From Tribonema minus (taxonomy: Eukaryota; Sar; Xanthophyceae; Tribonematales; Tribonemataceae): a stretch of 64,000 nucleotides of DNA. Below, piece by piece: positions 1-64,000 of this stretch. The notes beneath the pieces are model-generated. The model was not told the DNA's origin. It worked only from the letters and a program-made list of their open reading frames with translations, and searched no databases. Positions within the stretch are counted from its first letter, which is position 1. Every line of letters starts with the position of its first letter. A program made the translations under genes and the position numbers. Location of the stretch: contig JAFCMP010000181.1 of the NCBI GenBank assembly GCA_017506865.1, forward strand, positions 1 through 64,000. Reading direction: 5' to 3'.

Positions 1-955
1 CGACCTCGATCACCCCTTTCGCCTTCATAAAGCCCTCAAGCACCTTTGCTGTCAAGCCGAGCCGAAGCAGCTCCGCGTCCGTCTCGGCATCGTATAGGCC
101 CTCTATGACTGCTTGCGTGGGGTAGTGGAGCCCGCCCACCCTGCAGCGGTGGGCCGCGAGAGTCTTCGACTCGCTGTGCGCGAGGGTCAGGCCGAAGTGC
201 TCGGCGATGGCTTCTTTGACGGGGTCGACGGTCAACTCGACTTTTCGTGGCTGGTGCGAGTAGGGGAGGGGTACGCGCAGCATGTCTTCGATGCACGGAA
301 TCTCGTGTTCCTCTGTGTTGGCGCCGCAGTAGTCAGAGAAGGCGCAGCCATGCGGCGCGGCGCCGACCTCGTTGGCGGCGGCTGCGCGCTTGGCGATATC
401 CTGCGCTCTGCAACGCTGGCGCTCCGTGAATGCTGCGATGTCCTCGTAGCCGTGCATACGGCAGAAGTCGTCATCGCGCTTGCGCTTGAACGGTAAGATC
501 TTGTCCTCGAGAGCGTCTCGAATCTCGTGCAGATCGCATGCTGCGTCGAGCTGATCGATGGCCGATCTCAGCCCGGCTAGGCGTGCTGTGCTCTGCTTGA
601 GCTGCTCCTGGAGAAACTCTTCCCTGTCCGGATGACGCTCCGAGCGCTGCAGCGGGTGCACAGCGCGAACGCTAGGCAACTCGACGCCGTCGATCTCCTT
701 TATCGCAAACTTCGAAATGTGGTAGTTGAACTCCTCAGAGAAAGCGGGGAATGGCATGTCGGAGACATCCAGAATGACCACTGCGTCCTTCTCTTCTGAG
801 CGGTCCAGTGAGATGCTGACCTCTCTGGGAGCTGTGGGATTGATAGGGGAGCGTGGGGAGTACGCAGGGGAGGTGGGGCTGTACGCAGGGGAGGTGGGGC
901 TGTATGCAGGGCTGTAGCTGGGGCTGGAAGGGGGGGAGCGGGCCTTGCGGTGCAT
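1..955 (-). CDS. Partial protein with RNA polymerase II CTD-like heptads at its N-terminus
   Basis: The frame is open from an ATG at 955 down to the left edge, so at least 318 residues are present and the C-terminus is missing. Residues about 13-37 are Tyr-Ser-Pro-rich and hold two exact YSPTSPA heptads with partial ones on each side. At the DNA level this is a 21-bp tandem repeat. The rest is a soluble charged protein with a helical stretch (residues about 110-160) and a Cys/His-containing middle. I do not recognise a family for this body. Heptads of this type belong to the C-terminal tail of the largest RNA polymerase II subunit, where they bind mRNA-processing factors. Having them at the N-terminus of another protein suggests mimicry, which is inference. 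A distal CTGGGA element lies about 90-120 bp upstream. Confidence 0.75.
   Translation of the reverse strand, partial: MHRKARSPPSSPSYSPAYSPTSPAYSPTSPAYSPRSPINPTAPREVSISLDRSEEKDAVVILDVSDMPFPAFSEEFNYHISKFAIKEIDGVELPSVRAVHPLQRSERHPDREEFLQEQLKQSTARLAGLRSAIDQLDAACDLHEIRDALEDKILPFKRKRDDDFCRMHGYEDIAAFTERQRCRAQDIAKRAAAANEVGAAPHGCAFSDYCGANTEEHEIPCIEDMLRVPLPYSHQPRKVELTVDPVKEAIAEHFGLTLAHSESKTLAAHRCRVGGLHYPTQAVIEGLYDAETDAELLRLGLTAKVLEGFMKAKGVIEV
860..901 (-). repeat. 21-bp tandem repeat encoding CTD-like heptads
   Basis: Two perfect 21-bp units (860-880 and 881-901), followed by a shortened third, encode YSPTSPA-type heptads in the 1-955 gene. Confidence 0.85.
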
Positions 956-1046
956 GAGAGCGCAGCGCTGATGCGGTGCCGCAGCTGCGTTATTTCTCAG
1001 GTGTGTGCTCTGTGCCAGTGCTTTCTGAATAATTGATGTCACTTCG

Positions 1047-1075
1047 CCTGGGACTTCAACTGGGATTTTTAGTTT
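1047..1075. promoter_or_regulatory. Distal CTGGGA-type upstream element
   Basis: Holds CTGGGACTTCAACTGGGA followed by a T-run. It overlaps the stop of the 1056-1448 gene and lies about 90-120 bp before the start at 955. Similar elements precede other genes here (15515-15560, 24967-25042, 29500-29550). Confidence 0.45.
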
Positions 1076-1448
1076 CACCACTATTTGCATCTGTTGAGTC
1101 CACTGTGCTGAGTGCCTCCTCAATGCTTTTGGGATCACACCCCTGCACCACGAGAGATGTTCTGCCGTTCCGCATGATGACGATTGACGGCAACATGTCG
1201 ATGCCGAGCGCTTGTGCGCATCGCAACATGCTCGCATTTGCGCCGAGGCACACAACATAGCAAGGCGGAGCGTTGTCCCTGTTAGATGCTACCTCCATGC
1301 AAGCCACTGCATGCTTGCACGCCGACCCTGTGCGCGAGTGAAAGAGCAAAGCGCCATCGCGCACGCGGTGCAACTCGCTCATATCCATGATGGTGGTCAC
1401 GAAGGCCCTTGCGCAGCTTGCCAGGAGCACGAGCGTTAGGACCCGCAT
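1056..1448 (-). CDS. Secreted thioredoxin-fold protein without a CxxC site
   Basis: 130 residues from the ATG at 1448. An in-frame ATG at 1481 would put an odd leader before the signal peptide. The N-terminus (MRVLTLVLLASCARAF) is a clear signal peptide with likely cleavage before Phe. The remainder has thioredoxin-like features: a beta strand, a Cys-containing segment where the active site would lie (SACKHAVAC, not CxxC), and DMLPSIVIMRNG matching the cis-Pro strand and following hairpin. It may therefore be a redox-inactive or altered thioredoxin-like protein. The Ala-Phe junction resembles the ASAFAP-type cleavage motif of plastid-targeted proteins in algae with secondary plastids. An A-rich promoter-like motif lies just upstream at 1463-1475. 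Confidence 0.7.
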   Translation of the reverse strand: MRVLTLVLLASCARAFVTTIMDMSELHRVRDGALLFHSRTGSACKHAVACMEVASNRDNAPPCYVVCLGANASMLRCAQALGIDMLPSIVIMRNGRTSLVVQGCDPKSIEEALSTVDSTDANSGETKNPS

Positions 1449-1462
1449 TGTCGCAGGTTGCC

Positions 1463-1475
1463 AATATTTTTTCAG
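1463..1475 (-). promoter_or_regulatory. Start-proximal A-rich motif (TGAAAAAATATT)
   Basis: On the minus strand, about 15 bp before the 1448 ATG. Near-identical motifs sit 12-45 bp before other starts (34771, 39842, 44837, 13863, 15130). It could also serve the plus-strand gene at 1531. Confidence 0.5.
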
Positions 1476-1530
1476 CCACATGCGAGATGGGGCTCAAAAA
1501 ATCTCAGTACGGAGAAGACAGACCTCTCAC

Positions 1531-2898
1531 ATGGCGACTGTCATCGCATCGAAAGACGCCACGACAGACGCGTTCGCCGTGCTCTCGATGGTGTCAAACA
1601 CGTTCGGGAGCATAAGTGTGAAGTGGACGAATCCTGCAAAGAGCACAGCGACCTATCAATTGACGTATCGCAAAACGGGTGAGACTAGCAATTCTGGTAC
1701 TCCCGTCGTCATCGCCGCAGACGCTGGTGTCGTGACCAACACCACTATCCCAGGACTCGAGGCCGCGACGAACTACACATTTGCCCTTGAGAGACTAGAA
1801 AACGGCTCCTACGTGCCTCAGACGCAGGGCACCGGCGCCTTTTCTCGAACAACGTATTCAGTCGACTTGGCCGCGAGCGTCGGTCCCGATTCGGCACTCG
1901 TACAATTTACTGACCTTGGTGCTGCAGTCAGCGGCATCACCTTTCAAGTTCTACTGAACGGCCAAGCCCTCACGGGCACCCCTGTATCCACAGCAGGGAA
2001 GCTACAGCTTCTGCTGTCAACGCTCTCACCGTTGACAACGTATCAATGGCAGGTGAGAGCGATAGAGGGCTCGGCGCAAGTGAGTCTCGGCACGCAGTCG
2101 TTCACAACATCCTCGGCCGGCACGTTGAGGGTGGGGTCTGTGCACGCATCTGAGACATATGTTAGTTGGGCGGGCACCGCGGGCGGGTCATATCGACTTG
2201 TGAATGCCTCGACAGGCGCAGTGATGGCAGATTCCCTTGGAGGGACAGGAGGCACGACGCTGCGCCCTCTGCTTCCCGCAACGCCTTATTCTGTCGGCAT
2301 CGAGTCTCTTCGCCCCGATGGATCGACATGGGCACGGGATGCTGTGGCGTCGTTTACGACTGCAAGTAGCGTGCTGTCCATCGAAAGCTCCGGAAGCTCA
2401 CAGATGACGATGGCTTGGACGCCCGCCTACGATGGTGCGAAGTACGTGCTGACCTATTCGACGGCCGCCATCGACGGCGCTGCTGCTGGCGCAACACACT
2501 CGGTAAGCACCACCGCCTTGAGCAGCACCGTCACAGGGCTGTCCGCCAACACGGCATACACATTCGCGCTTCTGGTCGAGGAGACTGGTGGCCTAGTCGG
2601 CCTGTCCCTGGTGAGTATGGGCACAACACCAGAGGAGACGGCCGCGCACGTCGATGCCATGGTCGCGGACATCCCTGCAGATTTTGTGACCACGGTTCAA
2701 CCGGATGAGGTGGCTGTCTCCTCTGCTGCAGCACTGCAGGATCCTGCCTCTGTCCCTGCGAAAGTATTTTCTGGGTCGCTGGTGCCGACGACTGCTGCCG
2801 GACTGAAAACCAGCGAGTACGTCGCCATCGGCGTCGTCGTGTCACTCATCGTTATCGCACTGGGCATGACCCTGGCCAGGCGCAAGCCTAAACCTTGA
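1531..2898 (+). CDS. Fibronectin type III repeat protein with a C-terminal membrane anchor
   Basis: 455 residues from the ATG at 1531; the open frame extends upstream but would overlap the divergent 1056-1448 gene. The protein is built from about four fibronectin III-like units of 85-95 residues, each with a W or Y core and a repeated LxPxTxYxF/W strand (SPLTTYQWQVRAIE, LPATPYSVGIESL, LSANTAYTFALLVEE). A single membrane helix near the C-terminus (VAIGVVVSLIVIALGMTLA) is followed by a short basic tail, RRKPKP. No N-terminal signal peptide is evident. It is probably a virion-membrane or cell-surface adhesin, related in fold to the FnIII parts of the giant proteins at 46-64 kb. Confidence 0.8.
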   Translation: MATVIASKDATTDAFAVLSMVSNTFGSISVKWTNPAKSTATYQLTYRKTGETSNSGTPVVIAADAGVVTNTTIPGLEAATNYTFALERLENGSYVPQTQGTGAFSRTTYSVDLAASVGPDSALVQFTDLGAAVSGITFQVLLNGQALTGTPVSTAGKLQLLLSTLSPLTTYQWQVRAIEGSAQVSLGTQSFTTSSAGTLRVGSVHASETYVSWAGTAGGSYRLVNASTGAVMADSLGGTGGTTLRPLLPATPYSVGIESLRPDGSTWARDAVASFTTASSVLSIESSGSSQMTMAWTPAYDGAKYVLTYSTAAIDGAAAGATHSVSTTALSSTVTGLSANTAYTFALLVEETGGLVGLSLVSMGTTPEETAAHVDAMVADIPADFVTTVQPDEVAVSSAAALQDPASVPAKVFSGSLVPTTAAGLKTSEYVAIGVVVSLIVIALGMTLARRKPKP

Positions 2899-3049
2899 TT
2901 ACCTTAATACCCTTGGCAGACCCTGTCAAGGCAGTTCGGGATGGGACTTCCCAAGTGGGACACTGTTCCCAATCCAAGTTGCGCGGTACACCAGATGTCA
3001 GATGGGATGCCTTCACTTTCACTCTCCTCAGTCACACGCCCACATCATC

Positions 3050-3703
3050 ATGGGATGCCTCAGGTCGCCACGTTTCATTGAGAGCCTCCACTTTGAGATT
3101 GAGAATAACCCATACGCAGAATGGCGCAGGAGTGGGTCTGCATTCGTCATTTCGGACAGGAATCTGTTTATTCAGGCAGCCACCAAGCGGTGGACATGGA
3201 GCTGTTTCCAGCGACAGCTGTCCCTATGGGGCTTTAAACTCCTGGAGGCAAACACGTGGTTCTGCGCCTGGTTCCACAGGGGCTGCGATCTGCGTGGCAT
3301 CAGGCGCAAGGCGGACAGGCGAGGACTGCTGCCTAGGGGCGAGGACCTCTACCGGTGGGTTCTGGAACGGAGCTGCATCCCCAATCTCCCCTACCATGAA
3401 GCGCCTGGCGAAGGGCAGACCGTGTCCTCTACACATGAGCCTCCGGCCGCTCCGCACGCACGTGAGCGGTTTGCTGCACCGTGGATTACTGGCAAGTACG
3501 AGTCGTGCGGCGACGAAATGCGCAGCGTTCAGAGCGTGTTTGACCCGAACAGGGCGCCGTTTGAGGGGAGCATGGCCGCGAGCACCACAGAGCACATCGA
3601 GAGCGACGCGCCAACCTTTGCGGACGCCGCTCGTGAATGTGTCGACATCACCGGCTGGTTGTGCCTCGACTTGGCGGACAACAGCCTCGACACGATTCAA
3701 TAA
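3050..3703 (+). CDS. HSF-type DNA-binding domain protein
   Basis: 217 residues from the ATG at 3050; another in-frame ATG lies at 3002. Residues about 8-75 match the heat-shock-factor winged helix in order: FIESLHFEIEN, WRRSGSAFVISD (usual form W...G.sFvI.d), then a helix ending in CFQRQLSLWGFKLL, which parallels the FvRQLNmYGFkKv recognition helix. The residues after it (WFCAWFHRGCDLRGIRRK) fit the wing and final strand. No heptad-repeat trimerisation domain is evident in the C-terminal 130 residues. It is probably a sequence-specific transcription factor acting on host or viral promoters. An AATAAA-like polyadenylation signal overlaps the stop. A CTGGGA-type upstream element lies at 2940-2980. 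Confidence 0.8.
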   Translation: MGCLRSPRFIESLHFEIENNPYAEWRRSGSAFVISDRNLFIQAATKRWTWSCFQRQLSLWGFKLLEANTWFCAWFHRGCDLRGIRRKADRRGLLPRGEDLYRWVLERSCIPNLPYHEAPGEGQTVSSTHEPPAAPHARERFAAPWITGKYESCGDEMRSVQSVFDPNRAPFEGSMAASTTEHIESDAPTFADAARECVDITGWLCLDLADNSLDTIQ

Positions 3704-3964
3704 AATGTTTTCATCACCAGAAACCATGCTGTACATTCTTCGGTGCACTCGCACACACTCGCCGATAGCTGTGTTCCTCACTCAAGCTGAAGCACTGTCC
3801 GTATGTCGCAGTGTTGGTGACTCATTCGTAGAAAAGTTTGAGGCGAGTCGTCACATGTGCAATGATATTGCGCTCGAGAAGTTGCATTGTGCTACAACAA
3901 ACGTCCGCTCAGCAAGTGCCGGCGCAATAGCGCGTGGGCGACGCACAGAGGAGGAGCAGCAGAT
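3704..3964. other. Intergenic region between convergent genes
   Basis: About 260 bp between the HSF-type gene and the 3' end of the USP gene. I see an AATAAA-like signal at its left edge and nothing else convincing. Confidence 0.5.
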
Positions 3965-6900
3965 TCAGATAGTCGGCTTGTATTCGATGCGGAAGTCGTC
4001 GATCAACGCGGCACTCACGCCCATGGAGGCTGTTTGAGACCTGATGGCAACGAAAAATGCGCAGGTTTCAACTCTAGGCCGTCCCTCATCTGTATGAATG
4101 GCCTCTTGTCCGACCCGGTCGGGACGGAAGTTGAAGCCTATCTCTGCTGCCATGGCCAGCAGCAGCTGTCCGTTTCGATCAGCCATCTCACTGTCTCCAT
4201 CACGGATCGCCTGATCGTACAAGTGACGCTTGAGGAATGTCAGTGAGCTCGACACGACACCGCTAGCATCGCGTCGAGGTGTTGCACCCACCGCCTTCAG
4301 AGTCTTTCTGCTCACTGTGTAAGCGTACAGATCCAGTAGCAGTTCCAAGTGCTGTTCACTCCTCGACGATGCCGTGATGAGTTTGCGACGCCTGATGACA
4401 AAACTGCACCAACTGTCGGCCAGACCTGTAAGGACTTGATGACCTTGCTGCAGGACACCGGTTTTGGCGGCCGCAACATCTGCAAAAGGCACAGTCCACG
4501 ATACGAGGAACTTCATGCACAGCATCACTGGCTCTTGCGCCAAGACGTCGAGGGCTTCAATCGTTTGCGGTGGTCGTGCAGCTCGTGCGCGGAAGAGAAC
4601 CTCAGCCTCTCTACTGAGAGCCTCCAGTGCACGAACCGCGTGCTCGCGCAATGCGTGCCTTTCGTCCACATATGCCTTTGCCGGCAGCCCTTGCGACTTT
4701 TTCAGCAATTCCAGTAACTTGAGTGTCCTCGTCGCGCTGTCCGGTGCGGCAATTGTCAGGTCTTTGAACGACGACAACCACGTGTCAAACACGGCCCATG
4801 CATCCTGGGGTTCATCCACTCCATCTTCCGACGTGAGAGGCACGGATTGCTGAAGAACCCTCGATACACGCATTCCCGGTGATGCGAGTCCCAACTCTGT
4901 CGCTCGTGACATGGCCACGCGCTTCACAAGACGAGGCCTACGCTTCTGCGATGGCTGTGTTCTCCCCAGCTGTTTCTGGCGCTGATCTGTCTCCAAGTCC
5001 TCTCGCGGCTCAAGGCAGCCCGTTTCTGATATTCTGCGGTAGAGGTGCAACAGGTGGCCGGTGGCGCTTGAAAAGTCATGTAGCTCTGCTCGCCCGGCGT
5101 TCGTTACCCGTGAGCTCAAATTGTTGAATTTATACCAAAGTCCCCCCAGCTTTGCGTACGTAACGTAGTGACCGTAAGCTGCTGCCGTGCCTTGGTGCGC
5201 CACCATGCACACAAGCTCATAGATGGCGTCGCCGATGCACACGGTCTCCTCCAGCTGCATCAATGAGTTCACCTTGACAGCTCGTACGCCATCGTACTGC
5301 GTTCTTTTTAAAGTGACGACAGCCACCTCTGGGCTGGCTATCAGCTTTGAGTCCCACCGCCTTTGGGGTGTTTTTTCGTCGCACTCTTCACAAAACACGC
5401 CGTCTAGTTTTTCAGGTACTCCAGACACTGTGAAGTGTGCATCAAGCGCTTGCTGCATGGTACCCCCCTTCACTGGAACAACCACATACGGGTCCCACCT
5501 CAGGTTAACTTGCCTCCTCGTGTAGCACACATCGCACTGCATGATGTCCTCTGTGACGAAATAAAGGAATCTTCCCACGCTGTGCTCATCGTTTATCCCT
5601 GCTTTGACACTTTCCTCATCTTGGATGTGCGCGAAGAACAAGTGATTGAGGATTTCGCTTGAATCGTACTGCACGACCCTCCCGTCCGCGTCTTTTTCAA
5701 GATCATAGAGCGGCGCAATGCTGTGCTCTGTGAAGGACTCACAGGCAGTTCCTCGTAGTATACACTCTCCGAGGTTTCGTATCGCTGTGAACCGTCCATG
5801 CGCATCGCTGTTGGTGACGACCGCTGACTGCACGCTTGTTTCCTGGCCGAGCAGCTTGAATGGCGCCTCCTTGTCCATGACAACATCAAAGTCGGCGCTG
5901 CTGCCCTGGTAGTGAGACAGCGCAATCGCCAGAAGCTGCAGACCTGCCAGAGCGAAACACGTGTTTCCATGATTGGGCAGCTCGTGGGGGTTGTACCTCT
6001 CTTCATCGTCTCGCTCGATAGGGACAATCACTCCAGCTGTGTTTCTTTGCGTGTCTGGGACTGTGCTCATGGCGGCTGCTGTAGCTAATGTGGTGTCGCC
6101 ATCTGGTCCCGCACCATCGTTGTGCGCCATTGGAACTTGCTCGCCAGCGGTTTGAAGTCCTGAACGAGAGTCATCAGCGACCTCCGGTGCGGAATCTGAT
6201 AAAGTATCAGCGTGTGGTGTCTCATCTGCAATTTCCATCGCTGAATCGGATGACGAAGCCGGCCTTCCGCTGTCACCAGCATCTTCCGCTCCGGAAACAG
6301 AAGATGAATATGAGAGTCTTTTGGTTTCAGGAGTATGCAGCTGAGGATCAGCGGACGGTAATAGGTGTCCGTTGTCAGATACTAACGATGAGCGCCTTTT
6401 CTCAGTTGTATGGCTGCCAGCAGCATCATGGACTCCTCCTTCTCGCGCTTGCTCGGTGCCCGCATCGTGGCCCGCATCGTGGGGTGCAGAGAGGACAGTG
6501 TCTGAATCAGATGACGAGGACAAACTCCTGTTGTCCCCAGGCTCTGGTCCGGAATCAGAAGAGAGCGAAGAGAGCCTTCTGTTTTCAGCAGTGCGCAGCT
6601 GAGGACCAGAAGCCGTCGGCATCAGGTGTTCGCTATCAGAAGACAACGACGAACGATCTCTCTCAGTTGTATAGCTGCCATCAGCATCATGAAATCCTTC
6701 TGTGCCTGGATCATCACCGCGTGCAGAGACGGTATCTGAAAACGATGAGCTGTCGCCAGTAACATCCAGTCCAGACTCAGAGGATAGAGACGAGCGTCTT
6801 CTGTCAGCACCCTTCAAACCGGAGTCAGAAGACAATGACATTGTGTCGGGTGGGTCGTCACCTTCATCATCATGGAATCCTTCACTCATTTGCCCTGAGC

Positions 6901-7390
6901 CTTCTTTGTCATCTTGACTCACTGTCTGTGAGCGATCACTGGCACCAGATGCAGTATCGGCAGGCCTCATCACGAGCTCATCCACCGCACCTACCCTACC
7001 TCTCTCTGTGTATGTGTCATCCGAAGGACTGCTCTTGATGAATGTGTCTGCGCCAAACGTGACAGACTTTCGAGGTGTTGCTTGGCTGCCCGTCGAACTG
7101 TCAGCACCCTTGAACTGTTCTGACAGAGGCATACGCAGAAGTCTCTGCACCAACGGCGCTCGGCGGAGTGGCTTCACAATGATGGCGTACTTATCCTCCT
7201 CCTCCAGATCGCTGTCTTCGTCCTCCTCGTAGTCCGCAAACATATTGAGTTGCTGAGCCGTGTTGCGAAGATCGACAATTTTGGAGTGACCAAAGGTCAT
7301 GAGGAGGCTTCCGTCTCGGTTGAGCTGAGTACAACCGCCGCAAGACGGCGAGGCACTGAGCTTTGAATGACTAAACGTTAGCAATCTCAT
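3965..7390 (-). CDS. Ubiquitin carboxyl-terminal hydrolase (USP, peptidase C19) with a long Ser/Asp-rich N-terminus
   Basis: 1141 residues. It likely removes ubiquitin from target proteins. The Cys box (PNHGNTCFALAGLQLL) places the nucleophile at Cys478. The His box (YGHYVTYAKLGGLWYKFNN) places the catalytic His at 741. Two CxxC pairs between them (CDVC and CEEC) fit the USP zinc ribbon. Residues about 130-440 are low-complexity and acidic, with at least six variants of an RRSSLSSDSG-type segment that look like casein-kinase substrates. About 350 residues after the catalytic domain are helical and unrecognised. It is transcribed divergently from the ribonucleotide reductase gene. USPs occur in several large DNA viruses. 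The catalytic assignment is firm; the targets are unknown. Confidence 0.9.
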   Translation of the reverse strand: MRLLTFSHSKLSASPSCGGCTQLNRDGSLLMTFGHSKIVDLRNTAQQLNMFADYEEDEDSDLEEEDKYAIIVKPLRRAPLVQRLLRMPLSEQFKGADSSTGSQATPRKSVTFGADTFIKSSPSDDTYTERGRVGAVDELVMRPADTASGASDRSQTVSQDDKEGSGQMSEGFHDDEGDDPPDTMSLSSDSGLKGADRRRSSLSSESGLDVTGDSSSFSDTVSARGDDPGTEGFHDADGSYTTERDRSSLSSDSEHLMPTASGPQLRTAENRRLSSLSSDSGPEPGDNRSLSSSSDSDTVLSAPHDAGHDAGTEQAREGGVHDAAGSHTTEKRRSSLVSDNGHLLPSADPQLHTPETKRLSYSSSVSGAEDAGDSGRPASSSDSAMEIADETPHADTLSDSAPEVADDSRSGLQTAGEQVPMAHNDGAGPDGDTTLATAAAMSTVPDTQRNTAGVIVPIERDDEERYNPHELPNHGNTCFALAGLQLLAIALSHYQGSSADFDVVMDKEAPFKLLGQETSVQSAVVTNSDAHGRFTAIRNLGECILRGTACESFTEHSIAPLYDLEKDADGRVVQYDSSEILNHLFFAHIQDEESVKAGINDEHSVGRFLYFVTEDIMQCDVCYTRRQVNLRWDPYVVVPVKGGTMQQALDAHFTVSGVPEKLDGVFCEECDEKTPQRRWDSKLIASPEVAVVTLKRTQYDGVRAVKVNSLMQLEETVCIGDAIYELVCMVAHQGTAAAYGHYVTYAKLGGLWYKFNNLSSRVTNAGRAELHDFSSATGHLLHLYRRISETGCLEPREDLETDQRQKQLGRTQPSQKRRPRLVKRVAMSRATELGLASPGMRVSRVLQQSVPLTSEDGVDEPQDAWAVFDTWLSSFKDLTIAAPDSATRTLKLLELLKKSQGLPAKAYVDERHALREHAVRALEALSREAEVLFRARAARPPQTIEALDVLAQEPVMLCMKFLVSWTVPFADVAAAKTGVLQQGHQVLTGLADSWCSFVIRRRKLITASSRSEQHLELLLDLYAYTVSRKTLKAVGATPRRDASGVVSSSLTFLKRHLYDQAIRDGDSEMADRNGQLLLAMAAEIGFNFRPDRVGQEAIHTDEGRPRVETCAFFVAIRSQTASMGVSAALIDDFRIEYKPTI
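6170..6840 (-). repeat. Degenerate Ser/Asp-rich repeats in the USP N-terminal region
   Basis: At least six diverged copies of an (R)SLSSDSG-like unit, spaced by 40-60 residues and separated by acidic spacer. Similarity is clear in protein and weak in DNA. Confidence 0.6.
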
Positions 7391-7576
7391 GTTGTATCAT
7401 GAGCGACGTACAAAAAAACCTCGCCCCTAGCCAAATTGTTGGAGGAGAATCTCAAGAAGCGCGCAATTGAGGTTTGGAGCTCAAGTAAATGTTCCCAAAA
7501 CAATTCCCAGATCAGCGTTTTTCTCCACTGGCTGATTTACTATTGTCTCATTCACAACGCTCTCACAACGTGTGCC

Positions 7577-9740
7577 ATGAACTCAGGATGTGGTCGCTCA
7601 TTTGAGCTGTCGCAGGGTTTTGTTCAGAAGTTTGCTGATGTGCAGCCTGATTTCGGCTTCAATGGCCTTGGTGAGCTTGTTTTGCGGCGTACTTACTCCC
7701 GTGTGACGGAGACCGGGGTCAGAGAGCGCTGGTTCGAAACATGCCAGCGGGTTGTGGAAGGGACGTTCTCAATGCAACAAGCATGGATGGCACAGCAACG
7801 TCTACCGTGGGATGCGGGCAGAGCAAGGCTGGATGCAGAAGACATGTACAGGAGAATGTTTGAGATGAAGTTTTTGCCCCCAGGGCGAGGCCTGTGGGCA
7901 ATGGGATCGACTCTCACCGCCGACCGAGGATGTTTTGCTGCTTTGCACAACTGTTCCTTCGTCAGCACGCGAAACATTGCGCAATATGGCGCTTCCCCGT
8001 TCGCCATGGCGATGTCACAGAGCATGCTCGGCATCGGAGTCGGCTTCGATGTGACCGGCGCGGGAGACATTCTCATCAAGGCACCCGGTCCTGGTGCTGT
8101 GCACCTTGTCGCTGACTCCCGTGAGGGATGGGTACACTCCCTCGAGGTGCTCCTAGAAGCCTTTTTCCATGGTGCCACGATGCCCCAGTTTGACTACTCC
8201 GGAGTGCGTCCCGCTGGCACTGTCATCCGGGGCTTCGGCGGCAGCTCCCAGGGCCCGGATCCTCTGAAACAGCTGCATCGAGACGTCACCGTAACGCTCG
8301 GCGCGCTCATCGGTCGCCCAATCACAACGACAGCAATTGTCGACATCTTCAACCAGATCGGATGCTGCATCGTGAGTGGATCCGTCAGAAGGTGAGTTCC
8401 TGATCTATCTCCTGATACTTTTGACGCAACGAGCGCATACTGACTGCGCTTGCTTTTGCATGTGGTCTTTCAGGTCGGCAGAGATTGCAGTGGGCGATTA
8501 CGACGATGTGGAGTTCCTCGACCTCAAGGATAACACCAAGAATCCCCATCGCGCAGCCTTCTCTTGGGCCAGTAACAACTCCGTGAAATCTCCCATCGGG
8601 GCTGATTACGAGGGTATAGCGGAGAGGATGAGATTGAACGGGGAGCCTGGCATCATCTGGCTCGAGAACGCGAGGGAGTTCGGGCGCATGCGCGACGCGG
8701 CGAACGCGCTTGACTACCGCGTGTGCGGCTGCAACCCCTGTGTGAGTACAGCACCATATGCATAGTGTTGGCGCTGCATTGAAACTCCATGTGTGTGTTC
8801 TGACCCAGTCTTTGTGCCTTCACAGGCTGAGCAGACTCTGGAGGACTGTGAGTTGTGCTGCCTTGTGGAGGTGTTCCCTGCTCGAGCTGACGACTACGAC
8901 GACTTTGAGCGGACTCTGGAGTGCGCCCTTCTCTACGCTAAAACGGTCACCCTGGGAGCAACGGAGTGGCCAGAAGTCAATGAGGTGCTGCTGCGCAACA
9001 GACGCGTCGGATTGTCGTTGACCGGAATCGCGCAGTTCGTCGCCGCTCGCGACATTGAGTCACTGCGACAGTGGTGCGAAGAGGGATACAGAGTGGTCAG
9101 AAGCACGGATGCCAAGCTCTCGGAGAGGTTTGCAGTTCCCAGATCCATCAAGCTCACATCGGTGAAGCCGTCGGGAACCGTGTCCCTGTTGGCAGGGGCC
9201 ACGCCTGGGGTTCACTTCCCTGACAGTCGCTTTTACCTGCGCCGCGTGCGAATGGCGAAGGACTCCGATCTGCTTGCGCCCCTCGAGACCGCTGGCTATC
9301 CTATCGAGGACTGCGCCATGGGGACCAGGAACACGGTCGTCGTGTCTTTCCCAATTGATGCCGGAGAAGGCGTGAAGACGCTGGAGGATGCGACCATGTG
9401 GGAGCAGCTCGCGATGGCGGCCTTCATGCAGCGCTACTGGGCAGATAACGCCGTCAGCGTGACGGTCACCTTCAGCACGACGGAGTCAGCGCACATAGCG
9501 ACAGCACTCAACTTTTATCAGTATCAGCTCAAGGCTGTGTCCTTTCTGCCTCGCCTCGAAGGAGGTGTGTACAAGCAGATGCCGTACGAGAAGATGTCAG
9601 AGGCAGAGTTCAGAGAGTTGAGCGCAGAGATCACGGCAGTGGTTTTCGGCAAAAGGTCAACAACGCCTCACCAAGTGGCTGCGGAGGAGGAAGATTTCGG
9701 CGAGCAGTTCTGCTCAAGTGAGATATGCATGAGGCTCTAA
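7577..9740 (+). CDS. nrdJ: Adenosylcobalamin-dependent (class II) ribonucleoside-triphosphate reductase, three exons
   Basis: Joined exons 7577-8391, 8474-8741 and 8826-9740 give 665 residues, close to monomeric class II enzymes (about 740). It reduces ribonucleotides to deoxyribonucleotides using coenzyme B12. Visible landmarks are FLPPGRGLWAMGS, NCSFVST (first redox Cys), SGSVRRSAEIAVGD across intron 1, the radical-site motif NPCAEQTLED across intron 2, SVKPSGTVSLLAGATPGVHF, and a C-terminal Cys pair (FCSSEIC) that would re-reduce the active site. Both introns are GT-AG and keep the frame, and each exon junction falls inside a conserved motif, so the splicing is well supported. An independent B12 enzyme implies a host or medium supplying cobalamin. 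The start at 7577 is the first Met before the conserved region. Confidence 0.93.
8392..8473 (+). other. Spliceosomal-type intron 1 of the class II RNR
   Basis: 82 bp with GTGAGT at the donor and a pyrimidine-rich tract ending TTTCAG at the acceptor. Removal joins AG|G and restores the conserved VRRSAEI. Confidence 0.88.
8742..8825 (+). other. Spliceosomal-type intron 2 of the class II RNR
   Basis: 84 bp with GTGAGT at the donor and CTTCACAG at the acceptor. It lies between the Cys and Ala codons of the catalytic NPCAE motif. Confidence 0.9.
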
Positions 9741-9867
9741 GATGCTGCGTCAGAGGGAAAATGCGTCGCTAAGTACGTCGCATTTCGACTCGCCATGTGC
9801 CATGCACGGCACAACTGAGTTTGTACGACGGTGGAAAAATGCATAACAAAAAAAAGGCTCTCTGCAA

Positions 9868-10149
9868 ATGAGTTTCTTTCATGTTGCCAAGGTTTTTGTC
9901 GATCTGAGCAGCGACTCTATAGGTAATGAATGGTCCGACATACGAGACACCGCGCTGAGAGGGCGTCTTGTGCCCTCAAAGGCGCATGGATTTGAGCTCA
10001 TTTCAGCAAGCGAGCATGCTGTGGTCTTCTCATTCACAGCAAAGCGCACACAAGAAGCGTGGGTTGCGCATGTCAACGCGTGCACGTCGCACGCAATTCA
10101 TGTTGTCGTCGAGCTCTGCATGCGCAGCGGTAACTTCGCCAGCACCTGA
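9868..10149 (+). CDS. Hypothetical protein, 93 aa
   Basis: A small protein with alternating strands and helices and no recognised motif. An A-rich GTGGAAAAATG motif lies 20-37 bp upstream of the ATG. It ends 15 bp from the convergent GH5 gene. Confidence 0.5.
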   Translation: MSFFHVAKVFVDLSSDSIGNEWSDIRDTALRGRLVPSKAHGFELISASEHAVVFSFTAKRTQEAWVAHVNACTSHAIHVVVELCMRSGNFAST

Positions 10150-10164
10150 GATGCACAGCTGCGC

Positions 10165-11166
10165 TCAACGCCGGACGTGCTGCGCGGCCGTGGCATGGCT
10201 TTTGTCCGCGTCGGCCTTCCCCTGCAACACCGCGTCCGCCAGTCCGTATACGAACTCCCCGCTTTCATGGCGGACACCAAACCATGACTGATCGCACCAG
10301 ACTGTACACGGCCACTTCTCCATGCTGCAGAGGTTTGCTGTGCGGTGATAGAACTCGCGAACCCGCGGATCCCCCCGTCGCGCTTGGTCATTTCGAGCAC
10401 CGACGCCAAATTCATCCCACACCATTGTAACGTGACCAGACCTAGCAATCCACTTCTTCAACTGCGAGAAGCGCTTGTCGATGGAAGCCGTCACCTCTGC
10501 TACAGTGGCAAACACGTCATTGCTGCCATCTTGCAGTGCAAACTCGGGGGGGCCGTAGGTATGCACGCTCAAGGCGAGCCTGGCATCCTTGCCTGCCCCG
10601 GGCAGGTCTGCAGCCGTCGGATACACAGCTTTCGCACCGAAAGGTGACCCCATGTCGTTACCCATGCAAAGAATGCACCGGGTCGTTGTCACCGCCCGAA
10701 TGGCGTCGTAGCCCCACTGATTCACGAGGCGCGTCTTGGCGATGTCAAAATTGCTCGGTGGCTCGTTGAGGACCTGGAAGATGAGAGCGTCATCGCTGAT
10801 GTCCGCAAACAAATGCGAGATGTCCGTCCACAATTGTTCAAATGTCGCTTTGAGCGTCGCTGATCCATCGAAGTGATCCTTGAGCCACGACTCATGGTGC
10901 GTGTCGACGATGACAAACAGTTTCAGCGACACGGCGTACTTGACAGCCTTTGTGAGTTGCTGCACAAAGTAGGGATCTGACTTCAATTTGCACTTCCCTT
11001 TGTACATCCATGTGACTGGGATGCGGACGTGAGTAAAGCCTTTGGCCTTGAAGTCACTGATGGCGCGCTTCACAGAGGTGTCAAAATCAATGGAGTTCGT
11101 TCTCGAATCAAAGCGGTTTCCGAGGTTGAACCCTACGCCTAATTTCTGCAAATCAGACGCGAACAT
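10165..11166 (-). CDS. Glycoside hydrolase family 5 (cellulase-like)
   Basis: 333 residues forming a TIM-barrel glycosidase. The GH5 signatures appear in order: GVGFNLGNRFD at the start, GFTHVRIPVTW (strand 2), VIVDTHHESW (strand 3), VLNEPP with the acid/base Glu135, HTYG (strand 6) and WDEFGVG with the nucleophile Glu252. The N-terminus is directly catalytic and has no signal peptide, so it would act inside the cell, be packaged, or leave by an unusual route. Cellulose or another beta-glucan is the likely substrate. A cellulose-synthase-like enzyme is encoded at 19763-21352. The gene is convergent with the small gene at 9868. Confidence 0.9.
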   Translation of the reverse strand: MFASDLQKLGVGFNLGNRFDSRTNSIDFDTSVKRAISDFKAKGFTHVRIPVTWMYKGKCKLKSDPYFVQQLTKAVKYAVSLKLFVIVDTHHESWLKDHFDGSATLKATFEQLWTDISHLFADISDDALIFQVLNEPPSNFDIAKTRLVNQWGYDAIRAVTTTRCILCMGNDMGSPFGAKAVYPTAADLPGAGKDARLALSVHTYGPPEFALQDGSNDVFATVAEVTASIDKRFSQLKKWIARSGHVTMVWDEFGVGARNDQARRGDPRVREFYHRTANLCSMEKWPCTVWCDQSWFGVRHESGEFVYGLADAVLQGKADADKSHATAAQHVRR

Positions 11167-11221
11167 GGCTCAATGAAGAGGCCGCAACAAAATAACCTGC
11201 GTTTGTCGAAAGAAGGTAAAA

Positions 11222-11638
11222 ATGTTGGTCGCTTCAAAAGTGATGGTTCTTCTTGTGCATCACGGGTTAGAGTACTTGGTTGTGCTCACGAACCCTGCGG
11301 ACCAGTTCGATTTTGTGCCAGACCTTGAGAAGGCCTTGCGGCGGCGCGTTTGGTATTCAGATTGTGCTTGCATCGATAACATAAAAGTCAGTACTTTACA
11401 CATTGTCGGACACAGTGGTTGCGACGACAGGTTACTTCGCAGCGCCTACTACAAAGCGCGGAAGGATTCTTGGTTCGCATCAAATGTGCCGTGCACTCGC
11501 ACAATTGATCAGGAGCTTGTCCAGGACATGGTGCTGACGCAGTCGGAGGTGGAAGAGCTGCAGGCGGTGCTTGCTCACCCGCTCATATCTGGCAATGTGA
11601 AGTCGCACGGCTGGTTTGACTCCGTATACGTGCACTAA
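11222..11638 (+). CDS. Hypothetical protein, 138 aa
   Basis: A globular protein with an N-terminal beta hairpin (VLLVHHGLEYLVVL) and a helical C-terminal half ending HPLISGNVKSHGWFDSVYVH. The order of strands loosely recalls a NUDIX fold, but no NUDIX box is present, so I assign no function. It is divergent from the GH5 gene and 48 bp before the secreted protein at 11687. Confidence 0.6.
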   Translation: MLVASKVMVLLVHHGLEYLVVLTNPADQFDFVPDLEKALRRRVWYSDCACIDNIKVSTLHIVGHSGCDDRLLRSAYYKARKDSWFASNVPCTRTIDQELVQDMVLTQSEVEELQAVLAHPLISGNVKSHGWFDSVYVH

Positions 11639-11686
11639 GGTGTGCAAGTTGCTGTGCTTTTTTCTTGCGGCAGTGTACAACACAAC

Positions 11687-12316
11687 ATGCAGCTGGCCTT
11701 CGTTCTCATGATCGCAGCAGGCGCACGTGTGTGCAATGCTGCCGAATGTGACCGCTTCTTTGACATAACCATGCCAGCCTGCGCTGCCGATGCGCAGTGT
11801 TCTGACTGCTTCGCAGCTCACACGCCGATTCCCGCTGCTGGGTTGCCCAAGACTTGTTATGAGTACATGGAACTCATATATCACCAGTTCCCAATTCCTG
11901 CGGAGGAGTGCAATGTGTACGATTCCGGCATATTCGGAAAAGTCATCCGCTGCGAGGCAAAGATGGCAACAGGAAATGCGCAGTGTTTGAGAGGCTCATC
12001 AAGGCCAACAGCAACGGCAAGGCCAACGATCGTTGAGCCTGTACCTACTGAAGTACACTCAACACTGCCACCAACGATCGTTGAGCCTGTACCTACTGAG
12101 GCACACTCAACACTGCCACCAACGATCTCTCCGCCCAGGCCGACGCCACACGGGTCCCCCACGCCGCAGATTACAGCACAGCCCACATTGCAGGGCACAG
12201 TACACGGCACAGCACGGGGCACAGCAGAGCCCACAACAGAGCAGAGCGCGGCCAGCGTTTTGAGAGCAGGCACCGTCGCTTCGGCTCTAATAATTGCTAT
12301 GGTGATGACTTTGTGA
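11687..12316 (+). CDS. Secreted Cys-rich mucin-like protein with a possible GPI-anchor signal
   Basis: 209 residues from the ATG at 11687. A signal peptide (MQLAFVLMIAAGARVCNA) leads into a compact Cys-rich domain with eight or more cysteines (residues about 18-105). A Pro/Thr-rich, probably O-glycosylated stalk follows and contains a 16-residue exact-length tandem repeat. The protein ends with a hydrophobic segment (SALIIAMVMTL) and no cytoplasmic tail, the layout of a GPI-anchor signal. It is most likely displayed on the host surface or virion membrane. The function of the Cys-rich head is unknown. Confidence 0.75.
   Translation: MQLAFVLMIAAGARVCNAAECDRFFDITMPACAADAQCSDCFAAHTPIPAAGLPKTCYEYMELIYHQFPIPAEECNVYDSGIFGKVIRCEAKMATGNAQCLRGSSRPTATARPTIVEPVPTEVHSTLPPTIVEPVPTEAHSTLPPTISPPRPTPHGSPTPQITAQPTLQGTVHGTARGTAEPTTEQSAASVLRAGTVASALIIAMVMTL
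12025..12120 (+). repeat. 48-bp tandem repeat in the mucin-like stalk
   Basis: Two units (12025-12072 and 12073-12120) differ by only a few bases and encode PTIVEPVPTE(V/A)HSTLP twice. Confidence 0.9.
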
Positions 12317-12372
12317 GGGAGCAGCACCATGAAAGCGGTAACAGACTAATACACACACACCGGGGGTTGTAT

Positions 12373-13863
12373 TTAAGCGACGCTCGGATCAAGTTCCTCG
12401 TTCACTCCGTTGTTCTCTGCCTCCAGTGCCGCTTTCTTCGCCCTCTTGCTCACCGGGAAGTGCGGCGATAACAGCCGGCACAGTGAAAAGTATGTGACGG
12501 CGTCATTCTCACCAGGCTTCAGGAGAGCTTTGAGCTTGTCGTCAAAAACGATCTGCTTGCCCTGCGTGAGCCCGTTCTCCTTGACATAGGCATTGAGCTT
12601 TGCGACTGCCTCAGTACGTGCTAGCAGCTGGCCACTGGGCAGGCCGAAGAACTCCAGTAACTCCTCTGACACCGGGCCGGGCGCAGCGATGCCGAACTTG
12701 GGGCGTTGTTCATCTGTAGCGGCTGCCTTGCGCTTTCCGCGCCGAGGACGTGCAGCTTTGTGCTTCAACAGGTTATCCGCAACCCAGGAGATGAGGCGAA
12801 GGTGCGCTGTGTCACGCCAGTCTTCGCCGGCGGCGTTGCTCGCGCGGTCAACGATGGCAGTCACGTCTTCGTCCCAGCTCTCTTCACCTATGTTGCGACG
12901 GAGCTTGGCAGCGATGGAGCGAAGAGCCACCTTCCCGTCCAGACCGATCGCGTCCTTTGCAATGGCGACAGCGCCTTCGCTGGACTTGAGAGGGGGAATC
13001 ACGAGGGTGGGAAGGCAGGGGCTGAACACCCACATGTCATCGTGAGCGTCCTCTCCGAACAGCTCTGCAATCTTGGCCTCAGCGGCGAGAGAGTCCTTCA
13101 CCTGCTGGAGGTAGGAGACGGGGCGGCGTGAAAACCACTGAGGCGGGCACCAAGGGGATGGGTGCCTTGCCTTGTTGGACTTCTTGGCCAAGTCGGGCCT
13201 GGCGACCACTTGGAAGGGTAGAAGTCTGCATTTGCTGTTTGCAGGAGGGCCGGTACCCCTCACCGCCATCCACAGCTGCTCGGAGCAGGAACGGGACAGC
13301 TGTGCGCCGGGGAGCTCATTTGCAATCCACCAGTCAGGGGCCGCAATGACCTTGACCCGCGGGCCACGTGGCTTCTTGGCTCCGTCTTCGAGCTGCGCAG
13401 GCGCAGGCGACGGCGTGTTGGATGGCTGCTCGGCGATGCTCACGACCGCAGCGACAGAGTGAAACGTGAATCCCCACTTCTCGATCAGAGAGGCTGCGAT
13501 GCCAGCAGTTGTTGTGCTGCACCAGAGGAACAGCGCAGCGTCGTCAGCACTCATCGCCGAGATGGGCAGCGACGCGAGCTGCTCCTCGGACAGAGCGTGC
13601 CAGGGCGTGTTGATGTAGAGACAGTCAAACTTGGGGGTGGACTGGACAGACGCGTGTATGGCGGCAATTGCTGCATCCACCTCCTCTGATGTCACAGCGG
13701 GCACGGCAACTGGTGCCGGGTCGGCCTCCGCGGGCGGTGTGGCACTCTCAGTGTCGGGACCTGCGACTTCGGCGGCAGGGACGTCCGGGTCGACGGCACC
13801 AGGGCCTGATACAGTGGAGTCCGCGATGGCGGCATCGTTGAGATTGATTGTGGGTGTGTCCAT
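12373..13863 (-). CDS. MT-A70-like (N6-adenine methyltransferase family) protein fused to a SWIB domain
   Basis: 496 residues from the ATG at 13863. After a Pro/Ala-rich acidic leader, residues about 78-310 form an MT-A70 core: FDCLYINTPW at the position of the DPPW catalytic motif, ALFLWCSTTTA, EKWGFTFHSV, SEQLWMAVRG and a C-terminal HPSPWCPPQWF segment. The DPPW motif reads NTPW here, so methyl transfer is uncertain; compare METTL14, a catalytically silent partner of METTL3. Residues about 397-470 (LLEFFGLPSGQLLARTEAV ... IVFDDKLKALL ... LCRLLSPHF) match the SWIB/MDM2 fold found in chromatin-remodelling subunits. A basic region (RPRRGKRKA) separates the two. The fusion suggests targeting of an RNA or DNA adenine methylation function to chromatin, which is inference. 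Confidence 0.85.
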   Translation of the reverse strand: MDTPTINLNDAAIADSTVSGPGAVDPDVPAAEVAGPDTESATPPAEADPAPVAVPAVTSEEVDAAIAAIHASVQSTPKFDCLYINTPWHALSEEQLASLPISAMSADDAALFLWCSTTTAGIAASLIEKWGFTFHSVAAVVSIAEQPSNTPSPAPAQLEDGAKKPRGPRVKVIAAPDWWIANELPGAQLSRSCSEQLWMAVRGTGPPANSKCRLLPFQVVARPDLAKKSNKARHPSPWCPPQWFSRRPVSYLQQVKDSLAAEAKIAELFGEDAHDDMWVFSPCLPTLVIPPLKSSEGAVAIAKDAIGLDGKVALRSIAAKLRRNIGEESWDEDVTAIVDRASNAAGEDWRDTAHLRLISWVADNLLKHKAARPRRGKRKAAATDEQRPKFGIAAPGPVSEELLEFFGLPSGQLLARTEAVAKLNAYVKENGLTQGKQIVFDDKLKALLKPGENDAVTYFSLCRLLSPHFPVSKRAKKAALEAENNGVNEELDPSVA

Positions 13864-13895
13864 TCTGCGTGTGTGAGAGAAGGTTGTGAAGGTAC

Positions 13896-13909
13896 CAACA
13901 TTTTTACAG
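13896..13909 (-). promoter_or_regulatory. Start-proximal A-rich motif (TGTAAAAATGTTG)
   Basis: On the minus strand, about 35 bp before the MT-A70/SWIB start. It matches motifs at 1463, 39863, 44857 and 27651. Confidence 0.5.
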
Positions 13910-14015
13910 CTTTCCCAGGAGCGCATTCCGCCCACCATTTCCCAATTTTTAAGTGCACGGTACGTGAACTGGGAGACAACCCTTGTCGTTGTGTGTCAGT
14001 CACTACTAGCACGCC

Positions 14016-14345
14016 ATGTCCATGACACTGGCAGACGATGCCGAAGCACATTCAGAGGACATCGCTGCGCCGCGAGGCGAGGAGGAGGAAGCTCTACCTG
14101 CACCGTCATTTCATGAGAGTGTCGCCATGTATCTCCAAGGGCAAGTGCTGGGGAAGTCGACACAGCTCGCAAAGCTCGGAGAGAGGGCCCAACAGCTCAC
14201 AGCGGAGATACAGCAGCGCAACGCTTCTCTCAATGAAGTGCGCTCACAACAGCTTCACGTGCAGGGAGCACTGGCGGCAGTCCGAGATCTGGCTACCCGT
14301 GTAGAACAAATGCACGTGTCAGCGTCAACTCCTGTGGAGGAGTGA
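14016..14345 (+). CDS. Small coiled-coil protein, 109 aa
   Basis: An acidic N-terminus (residues 5-30) precedes a heptad-rich helix (residues about 45-100; LAKLGERAQQLTAEIQQRNASL). No family is recognised. Its last 91 bp overlap the 3' end of the convergent lipase gene. Confidence 0.6.
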   Translation: MSMTLADDAEAHSEDIAAPRGEEEEALPAPSFHESVAMYLQGQVLGKSTQLAKLGERAQQLTAEIQQRNASLNEVRSQQLHVQGALAAVRDLATRVEQMHVSASTPVEE

Positions 14346-15130
14346 TTGAAGTTGCACCTCCAATGACAATTCTCTTCTAAGCACGTTTCGCTGTCTTCAT
14401 AGTCTTGCACTGCTGCGATGTACTTCCGCATGCTATGAAAGTGAAGATCAAGCAGGCTGGGTACATCGCGTTTTGGCTCAGCAGTGCCGATGTGAGTGAC
14501 AACGCAGGTCTCCGTGTAGCCTGGAAAGCACTTGCAAACTGGGTCTGCGCCGTTCATGAACGTCATCGCTGTTGGCAGATGGACTTGGAATGCATCGCGA
14601 AATGCGCTGTCGCCAACTTTTGGCGATGCGAATCCGATGAAACTCACTCGACCGGGGTATGCGATGGCTGCCTCGAGAGCACCGAAAGCGCTGATCGCCG
14701 CGCCACTACTGTGGCCTGTGAAGACAAGTGCATTGCCATGTGCGCTCATGTGCTCCGTGATGACTTCAGTCACGAGGGGCCGAAGTGCGCGATACTGTTT
14801 GAGCATGCCGCTGTGCGCTTTGACACTGGCACCAGCTTCTGCAAATTGCACCTTATCGAGCTCCAAATTGCGCATCCAGTCAACCAAACTGTCAGTTCCC
14901 CTGACAGCCAGTACCGCTTCGCGGCCTTGGGGTATGAAGTACGCTTGGGTGTCATTTTTCGCATCACCGAAGAACATGGGAGGTCGAGTTGCATCGACGA
15001 GAGCTTTCCAAATGTCAGGCTCCGAGTACGTTTGCGGGAGCTCGCCACGACCTACGGCAAAGGCTCTATTCACCTCAGGTAGCGCGCGATAAGACAGGTA
15101 TGCAAGACGGGCCAGGGCGAGGAGTCGCAT
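14255..15130 (-). CDS. Class 3 (triacylglycerol) lipase
   Basis: 291 residues from the ATG at 15130, an alpha/beta hydrolase. Ser151 lies in the nucleophile elbow GHSSG. The oxyanion segment AVLAVRGTDSLVDWMRNL is the lipase class 3 signature. NGADPVCKCFPG carries the likely catalytic Asp, and LLDLHFHSM the His. The first 20 residues are hydrophobic and could act as a signal or anchor. A Cys-rich tail after residue 250 is extra to the family core. It probably hydrolyses host membrane or storage lipids during infection or release. It overlaps the 14016 gene at its 3' end. Confidence 0.88.
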   Translation of the reverse strand: MRLLALARLAYLSYRALPEVNRAFAVGRGELPQTYSEPDIWKALVDATRPPMFFGDAKNDTQAYFIPQGREAVLAVRGTDSLVDWMRNLELDKVQFAEAGASVKAHSGMLKQYRALRPLVTEVITEHMSAHGNALVFTGHSSGAAISAFGALEAAIAYPGRVSFIGFASPKVGDSAFRDAFQVHLPTAMTFMNGADPVCKCFPGYTETCVVTHIGTAEPKRDVPSLLDLHFHSMRKYIAAVQDYEDSETCLEENCHWRCNFNHSSTGVDADTCICSTRVARSRTAASAPCT

Positions 15131-15157
15131 TTCCCTCGAGTGTACAATTTTTTTTCG

Positions 15158-15200
15158 GTTCGACCGACCTTCGGTCGGGCCTGCCCTTCGGGCAGTCGGC
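15158..15200. repeat. Twin-hairpin palindromic element, copy 1
   Basis: Two adjacent hairpins, CCGACCTTCGGTCGG then GCCTGCCCTTCGGGCAG, between the lipase and AN1 genes. A near-identical copy lies inside the coding sequence at 29120-29158. It could double as a terminator for the minus-strand AN1 gene. Confidence 0.7.
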
Positions 15201-15203
15201 ACG

Positions 15204-15488
15204 TCATCGCCACCTCGACACCCACTCGCGCTTGCCTTCACGACTAACGACAGCATCCTTGTACGGTAAGGATCTCCACTCATACTTGCATTCGTGAGAC
15301 TCGGCATGTCTATGTCTGGGGCAGAAGAAATATCCACATCTGCACTGAATTCGAGCTGTCAGCTCGATTCTGCGTCGGCACACGGCGCAGCGCTCGCTGA
15401 TGTGCTGTGGTAAGGGCGGTTTTGGTACATGCGGCGGCGGTTCTTGTGGCATTCCTTTGATATGAAGCTTTCTGCAGACCACACCCAT
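15204..15488 (-). CDS. AN1-type zinc finger protein
   Basis: 94 residues from the ATG at 15488. The ligands C34, C37, C49, C51, C56, H59, H65 and C67 give the exact AN1 spacing C-x2-C-x11-C-x-C-x4-C-x2-H-x5-H-x-C. A Pro-rich linker precedes it. AN1 proteins (stress-associated proteins, ZFAND family) act with ubiquitin and the proteasome. There is no A20 domain. It shares a divergent promoter region with the 15600 gene. Confidence 0.9.
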   Translation of the reverse strand: MGVVCRKLHIKGMPQEPPPHVPKPPLPQHISERCAVCRRRIELTARIQCRCGYFFCPRHRHAESHECKYEWRSLPYKDAVVSREGKREWVSRWR

Positions 15489-15514
15489 TCTCCTACTCAA
15501 GCAAACACAAAAAG

Positions 15515-15560
15515 TTCAACTGGGACTTCTGCTAAAAATTCCCAGTTTGCCTCAACCGGG
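15515..15560. promoter_or_regulatory. Distal CAACTGGGA / TCCCAGTTTG element between divergent genes
   Basis: CAACTGGGACTTC, an A-rich spacer, TTCCCAGTTTG and then CAACCGGG. It closely matches 24967-25042 and shares its right half with 29530-29550. Confidence 0.55.
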
Positions 15561-15599
15561 ATGTTGGTGTCCTGAAGGAGTTGCTTCACACCCAGCACC

Positions 15600-16076
15600 A
15601 TGCACCTCACACTGCGGGATAAGCTGCTGCGAGACTGCAGGGACAGTGAGGTGGAGAGTGACGGAGAGACGGTGCGCGATGAAGACGAGGACCAGCTGGA
15701 GCCCCAAGGCACTCCGGGTTCGATCAAAGATTTCATCACATCTGACAGAGACGAGGATACCCCGCAGCAGCCCAAGAGACGCCGCTCCTTCAAATTTCAA
15801 CTCGACACGTCATCGGACGAGGATGATTTCATCGCGCCGCCCGCAAATGCCTCCAAGCGCCGCGTGGACAGGGTGTGCGCAAGGGTCACAAAAAAGTCCA
15901 AGCCGCTCGTCCAAGCACACGACGACGGGTATAAGATTGTGGGGGTGAGGACAATGCCGTGCGGCCGGTGCAACTGCTCTGTCCCCTTAACGTTCCACGC
16001 CAAGGCTGACTGGCCGAGAGACATGTTTTGGCTGCGATCGACTTGCACACTGTGCAAGACGATCACCTCGCTTTAA
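15600..16076 (+). CDS. Acidic protein with a C-terminal zinc-ribbon-like motif, 158 aa
   Basis: Residues 1-90 are highly acidic with a basic patch (PKRRRS) and look disordered. The last 45 residues hold paired cysteines (MPCGRCNCS ... STCTLCK) in zinc-ribbon spacing. This layout suggests a transcription or replication accessory factor, but no family is recognised. Confidence 0.65.
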   Translation: MHLTLRDKLLRDCRDSEVESDGETVRDEDEDQLEPQGTPGSIKDFITSDRDEDTPQQPKRRRSFKFQLDTSSDEDDFIAPPANASKRRVDRVCARVTKKSKPLVQAHDDGYKIVGVRTMPCGRCNCSVPLTFHAKADWPRDMFWLRSTCTLCKTITSL

Positions 16077-16440
16077 ATGCAAGCCTGTTTTCAATCATGG
16101 ACGACCGCCTCATATTTGCATTTGTTGCTTCAACATCCGTAGGATAGCATAGTCTAACTGGTAGTTGTGTTAGCACTCTCCACTCACACACCACCCTCAC
16201 CGCTATGACTTGCAGACAACATCACTCAACCACCTCATCACCATAACTAAGCCACCGCACAATGCGCCACTTGGAAACTCTCATCGCACAGGTTGCAGGT
16301 TCGATTCCCTCGTACGTCGATAGAGAAATTTAATTCCGTACTAAGTGTGCAAAGTTTAGAAGATAGGTAGTGTAGATAATTTTTTCAACACTACATCCGT
16401 GTCGCGGCTCAGGTAGCATGCAAAGGTGAACAGGACGACG
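16077..16440. other. Intergenic region with a tRNA-like 3' segment
   Basis: About 360 bp without a supported gene. It contains a TPsiC-like GGTTCGATTCC at about 16301-16311 and a CTAAC/GTTAG hairpin near 16155-16175, but a full cloverleaf cannot be built. An AT-rich stretch occupies 16330-16390. The fragment might be a decayed or split tRNA. Confidence 0.3.
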
Positions 16441-17772
16441 ATGGCACATTGCAGACAACAAATATTTTTTCACGGAGAGGGTGATTGTGCAATGCCACCT
16501 GATGCCGATGTGCTGGACACGGTTCAAGGCGTAACAAAGTCCGCCATTCGGCGACTGTGCCGCCGCGGCGGTGTGAAGCGCATCAGTGGCCTGATGTATG
16601 AGGAGGTTCGCGGTGTCGTTACACTTTTTTTGAAGGACGTACTGCATGATACGGTTTTATACACTGAGAATGCGCGCCGCAAGACAGTGTCGGCTCTAGA
16701 TGTGGTGTATGCCCTAAAGCGACGAGGGCATCATCTATACGGTTTTGACCATGAGCAGATGCCAGTTTCAAAACAGAGGCGCAGAGCGGGCATAGGGCCA
16801 CCTCCGTTGCCCTCGCTGCCAGCTCCGTTACCGCCGCTGCCACCTCCACCGCCCCCTGCACATCCTCCCACGCCCGGATCCTTGCGCTCTGGCGCTCGGG
16901 ACGCTTTGCGAGCAGGAGACCTGCCCGCCGCGACGGTGTTGACGCGGCCGCGAATCAGGCGTCAAGCGGAAGCAACAAGTTTGGCTCACACCGAAAGACA
17001 CACCTTCATGTACCAGGCGTTGAGGCACCTGCACGTCATGCACGGCTTTCCATTGCCTGACAATCTGGTGTACAGAATTTCTGTCAAACAAGGCGGCAAT
17101 CGCCCATCAAGATGTACATTGCAGGCTGCGTCTGCAGACGGCCATGTCACTGATCGAGAATTACAGGTGTTTCTTGACCGCCTTTCCGCCGCACGCACTT
17201 GGCTGGCGGTATCGCTGGGTCTGTACAACCGAGGAACACAGTCGGGTCATGCAAATTTGATTGTCTTGGATGGGCGCTCCAAGAACGCCATGGTGTATGA
17301 GCCTCACGGCGCTGTGTCTGCAAGTTACACCCACTGTCGCCTTGTGTTACAGCAGCGTATGCAACAACTGGGTTGGACTTGCGACAATGTGTCCGTGCGC
17401 TACGTACCGGGCGATGGGCCGCAAACTCTGGAGACCACGGACCAAATCACAACTGACGGCATGGTGCAGACGCCAGGCGGATTCTGCCAGAGTTGGAGTC
17501 TGTGGTTTGCTCACCTGACCCTCCTGCGGTGGCGGGATCTAGGCAACCGGCAGATGAAGTTCATAATGGAAGAGGATGTGCAGGAGCGTATCGAGGCTAT
17601 CGGCGCAGTGGGTAACGCACCGACATATGACGTCGAGGATGATGACAGAGACGAGGATGAAGTCGAAATGGACCGTCTGTCGATGGCACTGCGCCGCTTT
17701 ATCCTCGGCTTTGCGATACGGCTAACGAAGCTCATGCGCCCGCACTGGGACGGAAGCGCAATCGATTTCTGA
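16441..17772 (+). CDS. Histone H4 fused to a predicted Ulp1-like cysteine protease domain
   Basis: 443 residues from the ATG at 16441, or 426 from 16492. Residues about 25-102 are an unmistakable histone H4 fold: [20 protein letters not shown], then [12 protein letters not shown], then [20 protein letters not shown] and LYGF. The basic acetylatable H4 tail is missing. A Pro-rich linker (residues about 120-150) leads to a globular domain with a Cys-protease arrangement: His270 in SGHAN, Glu287 in YEPHG and Cys349 in [11 protein letters not shown]. This order (His, acid, Cys with preceding Gly-Gly) recalls Ulp1-like proteases and an uncharacterised family common in large DNA viruses. An acidic patch and a basic helix end the protein. 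The H4 part could bring the protease to nucleosomes or viral chromatin. The H4 call is very strong and the protease call moderate. Confidence 0.92.
16461..16473 (+). promoter_or_regulatory. AT-rich motif AATATTTTTTCAC
   Basis: The reverse complement of the start-proximal A-rich motif, 19 bp before the ATG at 16492. If it is a promoter, 16492 is the true start of the H4 fusion rather than 16441. Confidence 0.35.
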
Positions 17773-17836
17773 TTTGCCCATGACCATGTGCACACTTGTC
17801 ATCATTTTTTTGTGTGTCACGGTATATACCAAAAAC

Positions 17837-18022
17837 ATGGTCAAAGCAAAGACTGCGAAGAAGACCTCCAAGCGAGCGCCGACTGCTTTTCAAAAATACA
17901 TGAAGACCAACCTGCCGAAATTCGCCTCGGACATGGGGTTCGTGAAGGGGAACCCGAAGGCCAGCTCCTGCCAGTACCGTGACGTGTTTGCGGCATGTGC
18001 CAAGTCGTGGAAGAAGAATTAG
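17837..18022 (+). CDS. Small basic HMG/YABBY-like DNA-binding protein, 61 aa
   Basis: From the ATG at 17837. A Lys-rich tail (VKAKTAKKTSKR) precedes PTAFQKYMKTNLPKF ... YRDVFAACAKSWKK, which follows the HMG-box/YABBY pattern (P-x-A-[FY]-x-x-[FY]-[MI]-K, then FxxAAKxW). It is likely an abundant DNA-bending or packaging protein. It lies just downstream of the H4 fusion on the same strand. Confidence 0.7.
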   Translation: MVKAKTAKKTSKRAPTAFQKYMKTNLPKFASDMGFVKGNPKASSCQYRDVFAACAKSWKKN

Positions 18023-18071
18023 ACGCAAACTCAAAATGAGACATAATTTTCTCTCTGGTCCTTAAGCAAAG

Positions 18072-18584
18072 ATGTCGCTGCCTCTAGACAAAGTTGTTTT
18101 TTGTATCGCCTCTCAAGTGTTTGATGCAGTCACTCCACTTGAACAGCAGACGAAGATCAGCGCTGAGCAGGTCGAGTACCAGCTGCAGAAAGTGCGAGCT
18201 GCGGTCAACAGCACCGACGCCCTCAAGTATTTGACTTGCAGCAATGGCATCTATGCACAACAGATTACGGCGGCGATTGCTGCATGCATGAAAGACGTGC
18301 TCGCAGATCGCGCAATCACCCTCGCTGATGTGCCGACGCTGATGAGGTGTGTGCGCACGATCGCTGAGAGTGTCAGTCACGTCAACTCCAAGAGAGACGC
18401 GGCTGTGCAGATCGGGGAGCACAGCATAATACCACTGCTAAAGATGATCGTGCTGCTGGTCGCCCAGATGATACTCCCGGCAGCGCAGTTTGAGATTGCC
18501 AACGGCATCTTCTGCATATCTTTTGACCTCCTTGCAACAAGAGTTGAACCATTGCTGAAGGCACACGGGTGCTGGTGCATGTGA
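18072..18584 (+). CDS. Hypothetical helical protein, 170 aa
   Basis: Mostly alpha-helical with a hydrophobic segment near residues 120-145 (SIIPLLKMIVLLVAQMILPAA) that could be a membrane helix or buried core. No family is recognised. The stop is followed within 10 bp by AATAAA, a likely polyadenylation signal. Confidence 0.6.
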   Translation: MSLPLDKVVFCIASQVFDAVTPLEQQTKISAEQVEYQLQKVRAAVNSTDALKYLTCSNGIYAQQITAAIAACMKDVLADRAITLADVPTLMRCVRTIAESVSHVNSKRDAAVQIGEHSIIPLLKMIVLLVAQMILPAAQFEIANGIFCISFDLLATRVEPLLKAHGCWCM

Positions 18585-18588
18585 CATG

Positions 18589-18594
18589 AATAAA
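18589..18594 (+). terminator. AATAAA polyadenylation signal
   Basis: AATAAA directly after the 18584 stop codon and followed by TG-rich sequence, as in eukaryotic 3' end signals. Confidence 0.5.
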
Positions 18595-18702
18595 CTGTGT
18601 GTGTGATGCACGCTGGTGCGCAACGACTGTTCACAGCGTCTGTGACCTCCGAGGAAGAATTGAATGGAATTGTGAATGAGCTAAGGGCGAAATAATATTG
18701 TA

Positions 18703-19680
18703 ATGATACAAAGGCGCATGGCAGTCACACAGCTTCTCTGTCCTAGCTGCCCAGAGACATTTGCGCATCGAAACGGTCTGCGGTCTCACAGGGTCACCAA
18801 CCATGCGTACGTCTTTGATCCTCGCATACCTCATGTCACCATCTCGCCCACACCCAGCGACGAGGACCTAGAGCACGCTGCTGGATTTCTCGAAGGAGAT
18901 GCCTGCATCAGGGTTGGTAGAACCTCACCTTCAATCATCGCAGTGCAGACCGCCAAGAAAAAGGATCTGCTCGATGAGCTGCGCAGGATATTCGGAGTTG
19001 GGGTGATAGAGAAAACCGGCGACGAGACGGAGACCAGAACAGAAAAGTGGCAATGGCGGTGTAGTGCTGCAGAGAGCATCGCCATCGCCAACCTCATACG
19101 GGACCGTCTTATACAGAAGGCGGCGGTGGCCCGTGTCATGTCGAAGATGGAACCTGTTGTCGGATTCGGGAGAAACACGCAGTACAACCGCGACCGTATT
19201 GTCGAGTATAACACGATCAAGCGCGAGTTCATATCACTCGATGACCTTGACATCATAGCGCGTATGAAGGGCACCTCTGTCAAGTACACAGACCTTGTCA
19301 ACAGCGGCCTTGAGTTTCGTGAGATGAGCGTGCATTACGTTGCAGGGTTCTTTGAGGCTGAGGGTTCAATGACACTTGCACACAACAAGAGGAGCAGAGA
19401 TGATGTCCATAACCTGGTAGTGCAGATTGCACAGAAAGATATGTACATCCTGTACCTCATCCTGGCATACCTGAAGGTAGGTATAGTCAACACGGATGGT
19501 ACTGGAGGGGCGACGTATAAAGCTAATGGTAGCTATGGCATCCAGGTGCTTAAGCACCTACGGCCATTTGTCAGGAGTGCAGCAATCAAAGAGCAGATTC
19601 GCATCATTCTTGAAGAAGGTGTGAACGCCAACACAAAGCTCAAGCTCGTTCAGTACAAGGCAAAGCGTCGTGCTCCCTAG
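18703..19680 (+). CDS. Free-standing LAGLIDADG homing endonuclease with an N-terminal C2H2 zinc finger
   Basis: 325 residues. Two LAGLIDADG helices appear as AAGFLEGDACI (residue about 60) and VAGFFEAEGSM (about 215), with the acidic catalytic residues present in both, so a single chain could form the active pseudo-dimer. Residues 8-30 (CPSCPETFAHRNGLRSHRVTNH) form a C2H2 zinc finger, an added DNA-binding module. No host intron or intein flanks the gene. It is therefore a free-standing element in an intergenic position. Such enzymes copy themselves into alleles lacking them. Confidence 0.9.
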   Translation: MIQRRMAVTQLLCPSCPETFAHRNGLRSHRVTNHAYVFDPRIPHVTISPTPSDEDLEHAAGFLEGDACIRVGRTSPSIIAVQTAKKKDLLDELRRIFGVGVIEKTGDETETRTEKWQWRCSAAESIAIANLIRDRLIQKAAVARVMSKMEPVVGFGRNTQYNRDRIVEYNTIKREFISLDDLDIIARMKGTSVKYTDLVNSGLEFREMSVHYVAGFFEAEGSMTLAHNKRSRDDVHNLVVQIAQKDMYILYLILAYLKVGIVNTDGTGGATYKANGSYGIQVLKHLRPFVRSAAIKEQIRIILEEGVNANTKLKLVQYKAKRRAP

Positions 19681-19762
19681 TGACTGCAGGGCTTGCAAAA
19701 TAGATGGAAATGTTCAAGTGTCACTGTATTAACACACTGCTTTACTTCTCCATCCCTCAGCA

Positions 19763-21352
19763 TCATTTCCAGAAAACCTGAAGCGAAACCCATACGTTGA
19801 ATGTTTCCACAAGAAGCGAAGGTATGAAGTTGTGGACAGGAAACCCCTGTGCCATTCGCCATGCACATCCTGAGTACAGCGCCAGCATCTGGGTCACCGT
19901 GATATGCAATAACATCGCCATTGCAAAGTTGTAGCGCTTGTTTTTTGTCCTGCCAGCTGAGCCCCCTGTTGGCTGCCACGGCATTTGTTCTCCGGCTACC
20001 TTGTCGTAGAGTGCTATGAGGTGCGCACTGTATTGCAGCCAGCGGATGCGCACAGATTCTAGTCCAAAATGTTGCGTGTTCCATACCCTCATCGCGCAGA
20101 ACGGGAACAGCAAGGAAGGAATGGCGAAGAAGGTGTTATACCACAACACGAGATGTGGACGTGTGTACACCAGCACAATGGCAGGCATTGCGTTCACAAA
20201 GATGGATAGCGCCGTCGCGCAATAGTAGAGACCACCAGTCGCGTAGCAACACTTCTGAGCAACTGTCAAATTGGACCGCCAGAACTCTGCTGAAGTAGTC
20301 AGCATCAAGCTTCCAGTTGCCCATCTATGATTCTGAGTGAAAAATGCCTTCTTATCATCCGGACAGGTCCCCATGGACAATGGCAGAGGCAGGTACTTTA
20401 CCCGCCATCCAGCGTCGGTCAAAAGGAAGCCCGTGTAAACATCCTCCGAGAACCCTACATTTGCAGTACCTCCGAGCGGGTCGAGTGCGGTCCGGCGGTA
20501 CACCGCACAACTCCCGACGCAAATCGTTGCGTTGAATCTTTGCCTGTTCTGCTGGATAACGCGATAAAATAATTCCTGCACGCTACCCGCCCCTCTTTCG
20601 ACCCAGGTCTGCATGGGCTTCACAGTAAAATACTGAGGCGTTTGTAGTATGCAGATGTCTGGATATGTGAAGTAGGGGACCGTGTGCTCTAGAAAGTCTT
20701 CGCGTGGACAAAAGTCTGCATCAAAAATCACTATGACATCGCCATGTGTATGACCGAACGCGTGCCTCAAGTTGCCTGCTTTCTTCATCCTTCCGGGATC
20801 TGGGCGCCTCATGTAGTGGAACTGGTACTGCTTCGCCAATGCCTCAATAGATTTCGGCCTGGGACCATCATCGAGCACGTGCACATTCAACTTTAGCGGA
20901 TGCCACTTCAACTTAGCTACATGGTTGAAGGTGTTCTGGATAACCTCGATCGGTTCACCGCACGAAGGCAGGAAAATGTCAACTGTGGGGGTATAATCTG
21001 TGCACTCTGCTAGCAACTTCTGATGGTCTGCGAAATTGCAATCCTTGCCCCAGACTCCTACAGCAAAGTATGATATGAAGAGGTACATGGTTATGAGTAG
21101 CGTCACTGGAGCAAAAAAAGGTTCCACAGACGTAAACAACCAAAGCCCTGTGCACAGCGGGACGCAGGACACGATGCCGAAGCCGATGATGAATGCTCGC
21201 TTTGTGTCTACATATGACATCATTTGCACATCAGTAGGGGCGGATGGGAGCACTGTCGTGTCACCACTATTTTCACGGTGAATGAGGGCGAGCCCCTCTT
21301 CCAGCGTCGACGAAGCGCTAACCAGGTATGCCCAGGACCGCACAAGTCGCAT
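19763..21352 (-). CDS. Cellulose-synthase-like family 2 glycosyltransferase
   Basis: 529 residues from the ATG at 21352. The processive GT2 signature is complete: DD at 161-162 (VLDDG), DAD at 211-213, SED at 302-304 in place of the usual TED, and QNHRW at 340-344 for the QxxRW motif. Hydrophobic segments at about 53-100 and from 355 onward provide two N-terminal and three or more C-terminal membrane helices. It resembles bacterial BcsA and eukaryotic cellulose synthases but has no PilZ domain. It should make a beta-linked glucan or a hyaluronan-like polymer across a membrane. A GH5 glycosidase is encoded 9 kb away. Cellulose synthases often work with an endoglucanase. Confidence 0.9.
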   Translation of the reverse strand: MRLVRSWAYLVSASSTLEEGLALIHRENSGDTTVLPSAPTDVQMMSYVDTKRAFIIGFGIVSCVPLCTGLWLFTSVEPFFAPVTLLITMYLFISYFAVGVWGKDCNFADHQKLLAECTDYTPTVDIFLPSCGEPIEVIQNTFNHVAKLKWHPLKLNVHVLDDGPRPKSIEALAKQYQFHYMRRPDPGRMKKAGNLRHAFGHTHGDVIVIFDADFCPREDFLEHTVPYFTYPDICILQTPQYFTVKPMQTWVERGAGSVQELFYRVIQQNRQRFNATICVGSCAVYRRTALDPLGGTANVGFSEDVYTGFLLTDAGWRVKYLPLPLSMGTCPDDKKAFFTQNHRWATGSLMLTTSAEFWRSNLTVAQKCCYATGGLYYCATALSIFVNAMPAIVLVYTRPHLVLWYNTFFAIPSLLFPFCAMRVWNTQHFGLESVRIRWLQYSAHLIALYDKVAGEQMPWQPTGGSAGRTKNKRYNFAMAMLLHITVTQMLALYSGCAWRMAQGFPVHNFIPSLLVETFNVWVSLQVFWK

Positions 21353-21523
21353 CAGCAGTGTTGGCTTTAGCACTTCGCTGACATTTTATGGAGCGGCATA
21401 CACACGCCAAGCCTGGCAATCAAGACTCTGAGTGCATTTGTGTGCATGCAGGCCTTCTACAAGTGACGGTGATGGCGAGCGCGCTCCTGCGCCGCGCGAT
21501 AAAGTGTACGGTACAAAGCAAAC

Positions 21524-22051
21524 ATGAGAATTATCGGGCTCGTTGGCACCAAAGGTGCCGGGAAGGACACATTTGCCGACGCACTGGGCCTGCCCAAGTA
21601 CTCGTTTGCGGCTCCCATAAAGGAGGCGTGCTGCGCAATCTTCATGTTGGATGATGAAGCATTTGAGGATCGACGCCTGAAGGAGACCGTCGATCCGCGG
21701 TGGGGCATCTCTCCCCGCTCCATGCTTCAGACGCTGGGCACAGAATGTGTGCGCGGCCATTTCGGCGACAATCATTGGATCAGGCACATGAGCATGCGGC
21801 TGGATCAGTGCGACGAGGACGAGGTAGTCATCACAGATGTTCGTTTTCGTGACGAGGCAGATTTTGTGAGAGAGCGTGGAGGTGAACTCATCCAAATTGT
21901 TCGACCCGCACATGCCACTGTGGACGCACATTCTTCTGAGACTGCCATTTACAACATTCCATGCGACACGATCGTCCTGAACAACGGCACGAAGGAGCAG
22001 TTATGCAAGCAGGCGACTAGCTTCCGCAAAAAAAATATGTCCAGCATGTAA
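21524..22051 (+). CDS. Deoxynucleoside monophosphate kinase
   Basis: 175 residues. A P-loop GTKGAGKDT occupies residues 8-16. The fold resembles the dNMP kinases of phage T4 and large DNA viruses: PKYSFAAPIKEA, RSMLQTLGTECVR and VITDVRFRDEADFV (the acidic helix and substrate-binding segment). It would phosphorylate dNMPs produced from salvaged DNA, complementing the RNR. It is the first gene of a same-strand cluster running to 23596. Confidence 0.9.
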   Translation: MRIIGLVGTKGAGKDTFADALGLPKYSFAAPIKEACCAIFMLDDEAFEDRRLKETVDPRWGISPRSMLQTLGTECVRGHFGDNHWIRHMSMRLDQCDEDEVVITDVRFRDEADFVRERGGELIQIVRPAHATVDAHSSETAIYNIPCDTIVLNNGTKEQLCKQATSFRKKNMSSM

Positions 22052-22054
22052 AGT

Positions 22055-22396
22055 ATGCACTGTGCAGCACTGATTGCAATAAGTGCCGTGCTGGTGTTTG
22101 CTGCCGTCGCTTGTTTTGATTCTAAGACGCCTGAGCTCACAGGTTTTCGCGACAGAGGCACCGTGGTTGTCGTCGTCGCTTCGTGGTGCAGCTTCTGTCA
22201 TCGGCTGGAGCCAGTGCTCGAGCAATTGAGGGCGGACGTCGATCTCAACGTGTACACTCTTGATGTTGACGACGCGAACGCGAAGAAATGGGTAGATGCC
22301 CTCAACGTTCAAGGTTTTCCGACTGTTTATGTCAAAGGGGCAGTGTATGAAGGCCCGAGGACCTTCGAAGCCATCAAGGCTGCGTCGCTGAAATAA
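22055..22396 (+). CDS. Thioredoxin with an N-terminal signal or anchor
   Basis: 113 residues. A hydrophobic N-terminus (ALIAISAVLVFAAVAC) is followed by a thioredoxin domain with the active site ASWCSFCHRLEP and the cis-Pro motif GFPTVYVKG. It probably acts in the secretory path or an organelle as a thiol oxidoreductase. It starts 3 bp after the dNMP kinase and overlaps the next gene by one base (TAATG). Confidence 0.9.
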   Translation: MHCAALIAISAVLVFAAVACFDSKTPELTGFRDRGTVVVVVASWCSFCHRLEPVLEQLRADVDLNVYTLDVDDANAKKWVDALNVQGFPTVYVKGAVYEGPRTFEAIKAASLK

Positions 22397-22701
22397 TGTT
22401 GTTTGATCCTGAAATGAAATTCGAAGCGTGGTATGTCTCGTTCACAGCTGTGGCGTCCAAGGAGGTGGTCACGCCTTTTGGTGTTGCCTACGGGAGCTTT
22501 GCCAGCGTCTGCCGGGCCGATGAAGAAGTGCAGGTCATGACGAGAGTGCAGTTCGTGCAGGCGATGAGGGGGGTTGGCCATGAGCTCCGTGCAACAGAAA
22601 ACAATGAGCTGGTATACACTGGATTGGTGACGGATGCCGTGCTCTTTGCTGTTGCAATGCCCGCTGCGTCAAGCGATGATGAGGACGATGACAATCCTTG
22701 A
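22396..22701 (+). CDS. Hypothetical protein with an acidic tail, 101 aa
   Basis: The start overlaps the thioredoxin stop by one base. The protein is a beta-rich body ending in SSDDEDDDNP. No family is recognised. Confidence 0.6.
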   Translation: MLFDPEMKFEAWYVSFTAVASKEVVTPFGVAYGSFASVCRADEEVQVMTRVQFVQAMRGVGHELRATENNELVYTGLVTDAVLFAVAMPAASSDDEDDDNP

Positions 22702-22735
22702 CATATTGAAATTATGTAGCACAACGTCAGCACAC

Positions 22736-23596
22736 ATGTTTGCCGTCGACGCATCCGCGAAGCTCGTGTCGGTGTATGATGTCGTTCGGCACTTGAAGCC
22801 CGGTAAGAGCGTCAATTATCCTCGCACGACCATCGCCAGCATCAGAAATGGCAACGGCGACATTGACAGTGGCATTGTCGAAAGAAACATAGACGGCGTC
22901 AAACACCTGTGCGCGCCACTCGAAGTCGTGTCGCGCATCGTATCAAAAGTACCGAAAACGACTCAGGAGGAAAAAGAGGCGACCCTGACGGCTGTGACGG
23001 CACAGCTGGTCATCGAGCCCGAAGATCAGACAGGACAGCCTCCTGTTGTGCAAGCGACTCTTGCTGAAGCGGCAGTCATGGGACCCGACATCAGCGGGGC
23101 CGCAGGTGCTTGGAATCATGTTGTGCAACTGGCGAACCAATGCGCAGCTGTTGCCATGAACGTGCTGGAGCGGCGCATGCAAGCGGACGAAGCAAACTCT
23201 GCGGCAGAGGCAGAATGTATACGTGTCGCTACGGACATGGCAAGGGTGAAGAGGAGCAAGGAATATCTTCACGGATTGATGCTGGCTCGCAGAGAAGGAT
23301 TTGAAACAGGAAGGGTGTTGCGGGAAACCAGGGGTGTGGAGCATGCAGACAAACCGTTCCCTACACACTTGCTTCCGCCACACTTTCGAGGGAAGAACAT
23401 TCGATTGGAGGACTACTTTGACGGCGAGGAATTACAGATGGTGAAACGAAGGATGGCAGAGCTGTATCTGGAGACGTATGGAGTGCAGAGCGACGATGGC
23501 TACTTCGAGACAGACGAGGATTTGTTGAACATGGCCATCGCACCACCGCGCAAGACACGGAAGACGGTCGTTTACAAACCGCCTGAGCCCGCGTAG
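22736..23596 (+). CDS. Protein with a weak Bro-N/KilA-N-like N-terminus, 286 aa
   Basis: Start taken at 22736, after an AT-rich gap. An in-frame ATG at 22688 would overlap the previous gene. Residues 1-70 (VSVYDVVRHLKPGKSVNY ... KHLCAPLEVVSRIV) are reminiscent of the Bro-N/KilA-N or MSV199 DNA-binding domains of large DNA viruses, but the match is weak. A coiled helical middle (residues 130-230) and an acidic C-terminus follow. Confidence 0.65.
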   Translation: MFAVDASAKLVSVYDVVRHLKPGKSVNYPRTTIASIRNGNGDIDSGIVERNIDGVKHLCAPLEVVSRIVSKVPKTTQEEKEATLTAVTAQLVIEPEDQTGQPPVVQATLAEAAVMGPDISGAAGAWNHVVQLANQCAAVAMNVLERRMQADEANSAAEAECIRVATDMARVKRSKEYLHGLMLARREGFETGRVLRETRGVEHADKPFPTHLLPPHFRGKNIRLEDYFDGEELQMVKRRMAELYLETYGVQSDDGYFETDEDLLNMAIAPPRKTRKTVVYKPPEPA

Positions 23597-23630
23597 AGCT
23601 CATAGGTTCACGAATGCTCGCCATCGTAAC

Positions 23631-24302
23631 TCAGCAGATCTCGTCGACAATGCCCTTGTGCATACACTCCGATGCCGTCATCCACACGTCATGCTTCATG
23701 AGTTCGTCCAGGTCATCAGAGGCCATGCGCGTGTGCATCAGGTACACATTTTTCACTAGTTTGTCGATGGTTCGCATGCCATCGACTCTATCCCCGACTT
23801 GCGCGAGGGTGCCTTCGGCTCCGCCGCTCATCTGGTGGATGAGCATGAGCGAGTTCGGATGCGCGTATCTCACCGCACAAACGACAGTCATGAGCGTGGC
23901 AGCGGACGCGGCAAAGCCCTCCACGAAGGAGTGAACCGGCACAGGACTTCTGCAGATCGTGTCAACGATGGCGAGCGCAGGCATGAGTGCCCCACCGCTG
24001 CTCTGCACATGCAGTTCGACAGGTGGAGGGGAGAGAAGGCCGAATGCCATTTGGCAGAGGCGGCTCTCGAGTGCAGCCTCTTCGAGAGCCGTGCGCAGCA
24101 TGCTGCAGGTCTCACTCGTCACGTCTGTCGTGAACCAGATCTTGTTCGCCTGTCGCTCTACAGGCAGCACATCACTGGATGCGGGCTTCGAGCACATGGT
24201 GCCGGCGGTGATTGCAGCTGCGCCATGCATAAGCTGGGATCTTGACAGGCTCATAAAGGCAAATGTGCGCGACAGCAGCAGAAGGATGGCGAATAGGCGC
24301 AT
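23631..24302 (-). CDS. clpP: ClpP-like serine protease with a signal peptide
   Basis: 223 residues from the ATG at 24302. The ClpP core runs from about residue 48: LHVQSSGGALMPALAIVD, then EGFAASAATL with nucleophile Ser133, SLMLIHQMSGG with His156, and MKHDVWMTASECMHKGIVDEI with the acidic third residue. All three catalytic residues are present. The N-terminus MRLFAILLLLSRTFAFMSLSRSQ is a signal peptide followed by Phe and a Ser/Ala-rich basic stretch. This is the layout of a bipartite presequence for complex plastids, where ClpP normally works. No ClpC or ClpX ATPase is in the window, so a host partner is likely. Confidence 0.9.
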   Translation of the reverse strand: MRLFAILLLLSRTFAFMSLSRSQLMHGAAAITAGTMCSKPASSDVLPVERQANKIWFTTDVTSETCSMLRTALEEAALESRLCQMAFGLLSPPPVELHVQSSGGALMPALAIVDTICRSPVPVHSFVEGFAASAATLMTVVCAVRYAHPNSLMLIHQMSGGAEGTLAQVGDRVDGMRTIDKLVKNVYLMHTRMASDDLDELMKHDVWMTASECMHKGIVDEIC

Positions 24303-24346
24303 GACAATGGTCAAGTGGATACACACATAAAAACATTGACATTCAT

Positions 24347-24895
24347 CTATTTAGACATTGCGCATGTGCTCGCGTTCTCTAGCGCTTGGATGCGCGCCTC
24401 CAGCGCAGCGGCGTGCTTCCTCATAGCTGCAAGACTGGCATCCCTTGCGGCGTTTTCTGTCCACATGCTCCTGTAGCATCGGTTTGTTGCGGTCATGTGA
24501 TCTTGAACACTCTTCTTGAATCTCTTGAGGTCCTTGTCCATGATCACCACCGGATCAGACTGCCTCTTGCCCAAGGCCGTCTGCAGCAGTACCTGGATGC
24601 TTGTCTGAGTGTCCAGCCATGCGCGGTCCATGACGGTCGTCGGCGCTTGAAGCACAGGTGGCTGCGCAGCAGCGATCTCGGACGTGGAGACGGACGCGCA
24701 TGCCAGCAGGCGTAGAGAGCGCGCCGCAGTGGCCTCTTCGGCTGCCACTGCTGGCACAAGCGCGGAAGCAGACGTTGTCACCTCTGACACCTGTGCGGGC
24801 ACAGGTGCTGTGTACTTCCAAGGCAGGTGGACAGGGCCCTGGTCAGAAGGACGGGATGACGTCGCAGTTTGGAACGGAGCGACAGAGCGTATCAT
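24347..24895 (-). CDS. Hypothetical protein with a C-terminal coiled coil, 182 aa
   Basis: From the ATG at 24895. A Pro/Ser/Ala-rich first half is followed by a basic helix (DKDLKRFKKSVQDH) and a coiled coil at the C-terminus (AAALEARIQALENA). No family is recognised. The open frame continues upstream through the CTGGGA element, which argues against an earlier start. Confidence 0.6.
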   Translation of the reverse strand: MIRSVAPFQTATSSRPSDQGPVHLPWKYTAPVPAQVSEVTTSASALVPAVAAEEATAARSLRLLACASVSTSEIAAAQPPVLQAPTTVMDRAWLDTQTSIQVLLQTALGKRQSDPVVIMDKDLKRFKKSVQDHMTATNRCYRSMWTENAARDASLAAMRKHAAALEARIQALENASTCAMSK

Positions 24896-24966
24896 TGAAT
24901 ATATTTCTGTGCGCTTTACCTTGTGGCGTCTTGAGCGTTTGTGGTTCAGTGCGCCAGTGATGCACG

Positions 24967-25042
24967 ACTTCAGCTGGGACTTGACTTGAAAAATCCAGTT
25001 TGAGAATGGGAATCCCAGTTGACAATGGGAATCCCAGTTGAC
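24967..25042. promoter_or_regulatory. Distal CAGCTGGGACTT element with an added direct repeat
   Basis: The element (CAGCTGGGACTT, A-rich spacer, ATCCAGTTTG) is followed by two copies of AATGGGAATCCCAGTTGAC, each with an inverted GGGAATCCC core. It lies between divergent genes (starts 24895 and 25167). Confidence 0.55.
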
Positions 25043-25166
25043 AACATGTACCTTCACAACATCACTCCCGGTAATGGTACAGTGCCATTCCTGTGGTCGC
25101 GCAACGCAGCGCATGCAGAACTAGGCGCACTGCGGCCTCTTCAACGTCAGTGAAGCCCAGAGGCGA

Positions 25167-26081
25167 ATGGCCCCTGCACAAATGAGTGCCTCCTCACGCA
25201 TCAGAGATGTCGACGCCCGCAGGCGATCCGTTCGGTTGCGCCAGTTGGTCGTCGCGGAAAGGATAGAGCAGCAGCTGCGAGCCCGCGCCGTCGCCAGAAT
25301 GATGCTTGCGCGAAGCGGGGGCAACCCTGAATCCATACCTAAAATGTCCGACGCCTGTGGATCCGCGTTTCAGATCTTGTGCGACACGTGCAGAGTCACC
25401 TGGGCGGAAGTCCACCAGCGCTGCAGCGCATTTATGGTGACCGCCAACATAGTGGCCACCGGATCGCGCTCTCCGACGCTCCTGGCACTTGTCGTCTTCA
25501 TCCTCCTCTTGGCGGAGGCGAAAGTCGAGTGGCTCGAGTGCGACTTCAGAGCGGACCGCCACGACGATGCTGCCGCAATTCTCGAGATGCTCATGCTGGC
25601 AGTGCGATCTGGTCAACCACCATCTCACAAGATCCTCAACGCCATCACGTGCTTTGACGCTTTGCTGAGGACAGCGAAGCCCTCGAGTCGAGCCGCCGCG
25701 CTCATCGGTGCGCAGCTCCTCTCGTCCGTCACCGACGCCCGTCACGACTTCACAAACAGCCTCAAGTGCCTCTACATCGATGAGCTGGGGTTCAAGAAGC
25801 TGGACGCTATGGGGTCGGCAGGAGGAGGGAGGTGGGAGGAGCTCATAAGCATCGCAGAGCAGGAATTTGTGGAGAGGAAGACCCGCTGGCTTGCCGCGGT
25901 ACCGCTGCCGGGGCTCATTTGCGTTTCGCCGAAGCATGACAAGAGGACAGTAAACCTCTTTGCTCAGAGCTGCGCGCGGTCGCTGTGCCGATCCGTGCGC
26001 GAATTAAACGCCGCAGCGGTCAACAGTTGCGCATGCCTGCCGATGAAACAATTCATCGAACGAGTCAATGATACAAATTGA
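25167..26081 (+). CDS. Hypothetical protein, 304 aa
   Basis: A basic helical N-terminus (RDVDARRRSVRLRQLVV), a hydrophobic helix near residues 100-115 (LLALVVFILLLAEA) and a mixed C-terminal half with several cysteines. No family is recognised. Later starts at 25182 or 25344 cannot be excluded. Confidence 0.55.
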   Translation: MAPAQMSASSRIRDVDARRRSVRLRQLVVAERIEQQLRARAVARMMLARSGGNPESIPKMSDACGSAFQILCDTCRVTWAEVHQRCSAFMVTANIVATGSRSPTLLALVVFILLLAEAKVEWLECDFRADRHDDAAAILEMLMLAVRSGQPPSHKILNAITCFDALLRTAKPSSRAAALIGAQLLSSVTDARHDFTNSLKCLYIDELGFKKLDAMGSAGGGRWEELISIAEQEFVERKTRWLAAVPLPGLICVSPKHDKRTVNLFAQSCARSLCRSVRELNAAAVNSCACLPMKQFIERVNDTN

Positions 26082-26112
26082 ATTTCTTTTTCTCTTGACT
26101 TCTGTTCATACT

Positions 26113-27540
26113 ATGCTTTCTGTTGCGATACATGCGTCGCCCGTCACTGCTGGTAATAACGGCACACTGCTTGCTATTCCATCGGCGACTGTGGCGTCCG
26201 TTGTGTGGGCCAAGGATGGTGTTCTCCTTGCCGACACGACTCTCGTTCTGACGGCACTTGGCGTGGGGTTCTATGAGGTGACCGTCTCCGGAGGAGGCGA
26301 GACGGCGACATCTTCCTTTGACCTCACCTACTTTGCGGCTCGCCCCCTCACGGTCACCGCCATTGTGCATAACTCATCGGGGTTCGACGTGAAAGATGGA
26401 TCCGTCAAACTTTACATCTCTGACGGCGTGCCTCCGTACGCGGTAAAGTGGTCGCACGGGGCGACGACAACAAAAATTGTAGTCAAAGCGGGCGAATACG
26501 ACGCTGTCATCACAGACTTCAGCGGCGCAGCGGTAGAAGCAGAATTCTTCATAACGCAACCTGTCGCTTTCAAGATCGACGACGACCCTCTCGAGGTGAC
26601 TCTGATGGCCGATGGTGCGGGGCGCGATGCGTACTGTAAAACCGCAACTGCGAAGTCGCTAGTCGCTGCGGCAGAGGGGTGGGGCGAGTGGAAAGCGCAG
26701 CGGGGGTATGGTGAAAATGCTCAAGAGGTCTGCAGCTTTGTCGCTGAGCGCGATGGGGCCGCGGGCAAGGCCGTGTTGAACGCGTTCTCTGCGGGCAATG
26801 TGTCCCACACGGTGCTAAAAATCGATTCCCGTCGGTCCGTCGATGTCCATGGCGACACGACGATCATGGGCGAGACGTCGACGGTCACGGTTCCCTCTTT
26901 CGAGCTGAACCAAAACGTGATGATGATTTCTGAACTGGACCCAATAACCGAAGCTGCGGACGGCTGCGGTGTGTCGTATGGTGCACAGCGCGACCACTCG
27001 CTGAAGTTCGCATGGGACTGCATGGGCTGGGATGTCAAAGGCGATGCACATGCAGACGCGCTTCTTCTGGGAACAGCGAAGATGAGCCCCGGGAACTTTT
27101 ACGTGCGCAAATTCGGGTGCTCTGTGACCCTCGACGACTCGGGGCTGACACTCGAAGGCGCGAGGGTGGTCGACGAAGTGCCGACGACGACTCATTATTT
27201 GAACGACGACGGCGCGACGCACGTCGCGAGCGGCGTGTATTTGGGAGAAAACGAGATGGGCTGGTTCACGACCAATGGTGGTTTCAGAGCTGCCTCGTTC
27301 ACGTGCGGAGATGTGTCCGTGGGACCATCTGGATTGGCATTGCGAGGGGCGTCCGCGACCGCTGCGGGTGTTACCGTGGGAGACGTTGACGTCACCGCAA
27401 CAGGCCTCAATTTGGGTGCGACTGCGGCGTTGATGTTTGGAAGCGAATGGCGCCTCTCGCACAACGTCGATGAGGACTGCCTTCAAATCGAGAAGTTAAT
27501 CACTGGCATTTACGAGCCCAAATTCACTGTCGACTCTTGA
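26113..27540 (+). CDS. SprB-type repeat surface protein with a fibre-like C-terminus
   Basis: 475 residues from the ATG at 26113; an ATG at 26068 would overlap the previous gene. Two SprB/PKD-like units open the protein; the second reads DGSVKLYISDGVPPYAVKWSHG ... AGEYDAVITD. Long beta-rich stretches follow, with repeated GxxVTxxGLxL strands typical of beta-helical fibres. The end (FGSEWRLSHNVDEDCLQIEKL) closely parallels that of the 27966 gene. It is probably a virion fibre or adhesin. Confidence 0.75.
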   Translation: MLSVAIHASPVTAGNNGTLLAIPSATVASVVWAKDGVLLADTTLVLTALGVGFYEVTVSGGGETATSSFDLTYFAARPLTVTAIVHNSSGFDVKDGSVKLYISDGVPPYAVKWSHGATTTKIVVKAGEYDAVITDFSGAAVEAEFFITQPVAFKIDDDPLEVTLMADGAGRDAYCKTATAKSLVAAAEGWGEWKAQRGYGENAQEVCSFVAERDGAAGKAVLNAFSAGNVSHTVLKIDSRRSVDVHGDTTIMGETSTVTVPSFELNQNVMMISELDPITEAADGCGVSYGAQRDHSLKFAWDCMGWDVKGDAHADALLLGTAKMSPGNFYVRKFGCSVTLDDSGLTLEGARVVDEVPTTTHYLNDDGATHVASGVYLGENEMGWFTTNGGFRAASFTCGDVSVGPSGLALRGASATAAGVTVGDVDVTATGLNLGATAALMFGSEWRLSHNVDEDCLQIEKLITGIYEPKFTVDS

Positions 27541-27639
27541 AAATGTTGAAACAATGGTTTGACGCACCAGCTGCGCGCATTCCATGGATGGAATGCTTGC
27601 TATTCCAGATTGGGAACGGGAATCTGGGAGTGCCGAGCG

Positions 27640-27660
27640 ACAAAATGTTGTAAAATGTTG
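27640..27660 (+). promoter_or_regulatory. Tandem AAAATGTTG motif upstream of the 27672 gene
   Basis: ACAAAATGTTG and TAAAATGTTG directly repeated, 12-32 bp before the ATG. Same family as the start-proximal A-rich motif. Confidence 0.45.
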
Positions 27661-27671
27661 ATAGGTCAGAA

Positions 27672-27947
27672 ATGGACTTCTCAGCCGACAGGTTCATGCT
27701 GCGTCTCAATGCCGAGTCGCTCGCTAAGTATGCCGACGGGCTCTTCGTCGCCAATGAGAAGAACGTCGCCTTCAACGAGCGGCGTTTGTACACTGAATGG
27801 AGAAAGCTAAGGGACTTTGACGACGACGAAGACACGTGGACGATTCCGGTGGCGGCGGGCATAGCTCACATGGCGCTCAACGCGCCGCCAGAGTATATCA
27901 ACCAATGGAAAGAGCTACTTGTGGCGTTCCGCAAACGGCACGCGTAA
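27672..27947 (+). CDS. Hypothetical protein, 91 aa
   Basis: A small soluble helical protein lying between two paralogous fibre genes. Two tandem AAAATGTTG motifs at 27642-27660 lie just before its ATG. No family is recognised. Confidence 0.55.
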   Translation: MDFSADRFMLRLNAESLAKYADGLFVANEKNVAFNERRLYTEWRKLRDFDDDEDTWTIPVAAGIAHMALNAPPEYINQWKELLVAFRKRHA

Positions 27948-27965
27948 TTTGTGTCGCTCACACAA

Positions 27966-29462
27966 ATGGCGCTCGCCCTCACACCTGGCTCTGTTACAAA
28001 TGTACTGATTTGGGGAACTCCTTGGGGTGAGATCTCAGCATCGGCGGCCACGGGGGGGACAGAGCCGTATGTTTGGTCGTGGACGTCGGGCTCCGGAGCG
28101 ACTGTCATCTCGTCGCAGAATCCTGATGCAAAATTCGGTCTCCTCGCCGGCACCTATCGTCTCTCTGTGTCAGACGCGACGGGCGCCTTCGCGCAGCATG
28201 TGTTCACCATCTCCCAGTCCCCGCCTCTGCTCATCTCCGTCGAGAGCGTCACGCCCTGCAGTCGCCACGGTGGCGCGGACGGAGGCGCTTCCATTTCGGC
28301 ACAAGGAGGCATCGCGCCTTACATCTATTCGTGGAGTTTCGGTGAGCAGACAGGACCTATCCTGAGGGCACCGGCGGGCAGCTTCGTGGGCAGTGTGCAG
28401 GACAGCGTCGGTGCGGCCGGTGCAGTGACCGTGCTCATCGAACAGCCCACAGGGTATGAGAACGACCTCTTCCCCCCGGATGTCTCGCTGATGGCGAACG
28501 TCGCGCTGCGCGACCGCTTCTGTCGAGAACTCCATTGTAATGCGGCCTCCCTCACAGATTCGGCAGGAGCACAACTTGATCTGATGACACGAGGCGACGA
28601 GGGCACATACGAGCCCCTGTGCACTCTTGTGGCCAGCGAGTTCCCGGAGGAGTCGACTTTCGGTCGGGTGTCGGCGTGGTGCAAAGGCGACGACGGTGAA
28701 TTCGTCGAGTCCGTGCGTGTCGAGTTCGACGGTGTCACCTTCTTTGGCGATCTGAACTGCACTGGCGGGGTTACTCGCTTCGATGTAGAAGTCGTGAACT
28801 GTCAGGCACGAGATGTCTTCCTGCAAACCGACATTGAAACGGATGAAGAATGCGAAGGGGGAGGCATTTCGGCAGCGTCTGGCACGAGTGTGCTCTTCGC
28901 AGAGGACAAATGGCGGGTTGCAGGCAACTTGCATTTGTTAAATGGCGTGCTGCGGGTGAGCGATGCGGACTACATCGGTGTGGACTCATTCGCAGTGTCG
29001 AACGGGAGTTGCGGCGTTGGTTTCAACAACTCCGGTCTGTCACTGCGTGTGGCTAAGCTCTTGGACAGGATAGCGACCGGACAGTACGAGTGCACAGACG
29101 ACGGCTTTTCGCGCATCGAGCGACCTCCGGTCGGGCCTGCCTATCAGGCAGTCGGCGTCGACGAGTGGAGCGTCGTCGATGGCACATGGCATGTGACGAC
29201 TGGACTCACGGGAGGCACTTTCGAGACATCAACCTGCAGCCTCGCGCCGACGCGATTCAGCGTCGGAAATTTGACCTTGTCGAACAGCGGGCTGGTCACA
29301 GGACAAGTGCAGCTGGGAGTCGACGGCGTCGACTTGGGCGATGGCGGCAGCATCCTTTTTGCAGATGGGTCGTGGCGGATACGCCATGACGCTGCTGAGG
29401 ATACCATCTTGTTTGAGACATTGAAAGATGGGGAGTGGAAGGAAAGGTTGTGTCTTGATTGA
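27966..29462 (+). CDS. SprB-type repeat surface protein, paralog of the 26113 gene
   Basis: 498 residues from the ATG at 27966. Two SprB/PKD-like units start the protein (GTEPYVWSWTSGSG ... AGTYRLSVSDATG and GIAPYIYSWSFGEQ). A beta-rich body follows with GLSLRVAKL and GVDLGDGGSILFADG-type strands. The end SWRIRHDAAEDTILFETLKDGEW mirrors that of the neighbour. A twin-hairpin element is inserted in frame at 29120-29158 and encodes RPPVGPAYQAVG. Confidence 0.75.
   Translation: MALALTPGSVTNVLIWGTPWGEISASAATGGTEPYVWSWTSGSGATVISSQNPDAKFGLLAGTYRLSVSDATGAFAQHVFTISQSPPLLISVESVTPCSRHGGADGGASISAQGGIAPYIYSWSFGEQTGPILRAPAGSFVGSVQDSVGAAGAVTVLIEQPTGYENDLFPPDVSLMANVALRDRFCRELHCNAASLTDSAGAQLDLMTRGDEGTYEPLCTLVASEFPEESTFGRVSAWCKGDDGEFVESVRVEFDGVTFFGDLNCTGGVTRFDVEVVNCQARDVFLQTDIETDEECEGGGISAASGTSVLFAEDKWRVAGNLHLLNGVLRVSDADYIGVDSFAVSNGSCGVGFNNSGLSLRVAKLLDRIATGQYECTDDGFSRIERPPVGPAYQAVGVDEWSVVDGTWHVTTGLTGGTFETSTCSLAPTRFSVGNLTLSNSGLVTGQVQLGVDGVDLGDGGSILFADGSWRIRHDAAEDTILFETLKDGEWKERLCLD
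29120..29158. repeat. Twin-hairpin palindromic element, copy 2, inside a coding sequence
   Basis: CGACCTCCGGTCG followed by GCCTGCCTATCAGGCAG. It matches 15158-15200 over about 35 bp with few differences, mostly in the loops. Confidence 0.7.
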
Positions 29463-29499
29463 TGTGCACAGCTTCAACTAGGATGTCGCCGCCCGCCTT

Positions 29500-29550
29500 C
29501 TATGGGACTCCCAAAACCATCTGAGTCGGGATTATTCTCAGTTTGACTCT
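29500..29550 (+). promoter_or_regulatory. Distal GGGACTCCC / CTCAGTTTG element
   Basis: Contains TATGGGACTCCCAAA and GGGATTATTCTCAGTTTGAC. The right half matches the 15537-15553 element and lies at the same distance (about 50 bp) from the ATG. Confidence 0.45.
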
Positions 29551-29595
29551 GTGCATCTTCAGTGCGCGAGATTCACTCCTCCTCACACAGACACG

Positions 29596-30894
29596 ATGAA
29601 GTCTTGGCTGCCAAAAATTGCGCGGAGGGAAGTTCCGGATGCCGTCGTGCTGCTCTTCGACTTTGTCGATGCAGAGTTGTATCCGCGATGCATGTGTGTG
29701 AGCCAGGCTTGGCGATCGGAGGTTTTAAGGCGAAGTCCTGAGCTGGCAGGCCTGCAGACTCTTTACAAGGCGCAGAGGGAAACGCTGCATCTCCTCAACT
29801 CCAAAAAGGTTTTCAACGTGGTGCATGCGGTCAACAGGTCGTGCGCCCTGTGCAAGCAGCACTTCATGGGCAGCGTCAACGACCGTTTCGGCGTATATGC
29901 GCATCTGCGGTGCATCAAAATGCGACTGACGCACGTCGAGCACCGCTTCTGCGCTCCCGTGCGCGCATTTCTGATCAACCACATCCCGAGTGAGCGCGTG
30001 CAAGTCGGCGGCATCTACCACCATTGCGTCTGGCGGGAAGCGCACAACGCCATCCCGCGCGAACTGACGCTGGAGGGCTTCCTCGAGACACACGCAGCGG
30101 AATTGGCCACCATCAGCAAGGCGTACGATCAGCAGGCAGCGGCGGACAGGGAGGAGCGCATGGCGGCGCGACGCAGGCAGCTCGAGACTGCACGCGCATC
30201 GGACGTCGCATTCAATGCACAGTTCAAAGACGCGTGCATCGCCGCCTCCGCTCCCTTCACCACAACGGGCAAGTTGCGCAAGATGCTGGGCGCACACCCC
30301 TTCAGGATCATCAGCGTCTCGCGCCCGCGAGAAATGGTGCGACGAGCGCTGTTCGCTCTGGAGCACGCGAGGGATATACCGTGCGGCTTGAGAGCATTCG
30401 TGCTGGAGGAGTGCGACATAACCTCAGTACAGCATGTCAAGGCATTCGCTCACCGCATCCACGGGTCGCTGTGGCGATTCGCATTTCGCTCGGAGAGCAA
30501 TCCCGCATTGTGGGTCGACATGGCCCAGCTCAACGACAAAGATGTGTTCCTGATTGAGGACGCTGACAAGAAGGGGTTTGAGGCGTCTCGAGTTCTGCGC
30601 GCGGCGCAGGCAGTGCCGCCGTCGTTTGAACGAGAGAAGGTACTGTCGTTCCAATTGCGCGGCTCGACAACAACCGAGGACTTCGAGCAGCGTGCGAAGG
30701 CACTGCGCGCGCTTCCCCTGCACGTGGACGCCGTGGGTCGGATCCTGCGGTGGAGTCATGACATAGTTGCCACCTTCGCCAGCTACAAAAGAGCTCTCCG
30801 CTGCGCAGGGGCGGATGCATTTGTGGAGTTCGGACACAAGTGCTTCACGCTGAGAGGGGATGAAGCAGACGACTTGGCAACGCTGCGCTCTTAA
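29596..30894 (+). CDS. F-box-like protein, tandem paralog 1
   Basis: 432 residues from the ATG at 29596. The N-terminus follows the F-box pattern (VPDAVVLLFDFVD ... YPRCMCVSQAWRSEV), which recruits substrates to SCF ubiquitin ligases by binding Skp1. A Cys/His cluster follows (CALCKQHF ... AHLRC) that could bind zinc. The remainder is helical and unrecognised, presumably the substrate part. It has the same length and about half identity to the next gene, so the pair arose by tandem duplication. Confidence 0.75.
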   Translation: MKSWLPKIARREVPDAVVLLFDFVDAELYPRCMCVSQAWRSEVLRRSPELAGLQTLYKAQRETLHLLNSKKVFNVVHAVNRSCALCKQHFMGSVNDRFGVYAHLRCIKMRLTHVEHRFCAPVRAFLINHIPSERVQVGGIYHHCVWREAHNAIPRELTLEGFLETHAAELATISKAYDQQAAADREERMAARRRQLETARASDVAFNAQFKDACIAASAPFTTTGKLRKMLGAHPFRIISVSRPREMVRRALFALEHARDIPCGLRAFVLEECDITSVQHVKAFAHRIHGSLWRFAFRSESNPALWVDMAQLNDKDVFLIEDADKKGFEASRVLRAAQAVPPSFEREKVLSFQLRGSTTTEDFEQRAKALRALPLHVDAVGRILRWSHDIVATFASYKRALRCAGADAFVEFGHKCFTLRGDEADDLATLRS

Positions 30895-31024
30895 TTCAAT
30901 CATTTATTGGCTCGACGTGTTCTCGGTTGCTGCGCTGGTGCAATCACTTCATGAATGTGCATGCCAGCATCACATGTGTTTCAGGGGATGCGTTATTTTC
31001 TCTGTCCCCTGTGAAGGCACCACA

Positions 31025-32323
31025 ATGCGATGTTGGCAGCCGAAGATTGCGCGTAGCGAAGTTCCTGACGATGTCGTCGCCATCTTCGATTTTGTCGACC
31101 AGCAAGAGTTTCCACGTTGCCTGCTGGTATCCCAGTCATGGCAGCGTGAGGTGTACCGGCGCTGTCCCGAGCTGGCAGGCTTGAGCAGCCTTAGCAAGAC
31201 GCAGCGCGAATCTCTGCGTCTTCTCAACACGAACAAAGTGCACAACGTACGCTCCATGGTGAACAGGAAGTGCACCCTCTGCAACAACCACTTTCTGGGA
31301 CGTGTCAACGACCGCTTCGGTGTGTATGCACATATCAACTGTGTGAAGGATAAACTCACGTACCTGGAGTGGCAGTACTGCCCTACTGCGCGTGATCTGA
31401 TCATATCGCACCTCCCGAACGAGCGCCTCCAATTCAATGGCGGCTTCAGCCACTGTGTATGGAGTCAGAGGCATCCCGCCATCCCTGCGAACATGACCCT
31501 GTCCTACTTCCTCAGTACACACGAGGACGAGGTCCTGGATGCCATCAAGCGGCACAACGAGGCCACGGCGCTGGGCACCCTCTCGATCCGCACTGCCTCC
31601 GTCGCCAAACGCAAGGCAGCCGATGCGGCAAGGGACTCGTTCAAGGAGAAGTTCCATGAAGCATGCATTGAGAGAAATGCGCCTTTTCGAAGTGTGCACG
31701 GTCTGCGAAAGCAGCTGTGCGCACCTCTCTTCAATCTCATCAACGTCCCGCGCCCGGAGGAAATGGTACGGCGCGCAATGTTCGCCATCCAGCACCGCAA
31801 CGCAGTTCCCGACCTCCTCCGCCGATATGTTTTTGAAGAATGTGATGTCACGTCAGTGCAGCTCGTCACAAGCTATGCCAATCGCATAGACACGATTGCG
31901 TGGAGGTACGCCTTCAGAGCCGGAAGTGACCCCAGGCAGTGGGTTGATATGGCCATCAATGTAAAGGACGTGCAGCTCATTCCCGATGCGCTTAAACAGG
32001 GGTTCAATGCCGCACGTGTTGTGCGCGCAACGCACGAGTTTGCGGCTGACATGGAGTACGTGTTGAGTTCTCAGATCAACATGGCAGCAAGTCTCGAGGA
32101 CTTCGAGACCAGGCTTCAGCATTTGAAAACTCTTCCACTTGAGCATGCAGACGTGCGCCACATGGTAACCTGGAGAAGCGACATCGTGGGGATTGCAGCA
32201 TCGTACAAGCGGGCGATGGAGTGCGCAGGAGAGAATGCCTACACGAGGTTTGGAGGGAAATGCTTTGAGCTCAGGGGTGAGCACAGCGCTGCGCAAGATT
32301 TGGACACGCTCATGAGAGCATAG
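31025..32323 (+). CDS. F-box-like protein, tandem paralog 2
   Basis: 432 residues from the ATG at 31025, exactly the length of paralog 1. The F-box-like start (VPDDVVAIFDFVD ... FPRCLLVSQSWQREV), the Cys cluster (CTLCNNHF ... AHINC) and the Skp1-distal helical body are all conserved. The central part around residues 175-215 differs most. Its 3' end overlaps the convergent small membrane-protein gene by 14 bp. Confidence 0.75.
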   Translation: MRCWQPKIARSEVPDDVVAIFDFVDQQEFPRCLLVSQSWQREVYRRCPELAGLSSLSKTQRESLRLLNTNKVHNVRSMVNRKCTLCNNHFLGRVNDRFGVYAHINCVKDKLTYLEWQYCPTARDLIISHLPNERLQFNGGFSHCVWSQRHPAIPANMTLSYFLSTHEDEVLDAIKRHNEATALGTLSIRTASVAKRKAADAARDSFKEKFHEACIERNAPFRSVHGLRKQLCAPLFNLINVPRPEEMVRRAMFAIQHRNAVPDLLRRYVFEECDVTSVQLVTSYANRIDTIAWRYAFRAGSDPRQWVDMAINVKDVQLIPDALKQGFNAARVVRATHEFAADMEYVLSSQINMAASLEDFETRLQHLKTLPLEHADVRHMVTWRSDIVGIAASYKRAMECAGENAYTRFGGKCFELRGEHSAAQDLDTLMRA

Positions 32324-32492
32324 GAAGCAGTAAGACGAAAAACGAAGAGGGCGACGAAGACAGTGCACGTTTATTGACACGCTGTCGACAAACCGCACTG
32401 TTGACATTCACAGGTGCCTCAGTCCGGTATGTCCCTGCGACATACAAAACGACGAAAACAATGAGGAACGCGCAGAGTTGCAGTATGCGCAT
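32310..32492 (-). CDS. Small membrane protein, 60 aa
   Basis: From the ATG at 32492. One strong membrane helix (LCAFLIVFVVLYVAG) near the N-terminus is followed by a polar, Ser-rich tail and a hydrophobic end. No family is recognised. It follows the 32525 gene closely. Confidence 0.45.
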   Translation of the reverse strand: MRILQLCAFLIVFVVLYVAGTYRTEAPVNVNSAVCRQRVNKRALSSSPSSFFVLLLPMLS

Positions 32493-32524
32493 GTCGACAG
32501 TCACCGCAGCAGCAATATGAGCAC

Positions 32525-32776
32525 TCACTCTAGCCTCCAGCGCCCTTGCACCCTCTGCACAATGAACTCATGCTGTCCCAGCCACTGCTTCAGCGGGTCT
32601 AGACTGGCTGACCCTCTCATGTGGAAGAATAGCTCATGTTTGCCTTCCTGAGGACTTACAGCTGCAAAGGTGGCGCTTCTGAACTCATCTGCCAACTCCT
32701 CCAAGAACAGACCTACTGTGTGTCCCTGATATACCCCCACCACCTTGATTCGCTTGTAGCATCCGGCGGGCATCAT
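32525..32776 (-). CDS. Hypothetical protein, 83 aa
   Basis: Small, with alternating strands and helices (IKVVGVYQGHTVGLFLEELADEF). Two adjacent ATG codons start it. A CTTCAAGTGGGA-type element lies 90-130 bp upstream. No family is recognised. Confidence 0.5.
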   Translation of the reverse strand: MMPAGCYKRIKVVGVYQGHTVGLFLEELADEFRSATFAAVSPQEGKHELFFHMRGSASLDPLKQWLGQHEFIVQRVQGRWRLE

Positions 32777-32932
32777 CGCTTCTGCTCCTAGCGCTAATGC
32801 TGAGGTGCTGCTGCTGCGGCTGTGGTGCTGCTGCTGGGGCTGTGGCTGTGTCTCTGTTCCATGTCTGCGACTTCAAGTGGGATCTCTCTCAACCTCAACT
32901 AGGACATTGGCGCAAAAAAAACTTGTTGAAGA

Positions 32933-34771
32933 TCAAAGCTCACTCCACACCGCAGTGACTGTTGTGTTATCTGTGCCTGAAACTGACAGCTTCGCTGCGA
33001 AGCAGATGTAAGAGTTGGGCGATGCGTAGATGCCAAGAGGGGTCAGATCGAACCGTTGATTCGCATTGAAGAGTGTGGCGCAGAAAACGGAGGTGCCTGT
33101 GCCTGCTGTCACAGTGCCTGTCGCAGACACAGAGTATGAGACACAACTGCTGCTCGTCGACACGTCCGTCAGAGTGCCCAGGCTCCCTAACGTAGGATCT
33201 CGCATGATGTAGAGCACTAAATTTCTTGTTCCACCTGTGACCGCGACATTCACTTCTCGGAGAAGAAGCGTTGTCGTCGACGTGACGCCGTTGAAAGTCG
33301 GTTTGTTGTATAGGGTGAGCACAGGCGACAACGTGACAGCAGTGATCACTCTGTATCCATCCATCGAGAAGAGCTGCGTGTTGTGCACATCACTGTCAAG
33401 GAATGCGCTGAAGGACGCTACGTAGATGGGTACAGCAGTTGTTGCCGTCGTATTGGACGATGCTGCCATGAGCGGGAACTGTGGGTTCAACACTCCAACT
33501 GCAGGGGATATGTTGTTGAAAAAGTGGCGATGCACGACGATGAAATCATTCATGGGCACCTTTGGGTTGGCGGCGACGTTTGCTGATTGCACCATGAAGT
33601 CTGCAATGCCATAGCCTGTGGCATCGTACTGCACTGCGTAAACATTGCCATATGCTGGGTTCAGCACCATGCCTGAGGCCCCTGTCCCGTCGCACTTGTC
33701 AATATTCCAATTCGCCTGTGTCACCCATGTCGTCACGGAGTTGCTCCTGTATGCGATGCCGAATGCAGGGCCATTGCAACCATAAAAAAGGCCATTGACA
33801 GCAGTGCCCACGCCGATCAGCTGAGTGTTGCCGGAGATTCCTGTGCTGAAGGCTGCTGCGACGACAGCAAACACTGTATTTCCAGGGCCGCAGATACACA
33901 TCCGGTCTGTCGCCAGAGATGCTGAGGTGTTGATGGCGGCAGCAGAGGACACGACGGCTCTGGCATTGGATTGCGTCACCGTTCCGCTCACAAGTGATGT
34001 GACGCAGCTGTCCGTATTCACAGCATAGGTGAACGACACTTGAATCAACGGTGACGAGCTCAGTGACTGCTCACGCTCAAACCTCCTGGTTGTGCATACA
34101 CGCAAGCAGCTCTGTTCGTCACAGCGAAGGTTGCTGAAGTTCTGATAATCATTTCTGGCTATGAGCGCACTGCGAGTGAGTGTTCCATCGTTTTGCTCAG
34201 AAACAGTGGAGTTGAGCTGCGAGACCAACGGTTCGTGCGCGTTGCTCCATCGGCTGCAGAGGGAAAACGATGTCTGCAGCGTGGACGCATTGGTGTAGAC
34301 AACTCTGAAGTATCGGCCTGGAACTGCGCTGATGCAAAGTAACGGGGTGGCTGCGTTTGCTGTGTATACGGACGTAATATCTACCGTTTGTGAGGTAATG
34401 CCGAACTGCAGAGAAACCCCATTAACAGCGCTTGCGACGTTTGAGACACTAGAGACTCGAATGGTTGAGAAGCGAGCCACTTCTTCCCACGCCCCGGTGA
34501 ACACACCAGACACCCCAAGCAATGATGAAGTGGTGTTGAAAATGAGAATGTTTGCATTTGTCGCATCCTCCGTGGTGACAGGATCCGGGTATGTGCTGAG
34601 GAGCGTTGACAGCGCACCCTGTTGAGGTGCGGTGAGCGTTGTGGAGAATATGAAACGAATGTTACCACCACTCACTGTGACCGACGTGAGCGTGGCGAAC
34701 GACGCCTGCACAAAACCGAAGAGCGCCTGCTCGTCATTCACGCTCTTGGCGAATGTATACGATGAGGACAT
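32933..34771 (-). CDS. Large beta-rich fibre/structural-type protein, paralog A
   Basis: 612 residues, rich in Ser/Thr/Asn. It has a central block NWNIDKCDGTGASGMVLNP ... GNVYAVQYDATGYGIADFMV followed by a conserved VVHRHFFNN. This block recurs in the next two genes and in uncharacterised structural proteins of large viruses. Residues 1-190 hold a different conserved unit with TLTAPQQGALSTLLSTY and GRYFRVVYTN. There is no signal peptide. It is likely an outer virion component. Paralog B lies just upstream on the same strand. Confidence 0.7.
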   Translation of the reverse strand: MSSSYTFAKSVNDEQALFGFVQASFATLTSVTVSGGNIRFIFSTTLTAPQQGALSTLLSTYPDPVTTEDATNANILIFNTTSSLLGVSGVFTGAWEEVARFSTIRVSSVSNVASAVNGVSLQFGITSQTVDITSVYTANAATPLLCISAVPGRYFRVVYTNASTLQTSFSLCSRWSNAHEPLVSQLNSTVSEQNDGTLTRSALIARNDYQNFSNLRCDEQSCLRVCTTRRFEREQSLSSSPLIQVSFTYAVNTDSCVTSLVSGTVTQSNARAVVSSAAAINTSASLATDRMCICGPGNTVFAVVAAAFSTGISGNTQLIGVGTAVNGLFYGCNGPAFGIAYRSNSVTTWVTQANWNIDKCDGTGASGMVLNPAYGNVYAVQYDATGYGIADFMVQSANVAANPKVPMNDFIVVHRHFFNNISPAVGVLNPQFPLMAASSNTTATTAVPIYVASFSAFLDSDVHNTQLFSMDGYRVITAVTLSPVLTLYNKPTFNGVTSTTTLLLREVNVAVTGGTRNLVLYIMRDPTLGSLGTLTDVSTSSSCVSYSVSATGTVTAGTGTSVFCATLFNANQRFDLTPLGIYASPNSYICFAAKLSVSGTDNTTVTAVWSEL

Positions 34772-34782
34772 TTACAATGTGC

Positions 34783-34796
34783 GCACATTTTTCACA
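34783..34796 (-). promoter_or_regulatory. Start-proximal A-rich motif (GTGAAAAATGTG)
   Basis: About 12-25 bp before the 34771 start on the minus strand; same family as the 1463 and 39863 motifs. Confidence 0.5.
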
Positions 34797-36621
34797 CGTC
34801 TTCCTTGAATGTCAGACATACTGCGAGTGGAACGCTCACTCCTGATGCCGTACAACGCGCTGCAACCGTCAAAAACTGTGCTGGCGAGATGCGAATGTCA
34901 AACATTGTCAAGTCCATCAGCGTGCTGGCCGTACACTGCAGAGTGGTGCTGAACAGGACAGTGCCGCCAGTGAGAGACGTTGCGGCAGTGTCTGACTGCA
35001 TCGTAGAGGTGTTCGTCGAGATGTCTGTATAGGACGCGCCCGTCAACGTGGGGGAGTCGATGATCTGCACGATGATGCTACCCTTCGTGCCATCAGCGCT
35101 CACAGACATTGACTGCAGCACTGCGGACGACTGATTGTTGACTGTCTGATAAGTCGTCTTGTTGAACACTGTGAGCACGGGCACCGGAGTCGTCGTCGAC
35201 ACAGTTTGCGAGTAGTCCACTGCGCGCTGCCTTCCGAGCACGTGAGATGTCGAGCCGTCTGCAAATGCGCAGAGTGCAGCGACCCGCATTGTAAGGGCTG
35301 ATGTATTGGTGGAGTTGACCACTTGTGCCATCAGCGGGCCAGAGGCGATCCTCAAACCTGTAGCCGTGGAGGAGTTGCCAAAGGCGACTCGGTGCGCGAC
35401 GATGTAGTCGGTTGTGGACGACACAGGTGTCGACGCCACTCCAAAACTGCATGTGCCAAAGCCTGTACCGTCGAATACAATGATATAGACATTTCCTTTT
35501 GTGGGGTCAATCGTGAAAGCGGATGCGCCGGTTCCGTTCAGCTTGTCGATGTTGAAGGCCGTTGCAGCTGTCCAGGTGTCGACAGAGTTGCTGCGGACGC
35601 AAACACCGAATGAGGTGCCGTTGTAGCCAAGGAATAGGCCGTTATCAGTTCCTCCAATGCCGATGAGTTGGCTCGAATTGGCAGTGCCGGTGGCAAAAGC
35701 GCACGCGGCGGTGACTCGAACTGCCCGCCCCACGCCACTGCTGACGAACCTCCTCGTGCTCATGATTGCAGACGAGGCAGCCAGCGCGGCTGTGGATATG
35801 GCTGCCGTGCCTGTTGAGAACGCTACTGTCCCCGATGTCACCACCGTCGTGTTCACAACATTCGAGTTCACATTATAGTTGAAATCGACTTGAACGATGG
35901 GAGTCGCACCTTCATTGACAGAGAGAGCAGTGTCGAAGGACTGCCGTGTTCGTAAAACATTTGTCTCATCGCTGCGCACCGAAACATAACCTCCTTTGTC
36001 AAGTCTCGCCATGTTCAGGTTTCGAGTCAACAGCGCGATCGTGGAGTCGTCGACCGTTGTCGTCGCATCGACCACCGTGTTGACCTGCACGACAGACAGC
36101 TTTGTCTGCAGGGAGAAAGTGGTTTGCAGCGTGGTGCCATTGGTGTAGACAACGCGCATGTACCTACCCGGTAGGGCCATGACGGTCACGAACTGAATGG
36201 CAGCGACAGTGCTGAACACTTTCACAAGATCACCTTGCGCGCTGACATGCCCGAACTGCACGCTCAAACCGGAAGCAGCGGACGCCTGGTTTGAGAGCAC
36301 GCTAAAGGTCGCTGAAGCATACCGGCTGACATCCTCCCATGTACCTGTGAACACCCCGTTTGCAGCGAGCGCCGTCGCAGTCGAGTTGTACAGCGAGACT
36401 TGCGCCGCATCGACGACACCTGTAATAGGGTCAACGTAAGCTGCCACGAGCGCCGTGAGGGTGGTCTGCTGCGGACCTGTGAGTGCGCTGCTGAATGTTG
36501 TGACGACATTGACACCATCCGCATTGGTTGCGGAAGTGGCAGAGCTGAACGTCTTCTTGACGTATGACAGGTACGTCCCGAGGTCAAGCACTGTCTTGGC
36601 ATTTGCGTACGAGACACTCAT
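34792..36621 (-). CDS. Large beta-rich fibre/structural-type protein, paralog B
   Basis: 609 residues with the same order of domains as paralog A. An N-terminal unit holds LTGPQQTTLTALVAAY and GRYMRVVYTNGTTLQTTFSL. The central block AFNIDKLNGTGASAFTIDP ... GNVYIIVFDGTGFGTCSFGV is followed by VAHRVAFGNSS and a C-terminal beta domain. The pair is a tandem duplication with moderate identity. Confidence 0.7.
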   Translation of the reverse strand: MSVSYANAKTVLDLGTYLSYVKKTFSSATSATNADGVNVVTTFSSALTGPQQTTLTALVAAYVDPITGVVDAAQVSLYNSTATALAANGVFTGTWEDVSRYASATFSVLSNQASAASGLSVQFGHVSAQGDLVKVFSTVAAIQFVTVMALPGRYMRVVYTNGTTLQTTFSLQTKLSVVQVNTVVDATTTVDDSTIALLTRNLNMARLDKGGYVSVRSDETNVLRTRQSFDTALSVNEGATPIVQVDFNYNVNSNVVNTTVVTSGTVAFSTGTAAISTAALAASSAIMSTRRFVSSGVGRAVRVTAACAFATGTANSSQLIGIGGTDNGLFLGYNGTSFGVCVRSNSVDTWTAATAFNIDKLNGTGASAFTIDPTKGNVYIIVFDGTGFGTCSFGVASTPVSSTTDYIVAHRVAFGNSSTATGLRIASGPLMAQVVNSTNTSALTMRVAALCAFADGSTSHVLGRQRAVDYSQTVSTTTPVPVLTVFNKTTYQTVNNQSSAVLQSMSVSADGTKGSIIVQIIDSPTLTGASYTDISTNTSTMQSDTAATSLTGGTVLFSTTLQCTASTLMDLTMFDIRISPAQFLTVAARCTASGVSVPLAVCLTFKEDV

Positions 36622-36699
36622 ATCTCCTTGCGAACATCACTTGATTTTTTCCATTCATAACTCGCACATGGCCTAACCAAAAATGTATGTCTCATAGAA

Positions 36700-38148
36700 A
36701 TGGCGTATGCAGGTCCTCCCGTTCTTCCTTGCGTTCTCGACTTCCCTGCAGGGATCAACCTCATGTTTTCAACACCGTACACCACTCGAGGCGCGACTGC
36801 GACTTGGGCAGAACGCGTCATCACAATCAACTCAGGCGGTGAGGAGGGCAGCACGTGTTTGATAGAGTCGAAAATGCTTCTGCGTCTGAATCACACTTCC
36901 ATTCAAGACACATGTATTAGCGTCAAATATGACGCGCCGATCGCCGAGCGTGAGTCCTTCGCTGGCATCGGCAACTGCTCTCGAGGTGTCGTCGTGGGGT
37001 ACCAGGGTGAAGAGTTCGGGATGCTGGTGATTAGAGGAGGGAGCCGGACATTTGCCAAGGTGGTACTGACCGGAGCGCCTACGTCGTCGGGGCTGATCAG
37101 CGTCACAGTCGGCGGGCGAACAGCGAACATTGCTGTCGCGAGCGGCATGAGCCTGGGGGTTGCCATGGCGGCAATACGGTATTCAACTGCCTGGAATAAT
37201 TTGAACCTCGTGGCCTCAAGCCAGTGTGAAAGCATTGAGATTTACACTATCGAGTCGGAGGGCTACCCTGACAGCTTGCCCTCCATAGATTTCGGATCAA
37301 CTGGTATGACCGGTACCATCTCGTTGTCCAAGCAAGGAAACACGGCCACCAAGGACTGGATTCCGTCAGCGCAGTTTAATGACTACGGCTTCAACGGCCT
37401 GGGTGCCATCTTCGACCCTCAAAAATGGAATGTCTTTCGAATTCGATTTGATGCATGGTCGAGTGGCGGCATCGAACTCTCGCTCAAGCATCCGCAGTCG
37501 ATTGAATTTGTACCGCTGCATACATGGCGCCCCGCAGCAGCAGATGACAGGTTTGACACTGCAGTGCCTTACTGTACGACGACGCGCTGTCAAACCATCG
37601 CGGCGACAGAAGCGCCGGCTTCGGGTTTGCATTTGGCGGGTGGCAGCGTCTCAAGCGGTATTCCTGCGACAGCCGGTCTCCGTGCACGGTATCACAGATT
37701 ATGGCTGAGAGACGCTGTCGCGCTGAGCATCGGCGGCGATTCTGTGGTTGGCGTACTCGGAAGCCCATTGATGCAAGATGGCGGAGTGAGGAATACGGGC
37801 ATTGCGACCATTTACAAACTGACTGTAGTCGTCAAGAGCAGTGTGGATGTCATTGCAGGGGTCATGGCCAATGGAATCGTAAGCGCACCGGTCACCTGCA
37901 CGCGTTACCTGCCGTGGAGCGCACTCAACGTAGCGGACATTTCAGGAACTGTGACGGTGACCTCAGGGTTCCGATACAGCGAGGCATTCATTGCAGCAGG
38001 AAACGCTGAAGTGGTGCAAGTCGAGACTGATCAGCTGTGGTGCGTGCCGGGATCCTTCATAGCGTTCACGGTGAAACCCGCGAGAGCATCAGATGCAAGT
38101 GAGACAGTAGACTCGGTTTCATTTTCAGCAGAGTGGTACGAGACTTGA
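36700..38148 (+). CDS. Beta-rich fibre/structural-type protein related to paralogs A and B
   Basis: 482 residues, divergent from paralog B. It keeps the central block as DYGFNGLGAIFDPQKWNVFRIRFDAWSSGGIELSL and a similar C-terminal beta domain, but its N-terminal unit differs. It is probably part of the same virion structure. Confidence 0.65.
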   Translation: MAYAGPPVLPCVLDFPAGINLMFSTPYTTRGATATWAERVITINSGGEEGSTCLIESKMLLRLNHTSIQDTCISVKYDAPIAERESFAGIGNCSRGVVVGYQGEEFGMLVIRGGSRTFAKVVLTGAPTSSGLISVTVGGRTANIAVASGMSLGVAMAAIRYSTAWNNLNLVASSQCESIEIYTIESEGYPDSLPSIDFGSTGMTGTISLSKQGNTATKDWIPSAQFNDYGFNGLGAIFDPQKWNVFRIRFDAWSSGGIELSLKHPQSIEFVPLHTWRPAAADDRFDTAVPYCTTTRCQTIAATEAPASGLHLAGGSVSSGIPATAGLRARYHRLWLRDAVALSIGGDSVVGVLGSPLMQDGGVRNTGIATIYKLTVVVKSSVDVIAGVMANGIVSAPVTCTRYLPWSALNVADISGTVTVTSGFRYSEAFIAAGNAEVVQVETDQLWCVPGSFIAFTVKPARASDASETVDSVSFSAEWYET

Positions 38149-38171
38149 AGGTTGGTTTCAAAGAAATATAT

Positions 38172-39293
38172 TCAACGGCTGCCGTAGTACTCAAGAGAGA
38201 GCCCAAAGGGGATCTTTAGCCTCTGGTCGTACGAGCAATGTATGAGCAGCTGTTGCGAGGGCCCGCCTTCCAAAGCCTTTCGGTATGATGGTGGCAACAT
38301 GAGCTTGCGAAGCGTCGTGGGCAACCGACCGAGTTCTGTACTGAACGCCTCGCAAAGCCGCAGGTCAAGCACCTCAAGCTGCTGGGGCAACTCGTAGAGG
38401 GTGGCATCAAAGCACTCGTCGGCAATGATCAACGCCTTGAGGCGGGTCGGGAGTTGTCCGAGGTTGCCCGGGAGTGACTCCATTGTGTCGCTGCTGAATG
38501 AGAGTTCCTCTAGACCCTGTGGGAAGGAAAAGAGACTGCATTCACACGTGTGGTGGTACTTCGTCTGCAAAATCTTACAAGTCCTGAGGGACTCGAGGGG
38601 CCCGAGGTCGAGTGGGCACGTTATCAAGCAGGAGAACAGCTCCAGGTCAATGATGTTGACGGGCATCCTCATGTCTGCGAACACGTTCTTGAACGTCGCG
38701 CTCCTGATAAAATCGTTGCAAGGCAGCGCGACATGCCCTTCCGAGAAGTACTTGGAGACGACTCGAAGCTCCTGAAGCCCCGCAGGTATCGGCAGCTCGA
38801 GATCCCATGGAGTGTCGATTGTCGCCGTCAGCTTGCCAACGACGCCTGTGTAGCTCTGCAGGAACGGGACGATCCACGTCAGTCTTCCTGTGACCTTCAG
38901 ATGCGCGATGCATCTCAGCGGGGGCGGTGCCATCTCGTCTGTGATCTCCAGGGTGTGAAGGTTCTGGGGCCACCAGTCCGGCGTCCAGTCCGACAGCTTG
39001 AGAGAGATGATTTCGCAGCGCCTTCTGACTCCAAAGTAGCGGAATGCGCTCTTGGCGTCCACAACCACTGCTACATGCGGGCGGACGGTTGAACTCGTAG
39101 TCAGGGACCATGCAGATTTGGGTAGGAGCTCGCTGGAGGCCATCTGCTGCAGTGCCACCTCCACGTCTGCATGTGGCGTGCTGATCTTCTTGCGCGCCTT
39201 GCCACGTCTGGCCAGCACGAAGGGTGAGTCCGGGGCATGATACATTTGCGTTGACTGAGTGGCAGTGAGTTGCGCAGTCCTTTGTGATAACAT
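38172..39293 (-). CDS. Leucine-rich repeat protein
   Basis: 373 residues (359 or fewer if a later ATG such as 39245 is used). From about residue 95 the protein is a ladder of irregular 20-25-residue LRR units: LHTLEITDEM, LQELRVVSKYF, IIDLELFSCLI, LEELSFSSDTM, LKALIIADECF, LEVLDLRLCEAF and LRKLMLPPSYR. Such scaffolds bind proteins and often serve as substrate receptors. A fit with the F-box-like genes nearby is possible but not shown. The N-terminal 90 residues have no recognised domain. Confidence 0.8.
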   Translation of the reverse strand: MLSQRTAQLTATQSTQMYHAPDSPFVLARRGKARKKISTPHADVEVALQQMASSELLPKSAWSLTTSSTVRPHVAVVVDAKSAFRYFGVRRRCEIISLKLSDWTPDWWPQNLHTLEITDEMAPPPLRCIAHLKVTGRLTWIVPFLQSYTGVVGKLTATIDTPWDLELPIPAGLQELRVVSKYFSEGHVALPCNDFIRSATFKNVFADMRMPVNIIDLELFSCLITCPLDLGPLESLRTCKILQTKYHHTCECSLFSFPQGLEELSFSSDTMESLPGNLGQLPTRLKALIIADECFDATLYELPQQLEVLDLRLCEAFSTELGRLPTTLRKLMLPPSYRKALEGGPSQQLLIHCSYDQRLKIPFGLSLEYYGSR

Positions 39294-39329
39294 CCCACCT
39301 GAAGTTTGAAATCCTTCTTGAGGTTGGTG

Positions 39330-39557
39330 TCAAGCAAGGAAAATGTGTTCTTCAACATCCACGTCAAACTCTGAACGTGATGGCCGGTGAGGCTCTTCGA
39401 ATCGTTCTCTCTTCAAACGAAGACGCAGACGGCAAACAGCGATGGCGTGCAGCACCCAGATGATGAGAGCGTACGTCGACGCGAGCACGAGCAGTGCCGC
39501 AGCAACCGTGAGGGTCTCGATGACGAAGCGTATCACTTCGTTTTCACCGAATGACAT
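39330..39557 (-). CDS. Small single-pass membrane protein, 75 aa
   Basis: Start taken at 39557; an earlier ATG exists at 39581. One long hydrophobic helix (VAAALLVLASTYALIIWVL) is followed by a basic patch (RLRLRLKRERF) and an acidic tail, which predicts a cytoplasmic C-terminus. Confidence 0.55.
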   Translation of the reverse strand: MSFGENEVIRFVIETLTVAAALLVLASTYALIIWVLHAIAVCRLRLRLKRERFEEPHRPSRSEFDVDVEEHIFLA

Positions 39558-39596
39558 GGTGGTAACATAAATCGAAAACATAAAACGGAGGTCTGC

Positions 39597-39842
39597 TCAT
39601 ATAGTGATCTCATTGAATGCTAGGAATTCGGCCAGGCTCAACCGTGTGTCGCCATCGAGATCTTGAGATGCCAGCGCTGCAAGCCAAGGCGCCGCTCCTC
39701 TCTCCCGTTCATCAAATGAAATGGTCCCATCAGCATCTATGTCCACCTCACATGCAGTTCTTATCTCGTCTACAGTGATGAAGCCGTCGCCGTCGCTGTC
39801 CACAAAGTTGAAGAAGGCGGTGAGTGCAATCGCGTCGGCCAT
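39597..39842 (-). CDS. EF-hand calcium-binding protein, 81 aa
   Basis: Three EF-hand loops: DSDGDGFITVDE, DIDADGTISFDE and DLDGDTRLSLAE. Loops 1 and 2 have full calcium ligands at positions 1, 3, 5 and 12. Loop 3 has Arg at position 7 but keeps the main acids. Loop 2 follows unusually closely after loop 1. It is a small calmodulin-like sensor or buffer. An A-rich promoter-like motif lies 20-35 bp upstream. Confidence 0.88.
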   Translation of the reverse strand: MADAIALTAFFNFVDSDGDGFITVDEIRTACEVDIDADGTISFDERERGAAPWLAALASQDLDGDTRLSLAEFLAFNEITI

Positions 39843-39862
39843 GATGTTCTGAACAACTGTTC

Positions 39863-39876
39863 AATATTTTTTTCAC
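39863..39876 (-). promoter_or_regulatory. Start-proximal A-rich motif (GTGAAAAAAATATTG)
   Basis: On the minus strand, 20-35 bp before the EF-hand start. TGAACA-AC-TGTTCA, a short inverted repeat, lies next to it. Confidence 0.5.
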
Positions 39877-39958
39877 ACACCGGCAGCACAGGTTTTGTCG
39901 GCGTGCGCGTCTCACGTAGCATCCATGCGCCGTTATTATCGCTTTCTGTACTCAAGCC

Positions 39959-41029
39959 ATGTACAAGACACTCGATCTGTTCAGCGGCATCGGAGGTCTG
40001 ACTTATGCACTCGCCGGCGTTGCCGAACCAGTAGCCTACTGCGATGTGGATCCTATCTGTCGCGCTGCTCTCACCGCTCTCTTTGGGAAAGGGCTGCTGC
40101 CACGTGCACCCATTCTTGATGATGTGAGGACGCTGAGGAGGGGACACATTGATGCAGAGGTGGACATGGTGACCGGAGGCTTTCCATGCGTTGGCTTGAG
40201 CCCGCTGGGAAATAGGAAGGGGTTGCAGAACGAGCAGAGTGCGCTCTTCTACGAGCTGGCGAGAGTCGCCCAGGAGTTCGCTCCCGCCTTCGTTTTCATG
40301 GAAAATGTGCCTGAGGTGACATCGGTTCTCAAGGCGGTTCACGAGAAGATGAACGAGTTGGGGTACGACCTACGCTGGTGCTGTCTGTCGGCAGAGGCCG
40401 TCGGCGCGCTTCACGTGCGCAAACGCTGGTTCTGCCTCGCCACCAAGCGTGGTGATTCACGTGTCCTCGATCGAGACATGCTAGTCGATGGGGGTGTGGC
40501 GATGCCGGACTGGAACGAAGCGCACGAGCCGGAGCGGCTTGAGCCTGACTCCAAGCAGCGCAAGCAACGCTTGGCACTGCTGGGCAATTCTGTCGTTCCG
40601 CGGTGCGTCCGGGCTGCCTTTTTCCACTTGTGGAATGCGAAGGACGAGGGGACGCCGTGTGCGCAGTACATGATGCACGGCTGCACCCGCGGCGCTCAAG
40701 TGCTCTCCTGCGGCCCTCCGCCGATCAACAGCCCTCCTCCTCCGCTGAATCTGGTCTTCGATCCTTCGGCATTCTCAACTGGAAAGCCGCCGAGCGTTCA
40801 GTGCAAGAGGGAGACGGTGACCGACACTGCAGTCAGGCGGTCAAAGTGGTCGACGCTACGCCACGGCATGACCGGGGCGTGTAATGTGCTGACGAAGCGC
40901 AGCATGCGCGACTTACCCACTCAAGTGCGCTTTGAGACGGGCACGACCGGAGATCGGTCGTGGCAGATGTCGGCTGCCTTCGGCGAATATCTTTTGGGCT
41001 TTCCCCTCGGTTGGACGGAGCTGATCTGA
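39959..41029 (+). CDS. DNA (cytosine-5) methyltransferase
   Basis: 356 residues. The motifs are: I DLFSGIGG (6-13), IV GGFPC with catalytic Cys77, VI ENV (115-117), VIII RKRWF (about 154-158) and X LLGNSVVP (208-214). A segment ending YLLGFPLGWTEL, which in most enzymes precedes motif X, here follows it at the C-terminus. The order is therefore rearranged, with the probable target-recognition region (residues 230-345) placed last. It would methylate viral DNA at a specific cytosine. No matching restriction endonuclease is visible nearby. Confidence 0.9.
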   Translation: MYKTLDLFSGIGGLTYALAGVAEPVAYCDVDPICRAALTALFGKGLLPRAPILDDVRTLRRGHIDAEVDMVTGGFPCVGLSPLGNRKGLQNEQSALFYELARVAQEFAPAFVFMENVPEVTSVLKAVHEKMNELGYDLRWCCLSAEAVGALHVRKRWFCLATKRGDSRVLDRDMLVDGGVAMPDWNEAHEPERLEPDSKQRKQRLALLGNSVVPRCVRAAFFHLWNAKDEGTPCAQYMMHGCTRGAQVLSCGPPPINSPPPPLNLVFDPSAFSTGKPPSVQCKRETVTDTAVRRSKWSTLRHGMTGACNVLTKRSMRDLPTQVRFETGTTGDRSWQMSAAFGEYLLGFPLGWTELI

Positions 41030-41155
41030 ATCTCATCTTCTCGCCAATGCCACTCTCGAGGCGTATATAACTGTGCCGACTTAAGTTCTCTTCTGACGAC
41101 TGGAAAGACGTGCCTGCTGCAAACACGAATCATGTGGCTATGCATACAACACAAA

Positions 41156-41323
41156 TTATTTGTCTCTCTCTGCGCTTGCTGCTCGCATTTTGATAATGAA
41201 GTGAAGAAGGCTCTTACACTGTGCCAGAGTGTCTACGCGATGATCAGTGTACCCGGCGAGCACGCGCCGACATGCGTCAACATCAGAAAGCGAGTCGATG
41301 CCGCTTGACGTGACAGGTAGCAT
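41156..41323 (-). CDS. Hypothetical short protein, 55 aa
   Basis: From the ATG at 41323. Helical with no family. An 18-bp perfect palindrome lies immediately upstream, which may be its promoter or the terminator of the 41351 gene. Confidence 0.4.
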   Translation of the reverse strand: MLPVTSSGIDSLSDVDACRRVLAGYTDHRVDTLAQCKSLLHFIIKMRAASAERDK

Positions 41324-41330
41324 TTTTTGA

Positions 41331-41348
41331 GAACAAAATATTTTGTTC
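41331..41348. repeat. Perfect 18-bp AT-rich palindrome
   Basis: GAACAAAATATTTTGTTC between two minus-strand genes (start 41323, stop 41351). It could be a hairpin terminator, a dyad operator or a recombinase site. Confidence 0.7.
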
Positions 41349-41350
41349 AC

Positions 41351-41806
41351 TCAACGCGGGGTGATGTGTCCCATGATCGTGTACACTTTTTCACTCGGTG
41401 CCACCAGAGTGACACCCATCTTCTTGACGATGAAATCTTTTCCGGTGTAATAGTCGACCATGCGCTGATTGGGCTCACGAATCAGCACATACAACGGAAG
41501 CTTGTAAACTTTCTTCATGGCGTAGACCTTGTTGAGAATGAGACGCATGTTGAAGCCCTCGGAAGAGTCGCGGCACAGGTCGTGAAGCCAGAGACCATTG
41601 TACACGTTCCACTTCGCTTTCTCCACCGTGGCCGCCGCGACGTCCTCGCCACCCTCAGTGGCGATGATGATGGCCACGCAATCGACGTAGTGTTCCGTTT
41701 GCAATCTCTCAGAGCTCTTCAGGAGGGGTGGTCTGCACTTTCTCATGACCGCCTCGAGTCGCGCAAAGGGTAGAGTAGCCTTGTGTTTGAACACGACAAC
41801 GGGCAT
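41351..41806 (-). CDS. Hypothetical protein with a weak GNAT-like C-terminus, 151 aa
   Basis: Basic protein. FNMRLILNKVYAMKKVYKLPLYVLIREPNQRMVDYYTGKDF follows the order helix, strand, helix and Tyr-rich end of GNAT acetyltransferases. The acetyl-CoA loop (R/QxxGxG/A) is not present, so activity is doubtful. Confidence 0.5.
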   Translation of the reverse strand: MPVVVFKHKATLPFARLEAVMRKCRPPLLKSSERLQTEHYVDCVAIIIATEGGEDVAAATVEKAKWNVYNGLWLHDLCRDSSEGFNMRLILNKVYAMKKVYKLPLYVLIREPNQRMVDYYTGKDFIVKKMGVTLVAPSEKVYTIMGHITPR

Positions 41807-41858
41807 GAGGCGGGATATGTTTATTCATAGATTAAAAAGCAATTCATTTGTGCTTTCT

Positions 41859-43181
41859 TCATACCTCATTTCTCTGTTCATCGTAACATGTCACGCTCGC
41901 CTGCAACTTTCTGTACACTTTCATTCGTTTCCAATGCATCCCGACGAAAAGTGGCACATCGTCAACAAAGTCAATGACAAGAGGAGATTTGCCACCGTCG
42001 CGCAAAAGCCTGCCAACAACTTGAGTCATCACCGACTGTCCTGATCGGGGCGTCGTGAGCACCACTGTGTCGAGGCGCGGTTCGTCGAAACCCTCCGCAA
42101 CAACGCCATAAGTCCCGAGTAATATTTGTGCCTCCGCAGCAGCAGCGCGATCCTTCACTTTCACTGCACCGGTCATAAACCCAAAGGAGAACTCGCCCAT
42201 TTGTTTTGACAGATCACGTAGCAGCTCAAGGCGGTCTGCCAGCACGAGGACCTTACGCCCCTTTGACGCGCAAAGCCGAATCCATGCTGCCACGAGCTCC
42301 TGGCGCCTTGTGGCAGCAACCGACTTCTTTACAAGCAGATTCATCATCCCTGAGATGTTAGCGACCTCCTTGCCGGCACGACGCAGCGTCTTCGTCTTGA
42401 CGGGGCCCGTCGTGACCCGCACAGCGAATACCCTCAAACCTGTTTTCGCCTCGCGCTCCTGTTCGAACAGCGTTGGCCCCAAGCTCCAAGTCATGAAAGG
42501 CGACAAGCCATCGGCACGCGTGGGAGTCGCTGACAGCCCCAATCGCCATCTTGTTCCCAGCTTCGCCACCGCCTTCGACAGCAACAGAGCGGAAATGTGG
42601 TGCGCCTCGTCGATGCAGAGTAACCCACATCCATGAGGTGGGTAATCTCTGAGCGCCACTGATTTCAGGGATGCTATGACATGCGTGCAGCCGTCGACGA
42701 CGAACTTGTTCTGCTGCATCTCGCCTATTACCGCATCCGGCACGAACTGCGCGATCGCCGCTCGCCATTGCTCCATCAGCACGCCGGTGTGACAAACAAT
42801 GAGGCACCTCACGCCCATCCTCTGCGCAAGCGCGATGGCTGTCATGGTTTTTCCGAAACCACAGGGCAACACCAACACTCCGCCGCCTCCGTGCTCCGCA
42901 GCAAAGGCGGATTCGATAGCAGTGAGCGCAGCCGCTTGATGTGGACGCAGAGTGACGCTGAGCGGTGCGGTGGTCACGGCGATGTGCGGACCCTGGCGGT
43001 CATCTACCTCGTAGCGTTGCAGCCCCCACATCTTCGGCACCTCGAGCCATCCCGCTTCCTCTGTGGAGAAAGCGATGAGGGTGCCCGGGGCGGAAAGTGC
43101 CGACAACTCCTTCTGCTGAAGAGTGAGCGCCGCGCGCACCTCCGGTGTGTCAGGAACGCGCACCGTGGTTGTCAGTATCAT
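41859..43181 (-). CDS. SF2 DEAH helicase (XPB/A18-like)
   Basis: 440 residues. Motif I is PCGFGKT (116-122), motif II DEAH (201-204), motif III SATPTR, motif V GVVAEGFDEPRLDTVVL and motif VI QVVGRLLRDGG. An N-terminal extension of about 80 residues resembles the damage-recognition part of XPB-type enzymes. Poxviruses and other large DNA viruses encode such helicases (A18-like), which release transcripts and act in transcription termination. It is the clearest core-type viral gene of the window. Confidence 0.9.
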   Translation of the reverse strand: MILTTTVRVPDTPEVRAALTLQQKELSALSAPGTLIAFSTEEAGWLEVPKMWGLQRYEVDDRQGPHIAVTTAPLSVTLRPHQAAALTAIESAFAAEHGGGGVLVLPCGFGKTMTAIALAQRMGVRCLIVCHTGVLMEQWRAAIAQFVPDAVIGEMQQNKFVVDGCTHVIASLKSVALRDYPPHGCGLLCIDEAHHISALLLSKAVAKLGTRWRLGLSATPTRADGLSPFMTWSLGPTLFEQEREAKTGLRVFAVRVTTGPVKTKTLRRAGKEVANISGMMNLLVKKSVAATRRQELVAAWIRLCASKGRKVLVLADRLELLRDLSKQMGEFSFGFMTGAVKVKDRAAAAEAQILLGTYGVVAEGFDEPRLDTVVLTTPRSGQSVMTQVVGRLLRDGGKSPLVIDFVDDVPLFVGMHWKRMKVYRKLQASVTCYDEQRNEV

Positions 43182-43277
43182 TTCAAGATGTCATGAATCA
43201 ACAAAATGTGAACGGGTCCCGATTACGCAATCACATAACGCACAGCGCGTTTATAATGTTTTGCAGTTTGTGCTAAC

Positions 43278-43907
43278 ATGCGCAATCGTTGGATTCAGTT
43301 CCTCGTCAGCAACGGCGGGAAAGGGCTCACCATGAGAGAATTGAGACGCAAGTACCGCGGTGAGAAGCCAAAAACGAAGCGACATCCACCTAAGGCACAG
43401 CAGCTGTTGGCACGCAAGGCGCCGAGAGCAGTTTTAACATCTCTGAGGCGCCGGGGCTCATCGCGTGAGACAGCAAGCCGCGGCACAGAGCCGGAGCGCG
43501 GAGGCCAGACGCCGAGTTTCGTTCAACCTCTGAAGGAAGAGCTCCGCTCGATTTACGAATATAGCACGCAGCTGTTCGGTGACCGAGACCCGAAAGCGTA
43601 CAATGCATTTGAGAGCGACATTACGAGCATTTTGAATCGTCACGGTCTGCGCGCACGCCACTTGCGTGACGTCTTACGAGGCAGACAAGGTGCACACGTA
43701 TGGGTTGTCGAGCCGCAGGAGTACGTCAATGTCACGAAGCTAACTGCTACCTCTGATGAAATAGTCCACGACTACTTCCAACTGGACGACAAGTCGCCGC
43801 GCATTCTTGACACAGGCGATGGTCCCGGTTTTGGCGACCGCTATTACGTGGCCAGTGCTGCGCTATTGAAAGCACTTCGCGCACGCACCCGGACGACACA
43901 ACGGTAA
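43278..43907 (+). CDS. Basic hypothetical protein, 209 aa
   Basis: The N-terminal 80 residues are strongly basic with an opening (WIQFLVSNGGKGLTMRELRRKYR) seen in short viral SAP-like segments. The C-terminal half is globular (FVQPLKEELRSIYEYSTQLFG ... YYVASAALLKALRAR). The AT-rich gap before the ATG includes ATAATGTTTTG. Possibly DNA-binding; no firm family. Confidence 0.6.
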   Translation: MRNRWIQFLVSNGGKGLTMRELRRKYRGEKPKTKRHPPKAQQLLARKAPRAVLTSLRRRGSSRETASRGTEPERGGQTPSFVQPLKEELRSIYEYSTQLFGDRDPKAYNAFESDITSILNRHGLRARHLRDVLRGRQGAHVWVVEPQEYVNVTKLTATSDEIVHDYFQLDDKSPRILDTGDGPGFGDRYYVASAALLKALRARTRTTQR

Positions 43908-43962
43908 TGGTGATCGTCACCCTCCCCGCCACACGTTTTTTTTTGTTTCGTTCACAGCAAAC

Positions 43963-44472
43963 ATGGTGACTGACCACACCACGCTTTGCCTCATTGCGGT
44001 CGCTGCGGCGATTACAATCTCCACCGGGCGCGCCGCACCGGCAATACTCATTGGCGTCGCCGTCGGTACCCTAGTCGCCACGCAGATCCCGCTCGGCGGC
44101 GTCAAGGGCAAAACTTCAGACACCTTTTCCAAAGCAAAGCATATGCCACCCAAAGTGAAGCATATGCCACCCCGGGCTCCCGCGCGCGGCCGCAAGCCCC
44201 CAAAAGTGGTGCTAGGGGCCGCCGACCCTGCTCTGCCCCCTCTCTCGCTCACATCCGCGGGCGTATTTGATGCGCAAATGTTCAAGCCGTCCAATGCTCT
44301 TACACCTACTGTCTCATCGCAGATGGTGGCGAAGATCGCGACAGATGCCGAAGTGCGCGTTGACACCGAACGTCGCACGGCGTTTCTCAACGATTTGTAC
44401 GGACTACAAAAGCCACAAGAGGCGCCCGGGCTCGAGACAGTACAAACTCTTGCAGGGATGCACAAGCAGTGA
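43963..44472 (+). CDS. Membrane protein with two N-terminal helices, 169 aa
   Basis: Hydrophobic segments at residues about 6-22 (TLCLIAVAAAITIS) and 26-45 (AILIGVAVGTLVATQI) are followed by a Pro/Lys-rich stretch with a 21-bp direct repeat (KHMPPKV, KHMPPRA; 44137-44173). A soluble C-terminal part of about 85 residues follows. No family is recognised. It may be an inner-membrane virion protein. Confidence 0.6.
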   Translation: MVTDHTTLCLIAVAAAITISTGRAAPAILIGVAVGTLVATQIPLGGVKGKTSDTFSKAKHMPPKVKHMPPRAPARGRKPPKVVLGAADPALPPLSLTSAGVFDAQMFKPSNALTPTVSSQMVAKIATDAEVRVDTERRTAFLNDLYGLQKPQEAPGLETVQTLAGMHKQ

Positions 44473-44513
44473 TGATGACAATCAGAAACCTCATTCACCG
44501 ATTCAAAGTTGAT

Positions 44514-44837
44514 TTACTTCAGCCTCAGGTCTGAGCGAAACGGTGCTGCGACGCCTTGAAACGTTAATCCACGAGGGGTGACATTGATCTCCCCGCGTTC
44601 ACTATGAACATCAGTTATCCGCAACGCCGCTTCGCTGCCCAAGACGCTCACAGACGCGTATCCCTTGTGCGAAGCCCCGCTGGGAATGGCGGCGCCGACG
44701 AAGCGACTCGCAGAAGGTTCAGTGAACGTGCGATTTGAGAGGGCATCCATTGTCGGTCTCCCAGTGCTCGATTCCTTGAAAGCAGCCGGTCTCCCAGTGC
44801 TCGATTCCTTGAAAGCAGCCGCAATGTTCGCGTTCAT
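44514..44837 (-). CDS. Short fibre-like protein with an 11-residue tandem repeat, 107 aa
   Basis: Two exact copies of AAFKESSTGRP (33-bp DNA repeat, 44755-44820) near the N-terminus are followed by strands ending TPRGLTFQGVAAPFRSDLRL, which resemble the fibre strands of the 26113 and 27966 proteins. An A-rich motif (GTGAAAAAATGTTG) lies 20-36 bp upstream. Confidence 0.55.
   Translation of the reverse strand: MNANIAAAFKESSTGRPAAFKESSTGRPTMDALSNRTFTEPSASRFVGAAIPSGASHKGYASVSVLGSEAALRITDVHSERGEINVTPRGLTFQGVAAPFRSDLRLK
44755..44820 (-). repeat. 33-bp tandem repeat (two perfect units)
   Basis: Units 44755-44787 and 44788-44820 are identical and keep the reading frame. Confidence 0.9.
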
Positions 44838-44856
44838 GCTGCTCGATACCAGCGCT

Positions 44857-44873
44857 ACAACATTTTTTCACAT
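44857..44873 (-). promoter_or_regulatory. Start-proximal A-rich motif (TGTGAAAAAATGTTG)
   Basis: 20-36 bp before the 44837 start on the minus strand; nearly the same as the 39863 motif. Confidence 0.5.
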
Positions 44874-44881
44874 GATGAGTT

Positions 44882-46003
44882 TCATTTTTTCTTTGTCGAT
44901 TTCTTCGCTTTCGCTTTTGCCACCTTTGCCGCTGGCTTCTTCGCTGGTTCTTCACCTGTTGACTCCATCGCATCCTTCCACACCATGCGATCCGCTTCGC
45001 GTATCCCGTTAACATGAATTGCGGTGTAATGCAGGCTATTCTCTAGCCCCGAGTGCCCCAATACACGCGAGACGAAGAGGTTGAGCGACCACTTGTGTGG
45101 CAAGCACAAATTGTAACAAACCACTCCGTACCCTTCCCTGAAATCATGAAACTTGCGTCCCGGGCCAAGCCACTGCCGAGCAGCGACGTTGCAGCGGCCG
45201 CTGTACTTGGAGTTGACGGCGGCGTTCGACATATCGCCGCAGGGCTTCATGCGTCGCAGCCGCGATAGCGCCACCTCCACGCTTCTGAACGGACACAGAA
45301 GAGGAATGCGGTAAGGATGATCTTCTGCGCTTCCCGTCTTGGCTTGCCCGCTGAACACCGCGCTGGTAGCATCGGCGCCCGCAGAGAAAGACCCAGTCTT
45401 AAAAAGTTCGATCATCCTGCGGCCCGTCAATAGAGCCAACGCGCAGGCAATGTCGAAGGGCGCCGAGATGTCGTCTTCGATGACCCCCCTCGCCTTGTCG
45501 ACGAGGACTCCCGCATCGAGTTCCCACGCTGAGGAGCTCTTCTTGTCGAGCGCATCCTCACCTCTCTTCTTCAGGGCGATCCTCTCGCCGTCGCTCAGCC
45601 TCAACTCCTTCATGTAATCAGGAAAGAGGCGGATGTCGCATATGATGGCGTCGATCCTCGCCTCCCCCGTGAAAGCTATGCGCCGGGCGGCCCGCTGTGC
45701 CTTGTGCTTGTCAGCCAGCGGCAGATCGTGGAACTCGCGCAGCTTGATGACGGCCTTCGCCAGCGCCGGCTTGGTGACACGGGGCTCTGTCCGCAGCAGC
45801 TCGTCCGCTTTGATGATGGACGCCTCCGAATCAGCGGGGTAGGCGTCATGGTGGTGCTCCAGCGTCATCCAAGCCTTCTTCACGCCGGACAGGTACGTGG
45901 CGAGCGATTTCGGCCATTTGTCGCGGATGTAGCCAACCACACCGGCAGCGTCGCCGCTGTCATCGAGGTAGCACGCGATGGTACTCAGATTTACTTCACT
46001 CAT
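44882..46003 (-). CDS. Tyrosine recombinase resembling telomere resolvase (protelomerase)
   Basis: 373 residues from the ATG at 46003. The catalytic pentad is complete: Arg195/196 in LLTGRRMIEL, Lys222 in FSGQAKTG, Arg289 in HDFREGYG, His317 in VLGHS and Tyr327 in HYTAIHV. The segment TGRRxxEL-x4-GxF ... FSGQAKTG ... YRIPLLCP matches telomere resolvases such as TelN of phage N15 better than ordinary integrases. The N-terminal 110 residues are helical, and the last 20 residues are Lys/Ala-rich. These enzymes cut a palindrome in replicated DNA and rejoin the ends as covalently closed hairpins. This suggests a linear genome with hairpin ends; an integrase role remains possible. Confidence 0.8.
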   Translation of the reverse strand: MSEVNLSTIACYLDDSGDAAGVVGYIRDKWPKSLATYLSGVKKAWMTLEHHHDAYPADSEASIIKADELLRTEPRVTKPALAKAVIKLREFHDLPLADKHKAQRAARRIAFTGEARIDAIICDIRLFPDYMKELRLSDGERIALKKRGEDALDKKSSSAWELDAGVLVDKARGVIEDDISAPFDIACALALLTGRRMIELFKTGSFSAGADATSAVFSGQAKTGSAEDHPYRIPLLCPFRSVEVALSRLRRMKPCGDMSNAAVNSKYSGRCNVAARQWLGPGRKFHDFREGYGVVCYNLCLPHKWSLNLFVSRVLGHSGLENSLHYTAIHVNGIREADRMVWKDAMESTGEEPAKKPAAKVAKAKAKKSTKKK

Positions 46004-46215
46004 GTTCACAATGCCTTGATATAATAAATGCGCTGCCGACTGGCGAGCACATCGGGCAACAGCGATCACACCGCCGCATCACCATCAGCAGCATCATGAC
46101 ATCACACGTTTTGGACCCCATCGACATCTTGCGTATCTGACATGCCTCGTGAACTGTAATGATCACCATTATTATCTCCACCCTGTCTCAACCGAGTCTG
46201 CGTTGCACACACACC

Positions 46216-49200
46216 ATGTCTGTTGCACCCGCAAATGCAACAATCAATGTTGCCGGCGGCGACACCAGGGCTTCGGCTGTGGTGGCTATCAGCACGCTCG
46301 GTACCGATGCGACGTACACGTACGTTGTCAGTCGGTCGTCTACAAACTCTTCGGGGGCGGCAATGACGGACTGCGGCACTTGCATCGCGCAAACCTCCTC
46401 TCAGACCGTCACAGTCACCGGCCTCACCGTTGCCACCACTTACTACTTTTGGGTGCGCGCTCAGAACAGCAGCACCCTGGCCTACACTGTCATCTCGTCA
46501 TCGTCTGCAATCACGACAGTCACCCCACCATCAGGGTGCACGGTCAACATGAACTCTGGTACATCAAGCGGGGGTAATGCCACCGTGACGATCACGACGC
46601 TTGGAACAGCTGGATACTACAATTACTTCCTATCCAGTTCCTTGACCTTCTCACTAGCCGCTAATATGACAGATGTCGTGTCGCTCACGCGCCAGACATC
46701 ATCACAGACAGTCAATCTCGTGGGCATGTCCTCCGGCACATTATGGTACGTTTACCTTCGCGCACAGAATGTCAAGTCGGGACTGTACACTGTCGTGTCG
46801 ACTGCGGGAGTCGGATTTAACACTTCCAGTGCCACGGCGCCCTCAGGCGGAACCGTCGGGACGCCGACCTCCGTCACTGCCACATCTGCCACCGTAGCGG
46901 TGACCATGACGACCTTCGGGTATGATTCCCTCTACAACCATTATCTGTCGAGTTCGCCCACCAATTCCACATCAGGAACGATGACAAACTTGAAGGTGAT
47001 GGTTGCGCAGACAGCGTCGCAGAACGTTTCCCTGACGCTACTCGCACCATCCACTACAAGTTACCTCTTCTCGAGGGCGTTGAATGTGGTCACTGGGGCC
47101 TACACGTTCATGACCACCACAGGCGTTGCCCTCACCACTCTCGGTACTGGGAATGCTCCTGCAATAGGCGCTCTGTCTGTAACTTCAGCGGCGTCCACAA
47201 CGGGCGTTATCGCACTCACACTCACTACGCTGGGGACGAACGCTAATTATGCCTACTACCTGTCGTGGTGCGCCACCAACTCTGTGGGCGGTGTTATGGC
47301 AAACGCCTGTATCATCAGGCCCTGGACCTTAGCACAAACGGTGTACCCGTCGGGCCTGCCGGCAGGAACATCACCGTGGCTCTTCGTGAGGGCCAAGAAT
47401 GTGTTGACGGGCGCTTACACAGTCCTGAGCTCCTCCGGCACGCAAATCACCCTGTCTGCCGCGAGCTTGTACTATGAGGCCGCCGCGCTGACAGCTTTCG
47501 ACCCGGGCGCGAGCGATTATTTCGGACAAATTGTGGCCATCAGTGGAGGTTACGCCGTGATAGGGGCATGGGCTAAGGACCCTCCTGTCGGATTGGCAGA
47601 CTCAGGAGCAGCGTATGTTCTGGAGCTCGACAGCGGAACGGGAGAGTGGGTACACAGCGCTGTCCTATACCCCACAGATGCTTACCCAGGCGATAGCTTC
47701 GGCTATGGCGTTTCCGTGAGCGGAACGTACGCCGTGATCGGAGCCCCCCAATCCGACCCGACAGGAAAGACGGACGCCGGTGCTGCGTACGTTTTTGAGC
47801 GTAACTCGGGTACAGGGGCGTGGGAACAGAAGACGAAGCTCATAGCCAGTGATAGCATGCCGAGTGACAGCTTCGGCACCGTTGGTGTGAGCGGCACGTA
47901 TGCGATCGTCGGTGCATATTCCAAGAAACAATTGGGTATTGCGAACTTTGGTGCGGTCTACCTCTTTGAGCGCAATGTCGGATCTGGAGTGTGGGAACAG
48001 AAGGCCAGCCTGTACCCTAGCGATTATCTCGCAGGATCGTACTACGGATCCAGCGTGTCAATCTCTGGGACATACGCCATCGTTGGAGCGTATCAAAAAG
48101 CAGGAGGAGGAGGAGCTTATGTTCTTGAGCGAAACACGGGCACCGGTGCGTGGGAGGAGAAGGCCATCCTCACATGTCCTGACGCCACCACCGCAACATT
48201 TGGCATCAGCGTGGCCATTGACAACTCGTATGCCATTGTCGGCGGTCCAGCTAAGTCGGTGAGTTCATTATCATCAGCTGGCGGAGCATACATCTACGAG
48301 AGGGTAAGTGGCACGTGGACGCTGACTGCGACCATCAATAATCCCGATCCGGCAGCATCGGATTCGTTTGGAAATGCCGTGGCCGTGAACGGAATCTACG
48401 CGGTCATTGGATGCAACAGTAAAGATCCAGCGGGGAAAAGCGCTGCTGGATCGACATATCTGTACAAGAGAAACTCGACAACGGGGGTTTGGGAGAACAA
48501 GATCGAGTGGACTGCCAGCGACGGAGCCGCGAGCGATCAATTTGGAGCATCCGTCGGTGTTTCCGGGACCCACGTCCTCTCCGGCGCCTACCGCAAGGCA
48601 GTTAATGGAGTTTCTCCGGCGGGAGGAGCCTATGTGTACGAGCTCCCTTCCACGACTACCATTTCTCCTCTGGCGACCATCTTGGCGCCCTCTACTGTGT
48701 CCACAACAGATAACGCGACAGTCACCATTGCAACTCTCGGAACGGACGCGGATTACACATACGTTGTCAGCTACAGCACCACCAGTGACTCGACCGCGGC
48801 CATGGTAGATTGCGGAGCATGCGTGACACAGACTGCGTCGCAGAGTGTCGCCTTGTACGGCTTAGGTACGTCGACGACCTACTACCTGTGGGTGCGTTCA
48901 AAGGTCTCCAGCAGCTCGGCGTACGCTGTCATTTCCTCCGCTGCGACGATCACCACCACGGGATCCTGGCCTCCTGCTGGTGGCAGTATCACCCTTTCCA
49001 GCATCACCCAGCTCAAGTGTACAGCCACAGTCACTATGGGAAACCTTGGCGATGTCGGCATGTATGACTACTTTCTCTGCAGCGCGCCCACAAACTCCAC
49101 CACAGGTACTATGACCGATCTCGTGGCGATGACGAGACAGACGGCGTCTCAGGCTCTTTCGGTATCAGGACTAGTTCCCAACACGACACAGTATCTGTTC

Positions 49201-52200
49201 CTCCGGGCCCAAAGCATCTCCGACGCCTCCTACTGCTACATGACCAGCACCGGAGTCACTCTAACAACAACTGCAGGTGTGGCACCGGCAGGAGGGACAG
49301 CGGGTACGCCCTCCTCCGTCACCTCCGTGTCCGCCACTGTGGCCATTACTATGACTACACTCGGCACAAATTCAACCTACATGTACTTTTTGAGCTCCTC
49401 GCCCACCAACTCTACGGGCGGGACAATGACAAATCTCAAGGCGCTGACGGCACAGACAACTTCACAGAACGCCTCGCTGACACTGCTGACTCCCTCAACG
49501 ACGAGCTACCTGTTCGTCAGGGCACTGAACGTGGCCGCGGGGACCTACTCATTCATGACGACCATTGGCGTCGCCCTCACCACTCTCGGCACGGGAAGCG
49601 CGCCTACAGGAAGTACCGTCTCCGTCACTTCCAAAGCCTCAACCACCGCCGTAGTCAACGTGACCATGACCACCCTGGGAACGACTGCCAACTTTGTCTA
49701 CTACCTGTCCTGGTGCGCTACCAACTCTGTGGCAGGCACCATGGCCAATGTCTGTCTCCTCAAGGCACAGACTGCATCACAGACGGTGTACCCATCAGGG
49801 CTACCAGCAGGAACGTCGCCATACCTCTTCGTACGAGCCAAAAACATTCTCACGGGCGCATACACTGTGATGAGCGCGAGTGGTACTGTAGTTTCATCCC
49901 TGTCGGCAGCCAGCATCTACTACGAGGCTGCTGCGCTGACGGCCTTCGACCCTGTTGCGTCGGACCATTTTGGCCAGAGTGTGGCAGTCAGTGGAAGCTA
50001 TGCCATCGTTGGAGCCTACTGGAGATATCCGCTGTCAATTGCAACAGCTGGCGTAGCGTACGTCCTGGAGCTGAACGGGAGCACCATGGAATGGGAACAC
50101 AAGGCCGTCCTCTACCCTACTGATGCATACACCAACGACCTGTTCGGCGTAGCTGTGTTCATCAGCGGAACGTACGCCGTCGTTGGAGCCTCCGCGTCGG
50201 ATCCAGGAGGAAAGACGGACGCAGGTGCTGCTTACGCATTCGAGCGCAACTCGGGTACAGGGGCGTGGGAACAGAAGACAAAGCTGGTCGCCAGCGACGC
50301 TATGCCTTCCGACAGTTTTGGTTATTCCGTCGGGGTGAGTGGGACGTACGCAATCGCCGGCGCACATGTTAGGACGCGTTTGGGCGCCTCGAGTTCAGGA
50401 GGGGCATATGTGTTCGAGCGCAACTCCGGCTCCGGAGTCTGGGAACAGAAGTCTGTACTATTTCCTAGCGATCTTCCTACAGCGTCAAAGTTTGGATGGA
50501 GCGTCTCCGTCTCTGGAACGTACGCCATCGTCGGGGCCTACCTCAAGACTGGAGGAGGAGGGGCATACATTTTCGAGCGCAACTCCAGTACAGGTGCGTG
50601 GGAGCAGAAGGCCATCCTCACATGTCCCGATTCGACCATCGCACAGTTTGGCTACAGCGTATCCATCGACGGTACCTATGCAGTTGTCAGTGCTCAAAAC
50701 AAGTCTGTTAATTCTTTGGCTACTGCCGGAGGGGTCTACATGTACGAGAGGGTGGCGAGCACATGGACGCAGAAGGCCATCCTTGAAAATCCCGACCCGG
50801 CAGCAACGGACCAATTTGGCTATTCGGTGGCAGTGAGCGGGGTGTATGCTGTGATAGGATGTGTCAACAAGGATCCTGCGTCGAAAGGAAATGCCGGGGC
50901 GACGTACCTCTACAAGCGCAATTCGACGACCGGGGTATGGGAGAGCAAGATGGAGTGGACGGCCAGCGACGGACTCGCGTCCGACCAAATGGGTTGGTCC
51001 GTCGGACTCTCGGGTACCCATGTCGTATCTAGTGCATACAACAAGACTGTGACCGGACTTTCGACTGCGGGAGGAGCCTATGTCTACGAGCTCCCCTCCT
51101 CTGGCGTGGTGGCTCCTTCTTCCGCGACAATATCTACGGCGTCCATCACAGCCACACTGGGGCAGGGTTCCGCGACTGTTGCTATAGGCACACTCGGTAC
51201 AGACGCAACGTATACCTATGTCGTCAGCTACAGCACTACCAACGACTCGACAGCGACTCTGGTGGACTGTGGCTCGTGTCTGAGCCAGACGGCGTCACAG
51301 GCTGTCACGCTTTCATCCTTGCCGAGTTCGCCCATATACCTCTGGGTGCGCTCCAAGGTCACCAGTAGCTCGGTATACACTGTCCTATCAGCATCCTACA
51401 GTCTGGGCGCGACGTGGTCCTCCATCACTCTCTCCTCCATATTGCGACTGACGTGCACGGCGACAGTGACGATGACGACGGCCTCCGTCGGAGCTGTTGG
51501 CACGTACAATTACTTCCTGTCTTCCTCCGCAACAAACTCCACGGCCGGTGCGATGACCGACATCGCGTCGATACTGGGACAGACAACCTCTCAAGCCCTC
51601 TCAGTGTCGGGTTTATTACCCAACACGACACAGTATCTCTTCCTGCGTCAGCAGAGTGTTGCGGACGCTTCATATGCATTCATCACCACTACTGGAGTGA
51701 CCCTGTCCACACTCTCTGGCGTCGCGCCTGCGGGAGGCACTGCCGGAACTCCGTCATCGGTCACTGCTGTCTCGGCTACAGTAGCAGTCACCATGACCAC
51801 CCTGGGTACAGACTCCACTTACAACTACTTCCTGAGCTCCTCGCCCACAAACAGCACGGCGGGAACAATGACTAATCTCAAGTTGCTGACGCCACAAACT
51901 GCCTCCCAGAATGCATCTCTGACGCTGCTCGCTCCCTCCACGACGAGCTACCTCTTCGTCAGAGCCCAGAATGTGGTGACGAACACTTACACCTTCATGA
52001 CCACGGTCGGCGTCACCCTCACCACTCTCGGTACGGGCAATGTACCTTCTGGAAGTACTATATCAATCACTTCTGCCGTCTCCACCACGGCCGTGGTCAA
52101 CGTGACCATGACCACACTGGGTTCCAATGCCAACTACGCCTACTACCTGGCCTGGTGCGCCACCAACTCGGTAGCTGGCACCATGGCCAATGCCTGCCTC

Positions 52201-55200
52201 CTCAAGGCGCAGACGGCATCCCAGACGGTGTACCCATCAGGCCTACCTGCAGGGACATCCCCCTATCTGTTTGTGCAAGCCAAGAACGTACTTACTGGGG
52301 TGTACACGGTCATGAGCGCCTCCGGCACGCAAATTACCCTGTCAGCTGCGGGCGTCTACTACGAGGCTGCCGCACTGACGTCATTCAACCCAGCCGCGAT
52401 CGATTATTTTGGGTACAGTGTGGCGGTCAGCGACACATACGCCTTCGTAGGACTTGTATGTAATTCCCCCCTGTCAATCGCACAAGCGGGAGCAGCGAAT
52501 GTCCTGGAGCTGAACCAAAGCACAGGAGAGTGGGAGCACCATGCCGTCCTGTACCCTAGCGATGCATACGCGTTTGACCAAATTGGTTGTTCCGTGGCCG
52601 TGAGCGGATTGTATGCCATCGTGGGAGCATGCGCTTCCGATCCCGGAGGAAAGAATAGTGCGGGTGCGGCGTACATGTTCGAGCGCAACTCGGGTACAGG
52701 GGCGTGGGAACAGAAGACAAAGCTGGTCGCCAGCGACGCTATGCCTTCCGACAGTTTTGGTTATTCCGTCGGGGTGAGTGGGACGTACGCAATCGCCGGC
52801 GCACATGTTAGGACGCGTTTGGGCGCCTCGAGTTCAGGAGGGGCATATGTGTTCGAGCGCAACTCCGGCTCCGGAGTCTGGGAACAGAAGTCTGTACTAT
52901 TTCCTAGCGATCTTCCTACAGCGTCAGGGTTTGGATGGAGAGTCTCCGTCTCTGGAACGTACGCCATCGTCGGGGCCTATCTCAAGACTGGAGGAGGAGG
53001 AGCATACATTTTTGAGCGCAATTCCGGTACAAGTGCGTGGGAGGAGAAGGCTATCCTTTCATGCCCCGATTCGACCATAGCACAGTTCGGCTACAGTGTA
53101 TCCATCGACGGAACCTACGCAGTTGTCAGCGCTCAAAACAAGTCTGTTAGTTCGTTATCACAAGCCGGAGGAGTATATGTTTATGAGAGGGTCGCTGGCA
53201 CGTGGACTCTGACTGCGACCCTGGACAACCCCGACCCTGTCGCTTCTGACTTCTTCGGATGTTCTGTTGCCGTCAATGGTATCTACGCAGCGATCGGGTG
53301 TTACGGCAAAGAGAGTAGTGCTGGATCGACATATCTGTACAAGAGGAATTCGTCCACCGGAGCGTGGGAGAACAAGGTGCAGTGGACCGGCAGCGATAGG
53401 CTCGCGTCCGACCAAATGGGTTGGTCTGTTGGGTTGTCGGGAACTCATGCGATGACCGCAGCGCGCAACAAGGGCGTAAACGGTCTCACAGGCGCAGGAG
53501 AGGTGTACATGTACGATGTTAGCGAGCCAGGACAGAATGCGGCGATCACATACACGGGAGGAGTAGTAACGAATGTTCTCATCAACGGGGGCTCCACGGG
53601 CCAGATCACCGCTCTCGTGCCGGCGGGTGGAAGCGGAACAGGGTTCACCTACAGCTGGACAGGAGACTACGCCGTCGCCAATCCTACGGTCAACGAGACC
53701 AAGACGTCCATGAAGGCAGGGGCATACACGTGCGTCATCACAGACAGTGTCGGAGCCACCAAAACAGCTTCGTTCACCATCACGGAGAATGCGGTCATCA
53801 CGTATACCGGTGGAGCAGTCACCAATGTGCTCATCAACGGGGGCTCTACCGGCCAGATTACGGCTCTAGTACCTTCGGGGGGGACAGGGACAGGATTCAC
53901 TTACAGCTGGACGGGCACGTACGCGGTGGCCAGTCCCACAGTGAATGCTACCAAGACTGGTATGAAAGCGGGTAGCTACTCGTGTGTCATCACAGACAGT
54001 GCAGGGGCCACGAAGACTGCAGCGGTCACAATCACGGAGAACCCAGTCATCACGTATACAGGCGGCGTGGCCACAGATGTTCTCATCAACGGGGGATCTA
54101 CAGGCCAGATAACAGCGCTGGTACCCGCGGGAGGAAGCGGGACGGGGTACACTTATAGTTGGACGGGGACGTACGCTGTCGCCAGCCCGACAGTAAACGC
54201 AACCAAGACCGGTATGAAAGCGGGGAGTTACTCATGTGTGATCACAGACAGCGTTGGGGCGACTAACACTGTCTCGGTGACCATTGCGGAGAACCCGGTC
54301 ATCACATACACAGGTGGTGTGACTACGAGTGTACTCATCAATGGGGGCTCGACGGGACAGATCACAGCTCTTGTACCGGCGGGTGGAAGTGCCACCGGCT
54401 ACACTTACTCTTGGACGGGGACATATGCGGTCGCTAATCCTACTGTCAACGAGGACAAGACTTCCCTGAAGGCCGGTAGCTACTCGTGCGTCATTACGGA
54501 TAGCGTAGGGGCTACCAAGACCGCAGCGGTCACAATCACCGAGAACGCAGTCATCACCTACACTGGTGGAGTGGTTACCAATGTGCTCATCAACGGGGGC
54601 TCCACGGGCCAGATCACAGCTCTGGTACCGGCAGGTGGTAGCGGAACGGGTTACACGTACAGCTGGACGGGCACGTATGCGGTAGCCAGCCCCACAGTCA
54701 ATGCCACCAAGACTGGCATGAAAGCCGGCAGCTACTCGTGCGTCATCACAGACAGTGCCGGAGCCACCAAGACTGCAGCTGTCACCATCACGGAGAATGC
54801 GGTCATCACGTATACCGGTGGGGCAGTCACCAATGTGCTCATCAACGGGGGCTCTACCGGCCAGATTACGGCTCTAGTACCTTCGGGGGGGACAGGGACA
54901 GGATTCACTTACAGCTGGACGGGCACGTACGCGGTGGCCAGTCCCACAGTGAATGCTACCAAGACTGGCATGAAAGCGGGTAGCTACTCGTGTGTCATTA
55001 CAGACAGTGCAGGGGCCACCAAGACTGCATCAGTCACAATCACGGAGAACGCAGTCATCACGTACACGGGCGGAGCGGTCACCGACGTCCTCATCAACGG
55101 GGGCTCCACGGGCCAGATCACAGCGCTGGTACCGGCGGGCGGCAGTGGAACAGGTTACACATATAGCTGGACAGGCACGTACGCTGTTGCCAGTCCGACA

Positions 55201-58200
55201 GTCAATGCTACAAAGACCGGCATGAAAGCGGGAAGTTACTCGTGTGTCATCACGGACAGCGTGGGTGCCACCAAGACCGTTTCGGTGACCATTGCGGAGA
55301 ACCCGGTGGTGACTTATACCGGAGGCGTAGCTACAAACGTGCTGATCAATGGGGGAACGACGGGACAGATCACCGCGCTGGTGCCCGCTGGCGGCAGCGG
55401 CACGGGGTACACCTACAGCTGGACAGGGACCTACACAGTGGCCAACCCTACTGTCAACGAAACCAAGGCTTCCCTCAAGGCGGGGAGCTACTCTTGCATT
55501 ATCACGGACAGTGTGGGCGCTACCAAGACGGCATCTGTCACCATCCTGGAGAACCCCGTCATCACCTACACAGGCGGAGCGGTGACCAACGTTCTCATCA
55601 ATGGGGGGTCGACAGGTCAGATCGCCGTGCTGGTGCCTGCGGGCGGAAGCGGCACGGGATTCACTTATAACTGGACAGGAGACTACACGGTCAGCAACCC
55701 CACTGTCAATGCCACAAAAACCGGCATGAAGGCGGGTAGTTATTCGTGTGTCATTACGGACAGTGTGGGGGCCACCAAGACTGCGTCCTTCACCATCACG
55801 GAGAATCCTGTCATCACCTACACTGGCGGTGCAGTCACGGACATCCTCATCTACGGGGCGTCTACTGGACAGATCACGGCTCTGGTGCCTGCGGGAGGAA
55901 GCGGGACAGGGTTCACATTCGCCTGGACAGGCACTTATGCTGTCACGAATCCTACAGTGAACGCCACCAAGACTGGGATGCAGGCAGGCAATTACTCTTG
56001 CGTCATCACAGACAGCGTGGGCGCCACCACGACTGCATTCTTCACTATTGCTACGCAGAATTTGGTTATCTCGTACACGGGAGGGGTGGCGACCAATGTG
56101 CTCATCAATGGAGGGTCCACGGGAGAGGTCACCGCTCTGGTTCCGGCAGGCGGCAGCGGCACTGGTTTCACATTCATGTGGACGGGAGACTACGCTGTAA
56201 GCAACCCCACCGTGAACGAGACCAAGACAGGACTCAAAGCAGGCGCTTACTCGTGCATCATCACTGACAGCATCGGAGCCACCACGACAGCATCGGTCAC
56301 CATCATGGAGAACCCGGTTATCACATACACCGGCGGAGCGGTGACTAATGTGGTCATCAACGGGGGTTCAACAGGTCAGATCACAGCTCTCGTGCCCACA
56401 GGGGGCACAGGCACGGGGTTCTCATACAGCTGGACAGGTACTCATGCGGTCGCTAATCCCACCAGTAATGACACAAAGGCATCCCTCAAGGCGGGGTCAT
56501 ATTCATGTCTGATCACGGACAGCGCCGGCGCCACCAAGACTGCCTCCTTCACCGTCACCGAGAACCCTGTCATCACCTACACGGGAGGTGTAGTTACGGA
56601 TGTCGTCATCAATGGGGGGTCTACAGGCCAGATCAGTACCCTTGTTCCGGGCGGAGGCACAGGTACGGGCTATTCATACTCTTGGACTGGCACTTACTCA
56701 GTGCCCAGTCCTACAGTGAATGCCACAAAGACGAACATGAAAGCGGGCAGCTACTCCTGTGTCATCACAGACAGCGCGGGTGCCTCCAAGACTGTTTCGG
56801 TGACTATAAACGAGAATCCAGTAGTCTCGTACACGGGGGGAGCAGTCACCAATGTAGCTATCAATGGCGGATCTACGGGCCAGATCACGGCACTAGTGCC
56901 TGCAGGAGGAAGCGGAACAGGATACACGTACAGTTGGACGGGAACGTATGCGGTGGCCGACCCCACGGTCAATGCCACCAAGACTGGCATGAAAGCGGGC
57001 ACTTACTCATGTGTCATCACGGACAGCGTGGGTGCGACCAAAACAGTGGCTCTACCCATAACAGAGAACGCTGTACTGTCAGTCAGTGGAGGGACCATCA
57101 CAAATGCAAGCAGCGGTGCAAATAACAGGTCCATCTCGTCCGTCACAGCATCTGGAGGCAGCGGCTCCGGGTACACGTATTCTTGGTCATCGGGAATCTC
57201 GAACGCCAACGTGAACGGGACGAAGACAGGTGTTGCACCGGGCACCTACACGTTGACGGTGACAGATGACGTCGGCGGGTCGACAGCCGTATCTTTCACG
57301 GTGGCCACAGCGCCGTACGGCGCAAGTGTAACAATCTCTTCTGTCATGACGACCTCCGCATCACTCGCGGTCTCGATATCGACACTGGGAACGGATGCAA
57401 CCTATACCTACGTGGTGAGCAGCACAGACACTGACTCAAATGCAGCTTCGATGACTGATTGCGCTACGTGTACCGCACAGACGACGTCGCAGACTGTGAC
57501 AGCAACAGGATTGACTGGTGACACTCAGTACTTCCTGTGGGTGCGGGCTAAGGACACGTCAACGCACGCGTACACGGTATTGACGAGCACGTCAACGTCG
57601 CTGCACACCCCAGCAGCTCCAATGCTCACAGCCGGTGCTATCCTAGGATGCGCTGTGGGGCGCACTAACGGATCGATCGCAGCGACAACGGTTTCGGGAG
57701 GCACACCGCCGTATTCAACAGTATTGTGGACCTCTTCAAATGGCGGTTCAACGATCGCATCCCAAACCGTGGCCGCGAAGACAGGGCTGAGTGCAGGCAC
57801 GTATGTCATCAGCGTCACGGACTCCGCCGGGGGGCAAGCGAGCATTACATACATCGTACCCTCCACGCCGCAACTATCTCTGGTTTCGAACTCGTCGACG
57901 GCAGCGAGCGGTACCAACACAGCGAACGGGTCCGCGACCGTAAGCGTTTCGGGTGGTACGGGAGCGTATGCGTACACGTGGTCCCACTCAGGCGTGCTAC
58001 TGAGTGGCTACACGTCAGCAACGGCTTCCTTTCTGGACGGAGGAGTCTACACATGCACTGTGACAAGCGGGAGCGCAGACGCACTCTCCGCCGATGTGAC
58101 TGTGCAAGCGCCGGTCACTCTTACCGTTGCAGTGTCTGGCAGCACTGTCACCGCCACAGCAGCGGGCGGCACCCGTGCGTACACGTACGTGTGGACCATC

Positions 58201-58989
58201 AACGGCTCTACATCAGGCAATGTCACCTCCTCGCTCACAGGCGTGTCGCCGGGCAGCGTTTGCAGCTGCACAGTCACCTCGGGTGCGAACAGCACAACTA
58301 GGGGAACCACGGTGTACACACTCATCACATTCGCCTCTACGCCTGTGACGGCAACGCCTTCGTGGCCAGCATACGGTGCAGGCGCACTATACAAAGTAAC
58401 CTACAGTAACGCTACTGCCGGAAGCGACGTAGTCGTCTGGGCTGCCTCGACCGCAGTGACGACCTGCGTAGTTGTGAATCTGACGGCAAACACGTCCTAC
58501 AACTTTTCAGTGTATGCCAAGACCACAGGAGACTTCTCCCTCTTTGCCGTTGGCGCGGTGCAGACGCCAGGCGACATCGGAGCGAGCTTCACCAAAACAG
58601 CGCTGCTCGCGCCGCAGTCGACCTCGGTGTATGACTTGACAGCGACAAAGACAAGCGCATCGTTGACGACGACTGTCATCCAACAACTCTTTCAAACGGG
58701 GGATACTGTTGTGACATTAAACACAGTCTCAGGTTACAAGGAAGCAGCGCAGTCCGTGTATGTGGAGTTGACGGAGACCATCAAGATTCAAAAAGGGGTG
58801 TCGATCTACTGCCCTTTCGATGACAACGTAGCTGGCACGCAGAGTGTAAATCTCGAAGAGGACGACGGGAGCATCGTTCCAGTAACATATGAGAGCACGG
58901 ACGACAGCATTACAGTTGAGGGGGTAAAATACTACCCGGGTGACCAATTCTGGATGGGAACACAGCTTGTATTTGTGGTCTTACAGTGA
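46216..58989 (+). CDS. Giant modular surface protein (fibronectin III, FG-GAP propeller, SprB repeats), about 4257 aa
   Basis: From the ATG at 46216; an ATG at 46159 would be too close to the divergent recombinase. The first 2440 residues are three copies of an 813-residue module. Each has about four FnIII-like units (TLGTxATYTYVVS ... YxLWVRA) and then a seven-bladed FG-GAP-type propeller with blades of the form SDxFGxSVAVSGTYAIVGAY ... GAAYVFERNSGTGAWEQK. Next come 14 tandem 84-residue SprB/PKD-like repeats and a divergent fifteenth. Another FnIII unit, a SprB unit with GGTPPYS, Ig-like units and a unique end with acidic DEDDGSIVP-like residues complete it. No N-terminal signal or membrane anchor is seen, so it is probably a virion-surface fibre. 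SprB repeats belong to a bacterial gliding adhesin, and FG-GAP propellers resemble integrin heads. Confidence 0.9.
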   Translation: MSVAPANATINVAGGDTRASAVVAISTLGTDATYTYVVSRSSTNSSGAAMTDCGTCIAQTSSQTVTVTGLTVATTYYFWVRAQNSSTLAYTVISSSSAITTVTPPSGCTVNMNSGTSSGGNATVTITTLGTAGYYNYFLSSSLTFSLAANMTDVVSLTRQTSSQTVNLVGMSSGTLWYVYLRAQNVKSGLYTVVSTAGVGFNTSSATAPSGGTVGTPTSVTATSATVAVTMTTFGYDSLYNHYLSSSPTNSTSGTMTNLKVMVAQTASQNVSLTLLAPSTTSYLFSRALNVVTGAYTFMTTTGVALTTLGTGNAPAIGALSVTSAASTTGVIALTLTTLGTNANYAYYLSWCATNSVGGVMANACIIRPWTLAQTVYPSGLPAGTSPWLFVRAKNVLTGAYTVLSSSGTQITLSAASLYYEAAALTAFDPGASDYFGQIVAISGGYAVIGAWAKDPPVGLADSGAAYVLELDSGTGEWVHSAVLYPTDAYPGDSFGYGVSVSGTYAVIGAPQSDPTGKTDAGAAYVFERNSGTGAWEQKTKLIASDSMPSDSFGTVGVSGTYAIVGAYSKKQLGIANFGAVYLFERNVGSGVWEQKASLYPSDYLAGSYYGSSVSISGTYAIVGAYQKAGGGGAYVLERNTGTGAWEEKAILTCPDATTATFGISVAIDNSYAIVGGPAKSVSSLSSAGGAYIYERVSGTWTLTATINNPDPAASDSFGNAVAVNGIYAVIGCNSKDPAGKSAAGSTYLYKRNSTTGVWENKIEWTASDGAASDQFGASVGVSGTHVLSGAYRKAVNGVSPAGGAYVYELPSTTTISPLATILAPSTVSTTDNATVTIATLGTDADYTYVVSYSTTSDSTAAMVDCGACVTQTASQSVALYGLGTSTTYYLWVRSKVSSSSAYAVISSAATITTTGSWPPAGGSITLSSITQLKCTATVTMGNLGDVGMYDYFLCSAPTNSTTGTMTDLVAMTRQTASQALSVSGLVPNTTQYLFLRAQSISDASYCYMTSTGVTLTTTAGVAPAGGTAGTPSSVTSVSATVAITMTTLGTNSTYMYFLSSSPTNSTGGTMTNLKALTAQTTSQNASLTLLTPSTTSYLFVRALNVAAGTYSFMTTIGVALTTLGTGSAPTGSTVSVTSKASTTAVVNVTMTTLGTTANFVYYLSWCATNSVAGTMANVCLLKAQTASQTVYPSGLPAGTSPYLFVRAKNILTGAYTVMSASGTVVSSLSAASIYYEAAALTAFDPVASDHFGQSVAVSGSYAIVGAYWRYPLSIATAGVAYVLELNGSTMEWEHKAVLYPTDAYTNDLFGVAVFISGTYAVVGASASDPGGKTDAGAAYAFERNSGTGAWEQKTKLVASDAMPSDSFGYSVGVSGTYAIAGAHVRTRLGASSSGGAYVFERNSGSGVWEQKSVLFPSDLPTASKFGWSVSVSGTYAIVGAYLKTGGGGAYIFERNSSTGAWEQKAILTCPDSTIAQFGYSVSIDGTYAVVSAQNKSVNSLATAGGVYMYERVASTWTQKAILENPDPAATDQFGYSVAVSGVYAVIGCVNKDPASKGNAGATYLYKRNSTTGVWESKMEWTASDGLASDQMGWSVGLSGTHVVSSAYNKTVTGLSTAGGAYVYELPSSGVVAPSSATISTASITATLGQGSATVAIGTLGTDATYTYVVSYSTTNDSTATLVDCGSCLSQTASQAVTLSSLPSSPIYLWVRSKVTSSSVYTVLSASYSLGATWSSITLSSILRLTCTATVTMTTASVGAVGTYNYFLSSSATNSTAGAMTDIASILGQTTSQALSVSGLLPNTTQYLFLRQQSVADASYAFITTTGVTLSTLSGVAPAGGTAGTPSSVTAVSATVAVTMTTLGTDSTYNYFLSSSPTNSTAGTMTNLKLLTPQTASQNASLTLLAPSTTSYLFVRAQNVVTNTYTFMTTVGVTLTTLGTGNVPSGSTISITSAVSTTAVVNVTMTTLGSNANYAYYLAWCATNSVAGTMANACLLKAQTASQTVYPSGLPAGTSPYLFVQAKNVLTGVYTVMSASGTQITLSAAGVYYEAAALTSFNPAAIDYFGYSVAVSDTYAFVGLVCNSPLSIAQAGAANVLELNQSTGEWEHHAVLYPSDAYAFDQIGCSVAVSGLYAIVGACASDPGGKNSAGAAYMFERNSGTGAWEQKTKLVASDAMPSDSFGYSVGVSGTYAIAGAHVRTRLGASSSGGAYVFERNSGSGVWEQKSVLFPSDLPTASGFGWRVSVSGTYAIVGAYLKTGGGGAYIFERNSGTSAWEEKAILSCPDSTIAQFGYSVSIDGTYAVVSAQNKSVSSLSQAGGVYVYERVAGTWTLTATLDNPDPVASDFFGCSVAVNGIYAAIGCYGKESSAGSTYLYKRNSSTGAWENKVQWTGSDRLASDQMGWSVGLSGTHAMTAARNKGVNGLTGAGEVYMYDVSEPGQNAAITYTGGVVTNVLINGGSTGQITALVPAGGSGTGFTYSWTGDYAVANPTVNETKTSMKAGAYTCVITDSVGATKTASFTITENAVITYTGGAVTNVLINGGSTGQITALVPSGGTGTGFTYSWTGTYAVASPTVNATKTGMKAGSYSCVITDSAGATKTAAVTITENPVITYTGGVATDVLINGGSTGQITALVPAGGSGTGYTYSWTGTYAVASPTVNATKTGMKAGSYSCVITDSVGATNTVSVTIAENPVITYTGGVTTSVLINGGSTGQITALVPAGGSATGYTYSWTGTYAVANPTVNEDKTSLKAGSYSCVITDSVGATKTAAVTITENAVITYTGGVVTNVLINGGSTGQITALVPAGGSGTGYTYSWTGTYAVASPTVNATKTGMKAGSYSCVITDSAGATKTAAVTITENAVITYTGGAVTNVLINGGSTGQITALVPSGGTGTGFTYSWTGTYAVASPTVNATKTGMKAGSYSCVITDSAGATKTASVTITENAVITYTGGAVTDVLINGGSTGQITALVPAGGSGTGYTYSWTGTYAVASPTVNATKTGMKAGSYSCVITDSVGATKTVSVTIAENPVVTYTGGVATNVLINGGTTGQITALVPAGGSGTGYTYSWTGTYTVANPTVNETKASLKAGSYSCIITDSVGATKTASVTILENPVITYTGGAVTNVLINGGSTGQIAVLVPAGGSGTGFTYNWTGDYTVSNPTVNATKTGMKAGSYSCVITDSVGATKTASFTITENPVITYTGGAVTDILIYGASTGQITALVPAGGSGTGFTFAWTGTYAVTNPTVNATKTGMQAGNYSCVITDSVGATTTAFFTIATQNLVISYTGGVATNVLINGGSTGEVTALVPAGGSGTGFTFMWTGDYAVSNPTVNETKTGLKAGAYSCIITDSIGATTTASVTIMENPVITYTGGAVTNVVINGGSTGQITALVPTGGTGTGFSYSWTGTHAVANPTSNDTKASLKAGSYSCLITDSAGATKTASFTVTENPVITYTGGVVTDVVINGGSTGQISTLVPGGGTGTGYSYSWTGTYSVPSPTVNATKTNMKAGSYSCVITDSAGASKTVSVTINENPVVSYTGGAVTNVAINGGSTGQITALVPAGGSGTGYTYSWTGTYAVADPTVNATKTGMKAGTYSCVITDSVGATKTVALPITENAVLSVSGGTITNASSGANNRSISSVTASGGSGSGYTYSWSSGISNANVNGTKTGVAPGTYTLTVTDDVGGSTAVSFTVATAPYGASVTISSVMTTSASLAVSISTLGTDATYTYVVSSTDTDSNAASMTDCATCTAQTTSQTVTATGLTGDTQYFLWVRAKDTSTHAYTVLTSTSTSLHTPAAPMLTAGAILGCAVGRTNGSIAATTVSGGTPPYSTVLWTSSNGGSTIASQTVAAKTGLSAGTYVISVTDSAGGQASITYIVPSTPQLSLVSNSSTAASGTNTANGSATVSVSGGTGAYAYTWSHSGVLLSGYTSATASFLDGGVYTCTVTSGSADALSADVTVQAPVTLTVAVSGSTVTATAAGGTRAYTYVWTINGSTSGNVTSSLTGVSPGSVCSCTVTSGANSTTRGTTVYTLITFASTPVTATPSWPAYGAGALYKVTYSNATAGSDVVVWAASTAVTTCVVVNLTANTSYNFSVYAKTTGDFSLFAVGAVQTPGDIGASFTKTALLAPQSTSVYDLTATKTSASLTTTVIQQLFQTGDTVVTLNTVSGYKEAAQSVYVELTETIKIQKGVSIYCPFDDNVAGTQSVNLEEDDGSIVPVTYESTDDSITVEGVKYYPGDQFWMGTQLVFVVLQ
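50239..50487 (+). repeat. Near-identical tract shared between modules 2 and 3
   Basis: About 247 bp identical to 52678-52926, offset 2439 bp, in regions that otherwise differ widely. It looks like recent gene conversion or unequal exchange. Confidence 0.85.
52678..52926 (+). repeat. Partner tract in module 3
   Basis: Matches 50239-50487 exactly. Divergence resumes at both ends. Confidence 0.85.
53535..57065 (+). repeat. Array of 14 tandem 252-bp SprB/PKD-like repeats
   Basis: Each unit encodes ITYTGGxVTNVLINGGSTG ... SYSCVITDSxGATKTASVTI. The spacing is a near-constant 252 bp. Unit pairs four apart are almost identical (53776-54014 and 54784-55022, offset 1008 bp), which points to a four-unit block duplication. 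Confidence 0.9.
57066..58989 (+). other. C-terminal region of the giant protein: divergent SprB, FnIII and Ig-like units
   Basis: A fifteenth SprB-like unit (57066-57305), an FnIII-like unit (57310-57610), a SprB unit with SVSGGTPPY (57615-57860), two Ig-like units and a final FnIII-like unit up to 58570. A unique 140-residue end follows with DDNVAGTQSVNLEEDDGS. The same order reappears in the second giant gene up to the window edge. Confidence 0.75.
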
Positions 58990-59162
58990 CACCAGCAGCA
59001 CACAACAAAAGCACAATTGTGAATAACACGTCCCTGATCAGTATCCAACCCACGTTTCGTGATGTAGTATGTATATTCCTTCCCAAAATTGACAAACCTT
59101 GAGTAAGTAATCCTCCTCATTATTTTGTGTTGCGCTCTGCAACAGTGCGCCTCGCGGGCACG

Positions 59163-62100
59163 ATGTCGACCCCCTCTGGAGGTACGATCACTGTCTCAAA
59201 CATCACGCCACTGACATGCGACACGACGATCACAATGACGACGCTAGGAGCTGCGGGCTCGTGGAACTACTTCCTCTCGACGTGCGCGACAAACGCGAGG
59301 ACCGGAACCATGACAAATCTTCGTGGAATCACTGGACAGACTGCGTCTCAGGCCCAGCCGGTTTACGGACTTACGCCCAGTACGACTCAGTACCTGTTCT
59401 TGCGGGCTCAAAAAGTCAGCGACTTGACGTACACCGTTATGACCACCACAACCACCGGAACGACTCTCACTACAACGTCCGGAGTAGCGCCTGCCGGAGG
59501 TACCATCGGGACACCGACGTCTGTAACAAACACAGGGGCAAGCACATTTGTGACCATCACTACGATGGGCACAAACTCGGAATATCAGTACCTTGTGAGC
59601 TCCTCTCCCACTAACTCCACGGGGGGGACGATGACGAATCTTAAAGCGCTGTTGGCACAGCCAACTTCCCAGAGCGTCACGTTCTCATACCTCGTTCCCG
59701 GCACCACGAGGTACCTCTTCTCAAGAGCACAGAATTTAAGGACAGGCGCTTACACCTTCCTGACGACAACGGGAGTGGCGCTGACCACGCCGACATCTGG
59801 CGTCGCCCCGACCGGAGGGTCAATCTCCGTGACATCCTCCTTCTCCAGCACAGGGGTTGCCACGGTCACGATGACAACACTGGGAACCAACGCCAACTAT
59901 GTGTACTATCTCTCGCGCTGTGCCACCAACTCTACAGGAGGAACTATGATTAATGTCTATCGTTTGGCGGCACAGACAGCATCTCAGACTGCGTATCCGG
60001 CAGGCCTCACAATGGCGACGACACAGTACCTGTTTGTGAGAGCTCAGAACAGTATCACCGGAGTCTACACAGTTATGACCGCTAGCGGAGTAGCGATCAC
60101 CACGTCTGCGGTGAGCATCAACTACCAGACGGCCGCGCTGACATGCAACGAGCCACCGCCTGATACTGGTTACATCAAGTATGGCACCGCTGTAGCTGTT
60201 GACGATGGTTCAAATTACGCAGTAATTACAGGCACCAGAGCAGCTTACGGCTTGAGCAGCGCAGGGGGAGCGTACGTGCTGGAGCTCGACGCTAACGGGG
60301 AGTGGGACACGAACGCGATACTGGTGCCGACCGATGTAGCTACGAGTGACAGTTTTGGTAGATGCGTCGCAGTGAGCGGAACGTATGCAATTTTGGGCAG
60401 TCAATGCGATGTAGGGGGGAGGCTTAATGCTGGTGCCGCATATATGTTTGAGCGCATTGCAGGAACCTGGACTCAGACTACAAAACTTGTAGCCAGTGAT
60501 GTATGCCCAGGTGATAACTTTGGTATAGCGGTGTCTGTCAGTGGAACTTACGCCATCGTAGGCGCCACCACCCGGTATCAACTCGGGGTTGCTTCCTCCG
60601 GCGGAGCTTACATCTTTGAAAGGAACGTCACAACTGGAACCTGGGAACAGAAGGCGACGCTGTTCCCCAGCGACGTGCCGACAGGGGCGTATTTCGGCGC
60701 CGGCATTTGCATTTCAGGGACCTATGCCATCGTCGGCGCGTACAACAAGAACACTGCTGCAGGGGGGGCGTACATCTTTGAGCGTAATTCTACATCTGGT
60801 GCATGGGAGGAAAAGGCAATCCTAGCAGCGTCCGATCCCGCAGCGAACATGAAGTTCGGAAAGGCGGTATCCATCGATGGCAACTATGCAGTTGTGGCCG
60901 CTGAGGGCAAGACTGTCACCGCACTGAGTAATGTAGGTGGAGCCTACGTATTTGAAAGGGTGTCCGGGACTTGGGGGCAGGTGGCGATGCTGGATAATCC
61001 TGACCCGACTGCCTCTGACTATTTTGGAATATCAGTGAGTGTCAGCGGCGTTTACGCAGTCGTCGGGTGTTACCTGAATGATCCTTCATCAAAGTCAGGC
61101 GCCGGTTCTACATACCTGTTCAAGAGGAGCCCGACCACTGGATTGTGGCCATTCGTCAAGGAATGGACTGCAAACGACGGTCTGGCGAGTGACAACATGG
61201 GTGGCAGTGTGAGCATAGCAGGGACGCATGTCGTCTCTGGTGCAAGCTTCAAGACCTCCGCAGGTGTCACAATTATGGGAGGTGCTTACATGTTCGAGGT
61301 CCCGCCGCCGATCACATACACTGGCGGTGCTGTCACTAATGTTGTGACAAACGGAGGAAGCACCGGCGCCATAGCTGCCATCACACTTGCCGGGGGCACA
61401 GGTACCTACACGCCGACGTGGTCTTCCTCGACAGGGGCGACCACAGGGCTGAGCGGCGTCGGAGCCAAGACTGCTCTCCTCGCAGGAACATACACGCTGA
61501 GCGTGCTTGACAGTCAGTCGACGCCTACCTCAAGCGTGTTTACTTTTGTAGTGACCGAACCTCCTGTGATAGTCGTCAGCGGGGGAAGCATCACTAACGT
61601 GCTCATCAACGGCCAGAGCACGGGAGCGATCGCCGCCGTCACTGTTTCGGGCGGGACGGGAACTGGCTACACATATTCCTGGAGCGCAGGCATCACAAAT
61701 CCCACCGTCAATGCTGCCAAGACAGGATTACCAGCGGCAACATACACGCTCATCGTGACAGACAGTGGAGGGGGCACCAAGACGACAGCATTTACAATCG
61801 CGCAGAATTCCGTTATCTCGTACACGGGGGGCGCGATCACCAGCGTCCTGATCAACGGAGGAGCCACCGGTGCAATCGCATCTGTGACTCCCACTGGGGG
61901 GTCCGGCACAGGGTACACGTATGCATGGGGGGCTGGCATCGCCAACCCCACAGTGAACGCTGCGAAGACCGGCCTGGTGGCCGGCACGTACACCCTTGTC
62001 ATTACCGACAGCGTCTCCGCAACCAAGTCCATCTCCTTCACCGTCACGCAGAATGCTGTCATCGCCTACACCGGGGGCGCTGTCACTAACGTCCTCATCA

Positions 62101-64000
62101 ACGGAGGCGCAACCGGTCAAATTGCTGCCGTCACCCCCAGTGGCGGCTCTGGCACGGGATACACTTATCAGTGGGGGGCTGGCATCTCAAGCCCAACCGT
62201 GAATGCCACGAAGACGGGACTGGCAGCCGGCACGTACACTCTTGTTATCACAGACAGCGTCTCCGCTACGAAGACAGTGACCTTCACAGTGACGGAAAAT
62301 CCAGTGATTAGCTACACCGGAGGCGCAATCACGAGCGTTCTAATCAACGGTGGCAGCACAGGTCAAATTGCTGCCGTCACCCCCAGCGGTGGTTCAGGCA
62401 CTGGATACACATACCAATGGGGTGCTGGCATCTCGAGTCCTACTGTGAACGCCACAAAGACGGGCCTGGTGGCCGGCACGTACACTCTTGTTGTCACAGA
62501 CAGCGTCTCAGCAACAAAAACAATTACATTCACGATCACCCAGAACCCTGTGATAACTTACAGTGGAGGCGCGATCACGGGAGTGCTGATCAACGGAGCG
62601 GCTACCGGTGCTATCGCATCTGTGACTCCCAGTGGTGGTTCCGGCACGGGATACACGTATCAGTGGGGGGCTGGCATCTCGAGTCCAACTGTGAATGCCA
62701 CAAAAACTGGCTTGGCGGCCGGCACCTACAGCCTGGTCATCACGGACAGCGTCTCAGCGACAAAAACCGTCACGTTCACGATTACGCAGAACCCCGTCAT
62801 CTCATACACGGGCGGGACAGTGACCAATGTGCTCATTAACGGAGGAAGCACGGGCCAAATCGGAGCCGTCACCCCCAGCGGCGGCTCAGGGACGGGGTAC
62901 ACATACCAGTGGGGGGCTGGAGTTGCAAGCCCCACTGTGAACGCTGCGAAGACAGGTCTGACCGCCGGCACGTACACTCTAGTGATTACGGACAGCGTCT
63001 CCGCAACGAAGTCGATCTCCTTCACAGTCACACAAAATCAGGTCATCACAACGAGCGGCGGCAGTGTCACCAATACCAGCGGCGGCGCAGCTAATGGATC
63101 CATCGCGCCGGTCGTCCCCTCTGGCGGAACTGGTGTTTACACATTCTCGTGGGGCTCCGGGATCGCTAGCCCGACGGTGAACGCCACCAAGACAGGCGTT
63201 GCTCCCGGCACATACTCCCTGACAGTCTCCGATGACGCCGGCGCGACGAAAGTAGTCAGCTTCACCGTCGCCGCCGCACCATTTGGTGCGAGTGTCACAA
63301 TCTCATCTCTTGCAGCCACCTCCGCCTCCCTCTCCGTGGTAATCTCAACACTGGGGACTGATGCGAGCTACTCGTACGTCCTGAGCCGCACGAGTACGAA
63401 CTCAAGCTCTGCTGACATGATAGACTGCGGCACCTGTGCGGCGCAGACCACATCACAGAACGTTGACGTCACCGGATTTTCGCCGAACATGACGTACTAC
63501 CTGTGGGTGCGAGCGAAGAACACGTCGACAGGTGCTTACAGTCTTATGACGACAACATCCAGGTCTATACACCTCGCAAACGCGCCAACCCTGACTCCTG
63601 GCTCAATTGTGGGATGCGCCGCGGGACGGACAAACGGTTCTATCGGAGAGACGTCCGTGTCCGGCGGCACACCTCCCTACACCACAGTATCCTGGGCGTC
63701 GTCCGCTGGCGCATCTACCATCGCTTCCCAGACATTTGCCGCCAAGACAGGGCTTGCAGCTGGCACTTACACTCTCTCAGTGACTGATTCAGCAGGAGGC
63801 GAAGCGAGCATCATCTACGTTGTGCCTTCCGTGCCGCAGCTCACTCTCGTCTCGAGCACTTCGACGGCTGCCAGCGACACGAACAGCGCAGACGGCTCCG
63901 CCACCGTGAATGTCACCGGCGGCACAGGCACATTGACATTCAAATGGTACACCAAAGGCGTGCTGCTGACAAGCGTCACAGCGACTGCGACCCTGCTGGA
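59163..64000 (+). CDS. Second giant modular surface protein, paralog of the 46216 gene, runs off the right edge
   Basis: At least 1612 residues from the ATG at 59163; the frame was checked at several points and stays open to the edge. Its order copies the first giant gene with fewer modules. Four FnIII-like units (59163-60115) come first, then one seven-bladed FG-GAP propeller (60120-61300; YGTAVAVDDGSNYAVITG, DSFGRCVAVSGTYAILGS). Eight SprB-type units of about 243 bp follow (61311-63290), then an FnIII unit, a SprB unit and the start of an Ig-like unit. It is likely part of the same surface layer as its neighbour. The missing end cannot be judged. Confidence 0.9.
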   Translation, partial: MSTPSGGTITVSNITPLTCDTTITMTTLGAAGSWNYFLSTCATNARTGTMTNLRGITGQTASQAQPVYGLTPSTTQYLFLRAQKVSDLTYTVMTTTTTGTTLTTTSGVAPAGGTIGTPTSVTNTGASTFVTITTMGTNSEYQYLVSSSPTNSTGGTMTNLKALLAQPTSQSVTFSYLVPGTTRYLFSRAQNLRTGAYTFLTTTGVALTTPTSGVAPTGGSISVTSSFSSTGVATVTMTTLGTNANYVYYLSRCATNSTGGTMINVYRLAAQTASQTAYPAGLTMATTQYLFVRAQNSITGVYTVMTASGVAITTSAVSINYQTAALTCNEPPPDTGYIKYGTAVAVDDGSNYAVITGTRAAYGLSSAGGAYVLELDANGEWDTNAILVPTDVATSDSFGRCVAVSGTYAILGSQCDVGGRLNAGAAYMFERIAGTWTQTTKLVASDVCPGDNFGIAVSVSGTYAIVGATTRYQLGVASSGGAYIFERNVTTGTWEQKATLFPSDVPTGAYFGAGICISGTYAIVGAYNKNTAAGGAYIFERNSTSGAWEEKAILAASDPAANMKFGKAVSIDGNYAVVAAEGKTVTALSNVGGAYVFERVSGTWGQVAMLDNPDPTASDYFGISVSVSGVYAVVGCYLNDPSSKSGAGSTYLFKRSPTTGLWPFVKEWTANDGLASDNMGGSVSIAGTHVVSGASFKTSAGVTIMGGAYMFEVPPPITYTGGAVTNVVTNGGSTGAIAAITLAGGTGTYTPTWSSSTGATTGLSGVGAKTALLAGTYTLSVLDSQSTPTSSVFTFVVTEPPVIVVSGGSITNVLINGQSTGAIAAVTVSGGTGTGYTYSWSAGITNPTVNAAKTGLPAATYTLIVTDSGGGTKTTAFTIAQNSVISYTGGAITSVLINGGATGAIASVTPTGGSGTGYTYAWGAGIANPTVNAAKTGLVAGTYTLVITDSVSATKSISFTVTQNAVIAYTGGAVTNVLINGGATGQIAAVTPSGGSGTGYTYQWGAGISSPTVNATKTGLAAGTYTLVITDSVSATKTVTFTVTENPVISYTGGAITSVLINGGSTGQIAAVTPSGGSGTGYTYQWGAGISSPTVNATKTGLVAGTYTLVVTDSVSATKTITFTITQNPVITYSGGAITGVLINGAATGAIASVTPSGGSGTGYTYQWGAGISSPTVNATKTGLAAGTYSLVITDSVSATKTVTFTITQNPVISYTGGTVTNVLINGGSTGQIGAVTPSGGSGTGYTYQWGAGVASPTVNAAKTGLTAGTYTLVITDSVSATKSISFTVTQNQVITTSGGSVTNTSGGAANGSIAPVVPSGGTGVYTFSWGSGIASPTVNATKTGVAPGTYSLTVSDDAGATKVVSFTVAAAPFGASVTISSLAATSASLSVVISTLGTDASYSYVLSRTSTNSSSADMIDCGTCAAQTTSQNVDVTGFSPNMTYYLWVRAKNTSTGAYSLMTTTSRSIHLANAPTLTPGSIVGCAAGRTNGSIGETSVSGGTPPYTTVSWASSAGASTIASQTFAAKTGLAAGTYTLSVTDSAGGEASIIYVVPSVPQLTLVSSTSTAASDTNSADGSATVNVTGGTGTLTFKWYTKGVLLTSVTATATLL
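61311..63290 (+). repeat. Array of eight tandem 243-bp SprB-like repeats in the second giant gene
   Basis: Units 3-7 are closest (VISYTGGAITSVLINGG ... GTYTLVITDSVSATK). Units 1, 2 and 8 are divergent caps. The unit is three residues shorter than in the first giant gene, with GAGISSPTVNATKTG in place of GTYAVASPTVNATKTG. Confidence 0.85.

Follow-up and report, generated by a model that had tools for sequence, protein, structure and literature searches.

A histone H4 joined to a predicted CE-clan cysteine protease in a putative endogenous giant-virus element of Tribonema minus

The analyzed stretch of DNA (hereafter the window, 64,000 nucleotides) corresponds to the first 64 kb of contig C181 (JAFCMP010000181.1; 107,672 bases) of the alga Tribonema minus. 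It contains an open reading frame (ORF) whose 443-residue product combines a histone H4 core with a large C-terminal domain. The frame begins with an ATG at 16441, ends with a TGA stop (17770-17772) and has no internal stops, while an in-frame TAG is located 27 bases 5′ of the ATG. The distinguished features, an anatomy of which we are highly confident, are as follows:

16441-17772, plus strand: full ORF, 443 residues, comprising H4 core, proline-rich linker and CE-clan-like protease domain
16510-16746, plus strand: histone H4 core, residues 24-102, identified by phmmer and by identity to ordinary H4
16747-16965, plus strand: linker, residues 103-175, including a run of prolines (about 16801-16875)
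16966-17769, plus strand: C-terminal domain, residues 176-443, with a CE-clan cysteine-protease fold predicted by structure comparison
17248-17250, plus strand: His270, predicted catalytic His, invariant in 4/4 copies, paired with the C48 catalytic His by hhalign
17299-17301, plus strand: Glu287, predicted catalytic acid, invariant in 4/4 copies, paired with the C48 Asp by hhalign
17467-17469, plus strand: Gln343, predicted oxyanion-hole Gln, invariant in 4/4 copies, six residues N-terminal of Cys349
17485-17487, plus strand: Cys349, predicted nucleophile, invariant in 4/4 copies, forming the N-terminal end of a long predicted helix

A preliminary description of this DNA had recognized an H4 fold without its tail, joined to a C-terminal domain by a Pro-rich linker. 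Sequence searching bears out the H4 assignment, since residues 24-102 matched the H4 chains of solved nucleosomes (phmmer, E 4.3e-31) and 54 of 77 aligned residues are identical to the ordinary H4 of the same genome. The lysine-rich N-terminal tail is indeed missing from the sequence, while the C-terminal LYGF and most residues common to ordinary H4 are retained. The linker was likewise found as described, its proline run lying within the single ORF, and the linkers of loci L002 and L003 are also proline-rich.

No Pfam match to residues 176-443 was obtained in a scan listing matches at E<=10, the filters of which discard most matches above about 0.1. On sequence grounds, membership of the Peptidase C48 family (Ulp1/SENP, PF02902) was rejected: its Pfam profile did not match the domain, and hhalign gave only a weak alignment to C48 (probability 1.1, E 0.047). 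Known members of the CE clan are Ulp1/SENP (C48), adenain, poxvirus I7 and ASFV pS273R, and the usual role of such enzymes is either the removal of SUMO, ubiquitin or NEDD8 or virion maturation. Two structure models were compared with known folds, both of low confidence (pLDDT 41 and 48). By our own count, all 50 VIA rows listed for the low-confidence domain model, and 44 of the 50 listed for the full-length single-sequence model, also of low confidence, belong to or resemble the CE clan. The domain model has the MPXV core protease and ASFV pS273R among its top matches, and deubiquitinases and SUMO proteases score equal to these viral maturation enzymes. Among predicted viral structures, its best matches are mostly uncharacterized giant-virus proteins.

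The spacings H-x16-E and Q-x5-C are kept in all four copies of the domain in this genome; we take this order and spacing to be that of the CE clan, and liken Glu287, as the presumed acid, to that of adenovirus proteinase. Helix 174-193 of the domain model begins at Cys349. Shuffling of the alignment columns reproduced the spacing pattern, with all four residues invariant, 213 times in 200,000, a figure to be read with the pattern having been set post hoc on a sequence already seen. The domain had earlier been called Ulp1-like with His, Glu and Cys as its active-site residues. Fold comparison did return CE-clan cysteine proteases, although from low-confidence models, and together with the invariant residues this sustains the claim at clan level, but not membership of C48. 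As the C48 model is unmatched and the closest viral structures are mostly uncharacterized, the term "Ulp1-like" is valid at clan level only. The models thus support the C-terminal domain as a predicted CE-clan cysteine protease.

The protease domain is present in four copies in the genome, every one downstream of an H4. The copy on contig C223 is 98% identical to the window protein over its whole length, and that on C445, located approximately 1.5 kb from a match to the late transcription factor VLTF3 (C445:1033823-1034146), is 67% identical; both form one open frame. The C490 copy (56% identity) has the same order of halves with a stop between them. Because one open frame recurs at these identities on two other contigs, C223 and C445, the fusion is not an accident of assembly. 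Comparison of the window and C223 copies revealed 29 synonymous and 8 nonsynonymous differences in the protease half (dN/dS 0.08; Fisher 1.6e-12), 8 and 2 in the linker (Fisher 0.0013), and 3 and 0 in the H4 core (Fisher 0.022). This pair is under strong purifying selection, and the counts in all parts indicate that the two copies diverged while the whole protein was maintained. The length and proline content of the linker are also maintained between copies. This selection perhaps acted in the virus, before integration.

The fusion had been regarded as a gene of a free virus genome; this view had to be abandoned, as the gene sits in an element inside a eukaryote-sized genome (158 Mb in 554 contigs). 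The major capsid protein family has 10 matches in this genome and VLTF3 has eight, with none in 14 control genomes for either. Family B DNA polymerase (26 matches, probably including cellular ones) and D5_N (16 matches) are also matched in five and three of the 14 controls, respectively. Some Nucleocytoviricota genes are close to fusion loci. On C181 itself, capsid, VLTF3 and D5_N matches are all absent, and a family B polymerase match (C181:71144-72325), of the family that also matches five of 14 controls, lies just beyond the window. From these sequence matches the integrated elements of the genome were assigned to putative Nucleocytoviricota. A mirusvirus origin was considered, mirusviruses being described as carriers of histones (PMC12768974), but seems less likely, as the capsid and VLTF3 matches favour Nucleocytoviricota.

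Downstream of the fusion, the window contains a further gene of this setting:

44882-46069, minus strand: predicted telomere resolvase ResT/TelK (Pfam PF16684, E 1.5e-24)

A 99% identical copy of this gene is located at C223:710208. Phaeoviruses have been described as carrying telomere resolvases and integrating (PMC13236599). A search with the resolvase protein gave 54 places in the genome; at 12 of these the match covers most of the protein or is broken into two pieces. Contigs C181 and C223 agree in the order and orientation of three anchors: the fusion (at 16441 on C181 and 679441 on C223), the resolvase (44885 and 710208) and a polymerase match (71144 and 730838). The ORFs adjoining the fusion also correspond between the two contigs. 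A DNA search with positions 12000-24000 of the window missed even the window itself and its C223 counterpart, and therefore provides no measure of collinearity. In our view, the window represents one copy of a probable endogenous giant-virus element that occurs several times in the genome.

Several other predicted genes surround the fusion. Matches close to it include a UCH ubiquitin hydrolase (3965-7390, minus strand), SWIB plus MT-A70 (12373-13938, minus), a LAGLIDADG endonuclease (18703-19680, plus) and a C5 cytosine methylase (39959-41029, plus). A ribonucleotide reductase of B12-dependent type is split over two plus-strand ORFs (7436-8395 and 8793-9740). The right-hand part of the window is occupied by two plus-strand ORFs with many FG-GAP repeats and fibronectin-like parts: one of 4276 residues (46159-58989), and one of at least 1624 residues that leaves the window (59127-63998).

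H4-like sequences were identified at 25 places in the genome. Nine of these belong to fusions: the window type accounts for four, H4-C48 for three, and H4 with a linker and a weak kinase match for two. The C48 domain is recognized by Pfam in L013 (E 7.8e-14) and L014 (E 2.5e-18), and the C48 part of the third H4-C48 locus, L015, is 88% identical to that of L014. A 608-residue frame on C223 (L066:61-1884, minus strand) similarly combines an H3 with a Ulp1-type C48 domain; its ATG follows a stop by 9 bases, and 111 of 128 residues of its H3 part are identical to the ordinary H3 of the genome. Thus, at least four of the 20 C48 matches in the genome share a frame with a histone, these four being the frames that were read.

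Loci L005 (C9:39246) and L006 (C223:472486) encode H4, a proline-rich linker and a weak protein-kinase match. The match in L006, the one of the two that was scanned, has E 0.0064, below the Pfam cut-off, and these loci are considered a possible H4-kinase fusion. The full H4 tail is present in the L013, L005 and L006 fusions. The H4 parts differ in how close they are to ordinary H4, from 54/77 identical residues (window) to 97/102 (L006), which suggests more than one capture of H4. In an H4 tree, 5 of 48 inner branches are supported, too few to tell one capture from several, and the clustering of the fusion groups does not exceed that of shuffled labels. Two further histone loci were observed: L072 (C223:809575), where an H3 is followed by a long glycine-rich stretch and adjoins a VLTF3 match (C223:808952-809449), and L081 (C112:1202477), an H2B-H2A doublet in one 269-residue frame.

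It had been proposed to look for the same fusion in other large-virus genomes. In IMG/VR, queries with the whole protein, the domain, the domain alignment, an H4-C48 protein and an H4-C48 alignment gave no confirmed relatives, while two H4-C48 fusions were found among metagenomic proteins. These two, P0007 and P0012, were the ones with C48 among the precomputed domains of all 49 metagenomic H4 matches, and our own Pfam scans of 20 of the 49 detected C48 in the same two. Eight others (P0004, P0005, P0008, P0010, P0026, P0028, P0032 and P0047) have H4 plus extra sequence without a convincing Pfam match; all eight share with the window H4 a Cys in R[LM]CRRGG, where the ordinary H4 of the Tribonema genome has Ala. 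GNAT-like halves noted by eye in P0005, P0006, P0010, P0013 and P0031 were discarded, as Pfam found none, and Pfam likewise gave no support to OTU-like motifs noted in P0028 and the ORF beside L003.

For the protease domain of the window, a single-sequence query of the databases gave no relatives at E<=0.001 among 809 candidates, and the alignment of the four copies gave none at E<=1 among 6505. The coding pattern G-H-A-N-x14-E-P-H-G occurred at five loci, all in short frames and judged to be chance. A looser pattern gave three loci, two of which were read as chance. The third, L057, is an 829-residue ORF with a HAN...EPHG motif and, outside the search pattern, GGYCAMWSLFF. Its HMM score of 21.7 bits (compared with at most 5.5 in 2000 shuffles) is inflated, because the locus was picked by a pattern containing part of the motif. 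L057 is the sole distant relative found, and it lacks a Gln at the Gln343-Cys349 spacing. A scan with an L057-led alignment gave matches confined to its own contig, and seven other ORFs of L057 have no Pfam match at E<=0.01.

On balance, we lean towards the gene encoding a histone-tethered cysteine protease of an endogenized giant virus, which would remove ubiquitin-like marks on virus-occupied DNA. In favour of this are the H4 core, the four invariant residues of catalytic type, the CE-clan matches of both models, the purifying selection on the protease half, and the C48 fusions to H4 and H3 here and to H4 in metagenomic proteins. The H4 part may deliver the protease to nucleosomes, as previously suggested. 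It would pair with H3 and be loaded into nucleosomes by histone chaperones or through viral packaging; incorporation beside H3 is plausible because LYGF and most residues of ordinary H4 are kept. The proline-rich linker would hold the protease outside the nucleosome particle, since it exits from the C-terminus of H4. From there the enzyme could act on histones and on neighbouring chromatin proteins of virus-occupied DNA, freeing them of ubiquitin, SUMO or a modifier of that kind. This might happen while the DNA replicates in the nucleus, on reactivation or in the virion core, and would keep viral DNA from being silenced or flagged. SUMOylation of histones, H4 included, has been associated with repression, among other reported roles (PMC8216275). 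Against such a tethered enzyme stand the low confidence of both models, the stop that splits one of the four copies, the unmatched C48 profile and the lack in L057 of a Gln at the same spacing. A broader idea, to which we give somewhat less than even chances, is that the genome reflects a general viral strategy of enzyme-loaded histones, in which a set of H4 and H3 proteins includes several with a C-terminal enzyme, namely CE-clan proteases of two kinds and possibly a kinase. If so, laying down viral chromatin would itself install its editing enzymes, and the histone would be a delivery vehicle, beyond a packaging or signalling protein.

The main rival, which we consider rather unlikely, is a virion maturation protease anchored to the packaged genome, modelled on poxvirus I7, ASFV pS273R and adenovirus proteinase: H4 would carry the enzyme into the particle, where it would cleave viral core precursors. 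That CE-clan enzymes mature the virions of other viruses, the ASFV enzyme being described as required for this step (PMC11915834), counts against removal of marks, and the MPXV and ASFV proteases stand among the top matches of the low-confidence domain model. A SUMO-1-specific cysteine protease is also reported in the virion proteome of PkV RF02 (PMC11953307). However, the fold is indecisive, given the equal scores of deubiquitinases and SUMO proteases, and the presence of several different histone-protease fusions in one genome is more in keeping with a group of chromatin enzymes than with a single maturation enzyme.

The tethered protease might instead cut histone tails or host chromatin proteins rather than modifiers. 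The predicted CE-clan fold would allow this, and the fusion, lacking the H4 tail in the window, would escape its own activity; yet the L013 and L006 fusions keep the full tail and we know of no CE-clan enzyme that clips histones, which makes this reading improbable. Still less probable is that no fusion protein is made, the gene being a relic in decay or its frame giving two transcripts. The position in an integrated element and the interruption of one of four copies would fit such decay, but three intact copies hold one frame, the layout recurs with other protease domains and in metagenomic proteins, and dN/dS is about 0.08 in the close pair, although this value may reflect selection in the virus before integration. 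Least probable, in our estimate, is a self-releasing precursor in which the protease would cut its own linker to yield H4 and protease in equal amounts. The linker is long and exposed, and the halves are in separate frames in the C490 copy; the conserved length and proline content of the linker, and the purifying selection on it, argue against this reading.

The closest analogy to the favoured mark-removing enzyme is found in melbournevirus, where the core protein MEL_206 has a CE-clan deubiquitinase-like structure resembling Chlamydia DUB1. This protein forms cross-links with the two histone doublets, MEL_368 and MEL_369, and di-glycine remnants are present on these doublets (PMC13365592). 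In both systems a CE-clan deubiquitinase-like protein would contact virus-encoded histones, but the melbournevirus partners are separate cross-linking proteins, whereas here they form one polypeptide, and the two enzymes are likened by structure class. Partners that are separate in one virus and fused in another are a classic sign of joint function; if MEL_206 and the window domain are such counterparts, this would favour removal of marks. The Tribonema gene would thus provide a concrete test of the melbournevirus hint that ubiquitinated viral histones are touched by a deubiquitinase-like core protein.

Marseilleviruses, medusaviruses and, with an H4, bracoviruses also have virus-borne histones, and here the H4 is near-canonical. 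Described fusions of viral histones join histone to histone, and the consulted portions of two viral histone studies deal with single histones and histone-histone fusions (PMC9145170, PMC11222145), whereas the partner here is enzyme-like. No histone-protease fusion was found in the accessible portions of the open-licence literature, a body of work with most subscription papers and bioRxiv outside it. With Ulp1/SENP (C48), adenain, I7 and pS273R the window domain shares a predicted fold and the order and spacing of His, acid, Gln and Cys; it differs from them in having no C48 profile match and in being fused to a histone.

Chromatin enzymes are normally recruited and are not part of the nucleosome. 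A cellular precedent for the general layout is macroH2A. It resembles the fusion in combining a core histone, a linker and a large non-histone domain, but it is a cellular gene with H2A in place of H4 or H3 and a ligand-binding macro domain in place of a protease. An H4 or H3 that contains its own enzyme would depart markedly from this precedent and would be a natural design for aiming enzymes at nucleosomes, and such H4- and H3-protease fusions would give a virus direct control of the marks on its own or on host chromatin.
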